Of a DNA stretch of 64,000 nucleotides, positions 1 to 64,000 are shown in pieces. Positions within the stretch are counted from its first letter, which is position 1, and each line of letters begins with the position of its first letter. Where the stretch lies: assembly GCA_013180625.2 (NCBI GenBank), contig SNVD02003226.1, positions 62,001 to 126,000 on the forward strand, read 5' to 3'. Position numbers and translations under genes: made by a program. Below the pieces are notes generated by a model, which did not search any database, was not told where the DNA came from, and saw only the letters and a program-made list of their open reading frames with translations. The stretch comes from Boswellia sacra (taxonomy: Eukaryota; Streptophyta; Magnoliopsida; Sapindales; Burseraceae).

Positions 1-85
1 TCCAACACAGAATATGCTCGTAGAATAGTCAGTTAGATAATACAACATAAAGAAACACAAATAAGCAACCAATATAAAAGCTCAC

Positions 86-254
86 AATATATGCTATAGG
101 TTAGGGCAAAAGGTCACACTATTAATTGTTTATGGAAACTAATAGCAAGGTAAAAAGAGAAGTGGATCAAGGAGATGAAAGCACATGAAGGATGAAACTA
201 GACGGAAGGGAGAAAAGAAAAATTACGGAGAAATTGCATTTCTTTTCTTTCACA
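86..254. repeat. Inverted-repeat arm, left
   Basis: This segment matches the reverse complement of 11396-11549 over about 150 nt with scattered differences. Both arms share a TTGTTTATGGAA core and an AAATTGCATTTCTTTTCTTT stretch. The arms lie on opposite sides of the Athila-type element 1846-11062. The right-hand copy follows a TATA-like box (TATATA at about 11352), so the repeat may be promoter/R-region sequence of an old LTR. The family is not recognised. Bases 1-85 and 255-484 hold nothing else I can identify. Confidence 0.6.
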
Positions 255-484
255 GGTACCTATTATCACCAAATAGATGTTATCCTCCCTCAAGCCAGAC
301 AAGATTGGAGGAACCTATGATTTCAAGACTTCAAGACAATAGCTGATTACAACTTTACACTTTTTAAGATTACTTCATAACTGAAGTTTGGGGTCAAAAC
401 ATGACTGATAAAGATAAGATCAACAAGATTGTCAATATTTCACCCCTCAAATATCGTTCTGCAACAAATATATCAAGAGCGACA

Positions 485-960
485 TTTTAAGAAATACTCA
501 GATTTGAACATGTACCTCTCAGTTGCTGAAGAATAATGAAATCTTATTGCAGAATCATCAATCATGCCTAACCAGTTCAGTACCAATTCCAGAGGCAAAT
601 AGCAACACTTACAGAAATAATTGTCGGAATAGAAGATGTGGACGAGGTTGAAGGAATAGATCAAGAGGTGGTTAGAAATCTTTTGATAATCAAGATGATA
701 AGGATGATGATCAGAAGAAAGAAGATTCTGAAGATAAAAAAGGTTGGAGAAAAAGACTTTCTAAGGCTAATGAAGACATCTGTTTATAGATGTGGTACAA
801 AAGTTCATTGGACACAAAATTATCATACATCCCAACACTTAGAAGATCTTTACCAAGCAGCTAAAGGGAGCAAATGAAGGAAGTCGAGACAAACATTTTG
901 AAAAATTTAGACTGAGTCAATACCACTCATCTTGATTATACAAACTTTTTGCAAGATGAA
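485..960 (+). pseudogene. Degenerate Ty1/copia-type gag fragment
   Basis: Shifting frames give recognisable C-terminal pieces of a plant copia-type gag (UBN2 family). At about 500-660 there is a piece resembling PTGSVPIPEAN followed by an Arg/Gly-rich linker. At 780-870 there is a decayed zinc knuckle reading YRCGTKVHWTQNYHTSQHL, followed by a DLYQA-like tail. The CX2CX4HX4C knuckle has lost its first and last cysteines. Stops and frameshifts run through the piece, and no protease, integrase or RT follows in this window. It is a dead retrotransposon fragment, later split from its right side by the Athila-type insertion at 1846. The copia-gag assignment is fairly secure; the exact clade is not. 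Confidence 0.6.
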
Positions 961-1840
961 GACTGAAGCAAAGAGTAACAAGAATTTTTTTGGTTTTTCT
1001 TTTGGTTTATGCGTTTAATTACTTTTTATTTTGTATCTTATGTATGGAACTAATCCACCAACTAAAAATTTGTTGATTCCACTGGTCAATGTATAAAAGA
1101 CATGGCTAAACTTATTTGACCACCTTGTAGAGTGGCATGTTTTTCTTTTGTAAAAAGAAATTGAGTTCTATAGTTTCTCAAAATTGATATAAGCCCTCAA
1201 GTTAAGCCTTTTTGTTGCCTTAAAGAGGCTAAAATACTTTTGGTCCTAGTAGAGAAAAACAAGCCCTTGTATAGGCTTAAGAGTACTATGTCCTAATACA
1301 GATAGAAAGAGACCAAAGCTCTTGAGGAAGCTAACATTCTTTGATTGAGATGCGGAAGCGATAGATTATCCATCTTCAATGATAAAATATGACCTAATTG
1401 AGCAAGATGCAATTTTAGTTGAGTTGGCTTTTTTTTTTCTTTTTTCCTTTTCTTTTTCTTTTTTTGAGAACACAAAGTCATTTGGATAAGCTTGACTAGT
1501 GTTATAAAGTTCCTATGGAAATTTGAAATTGATGTTTTATATGTTATTGCATATTTTACTTGTTAATTTTGAACAATTGAATATTCATTTTATTGAGTTT
1601 GTGATTACATGTTAAAGTTGTCTATCAGATATTGATATTTGCATAAAATCTTTAATAGATAAAGTACAATCAATTTCTGTTACTATCAAGGGAAATACCT
1701 ATTAGAGAAATACTTATAAGAGAGCATATTCTGGACAAATATACTGTACTCTTTTTTTCTTAACCAAGTTTTTATCCTACTAGGTTTTACTAACAAGTTT
1801 TAATAAGATAGTTACAATCCAACAACAATTTATTATTGTT
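961..1840. other. Non-coding remnant sequence
   Basis: No gene is visible. The stretch holds a T-rich tract at 1431-1466. At 1748-1820 there is a sequence with repeated TTTT and CCTACTAGGTTTTACTAACAAG, of the kind found near the 3' end of plant copia elements. A similar phrase (TTTTGTCGCACTGGATTTTT) resumes at about 11080 beyond the Athila insertion, so both flanks probably belong to one older broken element. Confidence 0.4.
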
Positions 1841-1845
1841 GTATT

Positions 1846-3260
1846 TGATAAGTGTCTATTTATATATCATTTTCATATCAATTCGTCCATGTTTCTTTGC
1901 TATATTCCTTGGTATTTTTATGTTTTTGTGTGGTTTTGATGTTTGTAGGAGTTTTGTAGCAACTTGCACAAAAATGGAGTAAAACCCTTCATTTTCACCT
2001 CTGCTAGTCAACCATCTTCTCGGATTTAATTGTATTGATATACAATGAACCCGATGACATATCATATACCGTTGAAAGCTCTCGAAGTCTACTTTTTGGA
2101 GAAATTTACGGTTTATGAATCCATTCAGTGTACCGAAAGTTGTAATCAAAACAGTGTGAGAAGTGTAGAAATGTAATTCCACACATCACTGTAGCATGTA
2201 TAATACGGGACACTGTAGCACGTTACTGTAGCAGAGTATTTAAACACATTTTAGGGTTTTATTTTCATAACTTGAAGAGGGGAGAACGTGGAAGAGGCTG
2301 CATCTTTGGATTTCTCTCATCTCTTGGAGTTCTTGAAGGAGATTGAAGCCTTGGAAAGAGGAAGAACTACAAATCCTAAGAGATTTCATCAAATTTGCTA
2401 AGTTTTTCCCTTTCCCTTTCATTTTCTGGAATTGTCTATGTATTGTATTGTATTTGTAGTGTGTCTAAATATGTGTAACTAAATCTGAATTGGTTGAGGG
2501 TGATTTCAAAGCCCTTGATATGGTTTTTGTAAGTTGATTGTGCAAGAAATTGTTATCCAATTCTCTAATTGAAGTTGCTTGTATTTTCCCATGTTTAATG
2601 CTTATGATTACTTGCTGATTGTATTTGGGTGGCCAACTAAATATAATCTGGATATTGTCTATTGCTAGACTAGAAATCTTGATCCGTAATTGTCTTGAAT
2701 TTCTAATCATTAGTAGCAAAATTGTGATCAGAGATTGCAATTGGAGAATATAACCTAAGTTAAATAATCCGAGCTTGTGTGTTTATTGCTTAGATCAACC
2801 TGTCTTTCTTTTCACAATGCATCCATTGAATTAAATTTAGAGAGCTTGTTCTAGGTTGTTTAATGGATAGAGATTAAATAAAGAGCCTGTTTTATTTAAC
2901 AACAAAGTAAGGAAAGATTGGGATAACAGAGCTTATTGTTATCTACGGTTGATAATTTCAATGGTGTAATTGGATGACAATTCTGTGATTCATTTGCAAA
3001 TCCATATCTTGTGGTAGAGAATAATCCCTTAACCAGATTTCTTTCATTGTGTATCTCTCAATTGATTTAACTTTGCATTGTATTATTCTTCATTTGCTTT
3101 CGTATTGAGTTTAGTTAATCAATCAACAAAACCCCCCCATTTATTCTGTTTTCGCTTTCAAATAACAAATTCAATTAGAATCAATCCTCGTGGGAACGAT
3201 ATCTTCCTCATCACTTTATTACTTGTGCGACTAGTATACTTGCTAGTTTCGAACGCACCA
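1846..3260 (+). repeat. 5' LTR of the first Athila-type element
   Basis: This 1415-nt LTR starts with TG and ends with CA, and is a near copy of 9651-11062. A family member also exists as a solo LTR at 19382-20799. The 3' part has the conserved phrase CCTCGTGGGAACGATATC, the family counterpart of CCTCGTGGATCGACCCC in the second Athila element. Confidence 0.95.
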
Positions 3261-3266
3261 AGTTTT

Positions 3267-3284
3267 TGGCGCCGTTGCCGGGGA
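3267..3284 (+). other. Primer-binding site, tRNA-Asp type
   Basis: TGGCGCCGTTGCCGGGGA, six bases after the LTR, is complementary to the 3' end of plant tRNA-Asp. This primer is typical of Athila and related plant gypsy elements. Confidence 0.85.
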
Positions 3285-3373
3285 TTGTTTTTCTAATCGA
3301 TTTGTTATTTTGTTTTCATTGTTGATTCATATTTTCTTTGTTTTTCTTTTCTGATTGTTTGTGTTTAGACAAC

Positions 3374-4265
3374 ATGGCAGTAAACTTCTATCAATTCAGT
3401 AGCGGATTTGAGCCACAAGTACCATGGAGAGTAAATGAGGTAAGCACTCCGAACATTGAACAACAACTTTCTGAGCTAACCTCTCTTGTGGAAAACATGG
3501 CTGTAGGAGATATGCAAAAATCTTATGAATGTGGGATATATTCTACGATGGAGCATCCAATCGACATGTATCCAAATTTACAAGAAGAATATATGGAACA
3601 AGCCAATGCCATGGGTGGATTTCCAGGACAAACGAGGCAATGGTATGATCCTTTCTCTAGCACTTACAATGCTGGATGGGAAGATCAACATAATTTCAGT
3701 TACTGGAATCATCAACCAATCACTCCAAATGTGATACCAAATCGGCCACAAAGGTTTCAATCAACCTAGAGTGCAGCAACCATTTCAAATGCAACCACCA
3801 CCAATGCCACATCCAGCACCGCAACCAGCTTCGCAAAACTCAGGTATGTCTCTCGAAGATATTGTTAATGCACTTGCCACTAACACAATGCAATTCCAGC
3901 AGGAAACTGGGGCAAGTATCCAAAACCTGGCAAATCAAATGGGAAAATTGGCTACTAGCATGAGCAAATTTGAGGGCCAAGACTTAGAAAAATTATCTTC
4001 TCAAACGGTGATCAATCCAAGAGAGACTGCTAGTGCAATAACTTCACGAAATGGAGAGCAATTAGATGTCTTGCCAAGGAAATCACAAACTGATGAAGGA
4101 GATGACACCACTTCCATCATGAACAAAACATTGACTTCTCAGGTAAATCCGATAACTCCCATTCCTTCATATGTTACTCCTTCACTTTTTCCTAGTAGAT
4201 TTGCAAAATCGAAGAAGGAGGAACAAGAACAGAAAATCTTGGAAACTTCTCCCAAAATTGAGTAA
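3374..4265 (+). pseudogene. Partial gag, capsid domain missing
   Basis: ATG at 3374 opens a 131-codon frame that ends at a TAG (3767-3769). The homologous reading continues from about 3750 in the next frame to 4265. The protein starts abruptly in what is normally the C-terminal half of Athila gag. A decayed knuckle (CGIYSTMEHPIDMYP, two of the zinc cysteines now Tyr) is followed by a Pro/Gln-rich tail. The approximately 150-residue Retrotrans_gag capsid region seen in the second element (38000-38375) is absent. Such a protein could not build a capsid, which supports a non-autonomous status for this element. Recognised by similarity in order and motifs to the second element's gag. Confidence 0.8.
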
Positions 4266-5374
4266 ATATACCACTTCTGGATGCTATCGAGCAAGTACCT
4301 TGTTATACAAAATGTCTCAAGGAGTTATGCACCAGCAAGAGAAAGTTAAAAGGAAATGAGAAAGTAAGTGTGGGGGAAAATGTTTCAGCTGTTTTACAAG
4401 GAAAAATTCCTCTGAAATATAAAGATTCAGGTACGTTCACCATTACATGCACCATTGGTAAAACTAAGTTTGAAAGAGCTACGTTTGATTTAGAAGCATT
4501 TATTAACATCATGCCATATTCTATTTATGCTTCTTTAAATCTTGGACCTTTTGTGGAAACTGGTATTACCATTCAACTTGCTGATCGTTCTAATGCATAT
4601 CCCAAGGGAGTTGTGGAAGATGTGCTTGTGCAGGTGAATCAATTGGTTTTCCTAGCAGACTTCTATGTTCTTGAAATGGAGGATGAGACATCTCTTAATC
4701 CAACACCAATTCTTTTGGGAGACCATTCTTGAAAACTGCTCGAACTAAGATTGATGTTCATGATGGCACTCTCACCATGGAATTCGATGGCGAGGTGATT
4801 CGTTTCAATATTTTTGAGACAATGAGGTACTCTAATGACTTACATTCTGTTTTTGCAGTTGATGTTATTGATTATTTGCCATAACAATGTTTTGAGTTAA
4901 CTCGCAAGAATGGAGTGGATGTTGCTATTAGTGAACACATAAGGATAGAAAGTTTCAAAGAACCAAGAAAGCTGATACAAGTGTCTAAAGAAGTGGAGGA
5001 AGCTGTGACAAGCTTGGATGAGACTATAGCTATCACCACAAATAGGTATGATGTTTCGTACATTGAATTGCCTTTATCTAATGAGAAACTTCTTCCTTTT
5101 GTGATGAAAGCCAATACCTTGGAGCTTAAGTCACTTTCCAGATCATTTGAATCATGGATTCTTGGGTGAGAATGATACTTTGCGAGTTACAATGGAAATG
5201 GGCCTTGCACGAATACAAGAAGATAAACTCGTCCGAATACTTACATATCACAAAATAGCTATTGAGTGGACAATTGTTGAAATCCAAGGCCCATCCATAT
5301 GCATTGACCGTATCTTGTTAGAAGAGGGATCCAAGCCCATTAGAGAAGCACAACAGAAATTGGATCCTCCATGA
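4262..5374 (+). pseudogene. Retropepsin region and start of RT region, broken
   Basis: In frame, 4262-4732 encodes an aspartic-protease-like segment. It has the catalytic-site phrase DLEAFINIMPYS, where the usual form is DLGAS, so the Gly after the Asp-Leu is changed, and a later PILLG flap-side motif. A 1-nt deletion near 4730 moves the reading to another frame, which continues to a TAA at 4881. After further shifts, 5147-5374 encodes the conserved lead-in to RT (LGENDTL, HKIAIEWTI, REAQQKLDPP). The frame then stops and no RT catalytic core follows. The element therefore lost RT, RNase H and integrase by deletion exactly where the downstream cassette begins. Confidence 0.8.
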
Positions 5375-5384
5375 TGGAACCAAC

Positions 5385-5433
5385 GTCGGGCTGAGGACGT
5401 TAAACCAAGCGCTTATTGGGAGGCAACCCAATG
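5385..5433 (+). promoter_or_regulatory. Conserved intercistronic motif with stem
   Basis: This segment contains GGACGTTAAACCA (5395-5407) followed by AGCGCTTATTGGGAGGCAACCCAAT. The TTGGG and CCCAA parts can pair around GGAGGCAA. From memory, the phrase GCGCTT...TGGGAGGCAACCCA recurs in many plant LTR elements. The same 13-mer recurs at 6403-6415. Here it sits between the pol remnant and the extra ORFs. The function is unknown; a role in downstream-ORF expression is inference. Confidence 0.5.
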
Positions 5434-5827
5434 TTTTTGAAAAAAAAAAGAAAAATCAAATGAGGTAATAATGATCGATTTTTGTGTCTCGAGGAGATTC
5501 TTTTCATAGGCCATCAAATTGATCAGGTTTTATCTCTCTTTGCCATCTGTCTCATTTGTTTTTATATTTTTTTTACTTGTTTTTGACTTTTTTTTTGATA
5601 TTGTGTTGTTATCTCTTTTATGTGTCTTTAGTTTCGTTTCTGCTCTTTTCTTTTCCTTTCTTTTGTTCAATTTGATTACTCTGTGCGTTGAGCTCATTTG
5701 TGCAGCAGCTTGTGGAAACATCCAAACGGAAGTTGAAGTCATTCGCCAAAGGTTTGAAACGTGCATATCTTGGAGAAAAACAAACCCGATCGCATTATCT
5801 GTAATATCTCTTCTTTTCTCCTCTTCA
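5434..5827. other. T-rich leader before the Cys-rich ORF
   Basis: This is a pyrimidine-rich stretch. An open frame from 5519 would encode only a Phe/Leu/Ser-rich string, which looks like translated poly-pyrimidine sequence rather than a real membrane domain. A possible 3' splice site (pyrimidine tract then TTTGTGCAG) ends at about 5704, and a possible donor (GAG|GTAATA) lies at about 5466. Splicing is not demonstrated. Confidence 0.35.
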
Positions 5828-6382
5828 ATGGATGCCGATATCTTTCTGTCGAACCTTCGTAAATATTTTCCTTCACTTCCTCATAATGCTGTGTTCAAAA
5901 TTTATAAAGTACGGATGACTAGACTTTGGGCGTTGATGCTCTTAAATGTGCCTGCTGATATCCGATGGCTTATCGAAGCCAAGGTGAGATTTTCAGGTGA
6001 GCCTGACATTAATCTCGCAAAATACATGCCTGGTCTAGGGAAAAGCTACTACGCCAAGAGGTGAAGAGCAAAAAGGTTACAAGTATGTTATAAATGTGCT
6101 AGATGGAATTGTAACCAGACTTGTCGTTCATTAGGTTTTGTGTCCAGGAATAGAGAAAATAAACTTTCATTTATTAAGAATGGTTTGAGTAATGAGTCGC
6201 TGGATAATGTTTTGTTAACTCTCGAGTCACATTCTTGTGGAATTGTTCAGCGTGAATTGCTTAATCTATGGACACAATTTCGTGATGAATTGCAGTGTTA
6301 TAGTCTAGGGAATCGGACTAACAACGACCCTGTTTGCCAGTTTATAAGAAAACTGGATGGGAAGCAAATCCCCGACTCATAG
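5828..6382 (+). pseudogene. Basic cysteine-rich ORF, carlavirus NABP-like (tentative)
   Basis: The reading from ATG 5828 spans 185 codons including the final stop, in one frame with a single internal TGA (6062-6064). The second element has CGA at this position. The N-terminal half (about 75 residues) is helical-looking. It is followed by GLGKSYYAKR, then RAKRLQ, and then a Cys cluster with spacing CX2CX4CX3C (CYKCARWNC plus one more Cys). The C-terminal half (about 80 residues) is Leu/Glu-rich and ends QFIRKLDG. The G-x-S-x-YA-basic-CxxC arrangement resembles the short nucleic-acid-binding proteins of carlaviruses, known as RNA-binding silencing suppressors. The Cys spacing differs and I could not run a profile search, so the match is tentative. 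A homologous relic occupies 41952-42302 in the second element, and in both it sits just upstream of a LOG-like ORF. Confidence 0.6.
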
Positions 6383-6402
6383 AAGGCGTTCAAGCCGTTA
6401 CT

Positions 6403-6415
6403 GGACGTTAAACCA
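6403..6415 (+). promoter_or_regulatory. Second copy of intercistronic 13-mer
   Basis: GGACGTTAAACCA is identical to 5395-5407 and begins 20 nt after the stop of the Cys-rich ORF. The second element has AGACGTAAAACCA (42323-42335) in the same place. The recurrence after successive ORFs suggests a function in expressing the next cistron. Confidence 0.45.
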
Positions 6416-6611
6416 GAGGAAGATGTGAGCCACAATCACAACTACTTGTATATTTGAATGTGTGTTGTTGTTGTCGAATTTTATTTCTTTATTGTTTCGT
6501 TTGATCTGATTATCAATGTTGTTTCTGTGTTGTTGTTGTTTGTTGATTTTGTTTGTTTTAATTTCAAGTTTTCTTTTTGACAAACCATATGACTACCCTA
6601 TGGCATAAGTA

Positions 6612-6812
6612 CACGTGGGAGACAAGTGTGGAGGTTTGTCAACCTCCACCGAAAGTGTATCTCTATTTTTTTATGCTTCACGTGGGAGACAAGTGTGGGG
6701 GTTTTGTCAACCCCCGCCGAAAGTGTATCTCCATTTTCCATGCTTCACGTGGGAGACAAGTGTGTAGGTTTTGTCAAACCTCGCCGAAAGCATATCTCAG
6801 TTTTTCAAATCT
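6612..6812 (+). repeat. Three 67-bp tandem repeats, each with a stem-loop
   Basis: Units begin at 6612, 6679 and 6746 with CACGTGGGAGACAAGTGTG. Each holds a hairpin: GGAGGTT-TGTC-AACCTCC, then GGGGGTT-TTGTC-AACCCCC, then AGGTTT-TGTC-AAACCT. The paired bases change together (A-T to G-C), which supports selection on RNA folding. A decayed fourth unit ends near 6870 (CCCCCACCGAAAGTATGTC). The array lies in the leader of the LOG-like ORF and also contains one G-box (CACGTG) per unit. The second element lacks it. Confidence 0.75.
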
Positions 6813-6995
6813 TGGAGCGATAAATCTGCATCGAGCAACCCCCACCGAAAGTATGTCCCCATGTGTCAAAATTTGAGAGTTTTATGGGTGTATATATACC
6901 TTCTGCATATTTTCATATGTCATTCCATAACCTGTCTTGCAATTGAAAAGCATAATATCTAACGTGTCTTACACAAGATTAGAGTACTTGTAGAA

Positions 6996-7647
6996 ATGGA
7001 GAAAACACCAATTCGGCGATTCCGCAATATATGCGTATTTTGCGGATCGCAATTTGGTACAGATGGAGAGTTTACCACAGCAGCTCTTGATCTTGGTAGG
7101 ACATTAGCTACGAGGGGTATTAATTTGATTTATGGAGGGGGTATTCTTGGGTTAATGGGGTGTGTGTCAACAGCTGCATCCCTAGGAGGGAGCAAAGTTC
7201 TCGGCATTATCCCTAAACCATTAGCTGTACGAGATATCGTAGGCAACACAATCGGGGAAGAGTTACAGGTCTCTAGCATGCATGAGCGTATTGCACATCT
7301 GGTTGTTAAGTCCGATGCATTTATAGCTTTGCCTGGTGGTTATGGTACATTAGAGGAGATATTTCAAATCACCTCTTGGGCACAGCTAAACATCCATCGG
7401 AAACCCATTGGTTTGTTAAATGTCAATAATTTTTTTTGATGGTTTGTTGTCCTTTCTTGATCAAGCTGTAGAAAAAAACTTCATCTCACCATCGGCGAGG
7501 CAAATCCTGGTTACAGCTTCAACTGCAGGGGAGTTAATTGATAAACTCCAAGAATTCGTCTATTTGCCTGATCCAACAACGGCTTGAATAGATTGGTTTG
7601 GAGAAGGCAATAAAAGGCGTAGACTGGATTTAACACTCCATCTGTAA
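6996..7647 (+). pseudogene. LOG-like cytokinin riboside 5'-monophosphate phosphoribohydrolase
   Basis: ATG 6996 opens a frame matching plant LOG proteins from residue 11 (ICVFCGS) onward. The nucleotide-binding GGG (YGGGILGLMG, 46-55), MHER (95-98) and PGGYGTLEE (113-121) are all present. Arg98 and Glu121 correspond to the catalytic pair of LOG enzymes, which release free cytokinin base from its riboside monophosphate. One extra T in a run of eight (7430-7437) shifts the frame. The homologous reading continues in the next frame to TAA at 7645-7647, with one more in-frame TGA at 7585-7587. Without the extra base the span is 651 nt, normal for LOG (about 215 residues). There is no intron, although host LOG genes have several, consistent with capture through RNA. 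It lies inside an LTR element after the Cys-rich ORF. It is broken now. Confidence 0.85.
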
Positions 7648-9637
7648 TCTCTATCTATCGGTTTGCTTTGTTTTTTTGTTTACTTTCTTTTTAGTGTGTT
7701 TATTTGAGATTTTTCATGTCATTTCTTTTGAGTTTTTTTTTCAGGTTATTTCTTTCGCCCCAGATAATATTTTCTAATCATGGCTTTTAGAGTGGTGGCC
7801 TAAAAAGTTTAATTCCTCTTGAAACGCATTCTGGATCTCTTCAATCCATAATGGCTGAATAAGGAGGCTAACTTCTAAACTTTTTAGACCCATTCTAACT
7901 GACTTGTTTTTGTTTGCTGGCTTGTTGGACTTTGTTATTTTATGAGTGAGTTTAGTTTTGTGTAATTTAGAGTTGTTGTGTGTTTTTGTCTATATGAGTT
8001 TCGATTCAGAAAAAAAACATTGTGGAAAAACCTGAGAATGGCAGAATATGGGGTTTCCTTAACTCTTGAAACGCATTCTCTCTAAATAAATCTGTAGTTT
8101 TTTTATTTTATGTTGTTTGAAGTGTCTTGTTTCTTGTTTTGTTCTTCATAATAAAGGTATATAGGCTGGAAACCTTAAGTCTGGGGGCTACTAGTCCTAA
8201 GGATTGTTGAAATATACAATCTTGACTCAGGTGAAACAACGCCACGTACCTCTTTTCTTGCATTTTGTGGGTCGATGATAAGATAATGATTGAATTAAGA
8301 ATAACTCTTGGAAAATGATAAATGATGCATGGATCTGTGTGCTTGAAATGTTTATTTGGTTTTCGCTTTGCTTTTGATTCCTTGCGCAACATTGAGCACT
8401 GAGCTATTATCACTGAGTTATTTGCTCACTTAGAGAAAGTTTATGTAATTTAAATGTTTCTTCAGATTTCAATGAATTCTAGAACTTGTTTGATGGTCAC
8501 TCGAGGCGAAATCCTAGACTGTGCAACATTTGGAAAATGATTTAGGCCATCTTTGGACCGTTTGAGCCTTAATAGCCAACCTTGACAGAAATTGATCCCT
8601 AGTTAACCCTTTGAGCCTTTGTAAGCCTTTTTCTTTGTTAACTCACTAAAAGATTTCCTAACCTCAAATGAATTTATTCCAAACAGTTTATCCTTACCTA
8701 TGAGCATGTAGATCGTTCACAATTAAATTTTGAGCTATGTTCTGGTTTTGGGAAGTTAGAGGAGGTTGGGATGTGTCATGAGCAATGCAAGTGAGTTCTA
8801 TTGTGTTTAAAAAAAAAAAAGAAAAAAAGAAAAAAGCCAATCTGTACTTATTGTCCACATACTTACACATTGGGGACAATGTGTTGTTTAAGTGTGGGGG
8901 AGGGGAAGTGTAGTAAAAAAAAAATTGATGAAAAAAAAAGAGAAAAAGAAAAAAAAGAAGAAGAGAAAGAGAAGAAAAAAATATTTATACCTTGAGTGTT
9001 CTTAAAAAGAATAAAACAACAAAGTGTGGGGGTGTAGTTTCTTTTGTGTTATAAAAAAATTAATAAAAATAGAGTTCGAGTGTTCTGAATAAGTTTGGGG
9101 GAGTCATTTGGTGAATAAGAATGAATTTTTTATGTCATGGGGTTGAGCTCTACATAATCTTGAATGATTTTATGTGTTTGTGAGTGATTTAAGCCTAATT
9201 ATTATCCCTTATCATACCTTCACCCAAGCCAAACGTTACAAGCTTAATAAAGTCCTACTTGATCCTTGGTGTTGTGCATGTCTACATTAGTGGAGAGTGA
9301 CTTGAAAAGCAGGCCTATGGAGTTCATTTATACACACATCTTCACTATTAAATATGATTCATTTTTATGCATAAACTCATCCGGGTTACAAGTGATTAGG
9401 TGAGAATGGCTCTACACACACACACTTGAGGAATTGAAGTGAAGCGAAACTAATCTTTCGGATAAAATTCTTGATCAAGTACATTATTTTGAAGTTTTCC
9501 TTGGGTTATAATTAAGTACAATCTTTGAGGCCTATTTGCAAGATGAAGCATTTGTGTGTTTTAATTTTTTATTGATTCTGTTTCGGTTTAGTTTTATTTC
9601 ATATTGTCGTAGTTGCTCGAGGACTAGCAAAGTCTAA
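7648..9637. other. Long non-coding 3' region of the first Athila-type element
   Basis: No ORF is credible. The region holds two CTTGAAACGCATTCT repeats (about 7819 and 8066), also present in the second element and the third fragment (about 43539 and 48131). It also holds several G-runs of the form AGTGTGGGGG (about 8891, 9023, 9636) and a purine-rich low-complexity tract (8922-8985). Long non-coding 3' regions are usual in Athila elements. Confidence 0.7.
8866..8883 (+). promoter_or_regulatory. Conserved hairpin CACATTG-GGGA-CAATGTG
   Basis: A perfect 7-bp stem with a GGGA loop lies 8 nt before the G-rich tract GTGTGGGGGAGGGG. The second element has AACATTG-AGGA-CAATGTT at 43392-43409 followed by GGTTGGGGGGG. 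The outer base pair changes from C-G to A-T without breaking the stem. It could mark a secondary polypurine-type signal or an RNA element; the function is unknown. Confidence 0.5.
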
Positions 9638-9650
9638 GTGTGGGGGAATT
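9638..9650 (+). other. Polypurine tract of the first Athila-type element
   Basis: GTGTGGGGGAATT directly abuts the TG of the 3' LTR, the position where plus-strand DNA synthesis is primed in LTR elements. Confidence 0.75.
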
Positions 9651-11062
9651 TGATAAGTGTCTATTTATATATCATTTTCATATCAATTCGTCCATGTTTC
9701 TTTGCTATATTCCTTGGTATTTTTATGTTTTTGTGTGGTTTTGATGTTTGTAGGAGTTTTGGAGCAACTTGCACAAAAATGGAGTAAAACCCTTCATTTT
9801 CACCTCTGCTAGTCAACCATCTTCTCGGATTTAATTGTATTGATATACAATGAACCCGATGACATATCATATACCGTTGAAAAGCTCTCGAAGTCTACTT
9901 TTTGGAGAAATTTACGGTTTATGAATCCATTCAGTGTACCGAAAGTTGTAATCAAAACAGTGTGAGAAGTGTAGAAATGTAATTCCACACATCACTGTAG
10001 CATGTATAATAAGGGACACTGTAGCACGTTACTGTATCAGAGTATTTAAACACATTTTAGGGTTTTATTTTCATAACTTGAAGAGGGGAGAACGTGGAGA
10101 GGCTGCATCTTTGGATTTCTCTCATCTCTTGGAGTTCTTGAAGGAGATTGAAGCCTTGGAAAGAGGAAGAACTACAAATCCTAAAGATTTCATCAAATTT
10201 GCTAAGTTTTCCCTTTCCCTTTCATTTTCTGGAATGTCTCCATATTGTATTGTATTTGTATACTGTCTAAATATGTGTAACTAAATCTGAATTGGTTGAG
10301 GGTGATTTCAAAGCCCTTGATATGGTTTTTGTGAATTGATTGTGCAAGGAATTGTTATCCAATTCTCTAATTGAAGTTGCTTGTATTTTCCCATGTTTAA
10401 TGCTTATGATTGCTTGCTGGATTGTATTTGGGTGGCCAACTGAATATAATCTGGATATTGTCTATTGCTAGACTAGAAATCTTGATCCGTAATTGTCTTG
10501 AATTTCTAATCATTAGTAGCAAAATTGTGATCAGAGATTGCAATTGGAGAATATAACCTAAGTTAAATAATCCGAGCTTGTGTGTTTATTGCTTAGATCA
10601 ACCTATCTTTCTTTTCATAATGCATCCATTGAATTAAATTTAGAGAGCTTGTTCTAGGTTGTTTAATGGATAGAGATTAAGTAAAGAACCTATTTTATTT
10701 AACAACAAAGTAAGGAAAGATTGAGATAACAGAGCTTATTGTTATCTACGGTTGATAACTTTAATGCTGTAATTAGATGACAATTCTGTGATTAATTTGC
10801 AAATCCATATCTTGTGGTAGAGAATAATCCCTTAACCAGATTTCTTTCATTGTGTATTTCTCAATTGATTTAACTTTGCATTGTATTATTCTTCATTTGC
10901 TTTCGTATTGAGTTTAGTTAATCAATCAACAAAATCCCCCATTTATTCTGTTTTCGCTTTCAAATAACAAATTCAATTAGAATCAATCCTCGTGGGAACG
11001 ATATCTTACTCATCACTTTATTACTTGTGCGACTAGTATACTTGCTAGTTTCGAACGCACCA
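9651..11062 (+). repeat. 3' LTR of the first Athila-type element
   Basis: 1412 nt, about 98% like 1846-3260 by eye. It ends GCACCA and is followed by the target duplication GTATT (11063-11067). Confidence 0.95.
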
Positions 11063-11067
11063 GTATT

Positions 11068-11570
11068 TCTTTGTTTTGGTTTTGTCGCACTGGATTTTTC
11101 TTGAGCAAAGTCAAATACAATTATTTTAAGTGGTGAGATCTAAGAAAGAGTTTTACACATGTGGTGGTTTCTCACCACTTAAACATGTGTTGTGTCTCCT
11201 TGTTGCTAGGTAGCTTAGAGATAAATTTTCGTTGGCTACTTGATGTAGCAAAAGCTCACGTCATTGGCATAGATCGTCACATTTTATTGGTTAGAATTTA
11301 GGCGGTTTATGATCGGCCAAGTTAATGACTCGGGGCGGTGAGTTGGCTCTGTATATACCCCAGCATTTGTCTGTATTCGAAAATCGTAGCAGACATGTGA
11401 AAGAAAAGAAATGCAATTTCTCTTCCCAATTCTTTTCTCTTTCCTCCTTCATTTGCTTTCATCTCACTGGCCAACTTCTTTTTTCACCTTGCAGTACACT
11501 TCCATAAACAATTTATATTGTGAGCTTTTGTCCCAAGCCGTAGCATATACGTTTAAATTATAATAATACT
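11068..11570. other. Remnant with TATA-like box; right inverted-repeat arm at 11396-11549
   Basis: Non-coding. An inverted pair CACATGTGGTGG...CCACTT...ACATGTGT at 11155-11190, a TATATA at about 11352 and a pyrimidine-rich stretch (11409-11470) resemble an LTR promoter and R/U5 region. 11396-11549 is the inverted partner of 86-254. A short open frame at 11325-11507 has no recognisable protein features. Confidence 0.45.
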
Positions 11571-12433
11571 AATATTTTTATCTACTTTCATGTACGGATG
11601 TAAGAGTTGAAATAAAGTATAATTACTATATAAGCAAAATAATATGTAACAAATTATATTATTATTATTATGAAAAACTTTTAATCTACATTTCACTTTT
11701 TTTAAAAAAATTGAAACATTGAAAATTTATACATAATTTCAGTAAATTTAACATAAATTAATTTATTGAATAAGATAATACAATATAAAATCAAGTTCTT
11801 AATTTAATTCACTATGCATATTGAGGGAGAAAGTTTTGAGGGATTTTTAGATGTTTATTTAATGAAAATTTATAATGTATATATTCATTGACAAATTAAA
11901 CTGTCAATAATCATGGTTCTGTTTAGGATTAAAAAATAATTTATCATTAATAGTCCACCCAATTTTTTTGAAGTTCATTTATTCTAGAAATAGGAGAAGA
12001 TGAATTTGTGAAAATAAAGCAATCTGGAAAGGGTGGGGAGAGAAAATATAAAGCCAACAACAAATCATATACATACAGAGCAATGCTATCTATAACTCAT
12101 TTACTATTATTTTTAATATAATTTAAATTAGTAAAATATCACTAAATAGATAAAAAATAAAAAAAATTTAAGGTTAAATTGAAAAAGTTTACCTATCTAG
12201 TGATATCTTATAAATGAGTTGTAGGTGTATTAAAGTCAAAATTATTTTAAGAAAATCTATTTGTCTCTCCTACACTGAAACTGAGATAAAAAACCGTCCA
12301 CCACTACGCAAAGAAAGCCTATGAAACATTGTCACCTGCCGACTTCATTGTTGAAGTGCAAACGCTGGTGATAATACCATCTTTACTCTTTTACTTGTGT
12401 CGTTGGTCTTGCAAGGCATTTGGGAGGAGAAAT
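11571..12433. other. AT-rich intergenic DNA with a MITE-like segment
   Basis: No gene is seen. 12081-12240 looks like a small MITE. It starts GCAATGCTATCTATAACTCA, and its right end is a degenerate inverted copy (GAGTTGTAGGTGTATTA). Similar end sequences occur at about 16705-16925 and 59505-59690, suggesting a dispersed family. Target duplications could not be fixed. Confidence 0.4.
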
Positions 12434-12448
12434 CACGTGCCACACGTG
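12434..12448. promoter_or_regulatory. Paired G-boxes upstream of UGT85 gene 1
   Basis: CACGTGCCACACGTG contains two CACGTG cores 3 nt apart, about 340 bp before the start codon. G-boxes are bound by plant bZIP and bHLH factors, and the second (ACACGTGG) also fits an ABRE. A role in this promoter is inferred. Confidence 0.45.
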
Positions 12449-12696
12449 GAGGAAGAAAAACCTATGCTGGTCGTGGAGATTATCAAAATGATCTGACAGC
12501 AAAATAAATAAATAAATAAATATAAAGCTATTCAAGAATTCATTAATAATTTTCTTTTTGTCATATTTTTTTCCCGTCAAATATTCTTTAGCCGGCACTA
12601 TAGACAAAGAGATATTTGCGGTTGAGTCTGCTACATAGCAAAGAAATTATTGACCATCAACAACGTAAAAATTTCACAACACTACAAGGCTTCTGC

Positions 12697-12704
12697 TATA
12701 AATA
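12697..12704 (+). promoter_or_regulatory. TATA box of UGT85 gene 1
   Basis: TATAAATA lies 83 bp before the ATG at 12787, a normal plant core-promoter distance. Confidence 0.6.
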
Positions 12705-12786
12705 GTCCAAAATATAGGTCATTAGATATACCTGCAAAAGCCTAGATATTTGATATTGAATCTCTCTCTGGATTGCTTTGCTAAAA

Positions 12787-15172
12787 ATGGAGTCAGTAGG
12801 AGCAACGAAGCCCCATGTAGTATGTGTTCCATACCCATCTCAAGGCCATGTTACTCCCTTGATGCAACTAGCCAAACTTTTTCACTCAAGAGGTTTCCAT
12901 GTAACCTTTGTCAACACTGAGTACAATCACAGACGTTTAATCCGCTCCAGAGGACCAGTCTCTGTTAAGGGTCTACCGGATTTCCGTTTCGAAACCATAC
13001 CAGATGGATTGCCACCGTCTGATGGTGATGCAACACAGGATGTTCCCATGTTATGTGATTCTACAAGGAAAAACTGCCTGGCTCCCTTCCTGGAGCTGCT
13101 ACGTAAGTTGAATTCATCACCAGAAGTGCCACCAGTTAGCTGCATAGTTTCTGATGGAGTCATGAGCTTTGCTATTAAGGCCGCGGAAATTCTAGGCATA
13201 CCGGAGATTCAATTCTGGACTGCCTCAGCCTGCGGTTTCATGGGATATTTGCAATATAGTGAACTTGTTAAAAGGGGCATTGTTCCGTTTAAAGGTATAT
13301 TTTATATCACTTTTTACAAATTGCTTTTGTTCTTTTAAATCCACAAACTACAATTAGAAACTTTGATATTCATTCTTCACACTATTTTTAGTTTCTCTAT
13401 AAAATGAACGGGGGATAATTTTCAATTATACCCAGTTTAGCCACTTAATTAAAAGAGTTTATACAAATAAAAGTAAAAATATTAATTAATCTCTATACGT
13501 ATAAACAAATGAAAATTACAAATTAAGTAAATAAATCGATTCAATTTATTTACATCATATCAAGTTTCTAATCTCAATCTCAAGTAGCTCTATCCAATAT
13601 CAAAATAGTAATACTTTGAATGTATAAATGTTTATTTAAACAGATTTTTTATTTTAGTTGTTTCATAATTTCTATTTTAAATGAAGTTTAATATGTAATT
13701 GGCTAGCATATGAGTATAATAAGTTTGGTAATTTGATTTGTTAATGCAACAAAACAAAACAGGATTCAGACGTCAATAATTGTTAACAACTTCTAATAAC
13801 TTCCACTAGCTTTCAGTGCAGTCATTTTCATGCACTAATTGGAAAAATCAAGTTCTACTTGTTAACAAGTACTTGTAATTTTTAATAGCTTTGAGAGCAG
13901 TCATTTTCATGGATGATGGATTCATATAACCAATTTCTCTTAAATTAATAATACGTATAGCTTATGGATGGAAACAAATTCTGCTCGCACAGTTAATTTA
14001 AAATATCTGAACTATTCTAGGACGTAGACTTTTTGTATTGCTATCGGATATATGTATGCAAAGATTCTCGAGTTTAACGGAGCCGTATTATTGATTCCTT
14101 GCCGAATGGGTCCAAATTTCACCTCATCTTAGTAATTATTGACTTCTATATATGTGATTTGGACTTGGTCCGACAAAATATATTGACAAATTTTGAGTGG
14201 TAATATCCATCGCTTATCAATAATTGTGCTCCAGATGAAAAATTCCTCACTGATGGCACGCTAGAAGCACCTATTGAATGGATACCAGGGATGAGCAACA
14301 TCCGCTTCAAGGACTTGCCAAGCTTTGCCAGAACCACAGATGCCAACGAGACCATGTTCGATTTCATGGGATCAGAGGCACATAACTGCTTCAAATCATC
14401 TGCAATCATATTCAACACTTTCGATGAATTTGAACGAGAAGTGTTAGATGCTATTTTGTCCAAATTCCCTAACATATACACGATAGGTCCACTTCCCTTG
14501 CTCTGCAGGCACATCCCAGAAGGCGACATCAAGTCATATCGATCTAGCTTGTGGAAGGAAGACTCGGAATGCCTTAAATGGCTTGATAAAAGAGAACCCA
14601 ATTCAGTTGTGTACGTGAATTATGGAAGTGTAACTGTGATGACAGACCAACACTTGAAAGAATTTGCTTGGGGACTTGCCAATAGCAAGCATCCATTTTT
14701 GTGGATAGTTAGGTCTGATGTGATGATGGGTGATTCCGCAGTCTTACCTGACGAGTTCTTTGAAGAGGTCAAGGATAGAGGAATGATAGCAAGTTGGTGC
14801 CCACAAGACAAAGTGCTGTCACATCCATCAGTAGCTGTTTTTCTAACACATTGTGGTTGGAATTCCACCGTAGAAAGCATATGTGGGGGTGTTCCCGTCA
14901 TCTGCTGGCCATTCTTTGCTGAGCAACAAACAAATTGTCGATATGCATGCACAACGTGGGGGATTGGCATGGAAGTCAATCATGATGTAAAGCGTGGTGA
15001 TGTTGAAGCTCTTGTCAAGGAAATGGTGGAAGGGATTAAAGGCAAGAAGATGAGGCGGAAGGCTCTGGAATGGAGAAGGAAAGCAGAAGCAGCAACAGAT
15101 ATTGGAGGAGCATCTTATAATAATTTTGATAGATTGATCATGGAGATCCTCCATCACATTAAAACTAACTAA
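12787..15172 (+). CDS. UGT85-family UDP-glycosyltransferase, complete, two exons
   Basis: The exons are 12787-13294 and 14235-15172, joined by a 940-bp GT...AG intron that splits a GAT codon. The product has 481 residues, the normal length. It transfers sugar from a UDP-sugar, probably UDP-glucose, to a small hydrophobic acceptor in the cytosol. The N-terminal [10 protein letters not shown] carries the catalytic His21 and SDG carries its partner Asp123. The 44-residue PSPG box that holds the UDP-sugar lies at 14795-14926. It starts WCPQ, contains HCGWNS and ends with the Gln that usually favours glucose. An upstream in-frame ATG (12778) would add three residues, but the [11 protein letters not shown] start matches the family better. 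UGT85 members act on monoterpenols, iridoids, cyanohydrins and cytokinins; the acceptor cannot be read from sequence. It is in tandem with 18250 and 62834 and no damage is visible. Confidence 0.93.
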
Positions 15173-17021
15173 TGAAACCAATAGGTTCCTAAATAACCGA
15201 CAGAAGCTTTTCCTTGTCGATGTTGTTGTATTCTCAAATTTTTACCTTATATGTGTATTTGTTTCTTGTAATTTGAAAACCTTATATACTTATAGTGTAA
15301 TGATGTTTCAGTATTCTCAAATTACCTTATATAATGCTGTGATTTTTGGCGTATCAATGTTGTTTTAACGAAACTTTCAAATGTGTAAATCTGTTGGAGA
15401 TAGACATAGACTAGTGGTATACGAGATTTAATCCACAAGAATTACCAATCAATAGAAAAATAATTGAAATTTGAAATAATCTAATTAGAAACATGGTTCA
15501 AAGTAATTAAATAATAACTTAAAATTGATGTAAACAACTATTCATAAATAATTAAAACAAGTAGATAAAATTATATTAAATAAAGAAAAAATCCAATAAA
15601 TGACTAAGGTTTTTTAATCCACCACTATTCAAATCACAATTTTCTATTGTTAATTAATTAGCAGTATTGTGTCACAGTTATGAAGTCAATCTCACCTATA
15701 CAAAGATTTACAATTAAAATTCAAGTTTATAAATCCTAGACTTGATTCTTCTAATTTTAAGTATTTAATGTATCAATATATATGGAAGTCCTAAATCAAA
15801 GAAGTTAATATCAATCATTAAAGTTTAAAAATATTTGAAATTTACTCCTATCTATAAGGAATACATGATACTCTAAAAGTTATCAAAAGATAACTTTTTT
15901 TATAGCACTACATTAATAACATTGTTTAAGTCATTCAAGTTTATAAATCATTTTTTGTTTTGCTATTAAAACCAGAGTATCAATGAAACATATTTGTTCT
16001 ATTAAATAATAAATATATCAATTGAAGTTCAAAAATAAAGAATTAATGATAATTGAAAATGTTGGGAAACTTATGTTAGCATAGTTTTTTTGATTATGTG
16101 ACAAAAAGAATTAAACTTCTAATCTTTGGTTATAACGGTTTATAACGGTTTTGCATCCAGGATATATAAATTAAACCAAAGTTTCATTATCTTATTCATT
16201 TATCTCTCTATTATTTTGTTTATTAATTTACTGTTTCTTCTTTGGCTTTAATTATCACATCTCTAATAAGCTCTTGAGTTTTATGTAAATATTGAACTAA
16301 GTTGAGTTTGAATATGATGGTCTTTATCTCAGGAAGTCAGGACTCAACGTGATTACATGTTCAACTTAGTTTTGAAGTGATTAAATTATTATCCATGGTG
16401 AACTCAATTTGTACACGTTCAACTCAATCTTGGATGATGATCAATAATCGAATTTAACTTCAGAAAATTAATTTTAGTGTTTGATTTGGCTCAGATTTGA
16501 TTTTTCCACGATGTTTGTTTGGTGAGAAACGAAAGCAAAAGGGATATAAAAGTATGAAATTAATGAGTTCTCGGAGGATAAATGTCATTTGATTTTTGGT
16601 GTTTGGTTTGGTTTAGATTTGATTTCTAGACAGTGGTGTTTGTTTGTTGAGAAAGGGAAGGAAAAAGGAAATGAAAAAGATGAAGTTAGACAAGTTTTTT
16701 GGGGTAGACTAATGCCAGATCTATAACTAAATTATATGACCAAATTTTACAATCAACTCCTTACAACTTTAGTTCGCAAAATTCACTAGAGAAGAAAAAA
16801 CAAAAATAAATAAGGAAAGTTACCATTGATGATATGATAATTATATTTCTAGTAAGATTTTGCCAACTCAGGTTGTAAGGAGGGTTAGTTGTAAATAGGT
16901 GGCAGGTGTTGTATTATTCTTTAGCATATAACAGACATGCATTGTTTGATGTTAATTTAAATGGAAACCAAGTAATGCACGGGTGGCTTGAAATATTCTA
17001 AAAAGGTCCAGGGTCCTCGTA
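15173..17021. other. AT-rich intergenic DNA
   Basis: No gene is seen. It contains the 3' UTR of UGT85 gene 1 at its start. A diverged direct repeat lies at 16478-16535 and 16590-16650 (phrases like GTGTTTGATTTGG...GTTTGTTTG). A MITE-like segment at about 16705-16925 has ends resembling 12081-12240. At about 16130-16150 TATAACGGTT is duplicated. Confidence 0.5.
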
Positions 17022-17029
17022 TTTACCCC

Positions 17030-18116
17030 TAGACATGTAAAAAGGGTCGGGCCTGGCACAAGCATGACACAATCAAGTATAAAATTGTATAGTACGAGTA
17101 CGACATGAACATGAATACTGTAGCGAAATAGTACAAAACGAAATGGGGATTGGACTTAACTAGGCTTAAAAGTTTGCCATCAGGGGCTGTGATGGCACGA
17201 AAGATGATTATACCGTAGTAAGCACGAACAGGTACGAATGAGCATGGTTACTTTTTTAATTCATTTAATAAAATAAGTCTATTTTGAATTAAAATAAATA
17301 AATTATTGGATTTAAATGAGTATATTAAGGGACTAAGTTGCTTTATCGTAGTGTTATAGCAATTAAAAGTCAAGTGAAATTTATTTTCTTTCCTTATTTC
17401 CATTTATCTCTCATACCTTGTATATTCTTAGTTTACTTGATCCCAAACTCCTATTTCATTTTTTCCTATAAATCTCTATTTCTTTTAATCTATCTTATGC
17501 AATGAACCCTTTTTTCAATCAAAAGAAATGATAAAAAATGAGTCTTAATTGTAATGATGGAAATCTCATACTATATTTGAAGAATTATACTTTTATTTTA
17601 AATTATTAATAAAGAATTCGATTTTTTTTAAAGAAATTGACTAGTATATCTATATTTGTTTAAATAAAATTTTAAGATTTTTACTCTTAAGAAAGCAAAT
17701 GAAATAATTTTTAACTCAAGATAGTGATAACTAATAGAAATAGTTTAAAATTGTTATTTATAAATTCTTAAAAAAATTTCGGCTATTAAAAAAATTCAAT
17801 TTAATTTTAAAGATAAGCCTATTTTCCTTAAAAGAAATGTTTAGAGCTCTTACAAAAGGGGTTAATTAGTCTCTTCAAGATAAACATGTATCCTTTTAAT
17901 AAAAATTTAAAAGATTAAGACAAAAAAATTTTGTACGTATCTTGGCCCCTTGGGGCCAAGTACGAAAAGGCATGGTCATTTGGGCCACGCCGTACGAACC
18001 ATGCCAGCTCCAAATTTTTTTTTTTTTAGTGTTAGACACGGTATAGCACGAAATACTATTCATACTGTGTCAAGTATGGTATGAATAGTATCGATACGGA
18101 ACATTTTATATGTTTA
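17030..18116. mobile_element. Non-autonomous hAT-like element
   Basis: The ends form imperfect inverted repeats: TAGACATGTAAAAAGGGTC on the left against TAAACATATAAAATGTTCC read inward from the right. The flanking 8-mers TTTACCCC (17022-17029) and TTCACCCC (18117-18124) match at 7 of 8 positions, as expected for the 8-bp target duplication of hAT elements. The interior is non-coding with repeated GGCACGA / AGCACGAA phrases. No transposase ORF is present. Confidence 0.5.
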
Positions 18117-18249
18117 TTCACCCCTAGTAAAAGGGGTTGGATATAATTCCTTTAGAGCAAAATATCTAGTCTAAAGCAACTCATTGGCTAAGCCTGCACA
18201 GAGCCTTTATAATTGATACAGATTCCATCTCTTGATTGCTTTGCTAAAG

Positions 18250-18757
18250 ATGGACTTAGTAACAGCAACAAAGCCTCATGTAGTATGAGTTCCATATCCA
18301 TCTCAAGGTTATATTACTCCCTCGATGCAATTAGCCAAACTTTTTCACTCAAGAGATTTCCATGTAACCTTTGTCAACAATATGTACAATCACAAACGTT
18401 TAATTTGCTCCAGAGGACCAGACTACGTTAAGGGTCTACCGGATTTCCGGTTCCTCAAAACCATACTAGATGGATTGCCACTGTCTAATCACGATGCCAC
18501 ACATGATCCTCAGGAATTATGTCCTTCTATAGGGAAAAACTGCCTGGCCCCCTTCTTGGAGCTGCTACGTAAGTTGAACTCAACAGAAGCGCCACTGGTT
18601 AGTTGCGTAATCTCTGGTGGGTTCATGAGCTTTGCTATTAAGGCCGGGGAAATTCTAGGTATACAGGAGATTCAATTTTGCACTGCCTCAGCCTATGGTT
18701 TCATGGGATATCTGCAATATAGTGAACTTATTAACAAAGGCATAGTTCCATTTAGAG
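18250..18757 (+). pseudogene. UGT85 pseudogene, exon 1 only
   Basis: Exon 1 is 508 nt, the same length as in the two better copies, and closely resembles 12787-13294. It is dead in several ways. A TGA stands at codon 13 (18286-18288). The catalytic His21 is Tyr (QGYIT). The catalytic Asp is Gly (ISGGFM). The splice donor GT after the final AGAG is lost into a (TTA)n tract. No exon 2 is found on either side of the large element nest that starts about 530 bp downstream. Loss of both catalytic residues shows it was free of selection for some time. Its 5' flank shares the GATTGCTTTGCTAAA phrase with gene 1, indicating tandem duplication. Confidence 0.9.
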
Positions 18758-19292
18758 TTATTATTATTATTATTATTATTCAATTTTTTTGAATATTTTC
18801 CATTCTTTTCATTCCCCGAACTACTTTAGTTTCTACATATATAAAAGAGTGTAGGATTATTTCATTTTTGACAGGTGAGCCTGTTTAAAATGTTTATAAA
18901 AAAAATTTAAATTTAAATTAATATAAAATAATTATATATGAATATATATAAATGAAAATTATGAAACAACAATGGTTATTTGGTCAGTTGGTCGAACTTA
19001 TTCATATCGCTGACTTTAATCCTTCTCTCTCCCTTTTTATTTTGTTTCATTTATTATTATTTTTTTGGTTTTTGTTGGCGTGCACTAAAGAATTCTTATC
19101 GTTTTTTCACTTCTATGCTATCTTTTTTTTAAAAAAAAAATGATTCACTGTTTACATCATATCTGGTTTATCTAATCACGACCTCAAGGAGTTGTATCCA
19201 TTTAAATATTAAACTTGAATGTTCTGTTCTTAAATGTGGATTTAACTTAATTTGTGCTAACTTCTATTAATAACTTTTAGTAGCTTTCCAAA
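18758..19292. other. Remnant UGT85 intron
   Basis: This AT-rich DNA starts with a (TTA)n tract (18757-18780). Around 19258-19290 it shares an AACTTCT...TAATAACTT...TAGCTTTC phrase with the intron of gene 1 (about 13788-13815). The match ends at about 19292, where the retrotransposon nest begins. Confidence 0.55.
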
Positions 19293-19381
19293 CCAATATT
19301 GAAGTTCAAATGCTCAACAATGGCCTAAAATTCCCTATTTTCACCCTTCTCGTTCATTTTGCTCTTTTCCCTCTTGTTAAG

Positions 19382-20799
19382 TGATAGGTGTCTATTTATG
19401 TATTACTTTCATATCAATTCGTCTATGTTTCTTTGCTATATTCCTTGGTATTTTCACGTTTTTGTGTGATTTTGATGTTTGTAGGAGTTTTGGAGCAACT
19501 TGCACAAAAATGGAGTAAAACCCCTCATTTTCACCTCTGCTAGTCAACCAATTTCTCGGGGTTGATTGTATCGATGTACAATTAGCCGGATAACATGCTA
19601 TATACCCTTGAAAAGCTCTCGAAGTCTATTTTTCTAGAGAAATTTACGATTCACGAATTTATGTAATGTACCAAAAGTTATGATAAAAATGGTATGAGAA
19701 GTATATATTTGTAATTCCACATATCACTGTAGCATGTTACTAAATACGGGGACACTGTAGCAAGTTACTGTAGCAGAGTATATAAACATATTTTAGGGTT
19801 ATATTTTCATGACTTGAAGAGGGGGAAACAACTTGGAGGCTGCAGCCCTGGAATTCTCTCGTCTTTTGGAGTTCTTGAAGGAGAAAGAAAGCTTGGAAAG
19901 AGAAAGAACTACAAATCTAAGGAGATTTGCAAAGGATTTGCTAAGTTTCTTCCTTTCCCTTTCATTTTCTGGAATGTTTTTGTATTGTATTGTATTGACT
20001 ACGTTTTTAAACATGTGTAACTGAATCTGAATTGGTTGAGGGTGATTTCAAAGCCCTTGATATGGTTTTTGTGAGTTCATTGTGCAAGAAGTTGTTATCC
20101 AATTCTATAATTGAAGTTGCTTGTATTTTCCCATATCTAATGCTTATGATTGCTTGCTGATTGTATTTGGAATGGCCAACTGAATATAATCTGGTTGTTG
20201 TATATTGCTAGAGTAGAAATCCTGATCCGTAATTGTCTTGAATTTCTAATCCTTAGTAGCAAAATTGTGATCAGAGATTGCAATTGGAGAATACAAACCT
20301 AAGTTAAATAATCCGAGCTTGTGTGTTTATTGCTTAGATCAACCTATCTTTCTTATCGTAATGCATCCATTGAATTAAATTTAGAGAGCTTCTTCTAGGT
20401 TGTTTAATGGATAGAGATTAAATAAAGAACCTGTTTTATTTAACAACAAAGTAAGGAAAGATTGGGATAACAGAGCTTGTTGTTAACTACGGTTGATAAC
20501 TTCAATGCTGTAATTGGATTACAATTCTAGGTTAATTCACAAATTCATATCTTGTGGCAGAGAATGAACTCTTAACCAAGTGTCTCCCATTGATCTTTCA
20601 TTCAAATTAACTTCTGTTTTGTTATTCTTAATTTGCATTCTTATTTCATTTAGTTAATCATTCAACAAAACCCACCCTGTTTAGTTTATTGTTGCTGGAA
20701 AATAACAAATTCAATTAGAATCAATCCTCGTGGGAACGATATCTACTTATCATTTTATTACTTGTGCGACTAGTATACTTGCTAGTTTTGAACGCATCA
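19382..20799 (+). mobile_element. Solo LTR of the first Athila family
   Basis: 1418 nt running TGATAGGTG...CGCATCA, colinear with the LTRs at 1846 and 9651 but more diverged (about 10% by eye). The 5-bp duplication TTAAG lies at 19377-19381 and 20800-20804. An intact duplication around one LTR shows loss of the interior by recombination between the two LTRs of one element. It sits inside the left LTR of the Tat-like element. Confidence 0.92.
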
Positions 20800-20918
20800 T
20801 TAAGTTAGATCTTCCACAATAATATAAATTTTACTGGTGATCTAGAGGACGACCGATTTTCAACATCAACAGTTGGTGTTGTTTGCGAAAATTTTGACAA
20901 AAAGCTATATATATCACC

Positions 20919-22240
20919 ATGAACAGCCCACCACAAGGGAATGTCACCATTAAGGATCTCTATAGTGACAAAGAGGAGTCAAGAATAGTAAAAGGAAGAA
21001 GGTCATGATAATAAAAGGTGGTGGCTATCTAAGAGCAATTGAGGCTTATGAACCAACAAAGTGATCGAATGCAAACTCAATTTGCATAAGTGAAAGATGC
21101 TCTCCATGTTGATGTTGATGAGATGTTGGCAAATATCAAGGAATGGCTAGTCAACCGCATGGTGGACCAGCTAGTGGGTTGACCAAGTGCAAATCAATAC
21201 CATATTCATGAAAGGAAAGGAACATATTATTTTGGTCAACAAAACGATAAAGTGTTAGAAAATGAAGACTATCCTGATCATAGTCATTTTGGAGAAAGGG
21301 AAAAAAAAAACAATAACAATTGAGGACCTTCGTCATCTAGGTGAAGCACCAAATATTGTCAGGATGAGTAAAAAAAAAAGGTACTAGAGTGCAAGAGGCA
21401 TGCTAAGTCGATCGAGAAAAAGACAACCTCAATTGACACAATTATTGGGGGACCTAATATTGGGTGAAATTCAAATCATACTTTAAAAGCTCATGCAAGA
21501 AAGGCTAGGGGGTGTGCTGAAGCTCTAGAGGTTGATATGTCAACAAGGACAGTAAAATAACCCTCGCCTTTCTCATACTATATTACTTTTCATTGAAGAA
21601 GATGCCACAGGTGTAGTTTTTCCACATGACGATACCTTAGTGGTAATAATGCCAAAGTGTAAGTGAGTGTTGGTGGATGCCGGATGCTCTGTACATATAC
21701 TTTTCTTGGATGCTTTTACTCATATGGAATCATATAAAGATCAACTCCAACCAAATCAAACCTCCTTGAAAGATTTGTAGGAGATCATATGATCCCTATT
21801 AGATCAATTCAATTGCTAGTAACAACAAGATATGGTCCCCATAAGAAAACCACTATTGTGAATTTTTTTGGTGGTGGATTTTCCTTGCCTCTAATGCTAT
21901 TTTTGGTCAACCAACCCTAATCAACCTTAAGGAGACAATCTCCATCTATCACTTGATGCTAAATTTTTTCTACTAAGGAAGGTTTTAGAGTCGTGTGAGG
22001 TAACCAAGAGTTGGCAGCAACTTGCTATGCTATTTCTGTAAAAGAACAAGTTCAGGAGACTCTCCCGATCCATCATCCAAATACAAAGGATGATGGTAGT
22101 CAACCAGCGAAAGAAGTTATTCCTGAGCAACCAATTGAAAAAGCTATTCTAATCATTAATTTGGACCAAGAGATGATAACTTGCACCTACTGGATCTTCA
22201 AATAAAGAGTTGGTATTTGTATCCGTCAACAAGAACCACC
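20919..22240 (+). pseudogene. Gag and protease relics of the Tat-like element
   Basis: ATG 20919 begins a short gag N-terminus (MNSPPQGNVT) that soon hits stops. Gag-like pieces continue to about 21540. From about 21590 a broken protease reading contains FHEEDATGVVFPHDD and VLVDAGCSVHILF, where gypsy retropepsins have a VDNGSSADILF-type site, so the catalytic Asp is kept but its neighbours are changed. At about 22010-22200 an open frame covers the linker after the protease. No RT follows. Stops and frameshifts run throughout. Confidence 0.6.
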
Positions 22241-22510
22241 CAAAATGACAATGGAGGTTGGTTTCTTACTATGAACTCAACGAGTCTCGTTACATTGTCA
22301 AAAATGAAGATTAAATATGTTCATGTAATTTTGAATATATAAGAGTGTGCTATCAACAATCTTTGTTTTACACTCCACCACAAGTTACAATTCTTGAAAC
22401 ATATTGCCTTTATTATGTCTATGGTAGAAGTATCTTTTTCAAAAGTTAATGACTCTCCTATTGGTATATTTGTATCTCTATGAAAATCTCTAATGGGTAG
22501 TACAATATAA

Positions 22511-23040
22511 AAGGTCAACCAGGACCCTGATTCATTTTCTCTATTTTGAAGTGCTAGAGCAATTATAGGCACGTGATGCATAAGTTAAAGTTACCTAAAA
22601 TTTAAAAGGCAGACTAGCACCCGATCTACTATTACCCAAACTCACCAGAAAAGACGGACTGGTGCCCGAGGTATTATTCTCTAAATTCAACAAAAAGGGC
22701 GATCCAGTGTCCAAGGTACTATTACCCGAATTTGCCATAAAAGATTCCTAGAACAATGGGATAGTTCAACTAAGACCTTCATTTATTTTCTCTATGTGAA
22801 GTGCTAAAGCAATCATAGGCAAGCGATACCTAAGGGAGAGTTACCTTAAACTAAAAAGACAAATTGGCGCTTAAGGTACTATTACCCAAATTCAAAGGCG
22901 ATCCAGTGCTTGAGGTGCTATTACCCCAATTCACTAGAAAAGATTCTTACCATAATGTTGTAGGTCCACTAGGACCTTGGTTTATTTTCTTTATTTGAAG
23001 TACTTATGCAGCCATAGGATATATGATGCCTAAGATATAA
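22511..23040. repeat. Diverged tandem repeats in the Tat-like element
   Basis: The phrases GAAGTGCTAGAGCAATTATAGG, TGATGC(A/C)TAAG and GAGGTACTATTACCC recur about every 230-260 bp (about 22548, 22797, 22996). They alternate with AC(C/T)AGGACC...CATTTATTTTCT phrases. Related text resumes at 47347 after the CACTA insertion. Tandem repeats downstream of pol are common in Tat/Ogre-group elements. No ORF. Confidence 0.55.
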
Positions 23041-23195
23041 TTTCTTTATATTCTCGCCATTGTAAGATTCATCTAAGGTAAATTTACCTTCTATTTGAAT
23101 GACTCGCATCTAGTCAACTAGGACCATTGTATGTGTTCACCACCCAAAGTGCTAGCATAATAGATGACCATCCCACTACAAGAAAAACGGTTTTT

Positions 23196-24400
23196 TGCGA
23201 TCAAGTTTTTCACAACGAAATCAAATTTGTTTTAAAAAACGGCCTTTTGCGACAAAATTCTTATTTTGCTGCAAAAGCTAGCATTTGAAGAAAATGATAT
23301 TTTGTAAGAAAATTTTCGTTGCAAAATAAAACCTTTAGCGACGAATCCCGATTTTGTCGCAAAAAAACTTCCAAGTCTTATTGGGGAAGGCCTTTAGTGA
23401 CAAAATAAAATCATTTGCGATGAAAATTTTGTCATAAAATATTGTCAAAGAAAAAAATTTATATATTGTTTTACGACGAAAATTTAGCTGCAAATGGTCT
23501 TAGATTGCGACAAAATTTTTGCCACGACACGTTAGCTAATTTTCTAAGTAATCTAATGAAGATAATTTTAGAAAATCTTTTGCAACCAAAATTTCATCGC
23601 AATAGAGGATATTTTGTGACCAATTTTTTTGTCAAATTCGTTGCAAAAAGCGGCCTTTTGCGATAAAATTCTTATTTTGTCTTAAAAATTAGCATTTAAA
23701 GAAAATGATATTTTGCAAGGAAATTTTCGTCGCAAAATAAAACCTTTAGCGATGAATTCCGACTTTGTCACAAAAAAACCTTCGAGTCTTGTTGGGGAGA
23801 CCTTTAGCGACAAAATAAAATCATTTGTAACGAAAATTTTGTCGCAAAATATTGCAAATAAAATCATTTGTAACGAAAATTTTGTCTCAAAATATTGTCG
23901 AAGAAAAAAATTTATATAATGTTTTGCGACTAAAATTTCATCACAAAAGATCTTATATTGCGACGAAATTTTTGCCATGAAAAGTTAGCCAATTTTCTAA
24001 GTAAACCAATGAAGATAATTTTAGAAAATCTTTTGTGAACAAAATTTTATCATAATAGAGGATATTTTGTGACCAATTTTTGTGATGAATTTGCTTTCGT
24101 TGAAAAAAAACTTGGTCACAAAAAACAATCTTTCTTGCAAAAGCTTGGTCGCAAATAATTTCAGAAAATATTTTGCGACAAAATTTTTGTTGCAATACAT
24201 GACCTTTTACGACGAAATTTTTGTTTCAAAATATTATTTCAAAAATAACCTTCTATTATCTATATACAAAAAAAAAATTTATATAATATTTTGTGATGAA
24301 ATTTTCGTCAAAAAATGTGTTTTATTACGACAAATATTTTATCACGAAAGGTTTTGTAAAATTTTCTTGACAAGAATACTTACAAAATTGTCTAATTAAT
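23196..24400. repeat. Subterminal repeat array of the CACTA element
   Basis: A block of about 410-450 bp is duplicated in tandem (CGGCCTTTTGCGA at about 23239 and 23650). It is made of dozens of GCGACAAAAT / TTGTCGCAAAA motifs, the kind of subterminal repeats that CACTA transposase accessory proteins bind. Open frames in this block (for example 23442-23666, 23713-23919, 24082-24399) are by-products of the repeats. Confidence 0.75.
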
Positions 24401-25161
24401 ATTATGACTAATTTTTAAAATATCAAAGTGAGATTGAAAAACAAGCTCTAGCTTATAAAAATTTAGTCAATCAAATGTATTTAAAAGGATGGGTGCAAAA
24501 ATAAATTTTTAGATGCAAATGCTTTTTTATAATAATTGACTTTATTTAGTTATTGCATTGTACAATTTTATGTATGACCTAGATAATTGATTTTTTTATT
24601 AATAATAATTTATTAATCAAAGTACAAAATCTTATTTTCAATTCCTCACACATGCAAGTACTATAGCTACAAGATATGTATATATGTCTAAATATTAAAT
24701 TCCATATACAACAAACTTATTGTTTTTATTTGTTGATTATACTCTAGGTTGTTATACTTATTGTGTTAACGCATTAATAATTGATAAAAACTAATTAAAT
24801 ATTGTCTCATAATTATTGTATTTCTAATATATATGTCCAATTAGTTTAATATTATTTCATATCAGTTCAACATATTATAAGTTTAATTATGTGTTAAATA
24901 AACTTAAATAATAAATTAAATAGTAATTATTATTTATTGATATCAATTCAATATAATATAAGTCTAATTATATGTGTCAAATAAACTTAAACAGTAAATA
25001 AATTAATAATTATTTATTGATTCATATGATTAATTTTTTTATTTTAATATTTTTAGACTTTTAGTGACAAACCCGAATTTGTTGCTAAATATCCAAATTT
25101 ATCAAAAAAATTAAATTTTTTTAGGGCAAGATTCTTCCATTTTGAAATGTTCAAATCTTCA

Positions 25162-25239
25162 ATAAGTCTTATGACTCTAATTTCATTTTTCACAATGTGT
25201 GAATGACTTTTTTGTCGAAATTAGAGTCATAAGACTTAT
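25162..25239. repeat. Perfect 23-bp inverted repeat
   Basis: 25162-25184 and 25217-25239 are exact reverse complements (core AAGTCTTATGACTCTAATTT), separated by 32 nt. Transcription would give a 78-nt hairpin of small-RNA-precursor size. Confidence 0.8.
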
Positions 25240-26630
25240 AAACGATGCATGATTGACTATTGTAGTTATTACAGTATATATGTTCCTTGGACTTTTAATT
25301 TTTCTCGTATTTTTAAGTAAATTATTGAGATATTTTAAATAATTGTTAATTTTTATAAAAGAGATAAACAATTAAAATGAACTCTATAACAAAATAAATG
25401 CTTTTGTTGCATACATGATCATAATATGAAAAATTAACCATTTATTGATCAACGTAGAAAAACTTGTTTCCAATTCCTTATACATATGACAACTATGATA
25501 TACGTTTATATGTCAATAATTAAATTACCTCTATCACAAATTAATTTTCTACATTTGTCAAATATATTTTTAGTGTTTTTAAAAGAAACAGATAACTAAA
25601 ATAAATTATATAGCTAGAATGATTACAATATTTTTGTTACATATATTATTATAATATCAATAATTAATTATTTATTAATCACTGAAGAAAAACTTTTTTG
25701 TAATTCCTGACACATAACAACTATGACATATGTATAGATGTCTAACTATTGTTTATATTTGTTAAATAATTCTTGAGTTGCTGTACCTATTTTGTTAACA
25801 TTTTAATATTCAATAAAAACTAATGAAATATCATATAATATTTTATATTTCTAATGCATACGATTATTATATTATTTATTAACTTGACATCAAATTATTT
25901 AATATCAATCCAATATTATATAAATTTAATTATGGATAAAAATTTAATTAATAAATAAATTGATAATTATCCAAGTCTAAGTATGGTTCATTTAAATATT
26001 TTTAATTTTTTATTTTAGATTTTGATTTTAATTTTCATATTTTTTTAAAGACTTTTATTGACAAAAATTTTGTCGCAAAAGGTTAGCATTTGGTCGCAAA
26101 TAGTATCTTTCGTGGCAAACTTATATCATCGCAGAAGATTATTATTTTCTTAGACTTTTAGCGACTACTTTAAAATTCATCGCAAAATAGGGTCTTTGGC
26201 AACAAAATTTAAATATTAATTCGTCGCGCAAAAATAAATTTTAAGCGGATTTTTTCCCGCCTCTAAATTTTTGTCGCTAAAGACCAAAATTTCATTGCAA
26301 AAAAAAAACATTTAAACAGACTTTTACCCGCTCCTATTTATTTCATACTTTTTAAATTCTTTTGTGACAAGATTTTTCGTTGTTAAATGTCCATATTTCA
26401 TCTCAAAAAATCAATGCCTTTATTCTATATACATCAGTTAATTCGTTGGTTTATTTCATTTTCTTCCATCTCTTCCAATTTTCTACTTCATTTTTATTTT
26501 CTTCTATCTCTTCCATTTATCTACTTCTCTTTTTTCCCTAACGCTATTATCTAGGTAAATACTTTTACTCATCTTTTCTTTTATGTTGTAATATATTTAC
26601 TTGCAAGATTCATATATTTTTCATTTTTAA

Positions 26631-26788
26631 TTGTCAATTAATATTATACTTTTTTGTTTAATACGCATTTTAGAAGATGGAATGCAATTGAAAATTCTTA
26701 AGTTCTTTATTGTCAATTAATATTATACTTTTTTGTTTAATACGCATTTTAGAAGATGGAATGCAATTGAAAATTCTTAAGTTCTTTA
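26631..26788. repeat. Perfect 79-bp tandem duplication
   Basis: 26631-26709 and 26710-26788 are identical (start TTGTCAATTAATATTATAC). Identity in otherwise decayed DNA implies a recent duplication or an assembly artefact. Confidence 0.85.
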
Positions 26789-27080
26789 TTTCTTTAACAT
26801 TTCAATTTTTGTGCTTTTTTTTGTGCTATCTTGCATTTTTTATTTTTTTTTATTTTTCTATGTACAACCAAAGTTCATATATTGTATTAAATTTTTGTAA
26901 TTTGTTATTATTTAATAAAATTAGTCTTACAAAGAATTATTTTTCACAGTGAGATAATTTTGCTGTTTTATTTTAAAATTTATAAAAAATTAAAATAAAT
27001 TTTATGAATTATTAATTAAAAATCAATTATGTTAAAAAAAATTAGGTCTTTCACGACGAATTTTTTGTCGCGAAAGGTTG

Positions 27081-27975
27081 TGTTGGTGTCAACATGCATG
27101 TGCCATGCATATGATGAATTTCGTCCAACTTGTGATAAAACAAGAATATTATTTTTATTCCTATTTTACTGTTTCTAGAATTATAATATAGGAAGTATTT
27201 GATTTATAATAAATATCTCCTTAGATTAGGATATAGTATCTTGTATCCTAATTAGAATAGGAGAATATTTATTTGTCATAATTCCTTTAGGAGTTTAATT
27301 ATATTCCTTCCTATTTTATTTCTCCTAATCCTAATATGATTTTGATTTAGATTTTTACAGGATTTTTAGGAGATTTCGTCCAGGCCTCTCACTATATATA
27401 CTATGTTATATTTTCATAACTGGTGAATTGATTAGTCGACAAGTTGGCTGATTAATTGGTTGATTTGTAAGAGTCCATGTCTCAGCATTCCAACAATTAA
27501 AGAGAAGAGCTTCAAACGCAAATAGGAATATCTTTATTGATTTGATTCTTTGAGTCTTTGATTCATGTATGAGAGGTAGAAATCGTATATAAGTTATTGA
27601 TTAGGTCTATGAGAGTTAGTAGACACTTGGATAACTTGCGGGTTAAGTGTTTATGTAATTCAACGTCAGACGTCATTTGTTATGTATAACTTAAAAGTGT
27701 GTTGTTAAGTTATCTACGATAGAGAGTAAGCAATGTCACTAGAGTTTAAGATCTTAGCAGGATTTTATTTTACAAAGATTAGGTCAGTGTGTGAGGGTGA
27801 GTCGGCACTGTAAAAGGTCCTAAAGATTGTACAAACAAGAACTTAGTGAATTGAAGCTCTATAGCTATCCGTGGATGTAGGTTTTATAACCGAACCACGT
27901 AAAAATCCTTCTGTGCCAAGTTACTTTACAGTTTACTGTTATATTTCTTATAACTACATACTTCCAGAACTCACA
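27081..27975 (+). repeat. 5' LTR of the SIRE-type element
   Basis: 895 nt, TGTTGGTGTC...CTCACA, followed after two bases by the tRNA-iMet primer site TGGTATCAGAG (27978-27988). It matches 46115-46966. Confidence 0.92.
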
Positions 27976-28038
27976 ATTGGTATCAGAGTAGGTTCACTGA
28001 TAGACAAGTGAAGAAAACGATCACATTGATATGAAAGG

Positions 28039-29800
28039 ATGGAGTTTATTCGCAATGGAGGATCCAAAACACAACTACATATTCTTGATGATAGTAATTA
28101 CTCATATTGGAAGGTAAGAATGATGATGTATATCAAATCTCTTGATGACAGGGCATGGACTAGTGTGTTTAAAGGATGGACATCGTCAACAAAGTTGAAT
28201 GCTTTTGGTGATTCCGAACCCAAACCTAAGGATGAATGGACTGATGAAGAATACCGATGTTCTAGTTAGAATTCAAAGGTTCTCAATGCAATTTTTACAA
28301 CAGTGGACTTAAACAATTTCGAACAGATTTTTAGATGCAAAGTGGTCAAAGAAGCATGGGACATACTTGAGGTAAAACATGAAGGTACCGCATCTGCTAA
28401 AAGATCTAAATTGATGAGACTTAATTCTCAATTTGAAAATATAATGATGCATGAGGATGAATCAATTACTGAGTTTTACTCTAAGATATGTCATATGAAA
28501 AATTCTGCATAAATGCTTGGAAAAACTTTCACTGATGCAAAAATTGTTAGTAAAATAATTAGGCCTGGCCTAGATAAATTTCAACCCAAAATTTCAGCCA
28601 TTGAGGAAGTTAAAAACATTGATGAGATGAGGGTTGATGAACTGATTGGCATTCTTCAAAATTTTGAAATTAATCAAAGTACTAGGAAGTAAAAAGGAAA
28701 AAGCATTGCATTCAATGTGAAAACTGAAAAATCTGAGGATGAAAGTAATGATGAGCTTGATGAAACTGATTCTAAACAGATTGCTTTTCTAACAAGAAAC
28801 TATGTCAAGTTCATGAAAAGAAATTTCAGAAAAAAGAATCAAGGAAAGCCATCAAACTTAAGTGATGAAAAATTCAAAAAGTTCAACAAGGAGAATGACA
28901 AGAAGAAGCCAAAACAATATGAAAGGAAAGGGTAGATTCAGTGTTATGAATGTTCTGGTTATTGGCATATTCAGTCTGACTGTATTAATCTCAAGAAGAA
29001 GAACAAAGGCCTGACAGCAACCTGGAGTGATGAATCAGAATCGGATTCAGAAGATCAAGATTGCATGAGCAATTTTGTTGCATTTACTGCATGTGCAGTT
29101 GATAAAGGGAAAGCTGTTATGTCTGACATACAAAACATTACAGAACCAGTGTTGATCATTCTGATGAAGAAGATGACCAGAATACTATGAAGAGTTGCAA
29201 AAAACATACAATGCACTCTATGGTGAATAGCTGAGTCAGAAAGAAGAAATCAAAACCTTGAAGAAGGAGATTGAGGTGCTGAAGTGTGAAAAATCTTATG
29301 CTGAAAATCATATCACAGAACTAGAGATTGTCTTGACAGACAAAATAGTACATATTGAGAAAATCACAACAGAACTGGTTGAAAGCAAGAGGTGTGTTGA
29401 TCAACTCAAAATTGAAGCAGCCAAACTTGACAGGTCTTAAGCCTTGGAAGAGACAACTCTAACAAACATGGATTGGGGTATACAGAAGGTAATGTTTCAT
29501 CTTCATCAAAAACAGTTTTTGTGAAAGCTTCAACATTAAGTAAAAATTCTGAACTTAATTCTTTAAGATTGAGTCCTAGTTCAAAGAGTAATGAAACATT
29601 TGTTTCCCCTCTGAGCTCTTTCAAATTTAGTCCTGAAAAGGTAAGAAAATTCATTCCTACTTGTTATTTTTGTGGTAAAAAGAAACATATTAGACCTAAA
29701 TGCTTTAAATTGTTGAATATTTTGCATAAAAGATCAAAACAGTTTAAACTGTTACCAAAATCACAACTCCAAAGTTTGTTCCAGGCACATGACTAGAAAT
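28039..29800 (+). pseudogene. SIRE-type gag, broken
   Basis: ATG 28039 starts a gag with the copia-type N-terminal domain (DDSNYSYWKVRMMMYIKSLD), then the UBN2-like core (KVVKEAWDILEVKHEGT, DESITEFYSKICHM). An acidic/Lys-rich linker is followed by a zinc knuckle CYECSGYWHIQSDC (CX2CX4HX4C intact, 28942-28983). A coiled-coil-like segment (29258-29440) and a second CX2CX4H fragment (CYFCGKKKHIRPKC, about 29660) follow. Several in-frame stops (for example 28267, 28510, 28690, 28933) and a shift near 29190 make it dead. The order and sequence style match SIRE/Maximus gag. Confidence 0.85.
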
Positions 29801-29955
29801 AAACAGTTTTTAACATATTTTAAAACATGTAGGGATGGTAATGTCACCTATGGAGATGGAGCAAAGAGTAAGATAATTGGTAAAGGCACTTTGAATATCA
29901 AAGGCCTACCCAATTGTCAAAATGTCTTGCTGGTTGAAGGTTTAAAAGCTAATCT

Positions 29956-30434
29956 AGTACATGTGGTTAAATCAAACAAACTACTACATGTAATTTACAT
30001 GATCTTTTACTCATATCAACTACGTATCAACTAATGCCCATGGTAAACAATACAACTATTTACTACATTACTATTACATGTTGTAATATATTGACTTTTG
30101 CGACTTCCATGTAAATTCATTACTTTTAACCACTTGCAAGTGTATGTGGTAAATAAAATAAAACACCACATATAATTCAAGGTGGTCTTCTATTTATATC
30201 AACCACGTGCCAATTAATTCATGTTGTAAATACTATAAATATAAACCACATCAATAATGCAAGTGGTTAACATATTGATCTTACCACTTTTATTTAGGGC
30301 ACATTGTAAAATTGGAGTTTTTCATAAGTTTTGACAACTTAAGAATAACTTACGTTGTAAATAATTAATTTTAACTACATTCATTAAAACATGTGGTGGA
30401 AAGGATGTAGTAAAAAACTAATTTTCTTGTAGTG
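29956..30434. mobile_element. Mini-CACTA insertion in the copia pol gene
   Basis: The right end reads inward as CACTACAAGAAAATTAG (ends 30434). The left end has lost its first bases and begins AGTACATGTGGTT. The 3-bp duplication TCT flanks it (29953-29955, 30435-30437). Removing it rejoins the conserved copia phrase ANL-ISISQ. The interior has repeated ACATGTGGT / ACCACATG-type motifs and no ORF. It splits the protease/integrase boundary of the host copia. Confidence 0.75.
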
Positions 30435-30437
30435 TCT

Positions 30438-33324
30438 TATTAGTATTAGTCAGATTTATGATGACAAGTATATTGTTAATTTCACACAAAACAAATGCAT
30501 GGTCTTAGATAATTTTGGTAAATATATTCTAGAAGGTAATAGATCTTCGGATAATTGTTATTTGGTAAAGATTGCATTTTAAGCTACGATTTCGGATTTG
30601 TGGCATCTAAAATTAGGATACTTAAATTACAAAAACTTGGTTAAATTAACTAAGTTAGGTGCTGTCAAAGGAGTTCCTAAACTTGATGACAAAGTTAATG
30701 AAATTTGTGGACCATGTCAAGTGGGAAAACAAATTAGAAGTTCACACAAATCAAATCCACATCTTAGCACATCCAAAATACTTGATTTGCTTCACATGGA
30801 TCTTATGGGTCCTATGCAAATTAAAAGCATTACAGGTAAGAGATACATATTTTTTTGTGTGGATGATTTTTCTAGATATACTTGGGTTGATTTCATTAAA
30901 AAAAATTTGACAGTTTTGAAGCTTTCAGGAATCTTTGTGTTAAGCTTGAAAATGAGCAAAATAGGAACATTGGAAGGATTGTGAGAATAAGAAGTGATTA
31001 TGGCAAGGAGTTTGAAAATGTTAGCTATGCTCACTTTTGCAAATATCATGGAATTAATCATGAATTTCCAGCTCTCAAAACCCCTGAACAGAATGGCATT
31101 GTGAAAAGGAAGAATAAAACTCTTCAAGAGAGGCTAGAGTGATGCTCAATAGCAAAAAGTTGACCAAGAGGCTATGGGCTGAAGCAATAAGCACTGCTTG
31201 TTATATTTCAAATAGAGTTGTTCTTAGAATTGGCACTAACCAGACACCTTATGAAATTTTGAAAGGTTGAAAACTGAATTTAAAATGTTTTCATGTTTTT
31301 AGATGCATGTGTTATATCTTAAATGACAAAGAGCAGTTAGGAAAATTGGATCCAAGGAGTGATGAAGGAGTCTTTATGGGATATGCACAAAACAGCAAAG
31401 CATTTTGAGTTTACAATCTGAGAATTGAGGTAGTCATAGAATCTGCAAACGTAGTATTTGACGATCTGGAAGATTATGCAAAGTATTCATAAGAGTATAA
31501 CATAACCAGCTTCACAAAAGATATAAAGAAATCAGATTCTGACAGCAACAAAAAGGAAGATTCTGTTATGAAAGAGGAAACAGTTGCTGTTACACCCGAC
31601 GTAACAGTAACATCTGACAACTCAGATTTGAACAAAAATTCAATCAGGAATGAAGATGAAAAGAAAGATCCACCCACATGGATTCAGAAGGCACATCCAA
31701 CAAGTTTGATCATTGGAACACCAGATGGCATGATGAAGACTCGAAGCAAGGTAAGAATTCAGGTAAGATTTGCATGTTATGTTTCTTTAGTTGAACCAAA
31801 AAAATGTGAAAGAAGCCTTAAAAGAAGATGTGTGGATTCAAGCTATGCAAGATGAACTTAATTAGTTTAAAAGAAATGAAGTATGGGAATTAGTTCCTAG
31901 GCCAGAAAATGCAAATGTCATTGGAACTAAATGGATATTAAAAAATAAAACTGATAAAAGTGGACAAGTAGTAAGAAATAAAGCTAGGCTAGTTGCATAA
32001 GGTTACACACAAGTAGAAGGTATAGACTTTGATGAAACCTTTGCACCAATAGCTAGACTTGAGTCAATCAGATTACTACTTGCAATTTCTTGTTTACTTG
32101 ATTTTAAATTGTACCAAGTGGATGTTAAAACAACATTTTTAAATAGCTATCTCAATGAAAAAGTGTTTGTTAAATAGCCTAAAGGTTTTGAAGATCCTAA
32201 ACATCCTGATTGTGTGTACAAATTACACAAAGCTTTGTATGGTTTGAAACAAGCTCCTAGAGCGTAGTATGAAAGGTTGACAAACTTTTTGATCAATAGA
32301 GGTTATCAAAGAGGCAGCAATGATAAGATTTTGTTTATCAAACATGCATCTAACTATTTTATTGTTGCTCAAATATATGTGGATGACATTGTATTCGGAT
32401 CAACTAATGAAAGCAAAACTAATGAGTTTGTTAAGTTGATGCAGAAAGAGTTTGAGATGAGCATGGTAGGAGAATTAAATTTCTTTCTTGGATTGTAGGT
32501 TAAGCAAATGAATGATGGGATATTCATATCTCAATCAAAATATGCAAAAAAATCTTGTAAAGAAATTTGGGCTTGAGAAATAAAAACCAATGAAAACTTC
32601 TATCAGTACTAACCTTAAACTTTCAAAAGACAATGCAAGAAAAGATATTGATGCAAGTTTGTACAGAAGTATTATTGGCAACCTCCTATATGTCACAGAA
32701 AGCATACCAGACTTGTTTTTTAGTGTAGGACTTTGTGCAAGATTTCAAGCAAATATAAAGGAATCACATCTTGCAGCAACTAAGAGAATCATTAGGTATG
32801 TTCATGGAACACATGATTATGATATATGGTTTTCTAAAAATACAAATGATTATCTTGCAGGGTTTAGTGATGCTGATTGGGCAGGAAATGCAGATGAGAG
32901 GAAAAGCACTTTAGGAGGATGTTTTTATCTTAGTACTAATTTGGTTTCATGGCACAGTAAAAAATAGAATTCTATTTCTTTGTTTACTCCTGAAGCCGCA
33001 TATATAGCAACAGGGAGTTGTTGCACACAACTACTGTAGATGAAGCAAATGTTGAGTGACTATGGTATTGAACAAAAGCCCATAACTGTGTTTTGTGATA
33101 ATACTAGTGCTATAAATATTTCCAAAAATCCTATTCAGCACTCTAGAACAAAACACATTGACATAAGATACCATTTTATAAGGGAACTAGTAGAGTCTTA
33201 GGTGATACACATTGAACACATCTCCACTGATAGACAAATGGTTGACTTGTTCACTAAGGCATTGGATACAACAAGATTTGAAAATCTAAGAAAAGCCTTA
33301 GGCATCTGTCAGTTATCTGAATAA
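30438..33324 (+). pseudogene. SIRE-type pol: integrase, RT, RNase H, broken
   Basis: The reading resumes after the mini-CACTA with ISISQ. It runs through the GAG-pre-integrase zinc region (WHLKLGYLNYKNL, CGPCQVGKQ), the integrase core (LLHMDLMGPM with its catalytic Asp, VDDFSRYTWV), RT ([41 protein letters not shown] with both Asp residues) and RNase H (GFSDADWAG, RTKHIDIRYHFIRE). It ends at TAA 33322-33324. Stops and frameshifts occur, for example near 30920, 31140, 31863, 32000, 32175, 32265 and 32497, so it is dead. The catalytic residues themselves are mostly kept, which points to moderate age. Confidence 0.9.
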
Positions 33325-33778
33325 ACACTGTATGCTGTTATGTTAATTTTATCTGTAGTATCATAAGTTTTCTTTTAAATTAGCATGTATGAGCTGTAAT
33401 ATAAAATTTGAGTGAATGACAAGATACTGATTTAAAAATGAAAAATACAGAGAGGGCTATCAGTATATGATGTGTGAAAGCTATCCACTATGAGTAACTT
33501 CATTGTATCTAGAAAATATGGTGAGGTCACTCACTTAAATGGAAAAGGCCTACCTCTATACATGTGTGAAAGCTACTATATTTATTTAGAAAATTCACAT
33601 TGAGACCAACTTTTGTGTGTGTAAGAAGCATGCTCAAGTTGATCACTTGTCTTGTATATTACGAAATTGCTTAGGGCTTCTCCTGTTCATTCCATACCCA
33701 TTCAACATTTTCTCCACTGTCCCTTGTCTTGCTTCTCTTCTTGTTTTGAAAACTTTGTGCAGATTACAAACCCTAACA

Positions 33779-35442
33779 ATGGCAACGAACACAGAACCCT
33801 CAAAATCCACCAGTTTTTCATCTTCTCACAGCGACTCCAGTTACAACAAGAGCAACAGTGTACCGTCATCTCCAATGCAATAAGCACATGCAGAGATCGC
33901 TGTTGATACCGCCATGAGTGAGGATGAGCAAGTTCCAGTGAAAAAGATGAAAGACAAAGTAAAACCAAAGTTCAACAAGTTCCTTACGGAAGCCATCAAA
34001 CAAAAGTTTGTCAAATACACCTCGAAGAGGAAATTACATATGGAAAGGCCAGTGAAACTAACAGACTTCAACACCTATGGCCTGAGTGAGTTGTTTGAGT
34101 CTATATACTGGACTCGTATGGTAACAAATTTTCTACCCCCTATGAAGTCTTTAATTCAAGAATTCTATGCCAATATCTCAACTGCCATTGATGATCTGAA
34201 AAGCTTCCATTATCACAATGTTTATTATAGAGGAAAGTTTGTGAAATTCTCCCCGAATGTCATAAAAACATTCTTGGACATTCTCATAGATAGTTTGCAT
34301 TCTTTAGATGAGAATTTTTATATGGCTGAAGTGATTAAAGAACTGACTAGTAGAGAAGACATTGAGTGGAATCCGAGAGATGGTATAGATCAGCAGTACC
34401 TTAGGAAGAAGTATAGAGTGATGCATAAGATTGCACAGTTCAATCGGCTTCCCTCTTCCCATCAAAATCAAATTCAGGAAGACAGAGTAAAATTTTTGTA
34501 CTGTTTAGGCACCAATCGACCAATAAATTTTGGTTTGCTAGCCGATAGGATGATAGTTCAGATAGGTCCATATCATTCTGACTATCACTTGCTTGTGTTT
34601 TCCTGCTTGATTCAAGGGATTCTTGCACAAAATAGCATTCCTATAAGCCCCAAGGAACAGATAAATTCTATCTAAATCCATCACCAAAGGATTTCTTCAC
34701 AGATTGCATGATAAGATTGACTTGCCTGTACCTGAACTTAAGCCAACGAGAGTCAGGAAAAATCAAATGAAATATGTTGAAGAACAACTTGCTTTGATCA
34801 ACTTTGCTTTGACTGAGATTATGCAGGATTTGAAAATTATCAAAGAAAAACAACATGTTTTGGAGGCAAAATTTGTAGGGCAATATGGTATAGTAGAAGA
34901 TCCACAACCAATGGAGACTGAACATATGGATCCTGCGAAGTCAGCTGAGCATACACCAGTTTCTGATGCTCCAATGCCTGCTGAAACTGAACAAATGGCT
35001 GAAGCAGGACAAGCTGCACAACCGTTGTTGCAACAGCATAACAGCAGCATAGCAGTAGAAGAAAAAGCACATCAAGTTAATTGCTAAGGGAAGAAAATTG
35101 AAGAGAAAGAGGAAAGATGAAATGGTAAAGCAACCATTTGACAAACAGAAGAAGAGAATTGATTCAGTAGCTCTAGCATTGCGGGATGAATCACTGTCAG
35201 ATGAACCAACACAAGTTAAATTCGAGATAAAACTGTCTTCACCGCCTGCTGACAATGAACCTCCTATTTCTCCAATCCCAGAAGCAGAGCATCATGAGTC
35301 ACCTCCACATGTCACAAACACCACACTAGAGGCAAAACACACACAAGAAACTCCTCTTGCAGACAAGGACACAGAAATAACTACACCAGCTACATCTCCA
35401 CCATCTACACTGGCTGAAGAATCACTGGTTCCTACTCAATAA
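33779..35442 (+). pseudogene. Env-like / extra ORF of the SIRE-type element
   Basis: ATG 33779 opens a Ser-rich N-terminus, broken by a TAA (33881-33883). In the same frame a 253-residue open reading (33914-34675) follows. It has a basic start, then a conserved-looking block with FHYHNVYYRGKFVKFSPNVI, which resembles the plant-transposon protein domain found downstream of pol in SIRE and other elements. After a frameshift come an acidic Glu/Pro-rich tail (34704-35087) and a Lys-rich then Pro/Thr-rich tail (35098-35442). No clear membrane segment or signal peptide is visible, so the label env-like is positional only. Confidence 0.6.
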
Positions 35443-36204
35443 CCTGTTGTTACATTACCCACAATAGAACTAGTGTAGAAATACTTGATAGGGAGATTCG
35501 AAGAGTTGTAGCTGAAGTTACTGCTACCTCTTCTGAAACAGTTGAAGAGCAACCTGCTCCTAAAGCTTAAGAGCAACCTGCTTCTAAAGCTTATGAGTAG
35601 CTAACCCCTACCACGACAAGGAAGCGACATAAAGAGAAAGTTGGTCAATTCAAGAAGCATTCTGGCAGCTCCTCTTCCCCTCCTGTTTGAAAGTCTCCAT
35701 GCCTTCGTTAAGTGCTTTTGGCACTTGTGCTAAAATCAAGGGGGAGATAAGGAGGAGTTGGAGTTTTGGAGTTTTTGATATTGTTTTTGTGTTTTGGGGT
35801 TTCTCATATTGTTTTTGTGTTTTGGATATGATTGTTATTCTGTTACTTCTAACTCTATTACCTTTGTTTAATTTTTTTGTTACTGCTTCCTCTTAAGGGA
35901 TGTAAGTAAGGAGTAAGAGGGAGTAAGAAGAACTTCTTATGCTTACTCTGATCATGATCCATTTGAACTATTTTGATGTTTTGTGTTTGTGTGTCTGTGT
36001 TATTACTTATTTTGTGTTATCCTGATTTGATGAATGGTTTGCATGATCTAATTTCATTATTGATCTGATTGCTCTGATCATGGACTGATTAAATTTGTTG
36101 CTTGATCAGTTTGACAACTTCACTTTATGTTGAAAATATCGGATATACATATTCAGACAGTGTTCTGTTATGAGAATTGTAACAGTACATTGGTTACTTC
36201 TTTA
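35443..36204. other. Non-coding 3' region of the SIRE-type element
   Basis: No ORF. It contains ATCAAGGGGGAGATAAGGAG (about 35735), an internal polypurine tract typical of SIRE elements between the extra ORF and the LTR. The region resumes at 45996-46100 after the Athila insertion. Confidence 0.65.
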
Positions 36205-36209
36205 CACAT

Positions 36210-37587
36210 TGATGAACACTTAAATATGCATATTTAATAAGAGCTTAATTCATCATATCAAATTAATAGTGTCATTAAATTCCTCAACTTAAGCAGATTT
36301 GTAGTCTTTACATCTTTTGAATTAACTTTCTCTTAATTTCGATTTTGATGTAGGTTCGGTTAATTGGGCATAACTTTTTATTTATGGATCAGAATAGTGC
36401 AAATCTTAATGTTTTGAAAAGCTGATTAAATTCTATACAAGATTGTATTTCACAAGTATCGGGCTCTTAGTAGACCAAAAATGGGCTTGAAGTGAACCCA
36501 TTAGCAGTTTCAGTGCAGTCTGACCATGCCTTAGTATTTTGACCATATTTCTCAAGATACGTATTCAAATTGTATAAATCAAGATGTTCTAGAAAGTTGA
36601 GAGAAATATCTACGACTTTTATGAAGACATGTGATTAAAATTCTCAATACTTCAATGTCAAAATCAGTGGTCAAATTCAGTTCACCTAATTAGCCCAATT
36701 GTCAAAGTTGGTGCATCTAATATTTGACAATTATTTCTTTGTAAATTGACAAGTTTGCCCTTAAATGTATCTATAAATAGAGGTGCCTTATGACCCATTA
36801 GGGCATCTTGGCCTTGGCTGGAATATCTTAGCCTTACTGGGATCTTGTATTGTGTTTCTCTCTTGTGTTTTTATGCTATTAATAAATCTTCTTTTTCTTG
36901 TAATTTGTTTCCTTTCTTTTATAATGTCTTTCTAATTTCTCTCTTGCTAAAGTGAAAGGGTGAAACCCTTGATATGAGAGTAAGGATTCTCTAACCCTTT
37001 AATAAATGCTTTAATAATCATAATCTTGTGTTGTTTATATGATTTATATTTATTTCTCTAATCAATCTTGACACCACTTATAAAGTGGAGGTCTTGATCC
37101 ATTGTCGACAATCCTTGGCACATCAAATGCTTGGATCTTTTCTAGATATCATATGGTTCTTCCTTACCGACATGAATCTAGTTAGGAACTTTGATTTGTT
37201 GTAGACATATGGAGATTGGCACATTGGATGCTTGAACCCATTTACAAGAAGTGGTATAAATATTGGTAACGAAGCAAATATAATTCATATAACTAAAATG
37301 GGTTGTTTATCCTTATTTGAAATATCAAGGGCGGATCCCCTAACCTTAACTTTCATTATTATTGTGTTAATTTCTCTTGTGTGATTCTCATTTATTGTTT
37401 ATGAACTTGTTCTTTACTATATTTGTTGATATTATCTTGTCATCTCTTTGAATCATTCATATCATATTTGCTTACTTTATAGCTTGTAGCGCTAAAATTC
37501 CCTTCCTCGTGGATCGACCCCGGTCTCACCAGGTTTATTACTTCGACACTCCTATACTTGGGAGACAATCCTTTTTCGGATGTGTCA
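36210..37587 (+). repeat. 5' LTR of the second Athila-type element
   Basis: 1378 nt. It has a TATA-like CTATAAATAG at about 36771 and the conserved U5 phrase CCTCGTGGATCGACCCC (about 37504). The primer site TGACGCCGTTGCCGAGGA at 37594-37611 fits tRNA-Asp with two mismatches. Confidence 0.92.
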
Positions 37588-37724
37588 AGTTTGTGACGCC
37601 GTTGCCGAGGAAGGTAAGAATTGGCGTGCAAAATTGTAAGTATTCTCTTCTTTCATTTTAGATCTCAATTTTTTTACTTTATTATGTGTTCATCTTTTCT
37701 TCTCTTTTCTTCTCTTTTTCTTGC

Positions 37725-39926
37725 ATGAAAATTTGGTCACGAACATCGAATGGTAGACTTGTTAGAAAAACATCGTCTTCCTTAGAAAACATAGCCAACA
37801 ATCTAGTGGAAAGGTTCACGGATGAAGGGGACTATCGTTCCTAACAAAATGATCAGAACCAACCAAGAACCCTTAGAGACTACATGAATCCGGTAAGGAC
37901 TAGTGCACTATCTTGTGTAATTTCTCCTCTAGATTCAATCCATTTTAATTTCAAGCCAAGTTTTGTTCGACTTCTACCCACCTTTCATGGCCTCGATATG
38001 GAGAACCCATATTCGCGCGTAAAACTCTTTGAAGAGGTATGTAACTCTTACACTGACCCAAATTGTAGCATAAACACCATTAGATTAAAGCTTTTTCCTT
38101 TTTCCTTAAAAGATAAAGCTAGAATATGGCTACAAAATTTGAGGTCGAATTCCATCAGTTCATGGGATGAGATGAAACAACAATTTTTGAAAAAATTTTT
38201 TCCTACCCATAGAACAAATTCTCTGAAAAGACAAATTTCCAATTTCACTCAAAAACAGGGGGAAACCCTTTACCATTGTTGGGATAGGTATAAGGAACTA
38301 CTTAATACCTGTCCTCACCATGGTTTTGAAACTTGGAGAATAGTTGCACACTTCTATGAAGGGTTAACATCTTAAGATAGGCAACTAGTAGAATTAATGT
38401 GTAATGGAGAATTTGGAGACAAAGACCCTGAGGAAGCAATTGACTTCTTAGATTCCTTGACAGAAAAGGCACAAAATTGGGACACTGCAGACACCTATGA
38501 GGTACCAAGTAAGGCCCCAAACCCTGACATCCAATAGAGGCATTTACAACCTTAGGGAAGACCATGACCTTCAAGCCAAATATGATCCCTAGTTAGAAAA
38601 GTCGAGGCTTTAGAGATGAAAAAGAGTGGTCAATTGAATTCTATTCAAGAAAATGTCTATAACATTTGTAATGATAATGACCATTCCACTGATGATTGCC
38701 CAACTTTGCCTGCCTTTAGGGAATGTCTCCATGAAGAAGCCAATGGCTTGGACACTTTCAAACGGCCAAATCACAATCCATGTTCACAAACTTACAATCC
38801 TGGTTGGAGAAATCATCCAAATTTTAGTTGGAAAAATGACCATCATGCACAATCTTTGCAAGTCCCTTTTCAAAACTCTCATGATCATGCATATTCTCCT
38901 CCTCCTAGGAATGACCTTGAAGAAACATTGCATTTATTTATTACAAAGCAAGAGACTTTCAATAGTCAAATTGCTTAAACATTAGCAAATTTGTCAGACA
39001 CTCTTGCAAAATTTGCATCTACATTTAGCATCCAAGAGAAAGGGAAATTTCCTTCTCCAACATTGCAAAACCCCAGAGATCAATCTAACTCAAATGTAAG
39101 GAATTCAAGTAACCATTATTTTGATCAAGCAAAATCAGTCACGACCCTTCGCAATGGTAAGGTTGTTGAAAAACACATTCCTAAACCTTGTGAGAAAGAA
39201 GAAGAATCAATCTCTAAAGGGCAGGAAGAGGTTGCTAAACCAACACCTAGTGAAGAAGCAACCAAATCCTCATCTGTGCCTCCATTTCCTCAAGCATTAG
39301 CTACACAAAAGAAGCCAACTCACAATTCTGAAATCTTTGAAATTTTTAAACAGGTAAAGGTCAACATTCCCTTGCTTAATGTGATCAAACAGGTACCTTC
39401 TTATGCAAAATTTTTGAAAGACTTGTGCACTGTGAAAAGGAAATTGAATGTGAAAAAGAAGGCCTTTCTAGCCGAGCAAGTAAGCGCTATTCTTCAAAAC
39501 AATAATACAGTGAAATATAAGGATCCAGTTTGTCCTTCAATTTCATGTGTTATTGGACACCATAAAATTGAACAAGCTTTACTTGATCTTGGTGCTAGTG
39601 TAAATTTGCTTCCATATTCGGTTTTTCATAAACTCAATCTAGGTGAGTTAAAACCGACTTCTGTGACTCTTTTGTTTGCTGATAGATCAATCAAAGTACC
39701 AAGAGGAATAGTAAAGGATGTGTTAGTTCAAGTCAATAAATTCATTTATCCAGTGGATTTTATTGTCTTGGACACACAATCAGTGGAGGTATGTAATTCA
39801 ATTCCTATCATTTTAGGGCATCCATTTCTAGCTACCTCTAATGCTTTGATTAATTGCAGGAATGGAGTCATGAAGCTATCATTAGGGAACATGACTTTGG
39901 AACTTAATGTTTTTAATATGTGCTAA
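37725..39926 (+). pseudogene. Athila-type gag-protease, broken
   Basis: ATG 37725 starts gag, and most of the protein is in a single frame. A TAA occurs at about 37842. The capsid (Retrotrans_gag) region runs from about 37960 to 38375 (LPTFHGLDMENPYS, ARIWLQNL, RFY/HFYEGL motifs). Two small indels fall around 38530-38600. The knuckle-like ICNDNDHSTDDC follows at about 38660, with the first pattern Cys replaced. The protease (39450-39900) has the intact site LLDLGASVNLLPYS and an IILGHPFL motif, so its catalytic centre looks undamaged. It stops at TAA 39924-39926. This capsid-bearing gag is what the first Athila element lacks. Confidence 0.87.
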
Positions 39927-40097
39927 AAACCACATGAAGAAGAAGAGGCCAATATGATTGAAACTATTGTGGAAGATCACATCCAAAAAGGGAGTTCTTC
40001 TGACCCTTTGGAAACTTGTTTAGTGAATTCATTAGAATCAAGTATGGAATTAGATTTTGATCTTTCTGATATATGTTCTTTATTGGATTGTGCATAG

Positions 40098-41949
40098 GTG
40101 ATGGAAAAAGGCTCAAAACCAAGATTCGAAGAATTGGGGCAAATGAATGAAAGCAAGGAAGAGGGAGCTCCCAAGTTAGAACTGAAGCCCTTACCTGAAG
40201 GACTGAAATATGCATACCTTGGGGAGAATCAGACATATTCGATGATAATATCTTCATCCCTCACAAGCGAGCAACAAGGTAAGTTGATACACGTACTTAA
40301 AAGGCATAAAAATGCAATCGGATGGACTTTAAAAGACATAAAAGGTATTAACCCTTTGATTTGTACACATAGAATACATCTAGAAGAAAATGACAAAACA
40401 TCCCAACAACCTCAAAGGAGATTAAATCCCCATATGAAAGAGGTGATTAGGGCTGAAGTTCTCAAACTACTTGATGTGGGAATTATCTACCCTATTTCTG
40501 ATAGTAAGTGGGTAAGCCCTACGCAAGTAATACATAAGAAATCTGGCATTACAGTAGTCAAAAATAAAAAAGGTGAATTATTGCCAACTTGAGTCTCATC
40601 TAGTTGGAGGATGTGCATTGATTATAGAAAATTAAATGCTGTCACCAGAAAAGACCATTTTCCCTTACCTTTCCTTGACCAAATTCTTTAAAGAGTAGCA
40701 GGGCACCCCTACTACTACTTTTTTTATGGATATTCAGGCTATTATCAAATTTTCATTGCACTCGAAGACCAAGAAAAGACCACATTCACGTGCCCCTTCG
40801 GCACTTTTGCATTTAGAAGAATGCCTTTTAGACTTTGCAATGCTCCAGCTACTTTTCAAAGATTCATGTTAAGTATTTTCAGTGATATGGTTGAGCATTG
40901 TTTTGAAGTTTCTATGGATGATTTAACTGTCTTTGGAAACTCTTTTGATGATTATCTTGAAAACTTAGAAAAAGTCTTAAAAAGGTGTGAAGAAAAAGGT
41001 CTTATTTTGAATTGGGAAAAATGCCATTATATGGTCACTTTGGGAATTGTCTTAGGTCATGTGGTGTCTTCTAAGGGAATTGAAGTGGACAAAGCAAAAG
41101 TGGAATTAATTTCCCATTTGCCTCCGCCAAAAACAGTCAAAGAAGTCTGTTCATTCTTAGGGCATGCTAGATTTTATAGGAGGTTCATAAGAAATTTCAG
41201 TGCTATATCTAAACCTCTTTGTAACCTCTTAATAAAAGACACCTCTTCTGAATGGACTCAAGAATGTCAAAATGCCTTTGATAAGTTAATTGGACTTTTA
41301 ACAACTGCTCCAATTATGCAATCTCCTAATTGGTCCTTGCTTTTTGAATTGATGTGTGATGCAAGTGACTATGCCGTTGGTGTTGTCTTAGGACAAAGAA
41401 AAGAAGGTAAGCTTATGTGATATACTATGCAAGTAAGACTTTAAATGATGCACAAATGAATTACACAATAACTGAAAAAGAACTACTTGCAGTAGTATTT
41501 GCATTGGACAAATTTCGATCATATTTAATCGGTTCTCCAACAATTGTTTAAACTGACCATGCAGTTGTGAGATATTTAATGTCTAAACAGGATGCAAAAC
41601 CTAGATTGATACGGTGGATCTTATTGCTCCAAGAATTCAACATCACAATAAAGGATAAGAAAGAAGCCGAAAATGTCGTTGCTGATCATCTTTCAAGACT
41701 AACGACAGAGACATTAATTGAAACTTCACCTATCAATGATTCTTTTCCTGATGAATTTTTATTTTTCGTTGCTGTTGTACCTTGGTTTGCTAACATTGTA
41801 AATTTTCTTGCAATAGGAAAAATGCCACCTCATTAGAATGCTCAAGACAAAAGAAAGTTTTTGACCGAGGTGAAAAATTTTTATTGAGATGACCCATATC
41901 TGTTCAAATATTGTCCAGATCAAATAATTAGAAGATGCATACCCGACAT
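40098..41949 (+). pseudogene. Athila-type RT and RNase H, broken
   Basis: The reading begins with the lead-in block (LGENQTYSMII, HKNAIGWTLKDIKGINP, QRRLNPHMKEV) and continues through RT. A stop at about 40590 is followed by CIDYRKLNAVTRKDHFPLP and a damaged stretch at about 40690-40740. From 40821 come PFRLCNAPATFQRFM and the active site MDDLTVFG. The F/YMDD-type first residue is Ser, but both Asp are kept. RNase H follows (LMCDASDYAVG, then after a shift at about 41420 EKELLAVVFALDKF and AENVVADHLSRL). The end reads DDPYLFKYCPDQIIRRCIPD, the first residues of the integrase zinc region, and is then cut off by the cassette junction at about 41950. Confidence 0.87.
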
Positions 41950-41951
41950 GA

Positions 41952-42302
41952 GGTATCGGAAAAAGCTCTTACGCCAAAAAGCGAAGAGCGAAAAGGTTAC
42001 AAGTTTGTCCCAAATATGCAAGATGGACTTGTAACCAGCGTTGTCGCTCCTTGGGATATTTGTCTAATAATCGAGAGGATAAACTATAGTTTATCAAGAA
42101 TGGACTGAGTAAGGAGTTTTTGGATGATATCTGAATAACTCTTGAGATGCATTCTTGTAGACTTGTGCAACGTGAAATTTTTAAACTGTGGACATAATTC
42201 TGAGATGAGTAAGAACACTATAGTCTTGGGAATCTGACTCAAAATGACCCTGCTTGCCAGTTTATAAGAAAACTGGATGGGAAGCATATCCCCAACTCAT
42301 AG
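41952..42302 (+). pseudogene. Relic of the basic Cys-rich ORF, second copy
   Basis: This piece is colinear with 6036-6382 of the first element, without frameshifts. It begins GIGKSSYAKKRRAKRLQV. The Cys cluster is reduced (the second Cys is Tyr). The shared C-terminal half ends QFIRKLDGKHIPNS. Five in-frame stops show decay by point mutation only. The N-terminal half is missing: the pol reading runs straight into this point, so a deletion joined the start of integrase to the middle of the ORF. It lies about 320 nt upstream of the second LOG-like ORF, the same order as in the first element. Confidence 0.75.
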
Positions 42303-42620
42303 AACATGTTTAAGCCGTTTCTAGACGTAAAACCAGAGGAAGATGTTAGCCACAGTCACAACTACCTGTACATATGCATGCGTGCCATCATTTTTGAATT
42401 TTAATGCCTTATAGCTGTCATTTTTGAATTTGTATCTTTTGTTTCACTTATGGTGTCTTTTTTCATCATCTTTTTTTGAATTTCTATGCATAATTGTCAA
42501 ATTTTTCAACAAGCAGCCGAGCTACCTATTTGGATGTCATCATTAGCACACCTTTTTACATTCCATAAGTACCACATCTCTTGTTCTCTTCTTCACACAT
42601 AGTTAGAGAGTTGCATAGAC

Positions 42621-43271
42621 ATGAAGGGAACTTCAAAATGTCGAATCCAAAGGATATGTGTATTCTGTAGATCTTGACCGGGTAAAAGTAAGGAGTTTGT
42701 AGAAGTAGTAAATTATCTTGATATGCTACTAGCTGAAAGAAAGATTCATGTGGTTTTTGGAGGAGGTAGCCTCGGGTTAATGGGTTGTGTATTAACAGCT
42801 GCACATGTAGGAGGTCGTCAAGTTTTAGGAGTTATTCCTAAAGCTTTTGCTATAGAAAGCATTGTTGGAAAAACGGTTGGACATGAGTTACAAGTCTCCT
42901 CTATGCATGAACGCATGGCACATATGCTCATCAATTCAGATGCCTTTATTGCTTTACCAGGTGGCTTTGGTACTCTTGAAGAAATTTTTCAAATTGCCTC
43001 TTGGGCCTAACTGAATCTCCATAAAAAACCCATAGGTTTGTTGAATGTCAAAAATTTCTTTGATCTTTTAATAAGTTTTGTTGATGCAGCTGTGGAACAA
43101 AATTTTATCCCTCATTCGGTGAGACAGATCCTTGTTTCTACCACTTCTGCTGGTGAGTTACTTGACAAATTACAAGCAGTTGAGTATGAACCTGACCCAG
43201 CTAGTACTCAAATTAATTGGGCAGGAGGGCAAAACAAAAAGTGCAAATTGGATCTGAATCTCCGTTTGTAA
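42621..43271 (+). pseudogene. LOG-like phosphoribohydrolase, second copy
   Basis: ATG 42621 to TAA 43269-43271 is 651 nt, the same length as the first copy's reading, with no frameshift. It keeps FGGGSLGLMG, MHER and PGGFGTLEE at the same positions, so the catalytic Arg and Glu are present. It carries TGA at 42675-42677 (just after ICVFCRS, where Gly is changed to Arg) and TAA at 43008-43010. By eye it is about 60% identical to the copy at 6996. The C-terminal part (residues about 130-216) is undamaged. Two divergent carriers with equal length and intact motifs suggest a long-term functional ORF in this retroelement lineage, now dead here. It is intronless, like the first copy. Confidence 0.85.
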
Positions 43272-44269
43272 TTTTCTTGTCTTTTATTTTATTTTATTTT
43301 TAGCATGTTATTTTATGAGTCTTTCAGGTCATCTCTCTTGAATAACAGAAGCTTCAAGTAATGTCTCCTATACTTTATCTCTCTACATTTAAACATTGAG
43401 GACAATGTTTTATTTGGTTGGGGGGGAAGGATAGTAGACATAAGTGTGTCTTGAATTTTCTTTTTCACAAAAAAAAGCGAGTTAGTAATTAGATTCAGAG
43501 TTTGGTGTAAGGAGTTCAAATCCTCTCGAGACGCATTCTGGGTCAAGAATGGCAGAGTAGAGAGGGCCAGTTTGAACTCTTGAAACACACTCTAACCAAT
43601 TTGTCATTTTGTTTTGATTTTGCATTTTTTAGGAGTCATTTTAGTTAACTTGATATTTTTTAGTTTTGATTTTTGAATTTTATAACAAGGAGGTCTTATT
43701 CATTTCACTTTGAATTATTCAAATCTATAAACTCTCACAATCTTATCATTTAATAAACTGTGTGCTTATGTACTCGTTAAGCAAGTATTCATGAACCTTT
43801 CTTCATACGCACACATACCTTGATGCATGATTGTGGATGGCAAAATGAAATGTTGCAATATTTGAGTTCTTTTGTTTTGTTTAGGATAACAACAAAAGGA
43901 AAGGGAAAGTAAAAGAAAATCAAAAAAAAAGCAAAAAAAAGTGAAAAAAGAGAAAAAGAGAAAGCAATTGTGGATAAGTTTGGTCTCGTAGCCTCCTTAA
44001 TTCGAGCAATTAAGCCCGAGGGGTGCTACCCTAAGACCAACTAGTTTGGGAGCTATTGGCCCAAAGCTCGCTACATGGATTAAGGAGAAAGCTTGATGGG
44101 ATTGAACATTGCACTATCCACAAGTTTCTAAACAAAAATAAAGCATCGACAACCTGAGTCGTTAAGCTCGAAGGGGTGTCTTAACACCTAATGCCCTAAG
44201 GCCAACTGGTATGGGAGTCATTAGCCTAAGGCTCGCTACATGGGTTAAAGATGCATTCTTTCAAAAAAA

Positions 44270-44308
<39 letters not shown>

Positions 44309-44594
44309 AATGAATGCCCCCTACCTACAGTTGTTAGCCTTAACAAATATTAGAACCGTTATGGCTTCTTTCTAATAAGCCCCATAGTCATGTGTCAACT
44401 GAGCACAAAAAGAAGGTTTATTGATATCTTTACAGAAGGGTACATGAGTCATTAAAAAAAAGAAAAAAATCGGTTGAGAGTTTGTTTATTTGGATAAAAT
44501 CAAGGAGAGTGTAATAATGACCACCTTGGATGTAAAATTCTATAAATCACTTCTAAATAATAACACTTTAATTGCTAGGGACTAGCAATAAGCT
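43272..44594. other. Non-coding 3' region of the second Athila-type element
   Basis: It contains the hairpin AACATTG-AGGA-CAATGTT (43392-43409) followed by a G-rich tract, the shared GACGCATTCT and CTTGAAACACACTCT repeats, an A-rich tract (43905-43965) and (AT)n at 44273-44305. Two diverged repeats of TGGTCTCGTAGCC... / ...GGCCAACTGG type (about 43980-44100 and 44160-44250) are present. No ORF. Confidence 0.7.
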
Positions 44595-44606
44595 GGTTGG
44601 GGGGTG

Positions 44607-45990
44607 TGATGAACACTTAAAATATGTATGCTTAATAAGAGCTTAATTCATTATATTGCATTAATAATGTCATTAAATTCCTCAACTTAAGCAGATTTGT
44701 AGTCTTTACATCTTTTGAATTAACTTTCTCTTAATTTCAGTTTTGATATAGGTTTGGCTAATTGGACATAACTTTCTATTTATAGATCATAATGATGCAA
44801 ATCTTAATGTTTTGGAAAGCTAAGTAAATTATCTACAAGATTGTATTCACAAGCATCATCAAATTCAAGCTCTTAATGGACCAAAAATAGGCTTGAAATG
44901 AACCCATCAGCAGTTTCAGCCCAGTTTGACCATGCCTCAGTATTTTAACCATATCTCTCAAGATATGTATTCAAATTGTATAAATCAAGACGTTCTAGAA
45001 AGATGAGAGAAATATCTACGATTTTCATGAAGACATGTGATTAAAATTCTCAACACGTAAATGTCACAATCGATGGTCAAAGTCGGTTCACCTAATTAGC
45101 CCAATTGTCAAAGTTAGTGCATCTAATATTTGATAATTATTCCTTTGTAAATTGACAAGTTTGCCCCTAAATTTATCTATAAATAGAGGTGCCTTGTCAC
45201 TCATTAGAGCATCTTGGCCTTCGCTGGAATATCTTGGCCTTGCTGGGATCTTGTATTGTGTTTCTCTCTTGTGTTTTTATGCTATTAATAAATCTTCTTT
45301 TTCTTGCAATTTGTTTCCTTTCTTTTATAATGTCTTTCTAATTTCTCTCTTGCTAAGTGAAAGGGTGAAACCCTTGATATGAGAATAAGGATTCTCTAAC
45401 CCTTTAACATGTGCTTAATAATCATAATCTTGTGTTGTTTATATGATTTATATTTATTTCTCTAATCAATCTTGACACCACTTGTAAAGTGGAGGTCTTG
45501 ATCTATTATCGACAATCCTTGGCACATCAAATACTTGGATCCTTTCTAGATGTCATATGGTTCTTCCTTACTGACATTAATCTAGTTAGGAACCTTAATT
45601 TGTTGTAGACATATGGAGATTGGCACATTGGATGCTTGAACCCATTTACAAGAAGTGGTATAAATATTGGTAACGAAGAAAATATAATTCATAAACTAAA
45701 ATAGGTTGTTTATTCTTATTTGAAATATCAAGGGCGGATCCCTTAACCTTAGCTTTCATTATTATTGTGTTGATTTCTCTTGTGTGATTCTCATTTATTG
45801 TTTACAAACTTGTTCTTACCTATATTTGTTGATATTATCTTGTCATCTCTTTGAATCATTCATATCATATTTGCTTACTTTATAGTTTGTAGCGCTAAAA
45901 TTCCCTTCCTCGTGGATCGACCCCAGTCTCACCGGGTTTATTACTTCGACACTCTTATACTTGGGAGACAATCCTTTTTCGGATGTGTCA
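44607..45990 (+). repeat. 3' LTR of the second Athila-type element
   Basis: 1384 nt, close to 36210-37587. It is preceded by the polypurine tract GGTTGGGGGGTG (44595-44606) and followed by the duplication CACAT. Confidence 0.92.
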
Positions 45991-46114
45991 CACATGATAT
46001 TTTCTGTTTGCTATTTCATGATAGCTTATAGTTATGTTTAACTTATCATGTGTGATTTTCTTTGATCAGAAACAGTTTGGTGTTTTCATCACAAGTTGCC
46101 AAAAAGGGGGAGAT

Positions 46115-46966
46115 TGTTGGTGTCAACGTGCATGTGCCATCACATGATGAATTAACTTGTGATAAAACCAGAATATTATTTTGATTCCTATTTTACTGTT
46201 TCTAGAATCATAATATAGCAAGTATTTGATTTATAATAAATATCTCCTTAGATTAGGATATAGTGTCTTGTATCCTAATTAGAATAGAAGAATATTTATT
46301 TGTCCTAATTCCTTTAGGAGTTTAATTATATTCCTTCCTTTTTTATTTCTAGGAGATTTCATCCAGGCCTCTCACTATGTACACCATGTTATATTTTCAT
46401 AACTAGTGAATTGATTAGTCGGCAAGTCGGCAAGTTGGCTAATTAATTAGTTGATTTGTGAGAGTCCATGTCTCGGCATTCCAACAATTAAAGAGAAGAG
46501 CTTCAAACGCAAATAGGAATGTCTTTATTGATTTGATTCTTTGAGTCTTTGATTCATGTATGAGAGGTAGAAATTGTATATGAGTTGTTGATTAGGTCTG
46601 TCAGAGTTAGCAGACACTTGGGATAACTTGCGGGTTAAGTGTTTATGTAATTCAACATCAGATATCGTTTGTTATGTATAACTTAACAGTGTGTTATTAA
46701 GTTATCTGCAATAGAGAGGAGCAATGTCACTAGAGTTTAAGATCCTGACGGGATTTTGTTTTACAAAGATTAGGTCAGTGCGTGAGGGTGAGTCAACACT
46801 GTAAAAGGTCCAAAAGATTGTACAAACAAGAACTTAGTGAATTGCAGCTCTGTAGCTATCCATGGATGTAGGTTTTCTAACCGAACCACGTAAAAATCCT
46901 CCTATGCCGATTTACTTTACAGTTTATTGTTATATTCCTTATAACTGCATACTTCCAAAACTCATA
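46115..46966 (+). repeat. 3' LTR of the SIRE-type element
   Basis: 852 nt. It matches 27081-27975 except for substitutions and a deletion of about 40 bp (near 46350). It is preceded by AAAAAGGGGGAGA (46101-46113). The copia interior at 45996-46100 is non-coding. Confidence 0.9.
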
Positions 46967-46971
46967 GGTTG

Positions 46972-47346
46972 GATTTAGCAACAAAAAATGGTTGCAAAAG
47001 ATTTTTATAATGAAAATAATTTATTTTAAATATGATTTTTCTATAAAAGTTTTTGCGACAAAAATTTAATTTGTCTCAAAATATGCTCTTTTGTGACGAC
47101 TTTTCTTTCGTCGCAAAAAGTTAACATATGTGATCCTATTTGTGATGAAATATTCGATGAAAAATGTGCTTTTTACGACAAAAATTTCGTTGCAAAAAGG
47201 CTTTTTGCGAGAAATTCCGGATTCGTCGTAAAAAAACTTATTGCGACTCCTATTTTGCCATTGGGACATGAGAAATTTATTTTCGTCGCAAAAACTTATT
47301 ATGACGAAATTTTGACTTTTTACGACAAAACATTTTTCCCATAGTG
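46972..47346. other. Right subterminal region of the CACTA element
   Basis: Dense TTTTGCGACAAAA / CGTCGCAAAA motifs in both orientations, ending in the inverted terminal CACTATGGGAAAAATG. Two overlapping open frames here (47066-47365 minus and 47093-47344 plus) are repeat by-products. Confidence 0.7.
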
Positions 47347-47639
47347 TGTGGTGCCTATGGTGCAACTATTTAATATTTGGATAGATTGCTTGAAAAGATA
47401 CTTACACTGATACACTTGGTTAATCAAAATCCCTCTATTTGAGGTGACCATTTGAAATGACAACATGATTGATAGGCATACAATACCTAAGGTATGTCAT
47501 TCTGTCATGATCTTTTGTTGACCAAACTCTTATTTGAGAATAGATAAGGATGTGATATGAATATGAAAATACAAGAACAATAAAAATACTCCAAGCAAAA
47601 TTAAAGATAGATGATGGAGGTTACATTGTATGAGTTCAA

Positions 47640-50600
47640 TTCTCCAAACACAATAACATAAAGTCATATCCTCCAAAAAAGATATGTCATTACAATGATA
47701 GAAGATCAAGTCTCCTTGTCAATACAAAATATGCCATAAATACCATTGGTACCACCAACTTAAAAAGTACCGTTAATTTTCTCCATGGCATCAACTCTAT
47801 TAGGATCATCAACTTCATTTGATCACACTGGCCCTATCAACACCATACATTAGATTGCATATTGTTGAGCATCTTAGCCTCCATAATTGACAATGGTCTT
47901 TTCATCAATATTTTCAAGTAGGAAAAACAATCATAAAAGACATGCTCAAATAAGGAATGACGAGACAAATACAAACCTTTATCATGAATTCATAGGAAGA
48001 AAGAAATCTCAAACCATCCATACATTCAATGGTAGAGGTTAGATTTTATGAAAGCTCTACATATAAAAAAACAAAAAAAACAAAAACAAAAAGCAAGTTA
48101 GTAATTTGATTCAGAGTGCAGTGTAAGGAGAGACGCATTCTAGGTCAAGAATGGTAGAGTAAAGAGGGTCATTTTGAACTCTTGAAACATACTCTAACCA
48201 ATTTGTCATTTTGTTTTTGTATTTTCGAAGACTTATTTTTAACTAACCTGATATTATTTACTTTTGATTCTTGAATTTTATAACAAGGATGTTTTATTCA
48301 TTTCACTTTGAATTATTCAAATCTATGAACTCTCACAGCCTTATCATTCAATAAACTTTGTGCTTATGTACTCCTTAAGTAAGTATTCATGAACCTTTCT
48401 TCACACACACACATACCTTGATACATGATTGTGGGTGACAAAATGAAATGTTGTAATATTTAAGTTCTTTTGTTTTGTTTAGGATAACAACAAAAGGAAG
48501 GGGAAAGTTCAAAAAAAAGTAAAAAAGAAAAAGAAAAGAGTGATTGTGGATGAGTTTGGTCTCGTAGCCTCCTTAATTCGAGCAATTAAGCCCGAGGGAT
48601 ACCTTAACACCTGATACCCTAAGACCAACTGGTTTGGGAGCTATTGGCCTAAAGCTTGTTACATGGATTAAGGAGAAAGCTTAATGGAATTGAACATTGC
48701 ACTATCCACAAGTTTCTAAGCAAAAACAAAGCATCGGCAACTCGAGTCGTTAAGCTCATAAGGGTGTCTTAACTCCTAATGCCGTAAGGCCAACTGGTCT
48801 AGGAGTCATTAGCCTAAGGCTCGCTACATGGGGTAAAGATGCATTCTTTCAAAAAAAAAAAGATAAAAATATATAAAAATAATGATGAATGAATGCCTCC
48901 TGCCTAAGGTTGTTAGCCTTAACAAATATTAGAACTGATATGGTTTTTTTCTAATAAGCCCCATAGTCATGTGTCGACTGGGCACAAAAAAAAGAAGGTT
49001 TGTTAATATCTTGACTGAAGGGTACATGAGTCATTTAAAAAAACTCAGTTGAGAGTTTGTTTATTTGGATAAAATCAATGAGAGTGCAATAATGACCACC
49101 TTGGATTTAAAATTCTATAAATCACTTCTTTAAATTGCTAGGGACTAGCAATAACCTGGTTGGGGGGTGTGATGAACCTTAAATATGTATGCTTAATAAG
49201 AGCTTAATGCATCATATTGCATTAATAGTGTCATTAAATTCCTCAACCTAAACATATTTATAGTCTTTGCATATTTGGAATTAACTTTATCTTAATTTTG
49301 GTTTTATTATAGGTTCGATAAAATGGGCATAACTTTTTATTTATAGATCAAAATGGTGCAAATTTTAATGTTTTGGAAAGCTGATTAAATTATCTATAGG
49401 ATTTTACTCCACATGCATTGGCAAATTCGGGTTCTTAGTGGACCGAAAATGGGCTTGAAGTGAACCTATATGCAGTTTCGACTCAACCTGACCATGCCTC
49501 AGTATTTTGATCATATGTCTTGATATGCGTATCCAAATCGTATGAATCAAGATGTTCTAGAAAGCTGAGAGAACTATCTACAACTTTCATGGAGACATGT
49601 GATCAAAATTCTCAATAATTCGGTGCCAAAATCGGTGGTCAAAGTTGGTTCACCTAATTACCCTAATTGTCAATAAAATATTTGATAAATGTTCCTTTGT
49701 AACGATACAAATATAAATATTGGATGCTTGAACCCATTTACAAAAAGTGGTATAAATATTGGTAATGAAACAAATATAATTCATATAATTAAAAGGGCTA
49801 CTTATTCTTATTTGATATATCAAAGGTGAATCCCCTAACCTTAGCTTTCATTATTATTGTGTTAATTCCTCTCACTTTTGTACTTTAACTATTCTTATTT
49901 ATTGCTTATGAAATTGTTATTTCATTCGCTATGGTAGATTTTACCTCCTTTGATATATCGAATAAGAATAAGTAGCCCTTTTAATTATATGAATTATATT
50001 TGTTTCGTTACCAATATTTATACCACTTTTTGTAAATGGGTTCAAGCATCCAATGTGCCAATCACCATATGTTTATAATAAATCAAGGTTCCTAACTAGA
50101 TTCGTGTCGGTAAGGAAGAACCATATGACATCTAGAAAGGATTGAAGCATTTGATGTGCCAGGGATTGTCGAAATGGATCAAGACCTCCACTTTACGAGT
50201 GGTATCAAAATTGATTAAGAAAACAAATATAAATCATATAAAATAAACAACACAAGATTATGATTATTAAGCACATATCAAAGGGTTAGAAAATCTTTAC
50301 TCTCATATCAAGGGTTTCCCCCTTTCACCTTAGTAAGAGATAATTTAGCAAGACATTATAAAAGAAAGAAAACAAATTGCAAGAAAAAGAAAATTCATTA
50401 ATAACAATAAAACACAAGAGAGAAAAACACAATAACAAGAGATCCCAGCCAAGGCTAAGATGCCCTAATGGGTCACAAGGCATCTCTATTTATAGATATA
50501 TTCAGGGGCAAACTTATCAAACTATAAAGGAACATTTGTCAAACATTTTGTTGACAATTGGGGTAATTAGGTGAACCAACATTGACCACCGATTTTGACA

Positions 50601-52998
50601 CCGAATTATTGAGAATTTTGATCATATGTCTCATAAAAGTTGTATATATTTCTCTCAGCTTTCTATAACATCTTGATTTATACGATTTGGATATGTATAT
50701 CAAGAGATATGGTCAAAATACTGAGGCATGGTCAGGCTGGACCGAAACTGCATATGGGTTTACTTCAATCCCATTTTTTATCCACTAAGAGCCCGAATTT
50801 GCCAATGCTTGTGAAATACAATCTTGTAGATAATTTAATCAGCTTTCCAAAACATTAGGATTTGAACCATTCTGATCTATAAATAGAAAGTTATGCACAT
50901 TTTACCAAACCTACAACAAAACCAAAATTCAGAGAAAGTTAATTCCAAAGATGCAAAGACTACAAATATGCTTAGGTTGAGGAATTTAATGACACTATTA
51001 ATGCAATATGATGAATTAAGCTCTTATTAAGCATACATATTTAAGTGTTCATCAGAAGACTTCATCTGAATCCTAGTTAGCCAGAGAGATTTCAAGAATA
51101 TTATCTTTATGCTACTTGTTCATGCCTTGCAACCAATCGCACCCTTTCCTCCAAAAGTCACTTGGGCACTTAAGGGCACAATATGAATAATAACAATTAA
51201 GCTTTGTATTGTAATTAGAAGGTCCAACTTAGATTTGGTTGACGAGCCAAAAGGTGAAGCTAAATTGCCTACACTTCAATAGATTAGAAATGTCAACAAA
51301 GTAGTTTCCTCTTCTTCTACAATTACATTGTATTTTCTCCTCGTACAACTCTTCTTTTTATGGCAATAACTTTGAAGGATTTATCTAGTACAACCTTTTC
51401 TTTTATAATTTTAGTTACTGCTTATTTTCCTATAGTATTCTAGAGCAACACATTGACAAATGCACTCACAACTTACTCTCCTTACTAAAAAGAAGTTAAC
51501 ACAAAAAGGCATGGTAAGCACTACCAAGTGAATAGTGAGGATTGTTAGTATTTCAATCAACCTTAAAGAAAAGAACACAATCAAGAGTGCAGTGCTAATG
51601 CATATGGAGAATTGCTTAAAATTATTCTTCAAAGATTCAAGTCCCAAGCCAAATCCTAATGCTTTGACTTGGAACTTGGGGGGCTAGTTGTTGGCTGAAA
51701 ATATTGAAACAACCAATAAGATTAATATTTGAAGCCACATCATCAAGAGGTAGTGATTTTCTTTATTTCAAAAGAAGTTATGTATTTTCTATCCTACGTG
51801 GCAACTTGAATTCTCCAAACACAATAATATAAAGTCATATCCTCCAAAAAATATATGTCATTACAATGATAGAAGATCAAAACTCTTTGTCAACACAAAA
51901 TATGCCATAAATACCACTGGTGCCACCAACTTAAAAAGTACCATTAATTTTCTCCATGGCATCAACTTTATTGGGATGATCAACTTCATTTGATCACACC
52001 AGCCCTGTCAATGCCATACATTCCATTGTATATTGTTAAGCATCTTAGCCTCCATCACTGACATTGGTTTTTTCATCAACCTTTTCATGTAGGAAAAACA
52101 ATCATAAAAGACATATTCAAGTGAGGAATGATGAGACAAATACAAATGTTTATCATGAATTCATAGGAAGAAAGAAATGTCAAACCTTCCATATATTCAA
52201 TGGTAAAGATTAGATTTTATGAAAGCTCTACAAATGAAGACTTCATAGAAATCCTAGTAAGCTAAAGGGATTTCAAGAATAGTATCTTTATGCTACTTGT
52301 TCATGCCTTGCAACCGATCGCACCCTTTCCTCCAAAAGTCACTTGGGCACTTAAGGACACAATATGAATAATAATAATTAAGCTTCATGTTGTAATTAGA
52401 AGGTCCAGTTTAGATTTGGTTGACGAGCCAAAAGGTGAAGCTAAATTGCCTACACTCCAGTAGATCATAGATATTGACAAAGTAGTTTCCTCCTCTTCTA
52501 CAATTACATTGGTGTTTTCTCCTCGTACAACTCTTCTTTTTATGGCAATAACTTTGAAGGATTTCTCTAGTACAACCTTTTCTTTTATAATTTTAGTTAC
52601 TGCCTATTTTCCTCTAGTATTCTAGAGCAGCACATTGACAAATTCACTCACAATCTTGCTCTCCTTGCTAAAGAGAAGTTAACACAAAAAGGCACTGTAA
52701 GCACTATCAAATAAATAGTGAGAATTGTTAGTATTTTAATCAACCTTAAAGAAAAGAACACAATCAAGAGTGCAGTGCTAATACATATAGAGTATTGCTT
52801 AAAATATGTATTATCAAAGAGTCAAGTCCTAAACAAAATTCTAATGCTTTGACTTGGAACTTGGGGGGCTAGTTTTTGCATGGAAATATTGAAACAACCA
52901 ATAAGATTAATATTTGAAGCCACATTATCAAGAGGTAGTGACTTTCTTTATTTCAAAAGAATTTATGTATTTTCTATCCTATGTGGCGGCTTGAATTT
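47640..52998. repeat. Tandem duplication of the Tat-like element's 3' end
   Basis: A unit of about 1.19 kb occurs twice. Copy A is 47640-48062 plus 51055-51811, split by the Athila fragment. Copy B is 51812-52998. The unit spans internal non-coding sequence, the GGAACTTGGGGGGCTAG tract and the first 120 nt of the LTR. Copy A then jumps back to internal sequence, as expected for unequal recombination. Copy A keeps the LTR start TGTTGGC; copy B has it changed. No convincing protein is encoded on either strand. 47347-47639 is further non-coding Tat-element sequence. Confidence 0.7.
48063..51054. mobile_element. Rearranged Athila fragment with head-to-head LTRs
   Basis: 48063-49169 matches the 3' internal region of the second Athila element (43465-44606). 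Then 49170 onward is a + strand LTR (TGATGAACC...) with an internal deletion of about 350 bp, ending near 49940. About 49946-51054 is the same LTR on the minus strand, ending in GTGTTCATCA. Copies of 110 bp (49715-49826 and 49951-50060) are near-perfect reverse complements around a loop of about 125 nt. They share variants absent from other copies (AGGGCTACTTATTC). No clear target duplication. The interior around 50061-51054 has only shadow ORFs. Confidence 0.75.
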
Positions 52999-53077
52999 TG
53001 GAATAACGGATTTTTCATCCTTAATCTGGTCGACGAAGACTATAACCTCACTCCTAGTATTGATACCTTTTGGTTGA

Positions 53078-56000
53078 CACTACGAGAAAAAGGAGCTTAT
53101 ACTACGCTCATCTATGGCGGTCTTTAAAAATCGTAGTAGAAAAGAAAATTATGCGGCGATCACCACCAAACTGTCGTAGAGGTTCCACATTTTTGAATTC
53201 CATATGCGACTACCTTAAATAACCGTAGTAAAATAGCCATTTATTCTTCCTTTCACCTTCCTGTATCTTGCCCTAGCTTTCCCAGTTCACCAAATTTCTT
53301 TTGTCTCCAACATTTCCCTCATCTAGTACACCATTGAACAAGCTTAAGATATCTAAATAGCCAAACAAAACCCAAAATCTAGCAATTGATTGATCTAATT
53401 ACAGTCTACGATTTGAATTAGGAAAACCTCAGAAGCAATCCATCTCTATTTCTGGCTAGTCTCCACAATGGATAGAGCGCAGTTGCTTCTTCTAGGGCTA
53501 CCACTCTTTCTCCCATGCAGTAACCTTTTAAACCTCTTCACGCCACCATCACCATTGATTCCTAGATCCCCTCATTGCCACTCCACTCACGCCAAACCGC
53601 CTAATACTCTGAAGGCCCAGATTTCCCCGTACATGTAATCTTAAAGAAATTTTATCAAAATAATTTATTATGTCTGTTTTCTTTAATCGTGTGTTATTAT
53701 TTTCATTATTTTTTGTAATCTTTTTTCATAAATTGCAGATAGATATCATTTTCATTTTATTTATTATTTTCAATTTCATAAACATCTTACTTTTTTTTTG
53801 TACAGAGTATGGGATGAAATCATAAATTAGGGAAAACTGGGGAAGGAATTCATCTTTGTAAGTTTTTTTGGAAAGTTGAATCAAAGTCAAAGAGAAGGTG
53901 TGAACTACCAAAGGCCCTGTTCTCCTTGTTGGCAATAAACAAGTTTCGATTTCTTCCTCACCAACTGTTTGTTTATTTGCCTCAATCAAATGTTAAAATG
54001 GGCTTCTTTTGGATACTCTTTGTTTGTTTTAAATTGATGCTTGCTACTGGTCTTGTGGGTTGATTGTTCATTGACATTAGTAAGTCAATTTCATTTGTTA
54101 GAGTACTTTAAGGAGTGTTTTCTCAGGATCAATTTGTATTTTGTTGGTCACATTTTTGTTCTTGAACTTCTGGGTAGCTGGGATCATGATCCTTAGCAAC
54201 TACTGTGATCTGGGTAGTTTCAGTTCAGTTTTGTTATGTTATGTAACTTATGTTTGGTTCTTGCATTAAAGTTACTTTGCAAGTTCACTTCACTTTAATT
54301 GTTACTTGCTTGAGTATTCTACACTTTCTGTATATGGTATAACTATCATTTCCATTTCTTTGCAATATTATCTTTGTGTGATCTATACTTTACTTGGTTA
54401 CTTAGATTTGAGCTTTACTTTTTTAGGATTCGGGTTCAGTACTTGTTTGACTGTGTCAATTTTAAAAAAAAAAAAAGCCATAACTTAGGTTAATTTATTT
54501 TTTTGGATTGTAGTTGTAGTCCTAAGCATAGAAAAAAGCTGAAAATGGATTCTTGCTGTGTGACCTGGGGAGCCAATACCAGTTTGGCAAAAGCTAGGAA
54601 GATGTTTCAAGAATTGCGATAATGCTTTTTGGGGAGAGAGGATCAGAGGTGGCTTGAACAACAATGGTTTGGTTAATCAGTTACTAAAAGTTCTAAAAAC
54701 TGAGAAGATAGACAAGAAGGTCAAGCTTGGGGTTGCTTTTGCTGTTGTTACATCTGACAACCCCAAAGAAACTATGGTGAGTTGAACTCCCTTTAGCAGT
54801 TCTAAAAGATTAAGAAAATGTATTGCATTATTATTATTATTATTATTCACAATTTGGTTCTCATAAATCTGTAATATGATTTTAGACCTTGTCACCTCCA
54901 ATAATTGAGAGAAGGAGAGCGGACCCAAAACATATAGTTGCGATCATATTGGGTGGAGGTGTAGGGACTCAGCTCTTTCCTCTTACCAGAAGAGCCACAA
55001 CACCAGCTGTAAGAAAATATTCTTGCAATCTGTGTGCTCCACTTATTTGTAATGGAGAGCATAGTTAATTAACTTGATGGAAGAGATGATGGTTAAGATT
55101 TTGTATTTTTGTAAATGGTGTATTTTTGAAGTTTTTGCATCATTTTATAATGAGTGAAACTGAATTCTTTGTTAGAAAAAAAAGTGGCTTTTCTTGCATT
55201 GAGTTATCTGATATGAACATTTTGATCCATCAAATTATTGATTGTGCTGGCACCACTGTTTTGGAGGTTGTGAAAATTTGTGATACTTGAGGTCTAATTC
55301 TATGACTATTATCTGTGATTTACAGGTTCCAGTTGCGGGATGTTACAGGCTCATAGATATCCCTATGAGCAACTGCATCAATAGTGGCATAAACAAGATA
55401 TTTGTTTTGATCCAATTCAACTCGGCTCCTCACAATCGGCACATCGCACGCACCTATTTTGGAAATGGTGTAAACTTTGGTGATGGATTTGTGGAGGTAT
55501 GAAACCCTTGTGGAGATAAAAATCTAGATATCATCCTTCAAACATTAAATTAGTACATAGAGCATCATAATTAGATTTTGAAGCCTTAATATTGCTCAGT
55601 GAATTAAAAGGTTAACTGAATCACCAAACAGGTTCTGGCAGCCACTCAAACTCTTGGAGAATCAAGGAAGAATTGGTTCCAAGGAACTGCTGATGCTGTG
55701 AGGAAATTTATATAGGTGTTTGAGGTCCACATGTATGATTTTCTTATACTTTGTACATCTCTAAACAAAAAGTTAGGATTAGATGAATTCTGTGTAGTTC
55801 CATCATTCCAATCTCAACTAAACGTATCTGATAAATAACATACATGTAGGATGCCAAGAACAGAAATATTGTTGAGGATATATTGATCTTGTCTGGGGAC
55901 CATCTATATCAAATGGATTATATGGATTTTGTTCAGGTATATGGCTCTTTTCCTCGCCATTGAATACATTTTACTTAACATTTTAGAATGTTGTCTTACC

Positions 56001-56791
56001 TTTGTGTAATTATATTAACAGAGTCACATTGACAGAAACGCTGATATTCATGTGCAGCAGTTGGTCAAAGAAAACTTTTTAGCATTATTTTAATGGATTT
56101 GAGGAAAGAAGTAGAGACTACTTTTGTAAGTACATACAATGTGTGATGCTCTAAGTTTGCATTTGTTGTAGGAAGTTTCTTTACTTGCATTGTTTTCCAA
56201 GTGTACAATTTGAATTATGAGGTTTTTTGTAATTAAATTAATGGGAGTATGTAATTGTTGCTTGACAGGATGTGTTTGTGTGATCTACATATAAACCATT
56301 CATGTTCAAAGCTTATAATAAAGCAGACAAAGCATCAAATGACTTTAACCAAGCTTGTCTCTCACAATGTATTATCTTCCATAATTTTTTTGTTTTTTAT
56401 CACTTGGCTTCGATAGGCTTTATTGAGACACCTGGTGCATTTTCCCACCAATTAAAATATTTGTTTTATTTAAAACAAATTTTAAAAGGCTTCATTAAAA
56501 AGTGCAAGAAAAGAGCAATAAATGTTACACTTGGGCAAGAAAGCTGCAGTAGACTTTTTACGATGGGCCACGCGCCCGCAGTAAATAAATTTACATCAGA
56601 CCACGAATTTTTATGGAGGTCATTGTGATTGCGGTAAAACCATTTTTACAGCGGGCCAAAACCACTGTAAAAAGTAAAATTAGTTTTTACGGCTCCATTT
56701 TATATGGCGGGCTTAAACTGTCGTATGCCTGTCGTAGAAGGCTTTTTACCGCAGTTTGGGCCCATCATAAAAAGCCCATTTTCTTTTAGTG
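53078..56791 (+). mobile_element. Pack-CACTA transposon carrying an AGPase gene fragment
   Basis: The ends are CACTACGAGAAAAAGG and, read inward from the right, CACTAAAAGAAAATGGGC. The 3-bp duplication TGA lies at 53075-53077 and 56792-56794. Subterminal regions hold TACGG/GCGGT-rich motifs (for example TATGGCGG, CGTCGTAGA-like, TTTTTACGGC), typical of CACTA. Size is 3714 bp, with no transposase. The middle is an intron-containing fragment of a host gene for ADP-glucose pyrophosphorylase large subunit. It inserted into the right LTR of the Tat-like element. Confidence 0.88.
54545..56050 (+). pseudogene. Captured exons of ADP-glucose pyrophosphorylase large subunit
   Basis: Six exon pieces with GT...AG introns are visible: 54545-54776 (MDSCCVTWGANTS start, plastid-targeting region, frameshift near 54620), 54886-55008 (IILGGGVGTQLFPLT, the nucleotide-binding start, with the usual Arg changed to Gln), 55326-55496 ([17 protein letters not shown]), 55632-55724 ([13 protein letters not shown], then TAG where Trp is usual), 55850-55936 ([15 protein letters not shown]) and from 56022 (HIDRNADI). 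The rest of the roughly 520-residue enzyme is absent. The native enzyme makes ADP-glucose for starch in plastids. Retained introns mean capture at DNA level by the CACTA element. The fragment cannot make enzyme but could give RNA matching the parent gene. Confidence 0.9.
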
Positions 56792-57245
56792 TGACCAAAT
56801 AATTCTATAACAAACAACAACCTGGTCGACGAAGACTTTACCCTCACTCTTAATATCGAGACCTTTTGCATTACCCAATAATTCTATAATGAATGCCCAA
56901 CCTGGTCGACAAACAACGTGAATGTTAATTTCACCAAAAGAAGTGTTGCATGGCACAAAACAATAAGATAATAAAGGTTGAAACTTCTCTCCAAGTCTTC
57001 TTCAAGTAAGATGCATCTTGTTCAAGTGTTGTCACCTCTCCTTTGCAAGCTTCCAAGTGTCTCTTGAAGAAATAATTTATTCTCCAAGTGGCTCCATAAC
57101 CCTAGGTGTGATCACAAACTCCATTGCATGCAGCATGGTGTCAAGCAAACTCCATGCATGCAGCCATATGTACATAAATCTTCCATAAATAGGCTCATTT
57201 GCCACCAATTGAAGGTTTGAAACACTTTCTAGCCCCAGAACTCTA

Positions 57246-57248
<3 letters not shown>

Positions 57249-57298
<50 letters not shown>
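57249..57298. repeat. (CT)n microsatellite
   Basis: 25 CT units in the right LTR of the Tat-like element, shortly after its TATA-like box. Confidence 0.95.
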
Positions 57299-57302
<4 letters not shown>

Positions 57303-57939
57303 TGTCTCTCCTTGGTTAACCAGATATTTCTCTCTATGTTTTAGTCTCTGACTTGAGTGTCGAAGGATTATTATTAGCCACACTGCCGACATGGGGTTTT
57401 CTCTTTGTGGGCAGCTCAGTTATATCACTGAAGCCTTGGTTGACCAAAATATAGCAACCGTCTTGATGAACACGAGGCCTAAAATTTCGTAGTTTCACCC
57501 TCCTTCTCCATTTCCTCCTTTTCCCTCTTGTTGAATCAGATCTTCCACAGCAAATATAAGTTTTACTGGCAAGCCAGAGGTCGACTGATTTTCAACATCA
57601 ACAAGCTATAATTAACTACATATAATTTTGAAGGTTGATTTTATTCTTTAAAGTTTTAACCAATTTATAAAGGAAAAGAAGCTTATCAGTGTTATAATTC
57701 AAGTATAAATATGCTAGGAGTTTAAGTAAATATAATACAATAAAACATAGAAAGCAATTCAATTGAAATAGGCGAAAGGCTATTGTGAGTAAATATGTGG
57801 TGGGGTCATGAGAAATGAGTATAGGTAGAAGAGATATTGGCGAGAAAGAGAGAAAGCATTAGCAAGGAGAGAGACATAAGCGTTTATTGCAAAGTACAAT
57901 ACAAATTGCCTAGATGTGTGAACCACCTAAAGCCACCAC

Positions 57940-58135
57940 TAGGGTTGGCAATTTTTACACAACATGCTAACACCAGTAACACAATACAAACACGACACTA
58001 ATACGATACATGATAAATAAAAGGGTCAGACTAATGTTGAAAGTGTTCAGGACATCAACCTATCTAATAACACGAATAGTTAAACATATTTTGTTAATCA
58101 TTAACATGTAAACTTATTTAATGATTGAATTATTA

Positions 58136-58203
<68 letters not shown>

Positions 58204-58514
58204 TGTATATATATAAACTGAAAATTTTATATTACAAAATAAATTAATTTATATAATAGTAAATTATGATGATTTTAATTAAAATTTTATACTAATAGTT
58301 ATTTGTATTCTAAAAATAATTTTAATTTATATATATGTATAGAATACAATATATTATGCATAAGTAGGTTAAACAATTAAGTGAATTATGTGAATTAAAT
58401 ATGACACGATTACAACACGTGAGTGATTTTTAATAACCATATTAGATCTGTATTTCATTTCTCAATACAAATAATTAAATGAGTCGACACATATGACACG
58501 AATTGCCACCCCTA
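57940..58514. mobile_element. hAT-type MITE
   Basis: The inverted ends are TAGGGTTGGCAATT and, read inward from the right, TAGGGGTGGCAATT. The 8-bp flanks GCCACCAC (57932-57939) and GCCACCAT (58515-58522) match at 7 of 8 positions. The 575-bp AT-rich interior has (TA)n/(TATG)n at 58138-58215 and no ORF. The size, ends and 8-bp duplication fit a non-autonomous hAT element. Confidence 0.75.
58138..58215. repeat. (TA)n(TATG)n(TA)n microsatellite
   Basis: A compound dinucleotide and tetranucleotide repeat inside the hAT MITE. Confidence 0.95.
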
Positions 58515-61050
58515 GCCACCATCGACCCTAGGAAATGGAAATTTGGCAATCCATGAACTGATAGGAATTTGCTGATACATGCACCAATCATGATTTGCCT
58601 AAAGCTAAACCAAGAAAATTAAGACAGCATAAGCTCACTCAAATACATGTGTCAGCATAAACAATAAATAATTTGTAGTTGCACAAGCTGACTTTTTAGT
58701 ACACAAAGAAGTCAAGGCAGCTGGCCACCCCTAACCAACTAAATCAAGACCTTCTTGTTTAATTCAAATAATGCTATATTTATAAGCCATTTACCAACCA
58801 CGGACTCATAACTTTATATAAGAAGGGACACTTTCAATATTTTAATATCATAATTTTTGTTATTAAACATGATTATATAAAAAATTTAATATAATAGAAA
58901 AAATAGTATAACTAGATAAAGGGACATAATCACTTTAACCGTCAAAATAATCGAAGTACAGTCAATCAAACTGTAAAATGTTAATATTCGACAATTTATT
59001 CAATAAATAAACATTCATAGACAATTGTCCATAACAAATCAAGTATTAATATTCATCTAGAATTCTTCGAATTTGCATTCTTTTGCCAAGACTTGATTGA
59101 TTAATTAAAAACTATAAAAGATTAAAAAAAATAAAGAGAAAAGTATTACTTAAATTAGAGTAAATAAATCAAAGTAAAAAAATGAAAATATGATTTATTT
59201 TACAAAATAATAAAACTAAAATATAAGTGAAACTTGCATGATTTTAAACTATAATATACGTTTTTCAATTAAATTACTTAGATGGAAGAGGGGTATGTAT
59301 GTGTCACTAGTTATCCCAAGGTAGGCTACTGAATATTTTACATGACAATAATTTAGAAAAACGAAAGACAAAATTTCGAAATTAATTAGGTTTTTTTTTT
59401 TAAAAGAAGGGGTCTAATAGTAATTTATTCGAAACAAAGAGGCAAAGTATATTTTTCAATTTTTAGAAGAGGTCGAGCCCCTAGGGTCCCTTCTTGGGTT
59501 CACGTTTGCCATTTACAACCAATTCTTTTTATGACCTTAGTTGACAAAATCCTAGTAGAGATATAATTACTATATTTTCCGTTGTAACTTCCTTTACTCA
59601 TTTTTTTCCTTCTCTAGTGAATTTTTGCCAACTCAATGTAAGGTGTTAGTTATAGAATTTAGTTGTAGATATAACATTGCTCTTAACATAATTGATTGGT
59701 AATTTTGAATTATGTCAACTTTTGGTTTTTTAAAAAAATATAATAATAATCAACAAAGAAAAAAAGAAATATGTAGGAATCCACTTAGATATACATTACA
59801 ATAAATAATTTCACACATACAACCAACTAATGCAACTATAGTATATCTTCATGCAACTTGACGAATCACAATTTCATTGAATTTATGACTATACCTCATT
59901 TATTATATTTTATCCATTCAATGATAATTTGTCAGGTTTAGTTAAATGGATTGGTTGGATTTTGCTTTATTTTAAATTTGACATTATAATAATTTATAAG
60001 ATGTAATGGATAAGAGCAGAAAAATATTAAACGGAGCGAAAAAGGAAATAAAGATTGACCATGAACAAAAATTAAAATCTGTGTGTATCAGTGTTGGATG
60101 CGATTTCTAAAGCCCATGAAAGCGAAATAAGCCCAACAAGAGGTTTAATGTAGTACTCTAACCCACTATTGGATAATGTCTGCACTTTAGACACATAGTT
60201 TATCACAACTTTGCTATTAGGCTTTACAACCCAAGAGGCGTCTAATAGCAAGGCTAAGTCTAGTTTTCAGACCCGATGCTTGCCTTACCTCGCTCCTCCC
60301 TGTAGAAAATATAAGGGGTATAACTATTTTTTTTATTTTCAATGTGTTTTTTGTTTACAATGTTGTATTTGAAACTTTATAACATATATATATAAACCTT
60401 TTTGTTATTCTATGAATTATATTAAAAATTTAGAAGCCCTCTTATTAAATTTATTTCTTTAATTTGTTGGTTGATTTGCAATTCTACAAATTATATTGAA
60501 AAAATATAGAAGCCCTAATATGTACTTTATTTATTTTGATTGTTGGCTAATTGAATGTTATTTTATTTTTAGATATGAATGTATGTTTTCTATTTAGATT
60601 AAGTATGCATTATCTTGTGTATGTTTTTTTATAAAAAAATTAGATTGATAGTATTTTTTGTGATTGTTAAATAATTTTTTGGAGACATTTATATTTGTTT
60701 TTAGTTTAAATTAATAATTCCAGGTGGGATAGGGGTGGGTTCGGTGGGGTGAGGCAGGTTTGGATTTGTCTTACTTTGAGCCATTGCCATCCCTATTTTC
60801 ATCTATCAAATATCAATTTACTAAATTAATTATATTGCTTACATGTATTGCTTTTAGAGTTAAAACACAATTGCCTAAAAATATAATTAGTACATTTAGA
60901 AAACATGTTGTTGAAAGTATTTGTGGGTTTATATATATATGTATATTGAAGGGCAATTAAATCTTAATTTTGAAAACTTTGTGTCTAAGTTTGTTAGCTA
61001 GAACATTTCGATAACAAATATTTTCCATAATTTTATATGTGTTGATTAAT

Positions 61051-61500
61051 GGAGTTTAGGGGTTTGTATCCCCAAGAGGTATTGTCTACTTTGAGTCAGA
61101 ACTCGCACAATTTTGTTCTCAAAAAAGGCAAGGTTGGGAAAGGAAAGTAACCCCTCGTTTTATAAGCTAGAAATTAATCCAGTAGACAAAAGATGCGAAG
61201 CAAAGTCACGACCTCTGATTTAGAGCTAGCAGCAACATGCCCCCTAATGGGTTGAGTTATGGACTGATTGGGACGAGATGTCAATATGAATGTTGCTATA
61301 GATGGCGCAAATTATTGATACATGTACTTTAGGGGCTTGTGTGCCAACAGGATTTTATCCACCTTAAGCTAGAACACACACAATTTTGACATAAAAAGGG
61401 CCTTGTTGGGGAATGGGAATAGCCCTTCCTTTTATAAGCGATAAGTTAATCCATCATACAAGAGATGTGAAACAAAATCATCACTCCTGATTTGATCCCA
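61051..61500. repeat. Diverged direct repeat, probable LTR/TRIM remnant
   Basis: Two units about 275 bp apart share AGGGG(T/C)TTGTRT, AACYC(G/A)CACAATTTTG, CCYTC(G/C)TTTTATAAGC and AAGCAAARTCA-like phrases. The TTATAAGC box and the GGT(A)TTGTCTACTTTGAG phrase suggest pieces of a small LTR-type element; not certain. No ORF. Confidence 0.4.
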
Positions 61501-61510
61501 ACAACAACAA

Positions 61511-61600
61511 TATGTAAAAAATCTAGAACCCCAAGCGAGACTTAATTTTGATAAATATGTAAAAAATCTAGAACCCCCAGCGAGACTTAATTTTGATAAA
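61511..61600. repeat. 45-bp tandem duplication
   Basis: 61511-61555 and 61556-61600 share TATGTAAAAAATCTAGAACC and differ at about one base. Confidence 0.85.
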
Positions 61601-62753
61601 AAAAAAATTATTTAGTGAATATTAAGAACTCTCTTCTTGTAATCATTCTTGCCTCAAAGTTTTTGGAAATGCCAAAATTCCCTACTGTAAACTCTGAAAT
61701 TGCTTAGATGCCCCTTGCACAATATTTTAAATTTTTTTTATACAGACTTTAAAATTTTCAGAATTTTTAAAAAATATATATCCTTTCAAAATCCTGTTAT
61801 AAGAATGCCTTAATTTTTTTAAATATTAAAAATATATACAACTTTTTGTATGACTTTAATTATCATATTATTATTTAAGTTATTCTTACAATTTGTTACG
61901 TACTAAGAACGGGGATATATATTAATTTTTAAAACCGAATTACGTGTTCCATACTCTGATAGGGGTTAATATTTTAAAAAAAATTATAATTTAATAATTA
62001 CGTATCTCACAGAGGATCCGTAAATCTCCCGTTTTATATTTATATTACTACTTTATGGGAAAGAAGGATTATTAAATTCAAAGATAACCCTCAATAATCG
62101 CAACTAATTTGGCAGCACTAGCAAGGCCAAAACTGACACGCAAGGAATGGGAGTCCAAATATTTATATATGTTTCTTTTTGAAATCTTCGATGAGCATGG
62201 AGGCGCGGCATAGAGATATTCAAAGTCTTAGACGGTGACAATTCGGCTTAAATATTAAAACCAAGACAAAGACAATTGATGATGTACCGTCAAATTTTTT
62301 ACTAATTCTACCATGTGACACAGTGATAGGATGATTAACTTATAGAGATTTCGATGTACCTTATGTCAAATTGTAAATGAATTAATCTCTATTTTATTAT
62401 TTTGTATGCACAAAACTAAGTTAATTAAATCTGTCCCTTACCGTTATTTTATATGGAGAGAAGGTGAACTACCATGTGATTAGCTGATTAATCTCTGCAT
62501 AACAATTATAATTTTTTAAATTTCTTAAAAATGATCAGATGTGCTTAGAATAATAATACATAATGATTTATAAAAGGGAGTTTAACTAGAATTTAAGAGT
62601 GGTCAGAATGCCAGCAAAGTAGCACTGGTGACAATAATTATTAAAGAAAAAAATTACAACTAATACGCATACATCCATCCAATCAAATTGGAGCTTATTA
62701 ATTGAATTAAACCGTCGGCAAGCTCTCCCATTATAAACTGCAATCTTCTCCTC

Positions 62754-62760
62754 TATAAAT
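62754..62760 (+). promoter_or_regulatory. TATA box of UGT85 gene 3
   Basis: TATAAAT lies 80 bp before the ATG at 62834, the same spacing as in gene 1. Confidence 0.55.
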
Positions 62761-62833
62761 TCAGAACTTGCAAGCTAAGTCTTCCCAAGTTTTTTCAGTT
62801 TGAATCCAGTACCTTTTATCTCTTTTACTAAAG

Positions 62834-63341
62834 ATGGGTTCACTTGAGGCAACAAAACCCCATGCAGTCCTTATTCCATATCCAGCACAAGGCCATGTTA
62901 CTCCCATGATGCAACTAGCCAAACTCTTGCACTCAAAAGGCTTCCATATAACTTTTGTCAATACTGAATTCAACCATAAACGTCTACTCAGGTCCAGAGG
63001 ACCAGACGCTCTTAAGGGTGTACCGGGATTCCAATTCACGTCGATACCGGATGGATTGCCACCTTCCGATCGTGATGCCACACAGGACATTCCGGCCTTG
63101 TCTGACTCAACAAGAAAAAGATGCTTGGCTCCATTTGTTGAGCTAATCAAGAAGTTAAATTCATCAGGACAAGTTCCCCCAGTTACATGCATAGTTTCTG
63201 ATGGAGTCATGACGTTCGGTATCAAGGCTGGGGAAATTTTAGGCCTGCCAGTTGTTACATTGTGGACTGCATCAGTGTGTGGCATGGTGGGATATTTGCA
63301 ATATGTTGAACTTATTGAAAGAGGCATAGTTCCATTTCAAG
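62834..63341 (+). CDS. UGT85-family UDP-glycosyltransferase, exon 1 (gene continues past the window)
   Basis: ATG 62834 ([12 protein letters not shown]) opens an exon of 508 nt, the same length and phase as exon 1 of the gene at 12787. It ends CCATTTCAAG|GTATTT at a good splice donor. His21 (PAQGHVTP) and Asp123 (IVSDGVMTF), the catalytic pair, are both present and no stop or shift is seen. The acceptor half of the enzyme is therefore complete; exon 2 with the PSPG sugar-nucleotide box must lie beyond 64000. Residue differences from gene 1 in acceptor-facing regions (for example [18 protein letters not shown] against [18 protein letters not shown]) suggest a different substrate range. It probably belongs to the same tandem cluster, spread out by the element nest. 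Confidence 0.9.
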
Positions 63342-64000
63342 GTATTTATGTTTCATTTCACCTCCTTTCTTCTTGTCTTTTTGTTTTTATATTTAATCTT
63401 CTTTTCATTTCTTTTCGTTTAAAAAGTAGAATAATTTTAGCCTGAAAGTCACAAAATTGATTTTAGGTAAATGCTATACTTTCCCCTGTAATATAATTTA
63501 ACGTTTATAAATTAATTTTCTGAGTTAAAACTTTGCCATTATGTTTACGAATTTGATGCTTAGGAGCTTCGCAGAAAAATGAAATGACAATAATTTAATC
63601 ATGGTCGGGATTTTTCAATGAAGTTCATAAATTTTTTTGTTTTATTAGTATTAGAGAAAAAATATTGTATTTTTTTTATTTTTACAAAATATTTCTAAGT
63701 ATATGTGGCTCCATCTATAAATTTATTTATTATTCTGTACGATAAGTAGTACCATAAAGTGGTAGGTCTGCAGCCCAAGTGATGAAGCTATACAAAAAGT
63801 AAAAGTTTATAATTAAGATAGTATAAAAGGAATCTTTTCCTTTTATCAAGATGGTATCAGCGGAATATTTCCATCTTAATTTGCCCGCCCTTATAGTAAT
63901 TTAAGGTAACTCCAGCTCCAGGCCCTATGCCTTGATGGATTAAAAAATTACCATCAACAAAATAGGATTAATAATTAATAATGTAAATTAGTGATTGGTC
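63342..64000 (+). other. Start of the UGT85 gene 3 intron
   Basis: AT-rich DNA beginning with a GT donor; no acceptor followed by UGT exon 2 is seen before the window ends. The gene 1 intron is 940 bp, so the exon would be expected shortly after 64000. Confidence 0.7.

What the first reader, a model, noticed from the sequence alone, without database searches (positions are those of the whole stretch)
5385..7647. Conserved two-ORF cassette: [Cys-rich ORF]-[LOG-like ORF]
Both Athila-type elements have the same two extra ORFs, same order, same strand, downstream of gag/pol where Athila normally keeps an env-like gene. They share intercistronic text too. The cassette looks like an exchangeable accessory module combining a possible defence-suppressing protein and a hormone-activating enzyme. 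This is the best candidate for an undescribed system in the window.
Basis: partly seen in the sequence, partly recalled or inferred. Interest (0 to 1): 0.88.

Follow-up and report, generated by a model that had tools for sequence, protein, structure and literature searches.

The report
Jumping genes carrying virus-type zinc-finger gene
Two old, broken jumping genes in a plant genome carry the same pair of extra genes, one resembling a plant-virus silencing-suppressor protein and one resembling a plant-hormone enzyme with an altered active-site pocket, and relatives of both turn up in several rosid plants.

Summary
Two Ty3/gypsy (Athila-like) elements with unrelated LTRs carry, after pol, same order and strand, a cysteine-rich protein (CRP, 182 aa in relatives) and a LOG-like ORF. 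Both window copies are pseudogenes, but the ORFs diverged under purifying selection (dN/dS 0.21, 0.24; other frames 0.7-1.3). The CRP belongs with flexivirus nucleic-acid-binding CRPs: 36 of 39 relatives match Pfam Carla_C4, 35 of 39 Viral_NABP. A profile search finds 877 proteins (E<=1, best 120 listed); named ones are from Xanthoceras, Acer, Populus, Rhamnella. A stray contig, apparently plant (L001), has integrase, an intact CRP and no LOG, so the pair is not obligate. LOG in Citrus and Populus gypsy elements is already in print; I saw no report of the CRP, but key sources were out of reach. Of 91 LOG relatives compared, nearly all keep the catalytic Arg and Glu, yet 79 have lost both Lys100 and Glu125 of the adenine/prenyl pocket, so 'hormone-activating enzyme' is doubtful. 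Best reading: CRP is a nuclear nucleic-acid-binding helper, probably a silencing suppressor or transcription factor; LOG is a repurposed nucleotide hydrolase. Function is untested. New variant of a known kind.

The parts
1846..3260 (+). Element 1, 5' LTR (1415 bp), TSD GTATT just before it
3267..3284 (+). Element 1 primer binding site, 18 of 18 to the tRNA-Asp type recalled for Athila
   Evidence: tRNA type recalled
3374..5371 (+). Element 1 gag/protease/pre-RT remnant in several broken frames; RT, RNase H and integrase absent
   Evidence: gag part has no Pfam match above cut-off
5384..5430 (+). Post-pol noncoding motif (recalled from Athila elements, 28 of 35 bases); shares the 13-mer GGACGTTAAACCA with the post-CRP stretch
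5831..6379 (+). Element 1 CRP (Carla_C4/Viral_NABP-type) pseudogene, in-frame stop at 6062
6310..6450 (+). Conserved stretch across the CRP stop codon, shared by both elements and L001; nucleotide element or read-through tail, undecided
6612..6806 (+). 67-bp tandem repeat, 2.9 copies, between CRP and LOG
6996..7647 (+). Element 1 LOG-like pseudogene (Lysine_decarbox; R99 and PGGYGTLEE kept, K100->I, E125->Q); frame change near 7432-7439, stop 7585
9651..11062 (+). Element 1, 3' LTR (1412 bp), followed by TSD GTATT
36210..37587 (+). Element 2, 5' LTR (1378 bp), TSD CACAT just before it
37594..37611 (+). Element 2 primer binding site, 16 of 18 to the same tRNA-Asp type
37845..41947 (+). Element 2 gag (PF03732), protease, RT/RNase H (PF00078, PF17919) and start of integrase, broken frames
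41952..42299 (+). Element 2 CRP remnant, N-terminal third missing, 5 in-frame stops
42300..42372 (+). Element 2 conserved post-CRP stretch
42621..43271 (+). Element 2 LOG-like pseudogene (K100->M, E125->Q), stops at 42675 and 43008
44607..45990 (+). Element 2, 3' LTR (1384 bp), followed by TSD CACAT

Best explanation
Shown by sequence: these are decayed members of two families of Athila-like Ty3/gypsy retrotransposons that carry, after pol where Athila elements often have another third ORF, a gene for a basic zinc-finger protein (182 aa in relatives) matching the flexivirus CRP/NABP families, followed by a LOG-like gene; one further copy (L001) has the CRP and no LOG. dN/dS well under 1 indicates that both genes were under selection before these copies decayed. 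Inferred: CRP binds nucleic acid and helps the element against host RNA silencing and/or activates transcription in the nucleus, as viral CRPs do. LOG is a phosphoribohydrolase of host-LOG ancestry that is optional beside the CRP (added later, or lost in L001); having lost the Lys100/Glu125 pair of its base pocket, it probably acts on a different N6-modified or unmodified nucleotide, or much more weakly on cytokinin nucleotides.
For: CRP family: Pfam Carla_C4 in 36 of 39 and Viral_NABP in 35 of 39 relatives, above the curated cut-offs for P0001; BFVD: none of 41 hits at E<=0.001, but all 20 named hits among the top 24 are flexivirus proteins (virus families partly recalled). Many relatives, often full length: 70 of 71 candidates, 877 of 2775 at E<=1; 107 of 150 held are 176-192 aa. 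Position after integrase: L001. Selection: dN/dS 0.21 (CRP, 110 codons) and 0.24 (LOG, 145 codons), other frames 0.72-1.3; against L001 CRP C-part 0.29 and 0.26. Co-occurrence with LOG: both window elements, plus three contig lengths of 2 kb or more shared exactly by a CRP and a LOG hit (mean 0.06 at other shifts). LOG pocket: R99 88 of 91, E122 89 of 91, K100 lost in 79 of 91, and none of those 79 keeps E125. Viral CRP function: passages of PMC12172455.
Against: No function was tested. 3 of 39 CRPs miss Carla_C4 and 4 miss Viral_NABP; in a second choice of 30 the matches are 26 and 24; 18 of 107 full-length CRPs miss the four-Cys pattern as I wrote it. The window C-terminal piece scores 21.9 bits, under the 23-bit cut-off, and the N-terminal piece matches nothing. 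The CRP model is weak (pLDDT 67.6, pTM 0.35). Contig-length matches over all lengths (4) do not stand out from shifts (mean 2.4, maximum 9). That the 89 database LOGs lie in retrotransposons is not shown for any of them directly; it is inferred from the tree, cluster sizes and the length matches. 11 of 91 keep the K/E pocket and may be ordinary LOGs. Canonical LOGs are represented by two Arabidopsis proteins only. Direction of CRP transfer between virus and element is not shown.
Confidence: 0.6

Rival explanations
1. CRP and LOG are passive passengers, host or viral gene pieces captured once, with no role for the element.
For: All four window copies are broken; gene capture by plant LTR elements is known (PMC7264820, first of three parts read).
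Against: dN/dS 0.21 and 0.24 between families with unrelated LTRs; 107 of 150 held CRPs are of full length; catalytic LOG residues kept in 88-89 of 91.
Confidence: 0.1
2. LOG works: it raises active cytokinin and keeps cells dividing, which favours transposition and passage to seed; CRP adds growth stimulation, as the Chrysanthemum virus B CRP does by causing hyperplasia.
For: LOG fold family and catalytic residues kept; 11 of 91 LOGs keep the canonical K/E pocket; CVB p12 described as a transcription factor that induces hyperplasia (cited in PMC12172455, passage).
Against: Those assays used AMP, not cytokinin nucleotides.
Confidence: 0.2
3. The shared cassette is there because families copied it from one another by template switching, so it is a modular unit that hops between element backbones.
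For: Synonymous divergence lower in CRP and LOG than in protease (p 4e-5 and 0.003) and, between element 2 and L001, lower in CRP (dS 0.72) than in RNase H/integrase (1.34); gag/protease DNA shares only one 47-bp match.
Against: The CRP N-part is saturated too, so DNA-level constraint could explain low CRP C-part divergence; overall DNA identity of CRP and RNase H/integrase between element 2 and L001 is not far apart (77% and 72%); L001 has CRP without LOG.
Confidence: 0.2

Closest known systems
Flexivirus cysteine-rich/nucleic-acid-binding proteins (Pfam Carla_C4 PF01623, Viral_NABP PF05515; carla-, allexi-, mandari-, viti-, trichovirus CRPs)
   Same: Basic cluster followed by a four-cysteine motif; small gene near the 3' end; Pfam matches in most relatives
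   Different: Encoded in a Ty3/gypsy retrotransposon; has its own conserved C-terminal third; function untested
LONELY GUY (LOG) cytokinin riboside 5'-monophosphate phosphoribohydrolase (PF03641, TIGR00730)
   Same: Same fold family; PGGxGTxxE and catalytic Arg/Glu kept in nearly all
   Different: Lys100 and Glu125 of the adenine/prenyl pocket both lost in 79 of 91; set separate from AtLOG3/AtLOG8 at 100/100 (only two canonical sequences)
YgdH/LOG domain in Citrus and Populus Ty3/gypsy elements (Steinbauerova 2011, not held; PMC9289625)
   Same: Very probably the same LOG ORF
   Different: Named there from a domain scan; the section read mentions no CRP partner or pocket change, but it names only some of its 15 domains and its supplement was not seen
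Athila elements (OTA clade) with env-like or ORF1/Transposase_32 third ORF
   Same: Long LTRs, tRNA-Asp-type PBS (recalled as Athila's), third ORF in sense after pol
   Different: CRP is the ORF that follows integrase in L001
Phalaenopsis Ty3/gypsy element with AlkB m6A demethylase (PMC9289625)
   Same: Plant Ty3/gypsy element with a gained gene of a kind also found in plant RNA viruses (viral AlkB recalled)
   Different: Different gene; there tested in vitro (abstract)

Membership tests
Athila-type Ty3/gypsy element | Two LTRs with short TSD | tested here: met
   5-bp TSDs GTATT and CACAT
Athila-type Ty3/gypsy element | gag, PR, RT, RH, INT in gypsy order | tested here: met
   Order held by element 2 plus L001 together; element 1 lacks RT-RH-INT, and protease matches in element 2 are under Pfam cut-off
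Athila-type Ty3/gypsy element | Placed in the Athila clade by an RT tree | not tested
   No reference set at hand; PBS type and no sign of an extra RNase H between RH and INT or after INT in L001 only point that way
Athila-type Ty3/gypsy element | Athila ORF1/Transposase_32 third ORF | tested here: not met
   Not between INT and CRP in L001; the Transposase_32 ORF at 33884-34672 lies outside element 2. Athila ORF-1 was found in only 16% of Athila elements (PMC6317226, passage), so it is not a required feature
Flexivirus CRP/NABP family (PF01623, PF05515) | Profile match above curated cut-off | tested here: met
   P0001 33.8 bits (cut-off 23) and 28.5 bits (20.9); 35 and 36 of 39 relatives match at E<=0.01. 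The window C-terminal piece alone: 21.9 bits, under cut-off
Flexivirus CRP/NABP family (PF01623, PF05515) | Basic cluster plus four-Cys zinc motif | tested here: met
   By pattern, 93 and 89 of 107 full-length proteins; zinc binding itself not tested
Flexivirus CRP/NABP family (PF01623, PF05515) | Silencing suppression, nuclear entry, nucleic-acid binding | not testable with these tools
   Bench work
LOG enzyme | PGGxGTxxE with catalytic Arg99 and Glu122 | tested here: met
   R99 88 of 91, E122 89 of 91
LOG enzyme | Adenine/prenyl pocket Met96, His97, Lys100, Glu125, Trp129 | tested here: not met
   Lys100 kept in 12 of 91, Glu125 in 11 of 91, His97 in 47 of 91; Met96 77 and Trp129 90 of 91
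LOG enzyme | Cytokinin nucleotide hydrolysis | not testable with these tools
   Bench work; the NCBIfam LOG equivalog cut-off (300 bits) was reached by 0 of 9, canonical-pocket rows included, so uninformative

The most novel reading that the evidence does not exclude
A lineage of plant retrotransposons shares a virus-type silencing-suppressor gene with flexiviruses and, beside it, a hydrolase derived from LOG, whose base pocket switched once from cytokinin nucleotides to another N6-modified nucleotide (for example N6-methyl-AMP from RNA decay). Together they would form a counter-defence set comparable to AlkB in orchid elements, and the element lineage could be a source or sink of flexivirus CRP genes.
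Probability: 0.2. Interest if true: 0.82.

Novelty: new variant of a known kind. Interest (0 to 1): 0.6.

Why it matters
The origin and function of most extra ORFs of plant retrotransposons are unknown (PMC7264820, PMC11728184). This one has a clear relation to a plant-virus protein family with known roles in silencing suppression, which gives a direct test of whether retrotransposons and RNA viruses share counter-defence genes. The linked loss of two pocket residues in a long-kept LOG makes a sharp biochemical prediction. It also warns that some LOG genes annotated in rosid genomes may be retrotransposon genes: the three Populus LOGL10 entries listed (P0101, P0119, P0134) have Leu at Lys100. 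Both ORFs (182 and about 216 codons) lie under the 250-codon limit used for extra ORFs in the survey PMC6317226 (passage), which may be one reason the CRP has been overlooked, if it has.

Tried and rejected
IMG/VR scans for CRP and LOG confirmed no relatives, and the post-CRP motif had 0 exact matches. The AlphaFold model of the CRP was too weak for fold matching and no PDB chain matches the CRP profile. Read-through of the CRP stop into a 22-codon tail: suggestive amino-acid conservation, and the 3 of 150 proteins that run past the stop with this tail agree, but codon-position bias over 13 variable columns is not significant (p 0.10) and RNA folding is unremarkable (z -0.16, 0.88, -0.83). DNA-level constraint at the CRP 3' end: third-position differences in the last 30 codons against the first 86 give p 0.18, 0.048 and 0.076. 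Both left open. Recent swap of the cassette between the two window elements: rejected on divergence. Direction of CRP transfer: no viral sequences were at hand, so not attempted. Contig-length matching used 70 CRP and 72 of 120 listed LOG rows (the 48 dropped lie on contigs over 600 kb). The tree used 83 of 93 rows (Reevesia, Diplodiscus and Populus thinned to four each). The LOG set was 89 of 120 listed hits (length 205-245; 5784 hits in all) plus two window pieces. A1 is 39 of 70 CRPs, A2 my choice of 30 of 150.
Full report
What was claimed and what is there. The finding says that two Athila-type elements share a cassette of a Cys-rich ORF and a LOG-like ORF. Both elements are real. Element 1 runs from 1846 to 11062 and element 2 from 36210 to 45990; each has two LTRs, a TSD (GTATT, CACAT) and a tRNA-Asp-type primer site (18 of 18 and 16 of 18 bases; type recalled). 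LTR divergence is 0.020 and 0.074, so element 2 probably inserted earlier. Their LTRs show no meaningful similarity and gag/protease share one 47-bp DNA match, so they are different families.

Element 1 is a deletion derivative. Its coding region stops before RT and continues with the post-pol motif at 5384-5430. Element 2 keeps gag (PF03732), protease, RT and RNase H, and breaks off in integrase at about 41947, close to the CRP remnant. All four cassette ORFs are broken in the ways given in the observation check.

The Cys-rich ORF. The piece 6065-6379 scores 21.9 bits for Viral_NABP, just under the cut-off of 23; the piece 5831-6061 matches no family. A search with the first piece returned 70 proteins of 71 candidates, many of 181-184 aa. 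Of 39 aligned, 36 match Carla_C4 and 35 Viral_NABP at E<=0.01; the first, P0001, is above both curated cut-offs. In my second choice, 30 of 150, the counts are 26 and 24. A profile search gave 877 proteins at E<=1 of 2775 candidates, best 120 listed. The named ones in that list come from Xanthoceras and Acer, Populus, and Rhamnella, that is from Sapindales, Malpighiales and Rosales, all rosids (Acer recalled); most rows have no name. One cluster has 566 members. The mean column identity of A1 is 70%. The structure model is poor, and its BFVD search gave no hit at E<=0.001. All 20 named hits among the top 24 of 41 are flexivirus proteins (virus families partly recalled), which agrees with the profile result but is not independent proof.

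The LOG ORF. It matches Lysine_decarbox and TIGR00730, with Arabidopsis LOG3 (2a33) as best solved relative. Among 89 database relatives of 205-245 aa plus the two window pieces, the catalytic Arg99 is kept in 88 of 91 and Glu122 in 89 of 91 (numbering of CgLOG, PMC4979012, passages read). Lys100 is I, L or M in 79 of 91, and none of those 79 keeps Glu125, whereas 11 of the 12 Lys rows keep Glu125. In CgLOG, Lys100 is in the adenine site and both residues are in the proposed prenyl site. Alanine at the corresponding Lys abolished AMP hydrolysis in the second C. glutamicum LOG (PMC5379747, passages read). On a quick tree without these two columns the fewest changes are 2 (Lys) and 1 (Glu). The set is separate from AtLOG3/AtLOG8 with support 100/100. 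Seven Xanthoceras and four unnamed Lys rows branch near its base; the twelfth Lys row, P0106, does not. So the enzyme core was kept and the base pocket changed. Two cautions: the LOG list was ranked by likeness to an element LOG, so it under-samples ordinary plant LOGs; and that these database LOGs lie in retrotransposons is inferred, not seen.

Selection. Between the two elements, dN/dS is 0.21 for CRP (110 codons; other frames 1.15 and 0.98) and 0.24 for LOG (145 codons; other frames 0.72 and 1.30). CRP C-part against L001 gives 0.29 and 0.26. These are pairwise estimates without intervals, and decay after insertion pulls them up.

Are the two ORFs a pair? Both window elements have both. Among CRP and LOG hits, three contig lengths of 2 kb or more coincide exactly (8723, 4511 and 2128; mean 0.06 at shifted lengths), though over all lengths the four coincidences do not stand out (mean 2.4, maximum 9). 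Against an obligate pair: L001, a 3330-bp contig filed under a Candidatus Nomurabacteria MAG but holding a Ty3/gypsy-type integrase (rve and H2C2; 70% identical to element 2 over 121 residues), has an intact 182-aa CRP 204 bases after the integrase stop and no LOG in the 983 bases that follow, where a 43-base match to sequence after element 2's LOG already appears. That L001 is plant contamination is my inference, and LOG may have been lost there rather than never gained.

A shared stretch across the CRP stop. From about 6310 to 6450 the DNA is similar in all three copies. In the 14-codon window at 6326 the third-position differences are 1, 1 and 2, but over the last 30 codons against the first 86 the difference is only marginal (p 0.18, 0.048, 0.076). 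The 22 codons after the stop read alike in all three, and 3 of 150 database CRPs run on into the same tail, but the codon-position test is not significant (p 0.10). It may be an RNA or DNA signal or a read-through tail. A 13-base word in it also occurs in the post-pol motif of element 1.

Cassette exchange. Synonymous divergence is higher in protease than in CRP or LOG, and higher in RNase H/integrase (dS 1.34, 83 codons) than in CRP (0.72) between element 2 and L001, as exchange would predict. But the N-part of CRP is saturated while its C-part is not (p 1e-4), so local DNA constraint is a possible cause for CRP. I leave exchange open.

What is known. LOG (YgdH) domains in Ty3/gypsy consensus sequences of two Citrus species and Populus are stated in PMC9289625 (one section and passages read), citing Steinbauerova 2011 (not held). 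For the CRP, searches in the held library for LTR retrotransposon with carlavirus and nucleic acid binding protein (0), for the Pfam names and accessions (2 papers, glyoxalase work by title), and for extra-ORF papers gave no report in what I saw. This does not show absence from print: the 2011 paper and all supplementary files were out of reach, PMC9289625 names in the section read only some of its 15 domains, and PMC11728184 cites a catalogue of almost 4000 extra ORFs that I did not see. PMC7264820 (first of three parts), PMC11728184 and PMC11963269 (passages) describe other extra ORFs. PMC6317226 (passages) predicted extra ORFs of at least 250 codons.

How it probably works. Viral CRPs are described as silencing suppressors and pathogenicity factors, and one as a transcription factor causing hyperplasia (PMC12172455, passages including part of the abstract, and one section). 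By family likeness the element CRP would enter the nucleus, bind nucleic acid and protect or promote element RNA; this is inference. LOG would hydrolyse a nucleotide monophosphate; the lost pocket pair makes ordinary cytokinin activation uncertain. Whether the two act together is unknown.

Noticed in passing
window 6310-6450; 42230-42372; L001 2275-2417: Conserved stretch across the CRP stop codon with an in-frame tail after the stop; 3 of 150 database CRPs run on into the same tail.
   Followed up: partly
L001 (DAIEQH010000041.1): A contig filed under a Candidatus Nomurabacteria MAG carries a Ty3/gypsy-type integrase and CRP gene: apparent plant contamination of the MAG.
   Followed up: partly
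window 19382-20799: Solo LTR of the element 1 family (87% identity), flanked by TTAAG on both sides.
   Followed up: partly
window 33884-34672: ORF with Transposase_32 (PF20167), a known Athila third-ORF domain, just upstream of element 2 but outside its LTRs.
   Followed up: no
window 12777-13336, 18240-18799, 62824-63383: Three related gene pieces (70-80% alike) that look like plant UDP-glycosyltransferase genes (recalled, no profile run), with the elements lying among them.
   Followed up: no
window 23403-24353: Imperfect direct repeats of 86-236 bp in AT-rich DNA.
   Followed up: no
window 6612-6806: 67-bp tandem repeat (2.9 copies) between CRP and LOG of element 1, not seen in element 2's shorter spacer.
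   Followed up: no
window 47635-52511: Further direct and inverted copies of the element 2 LTR and other repeats, a retrotransposon cluster.
   Followed up: no
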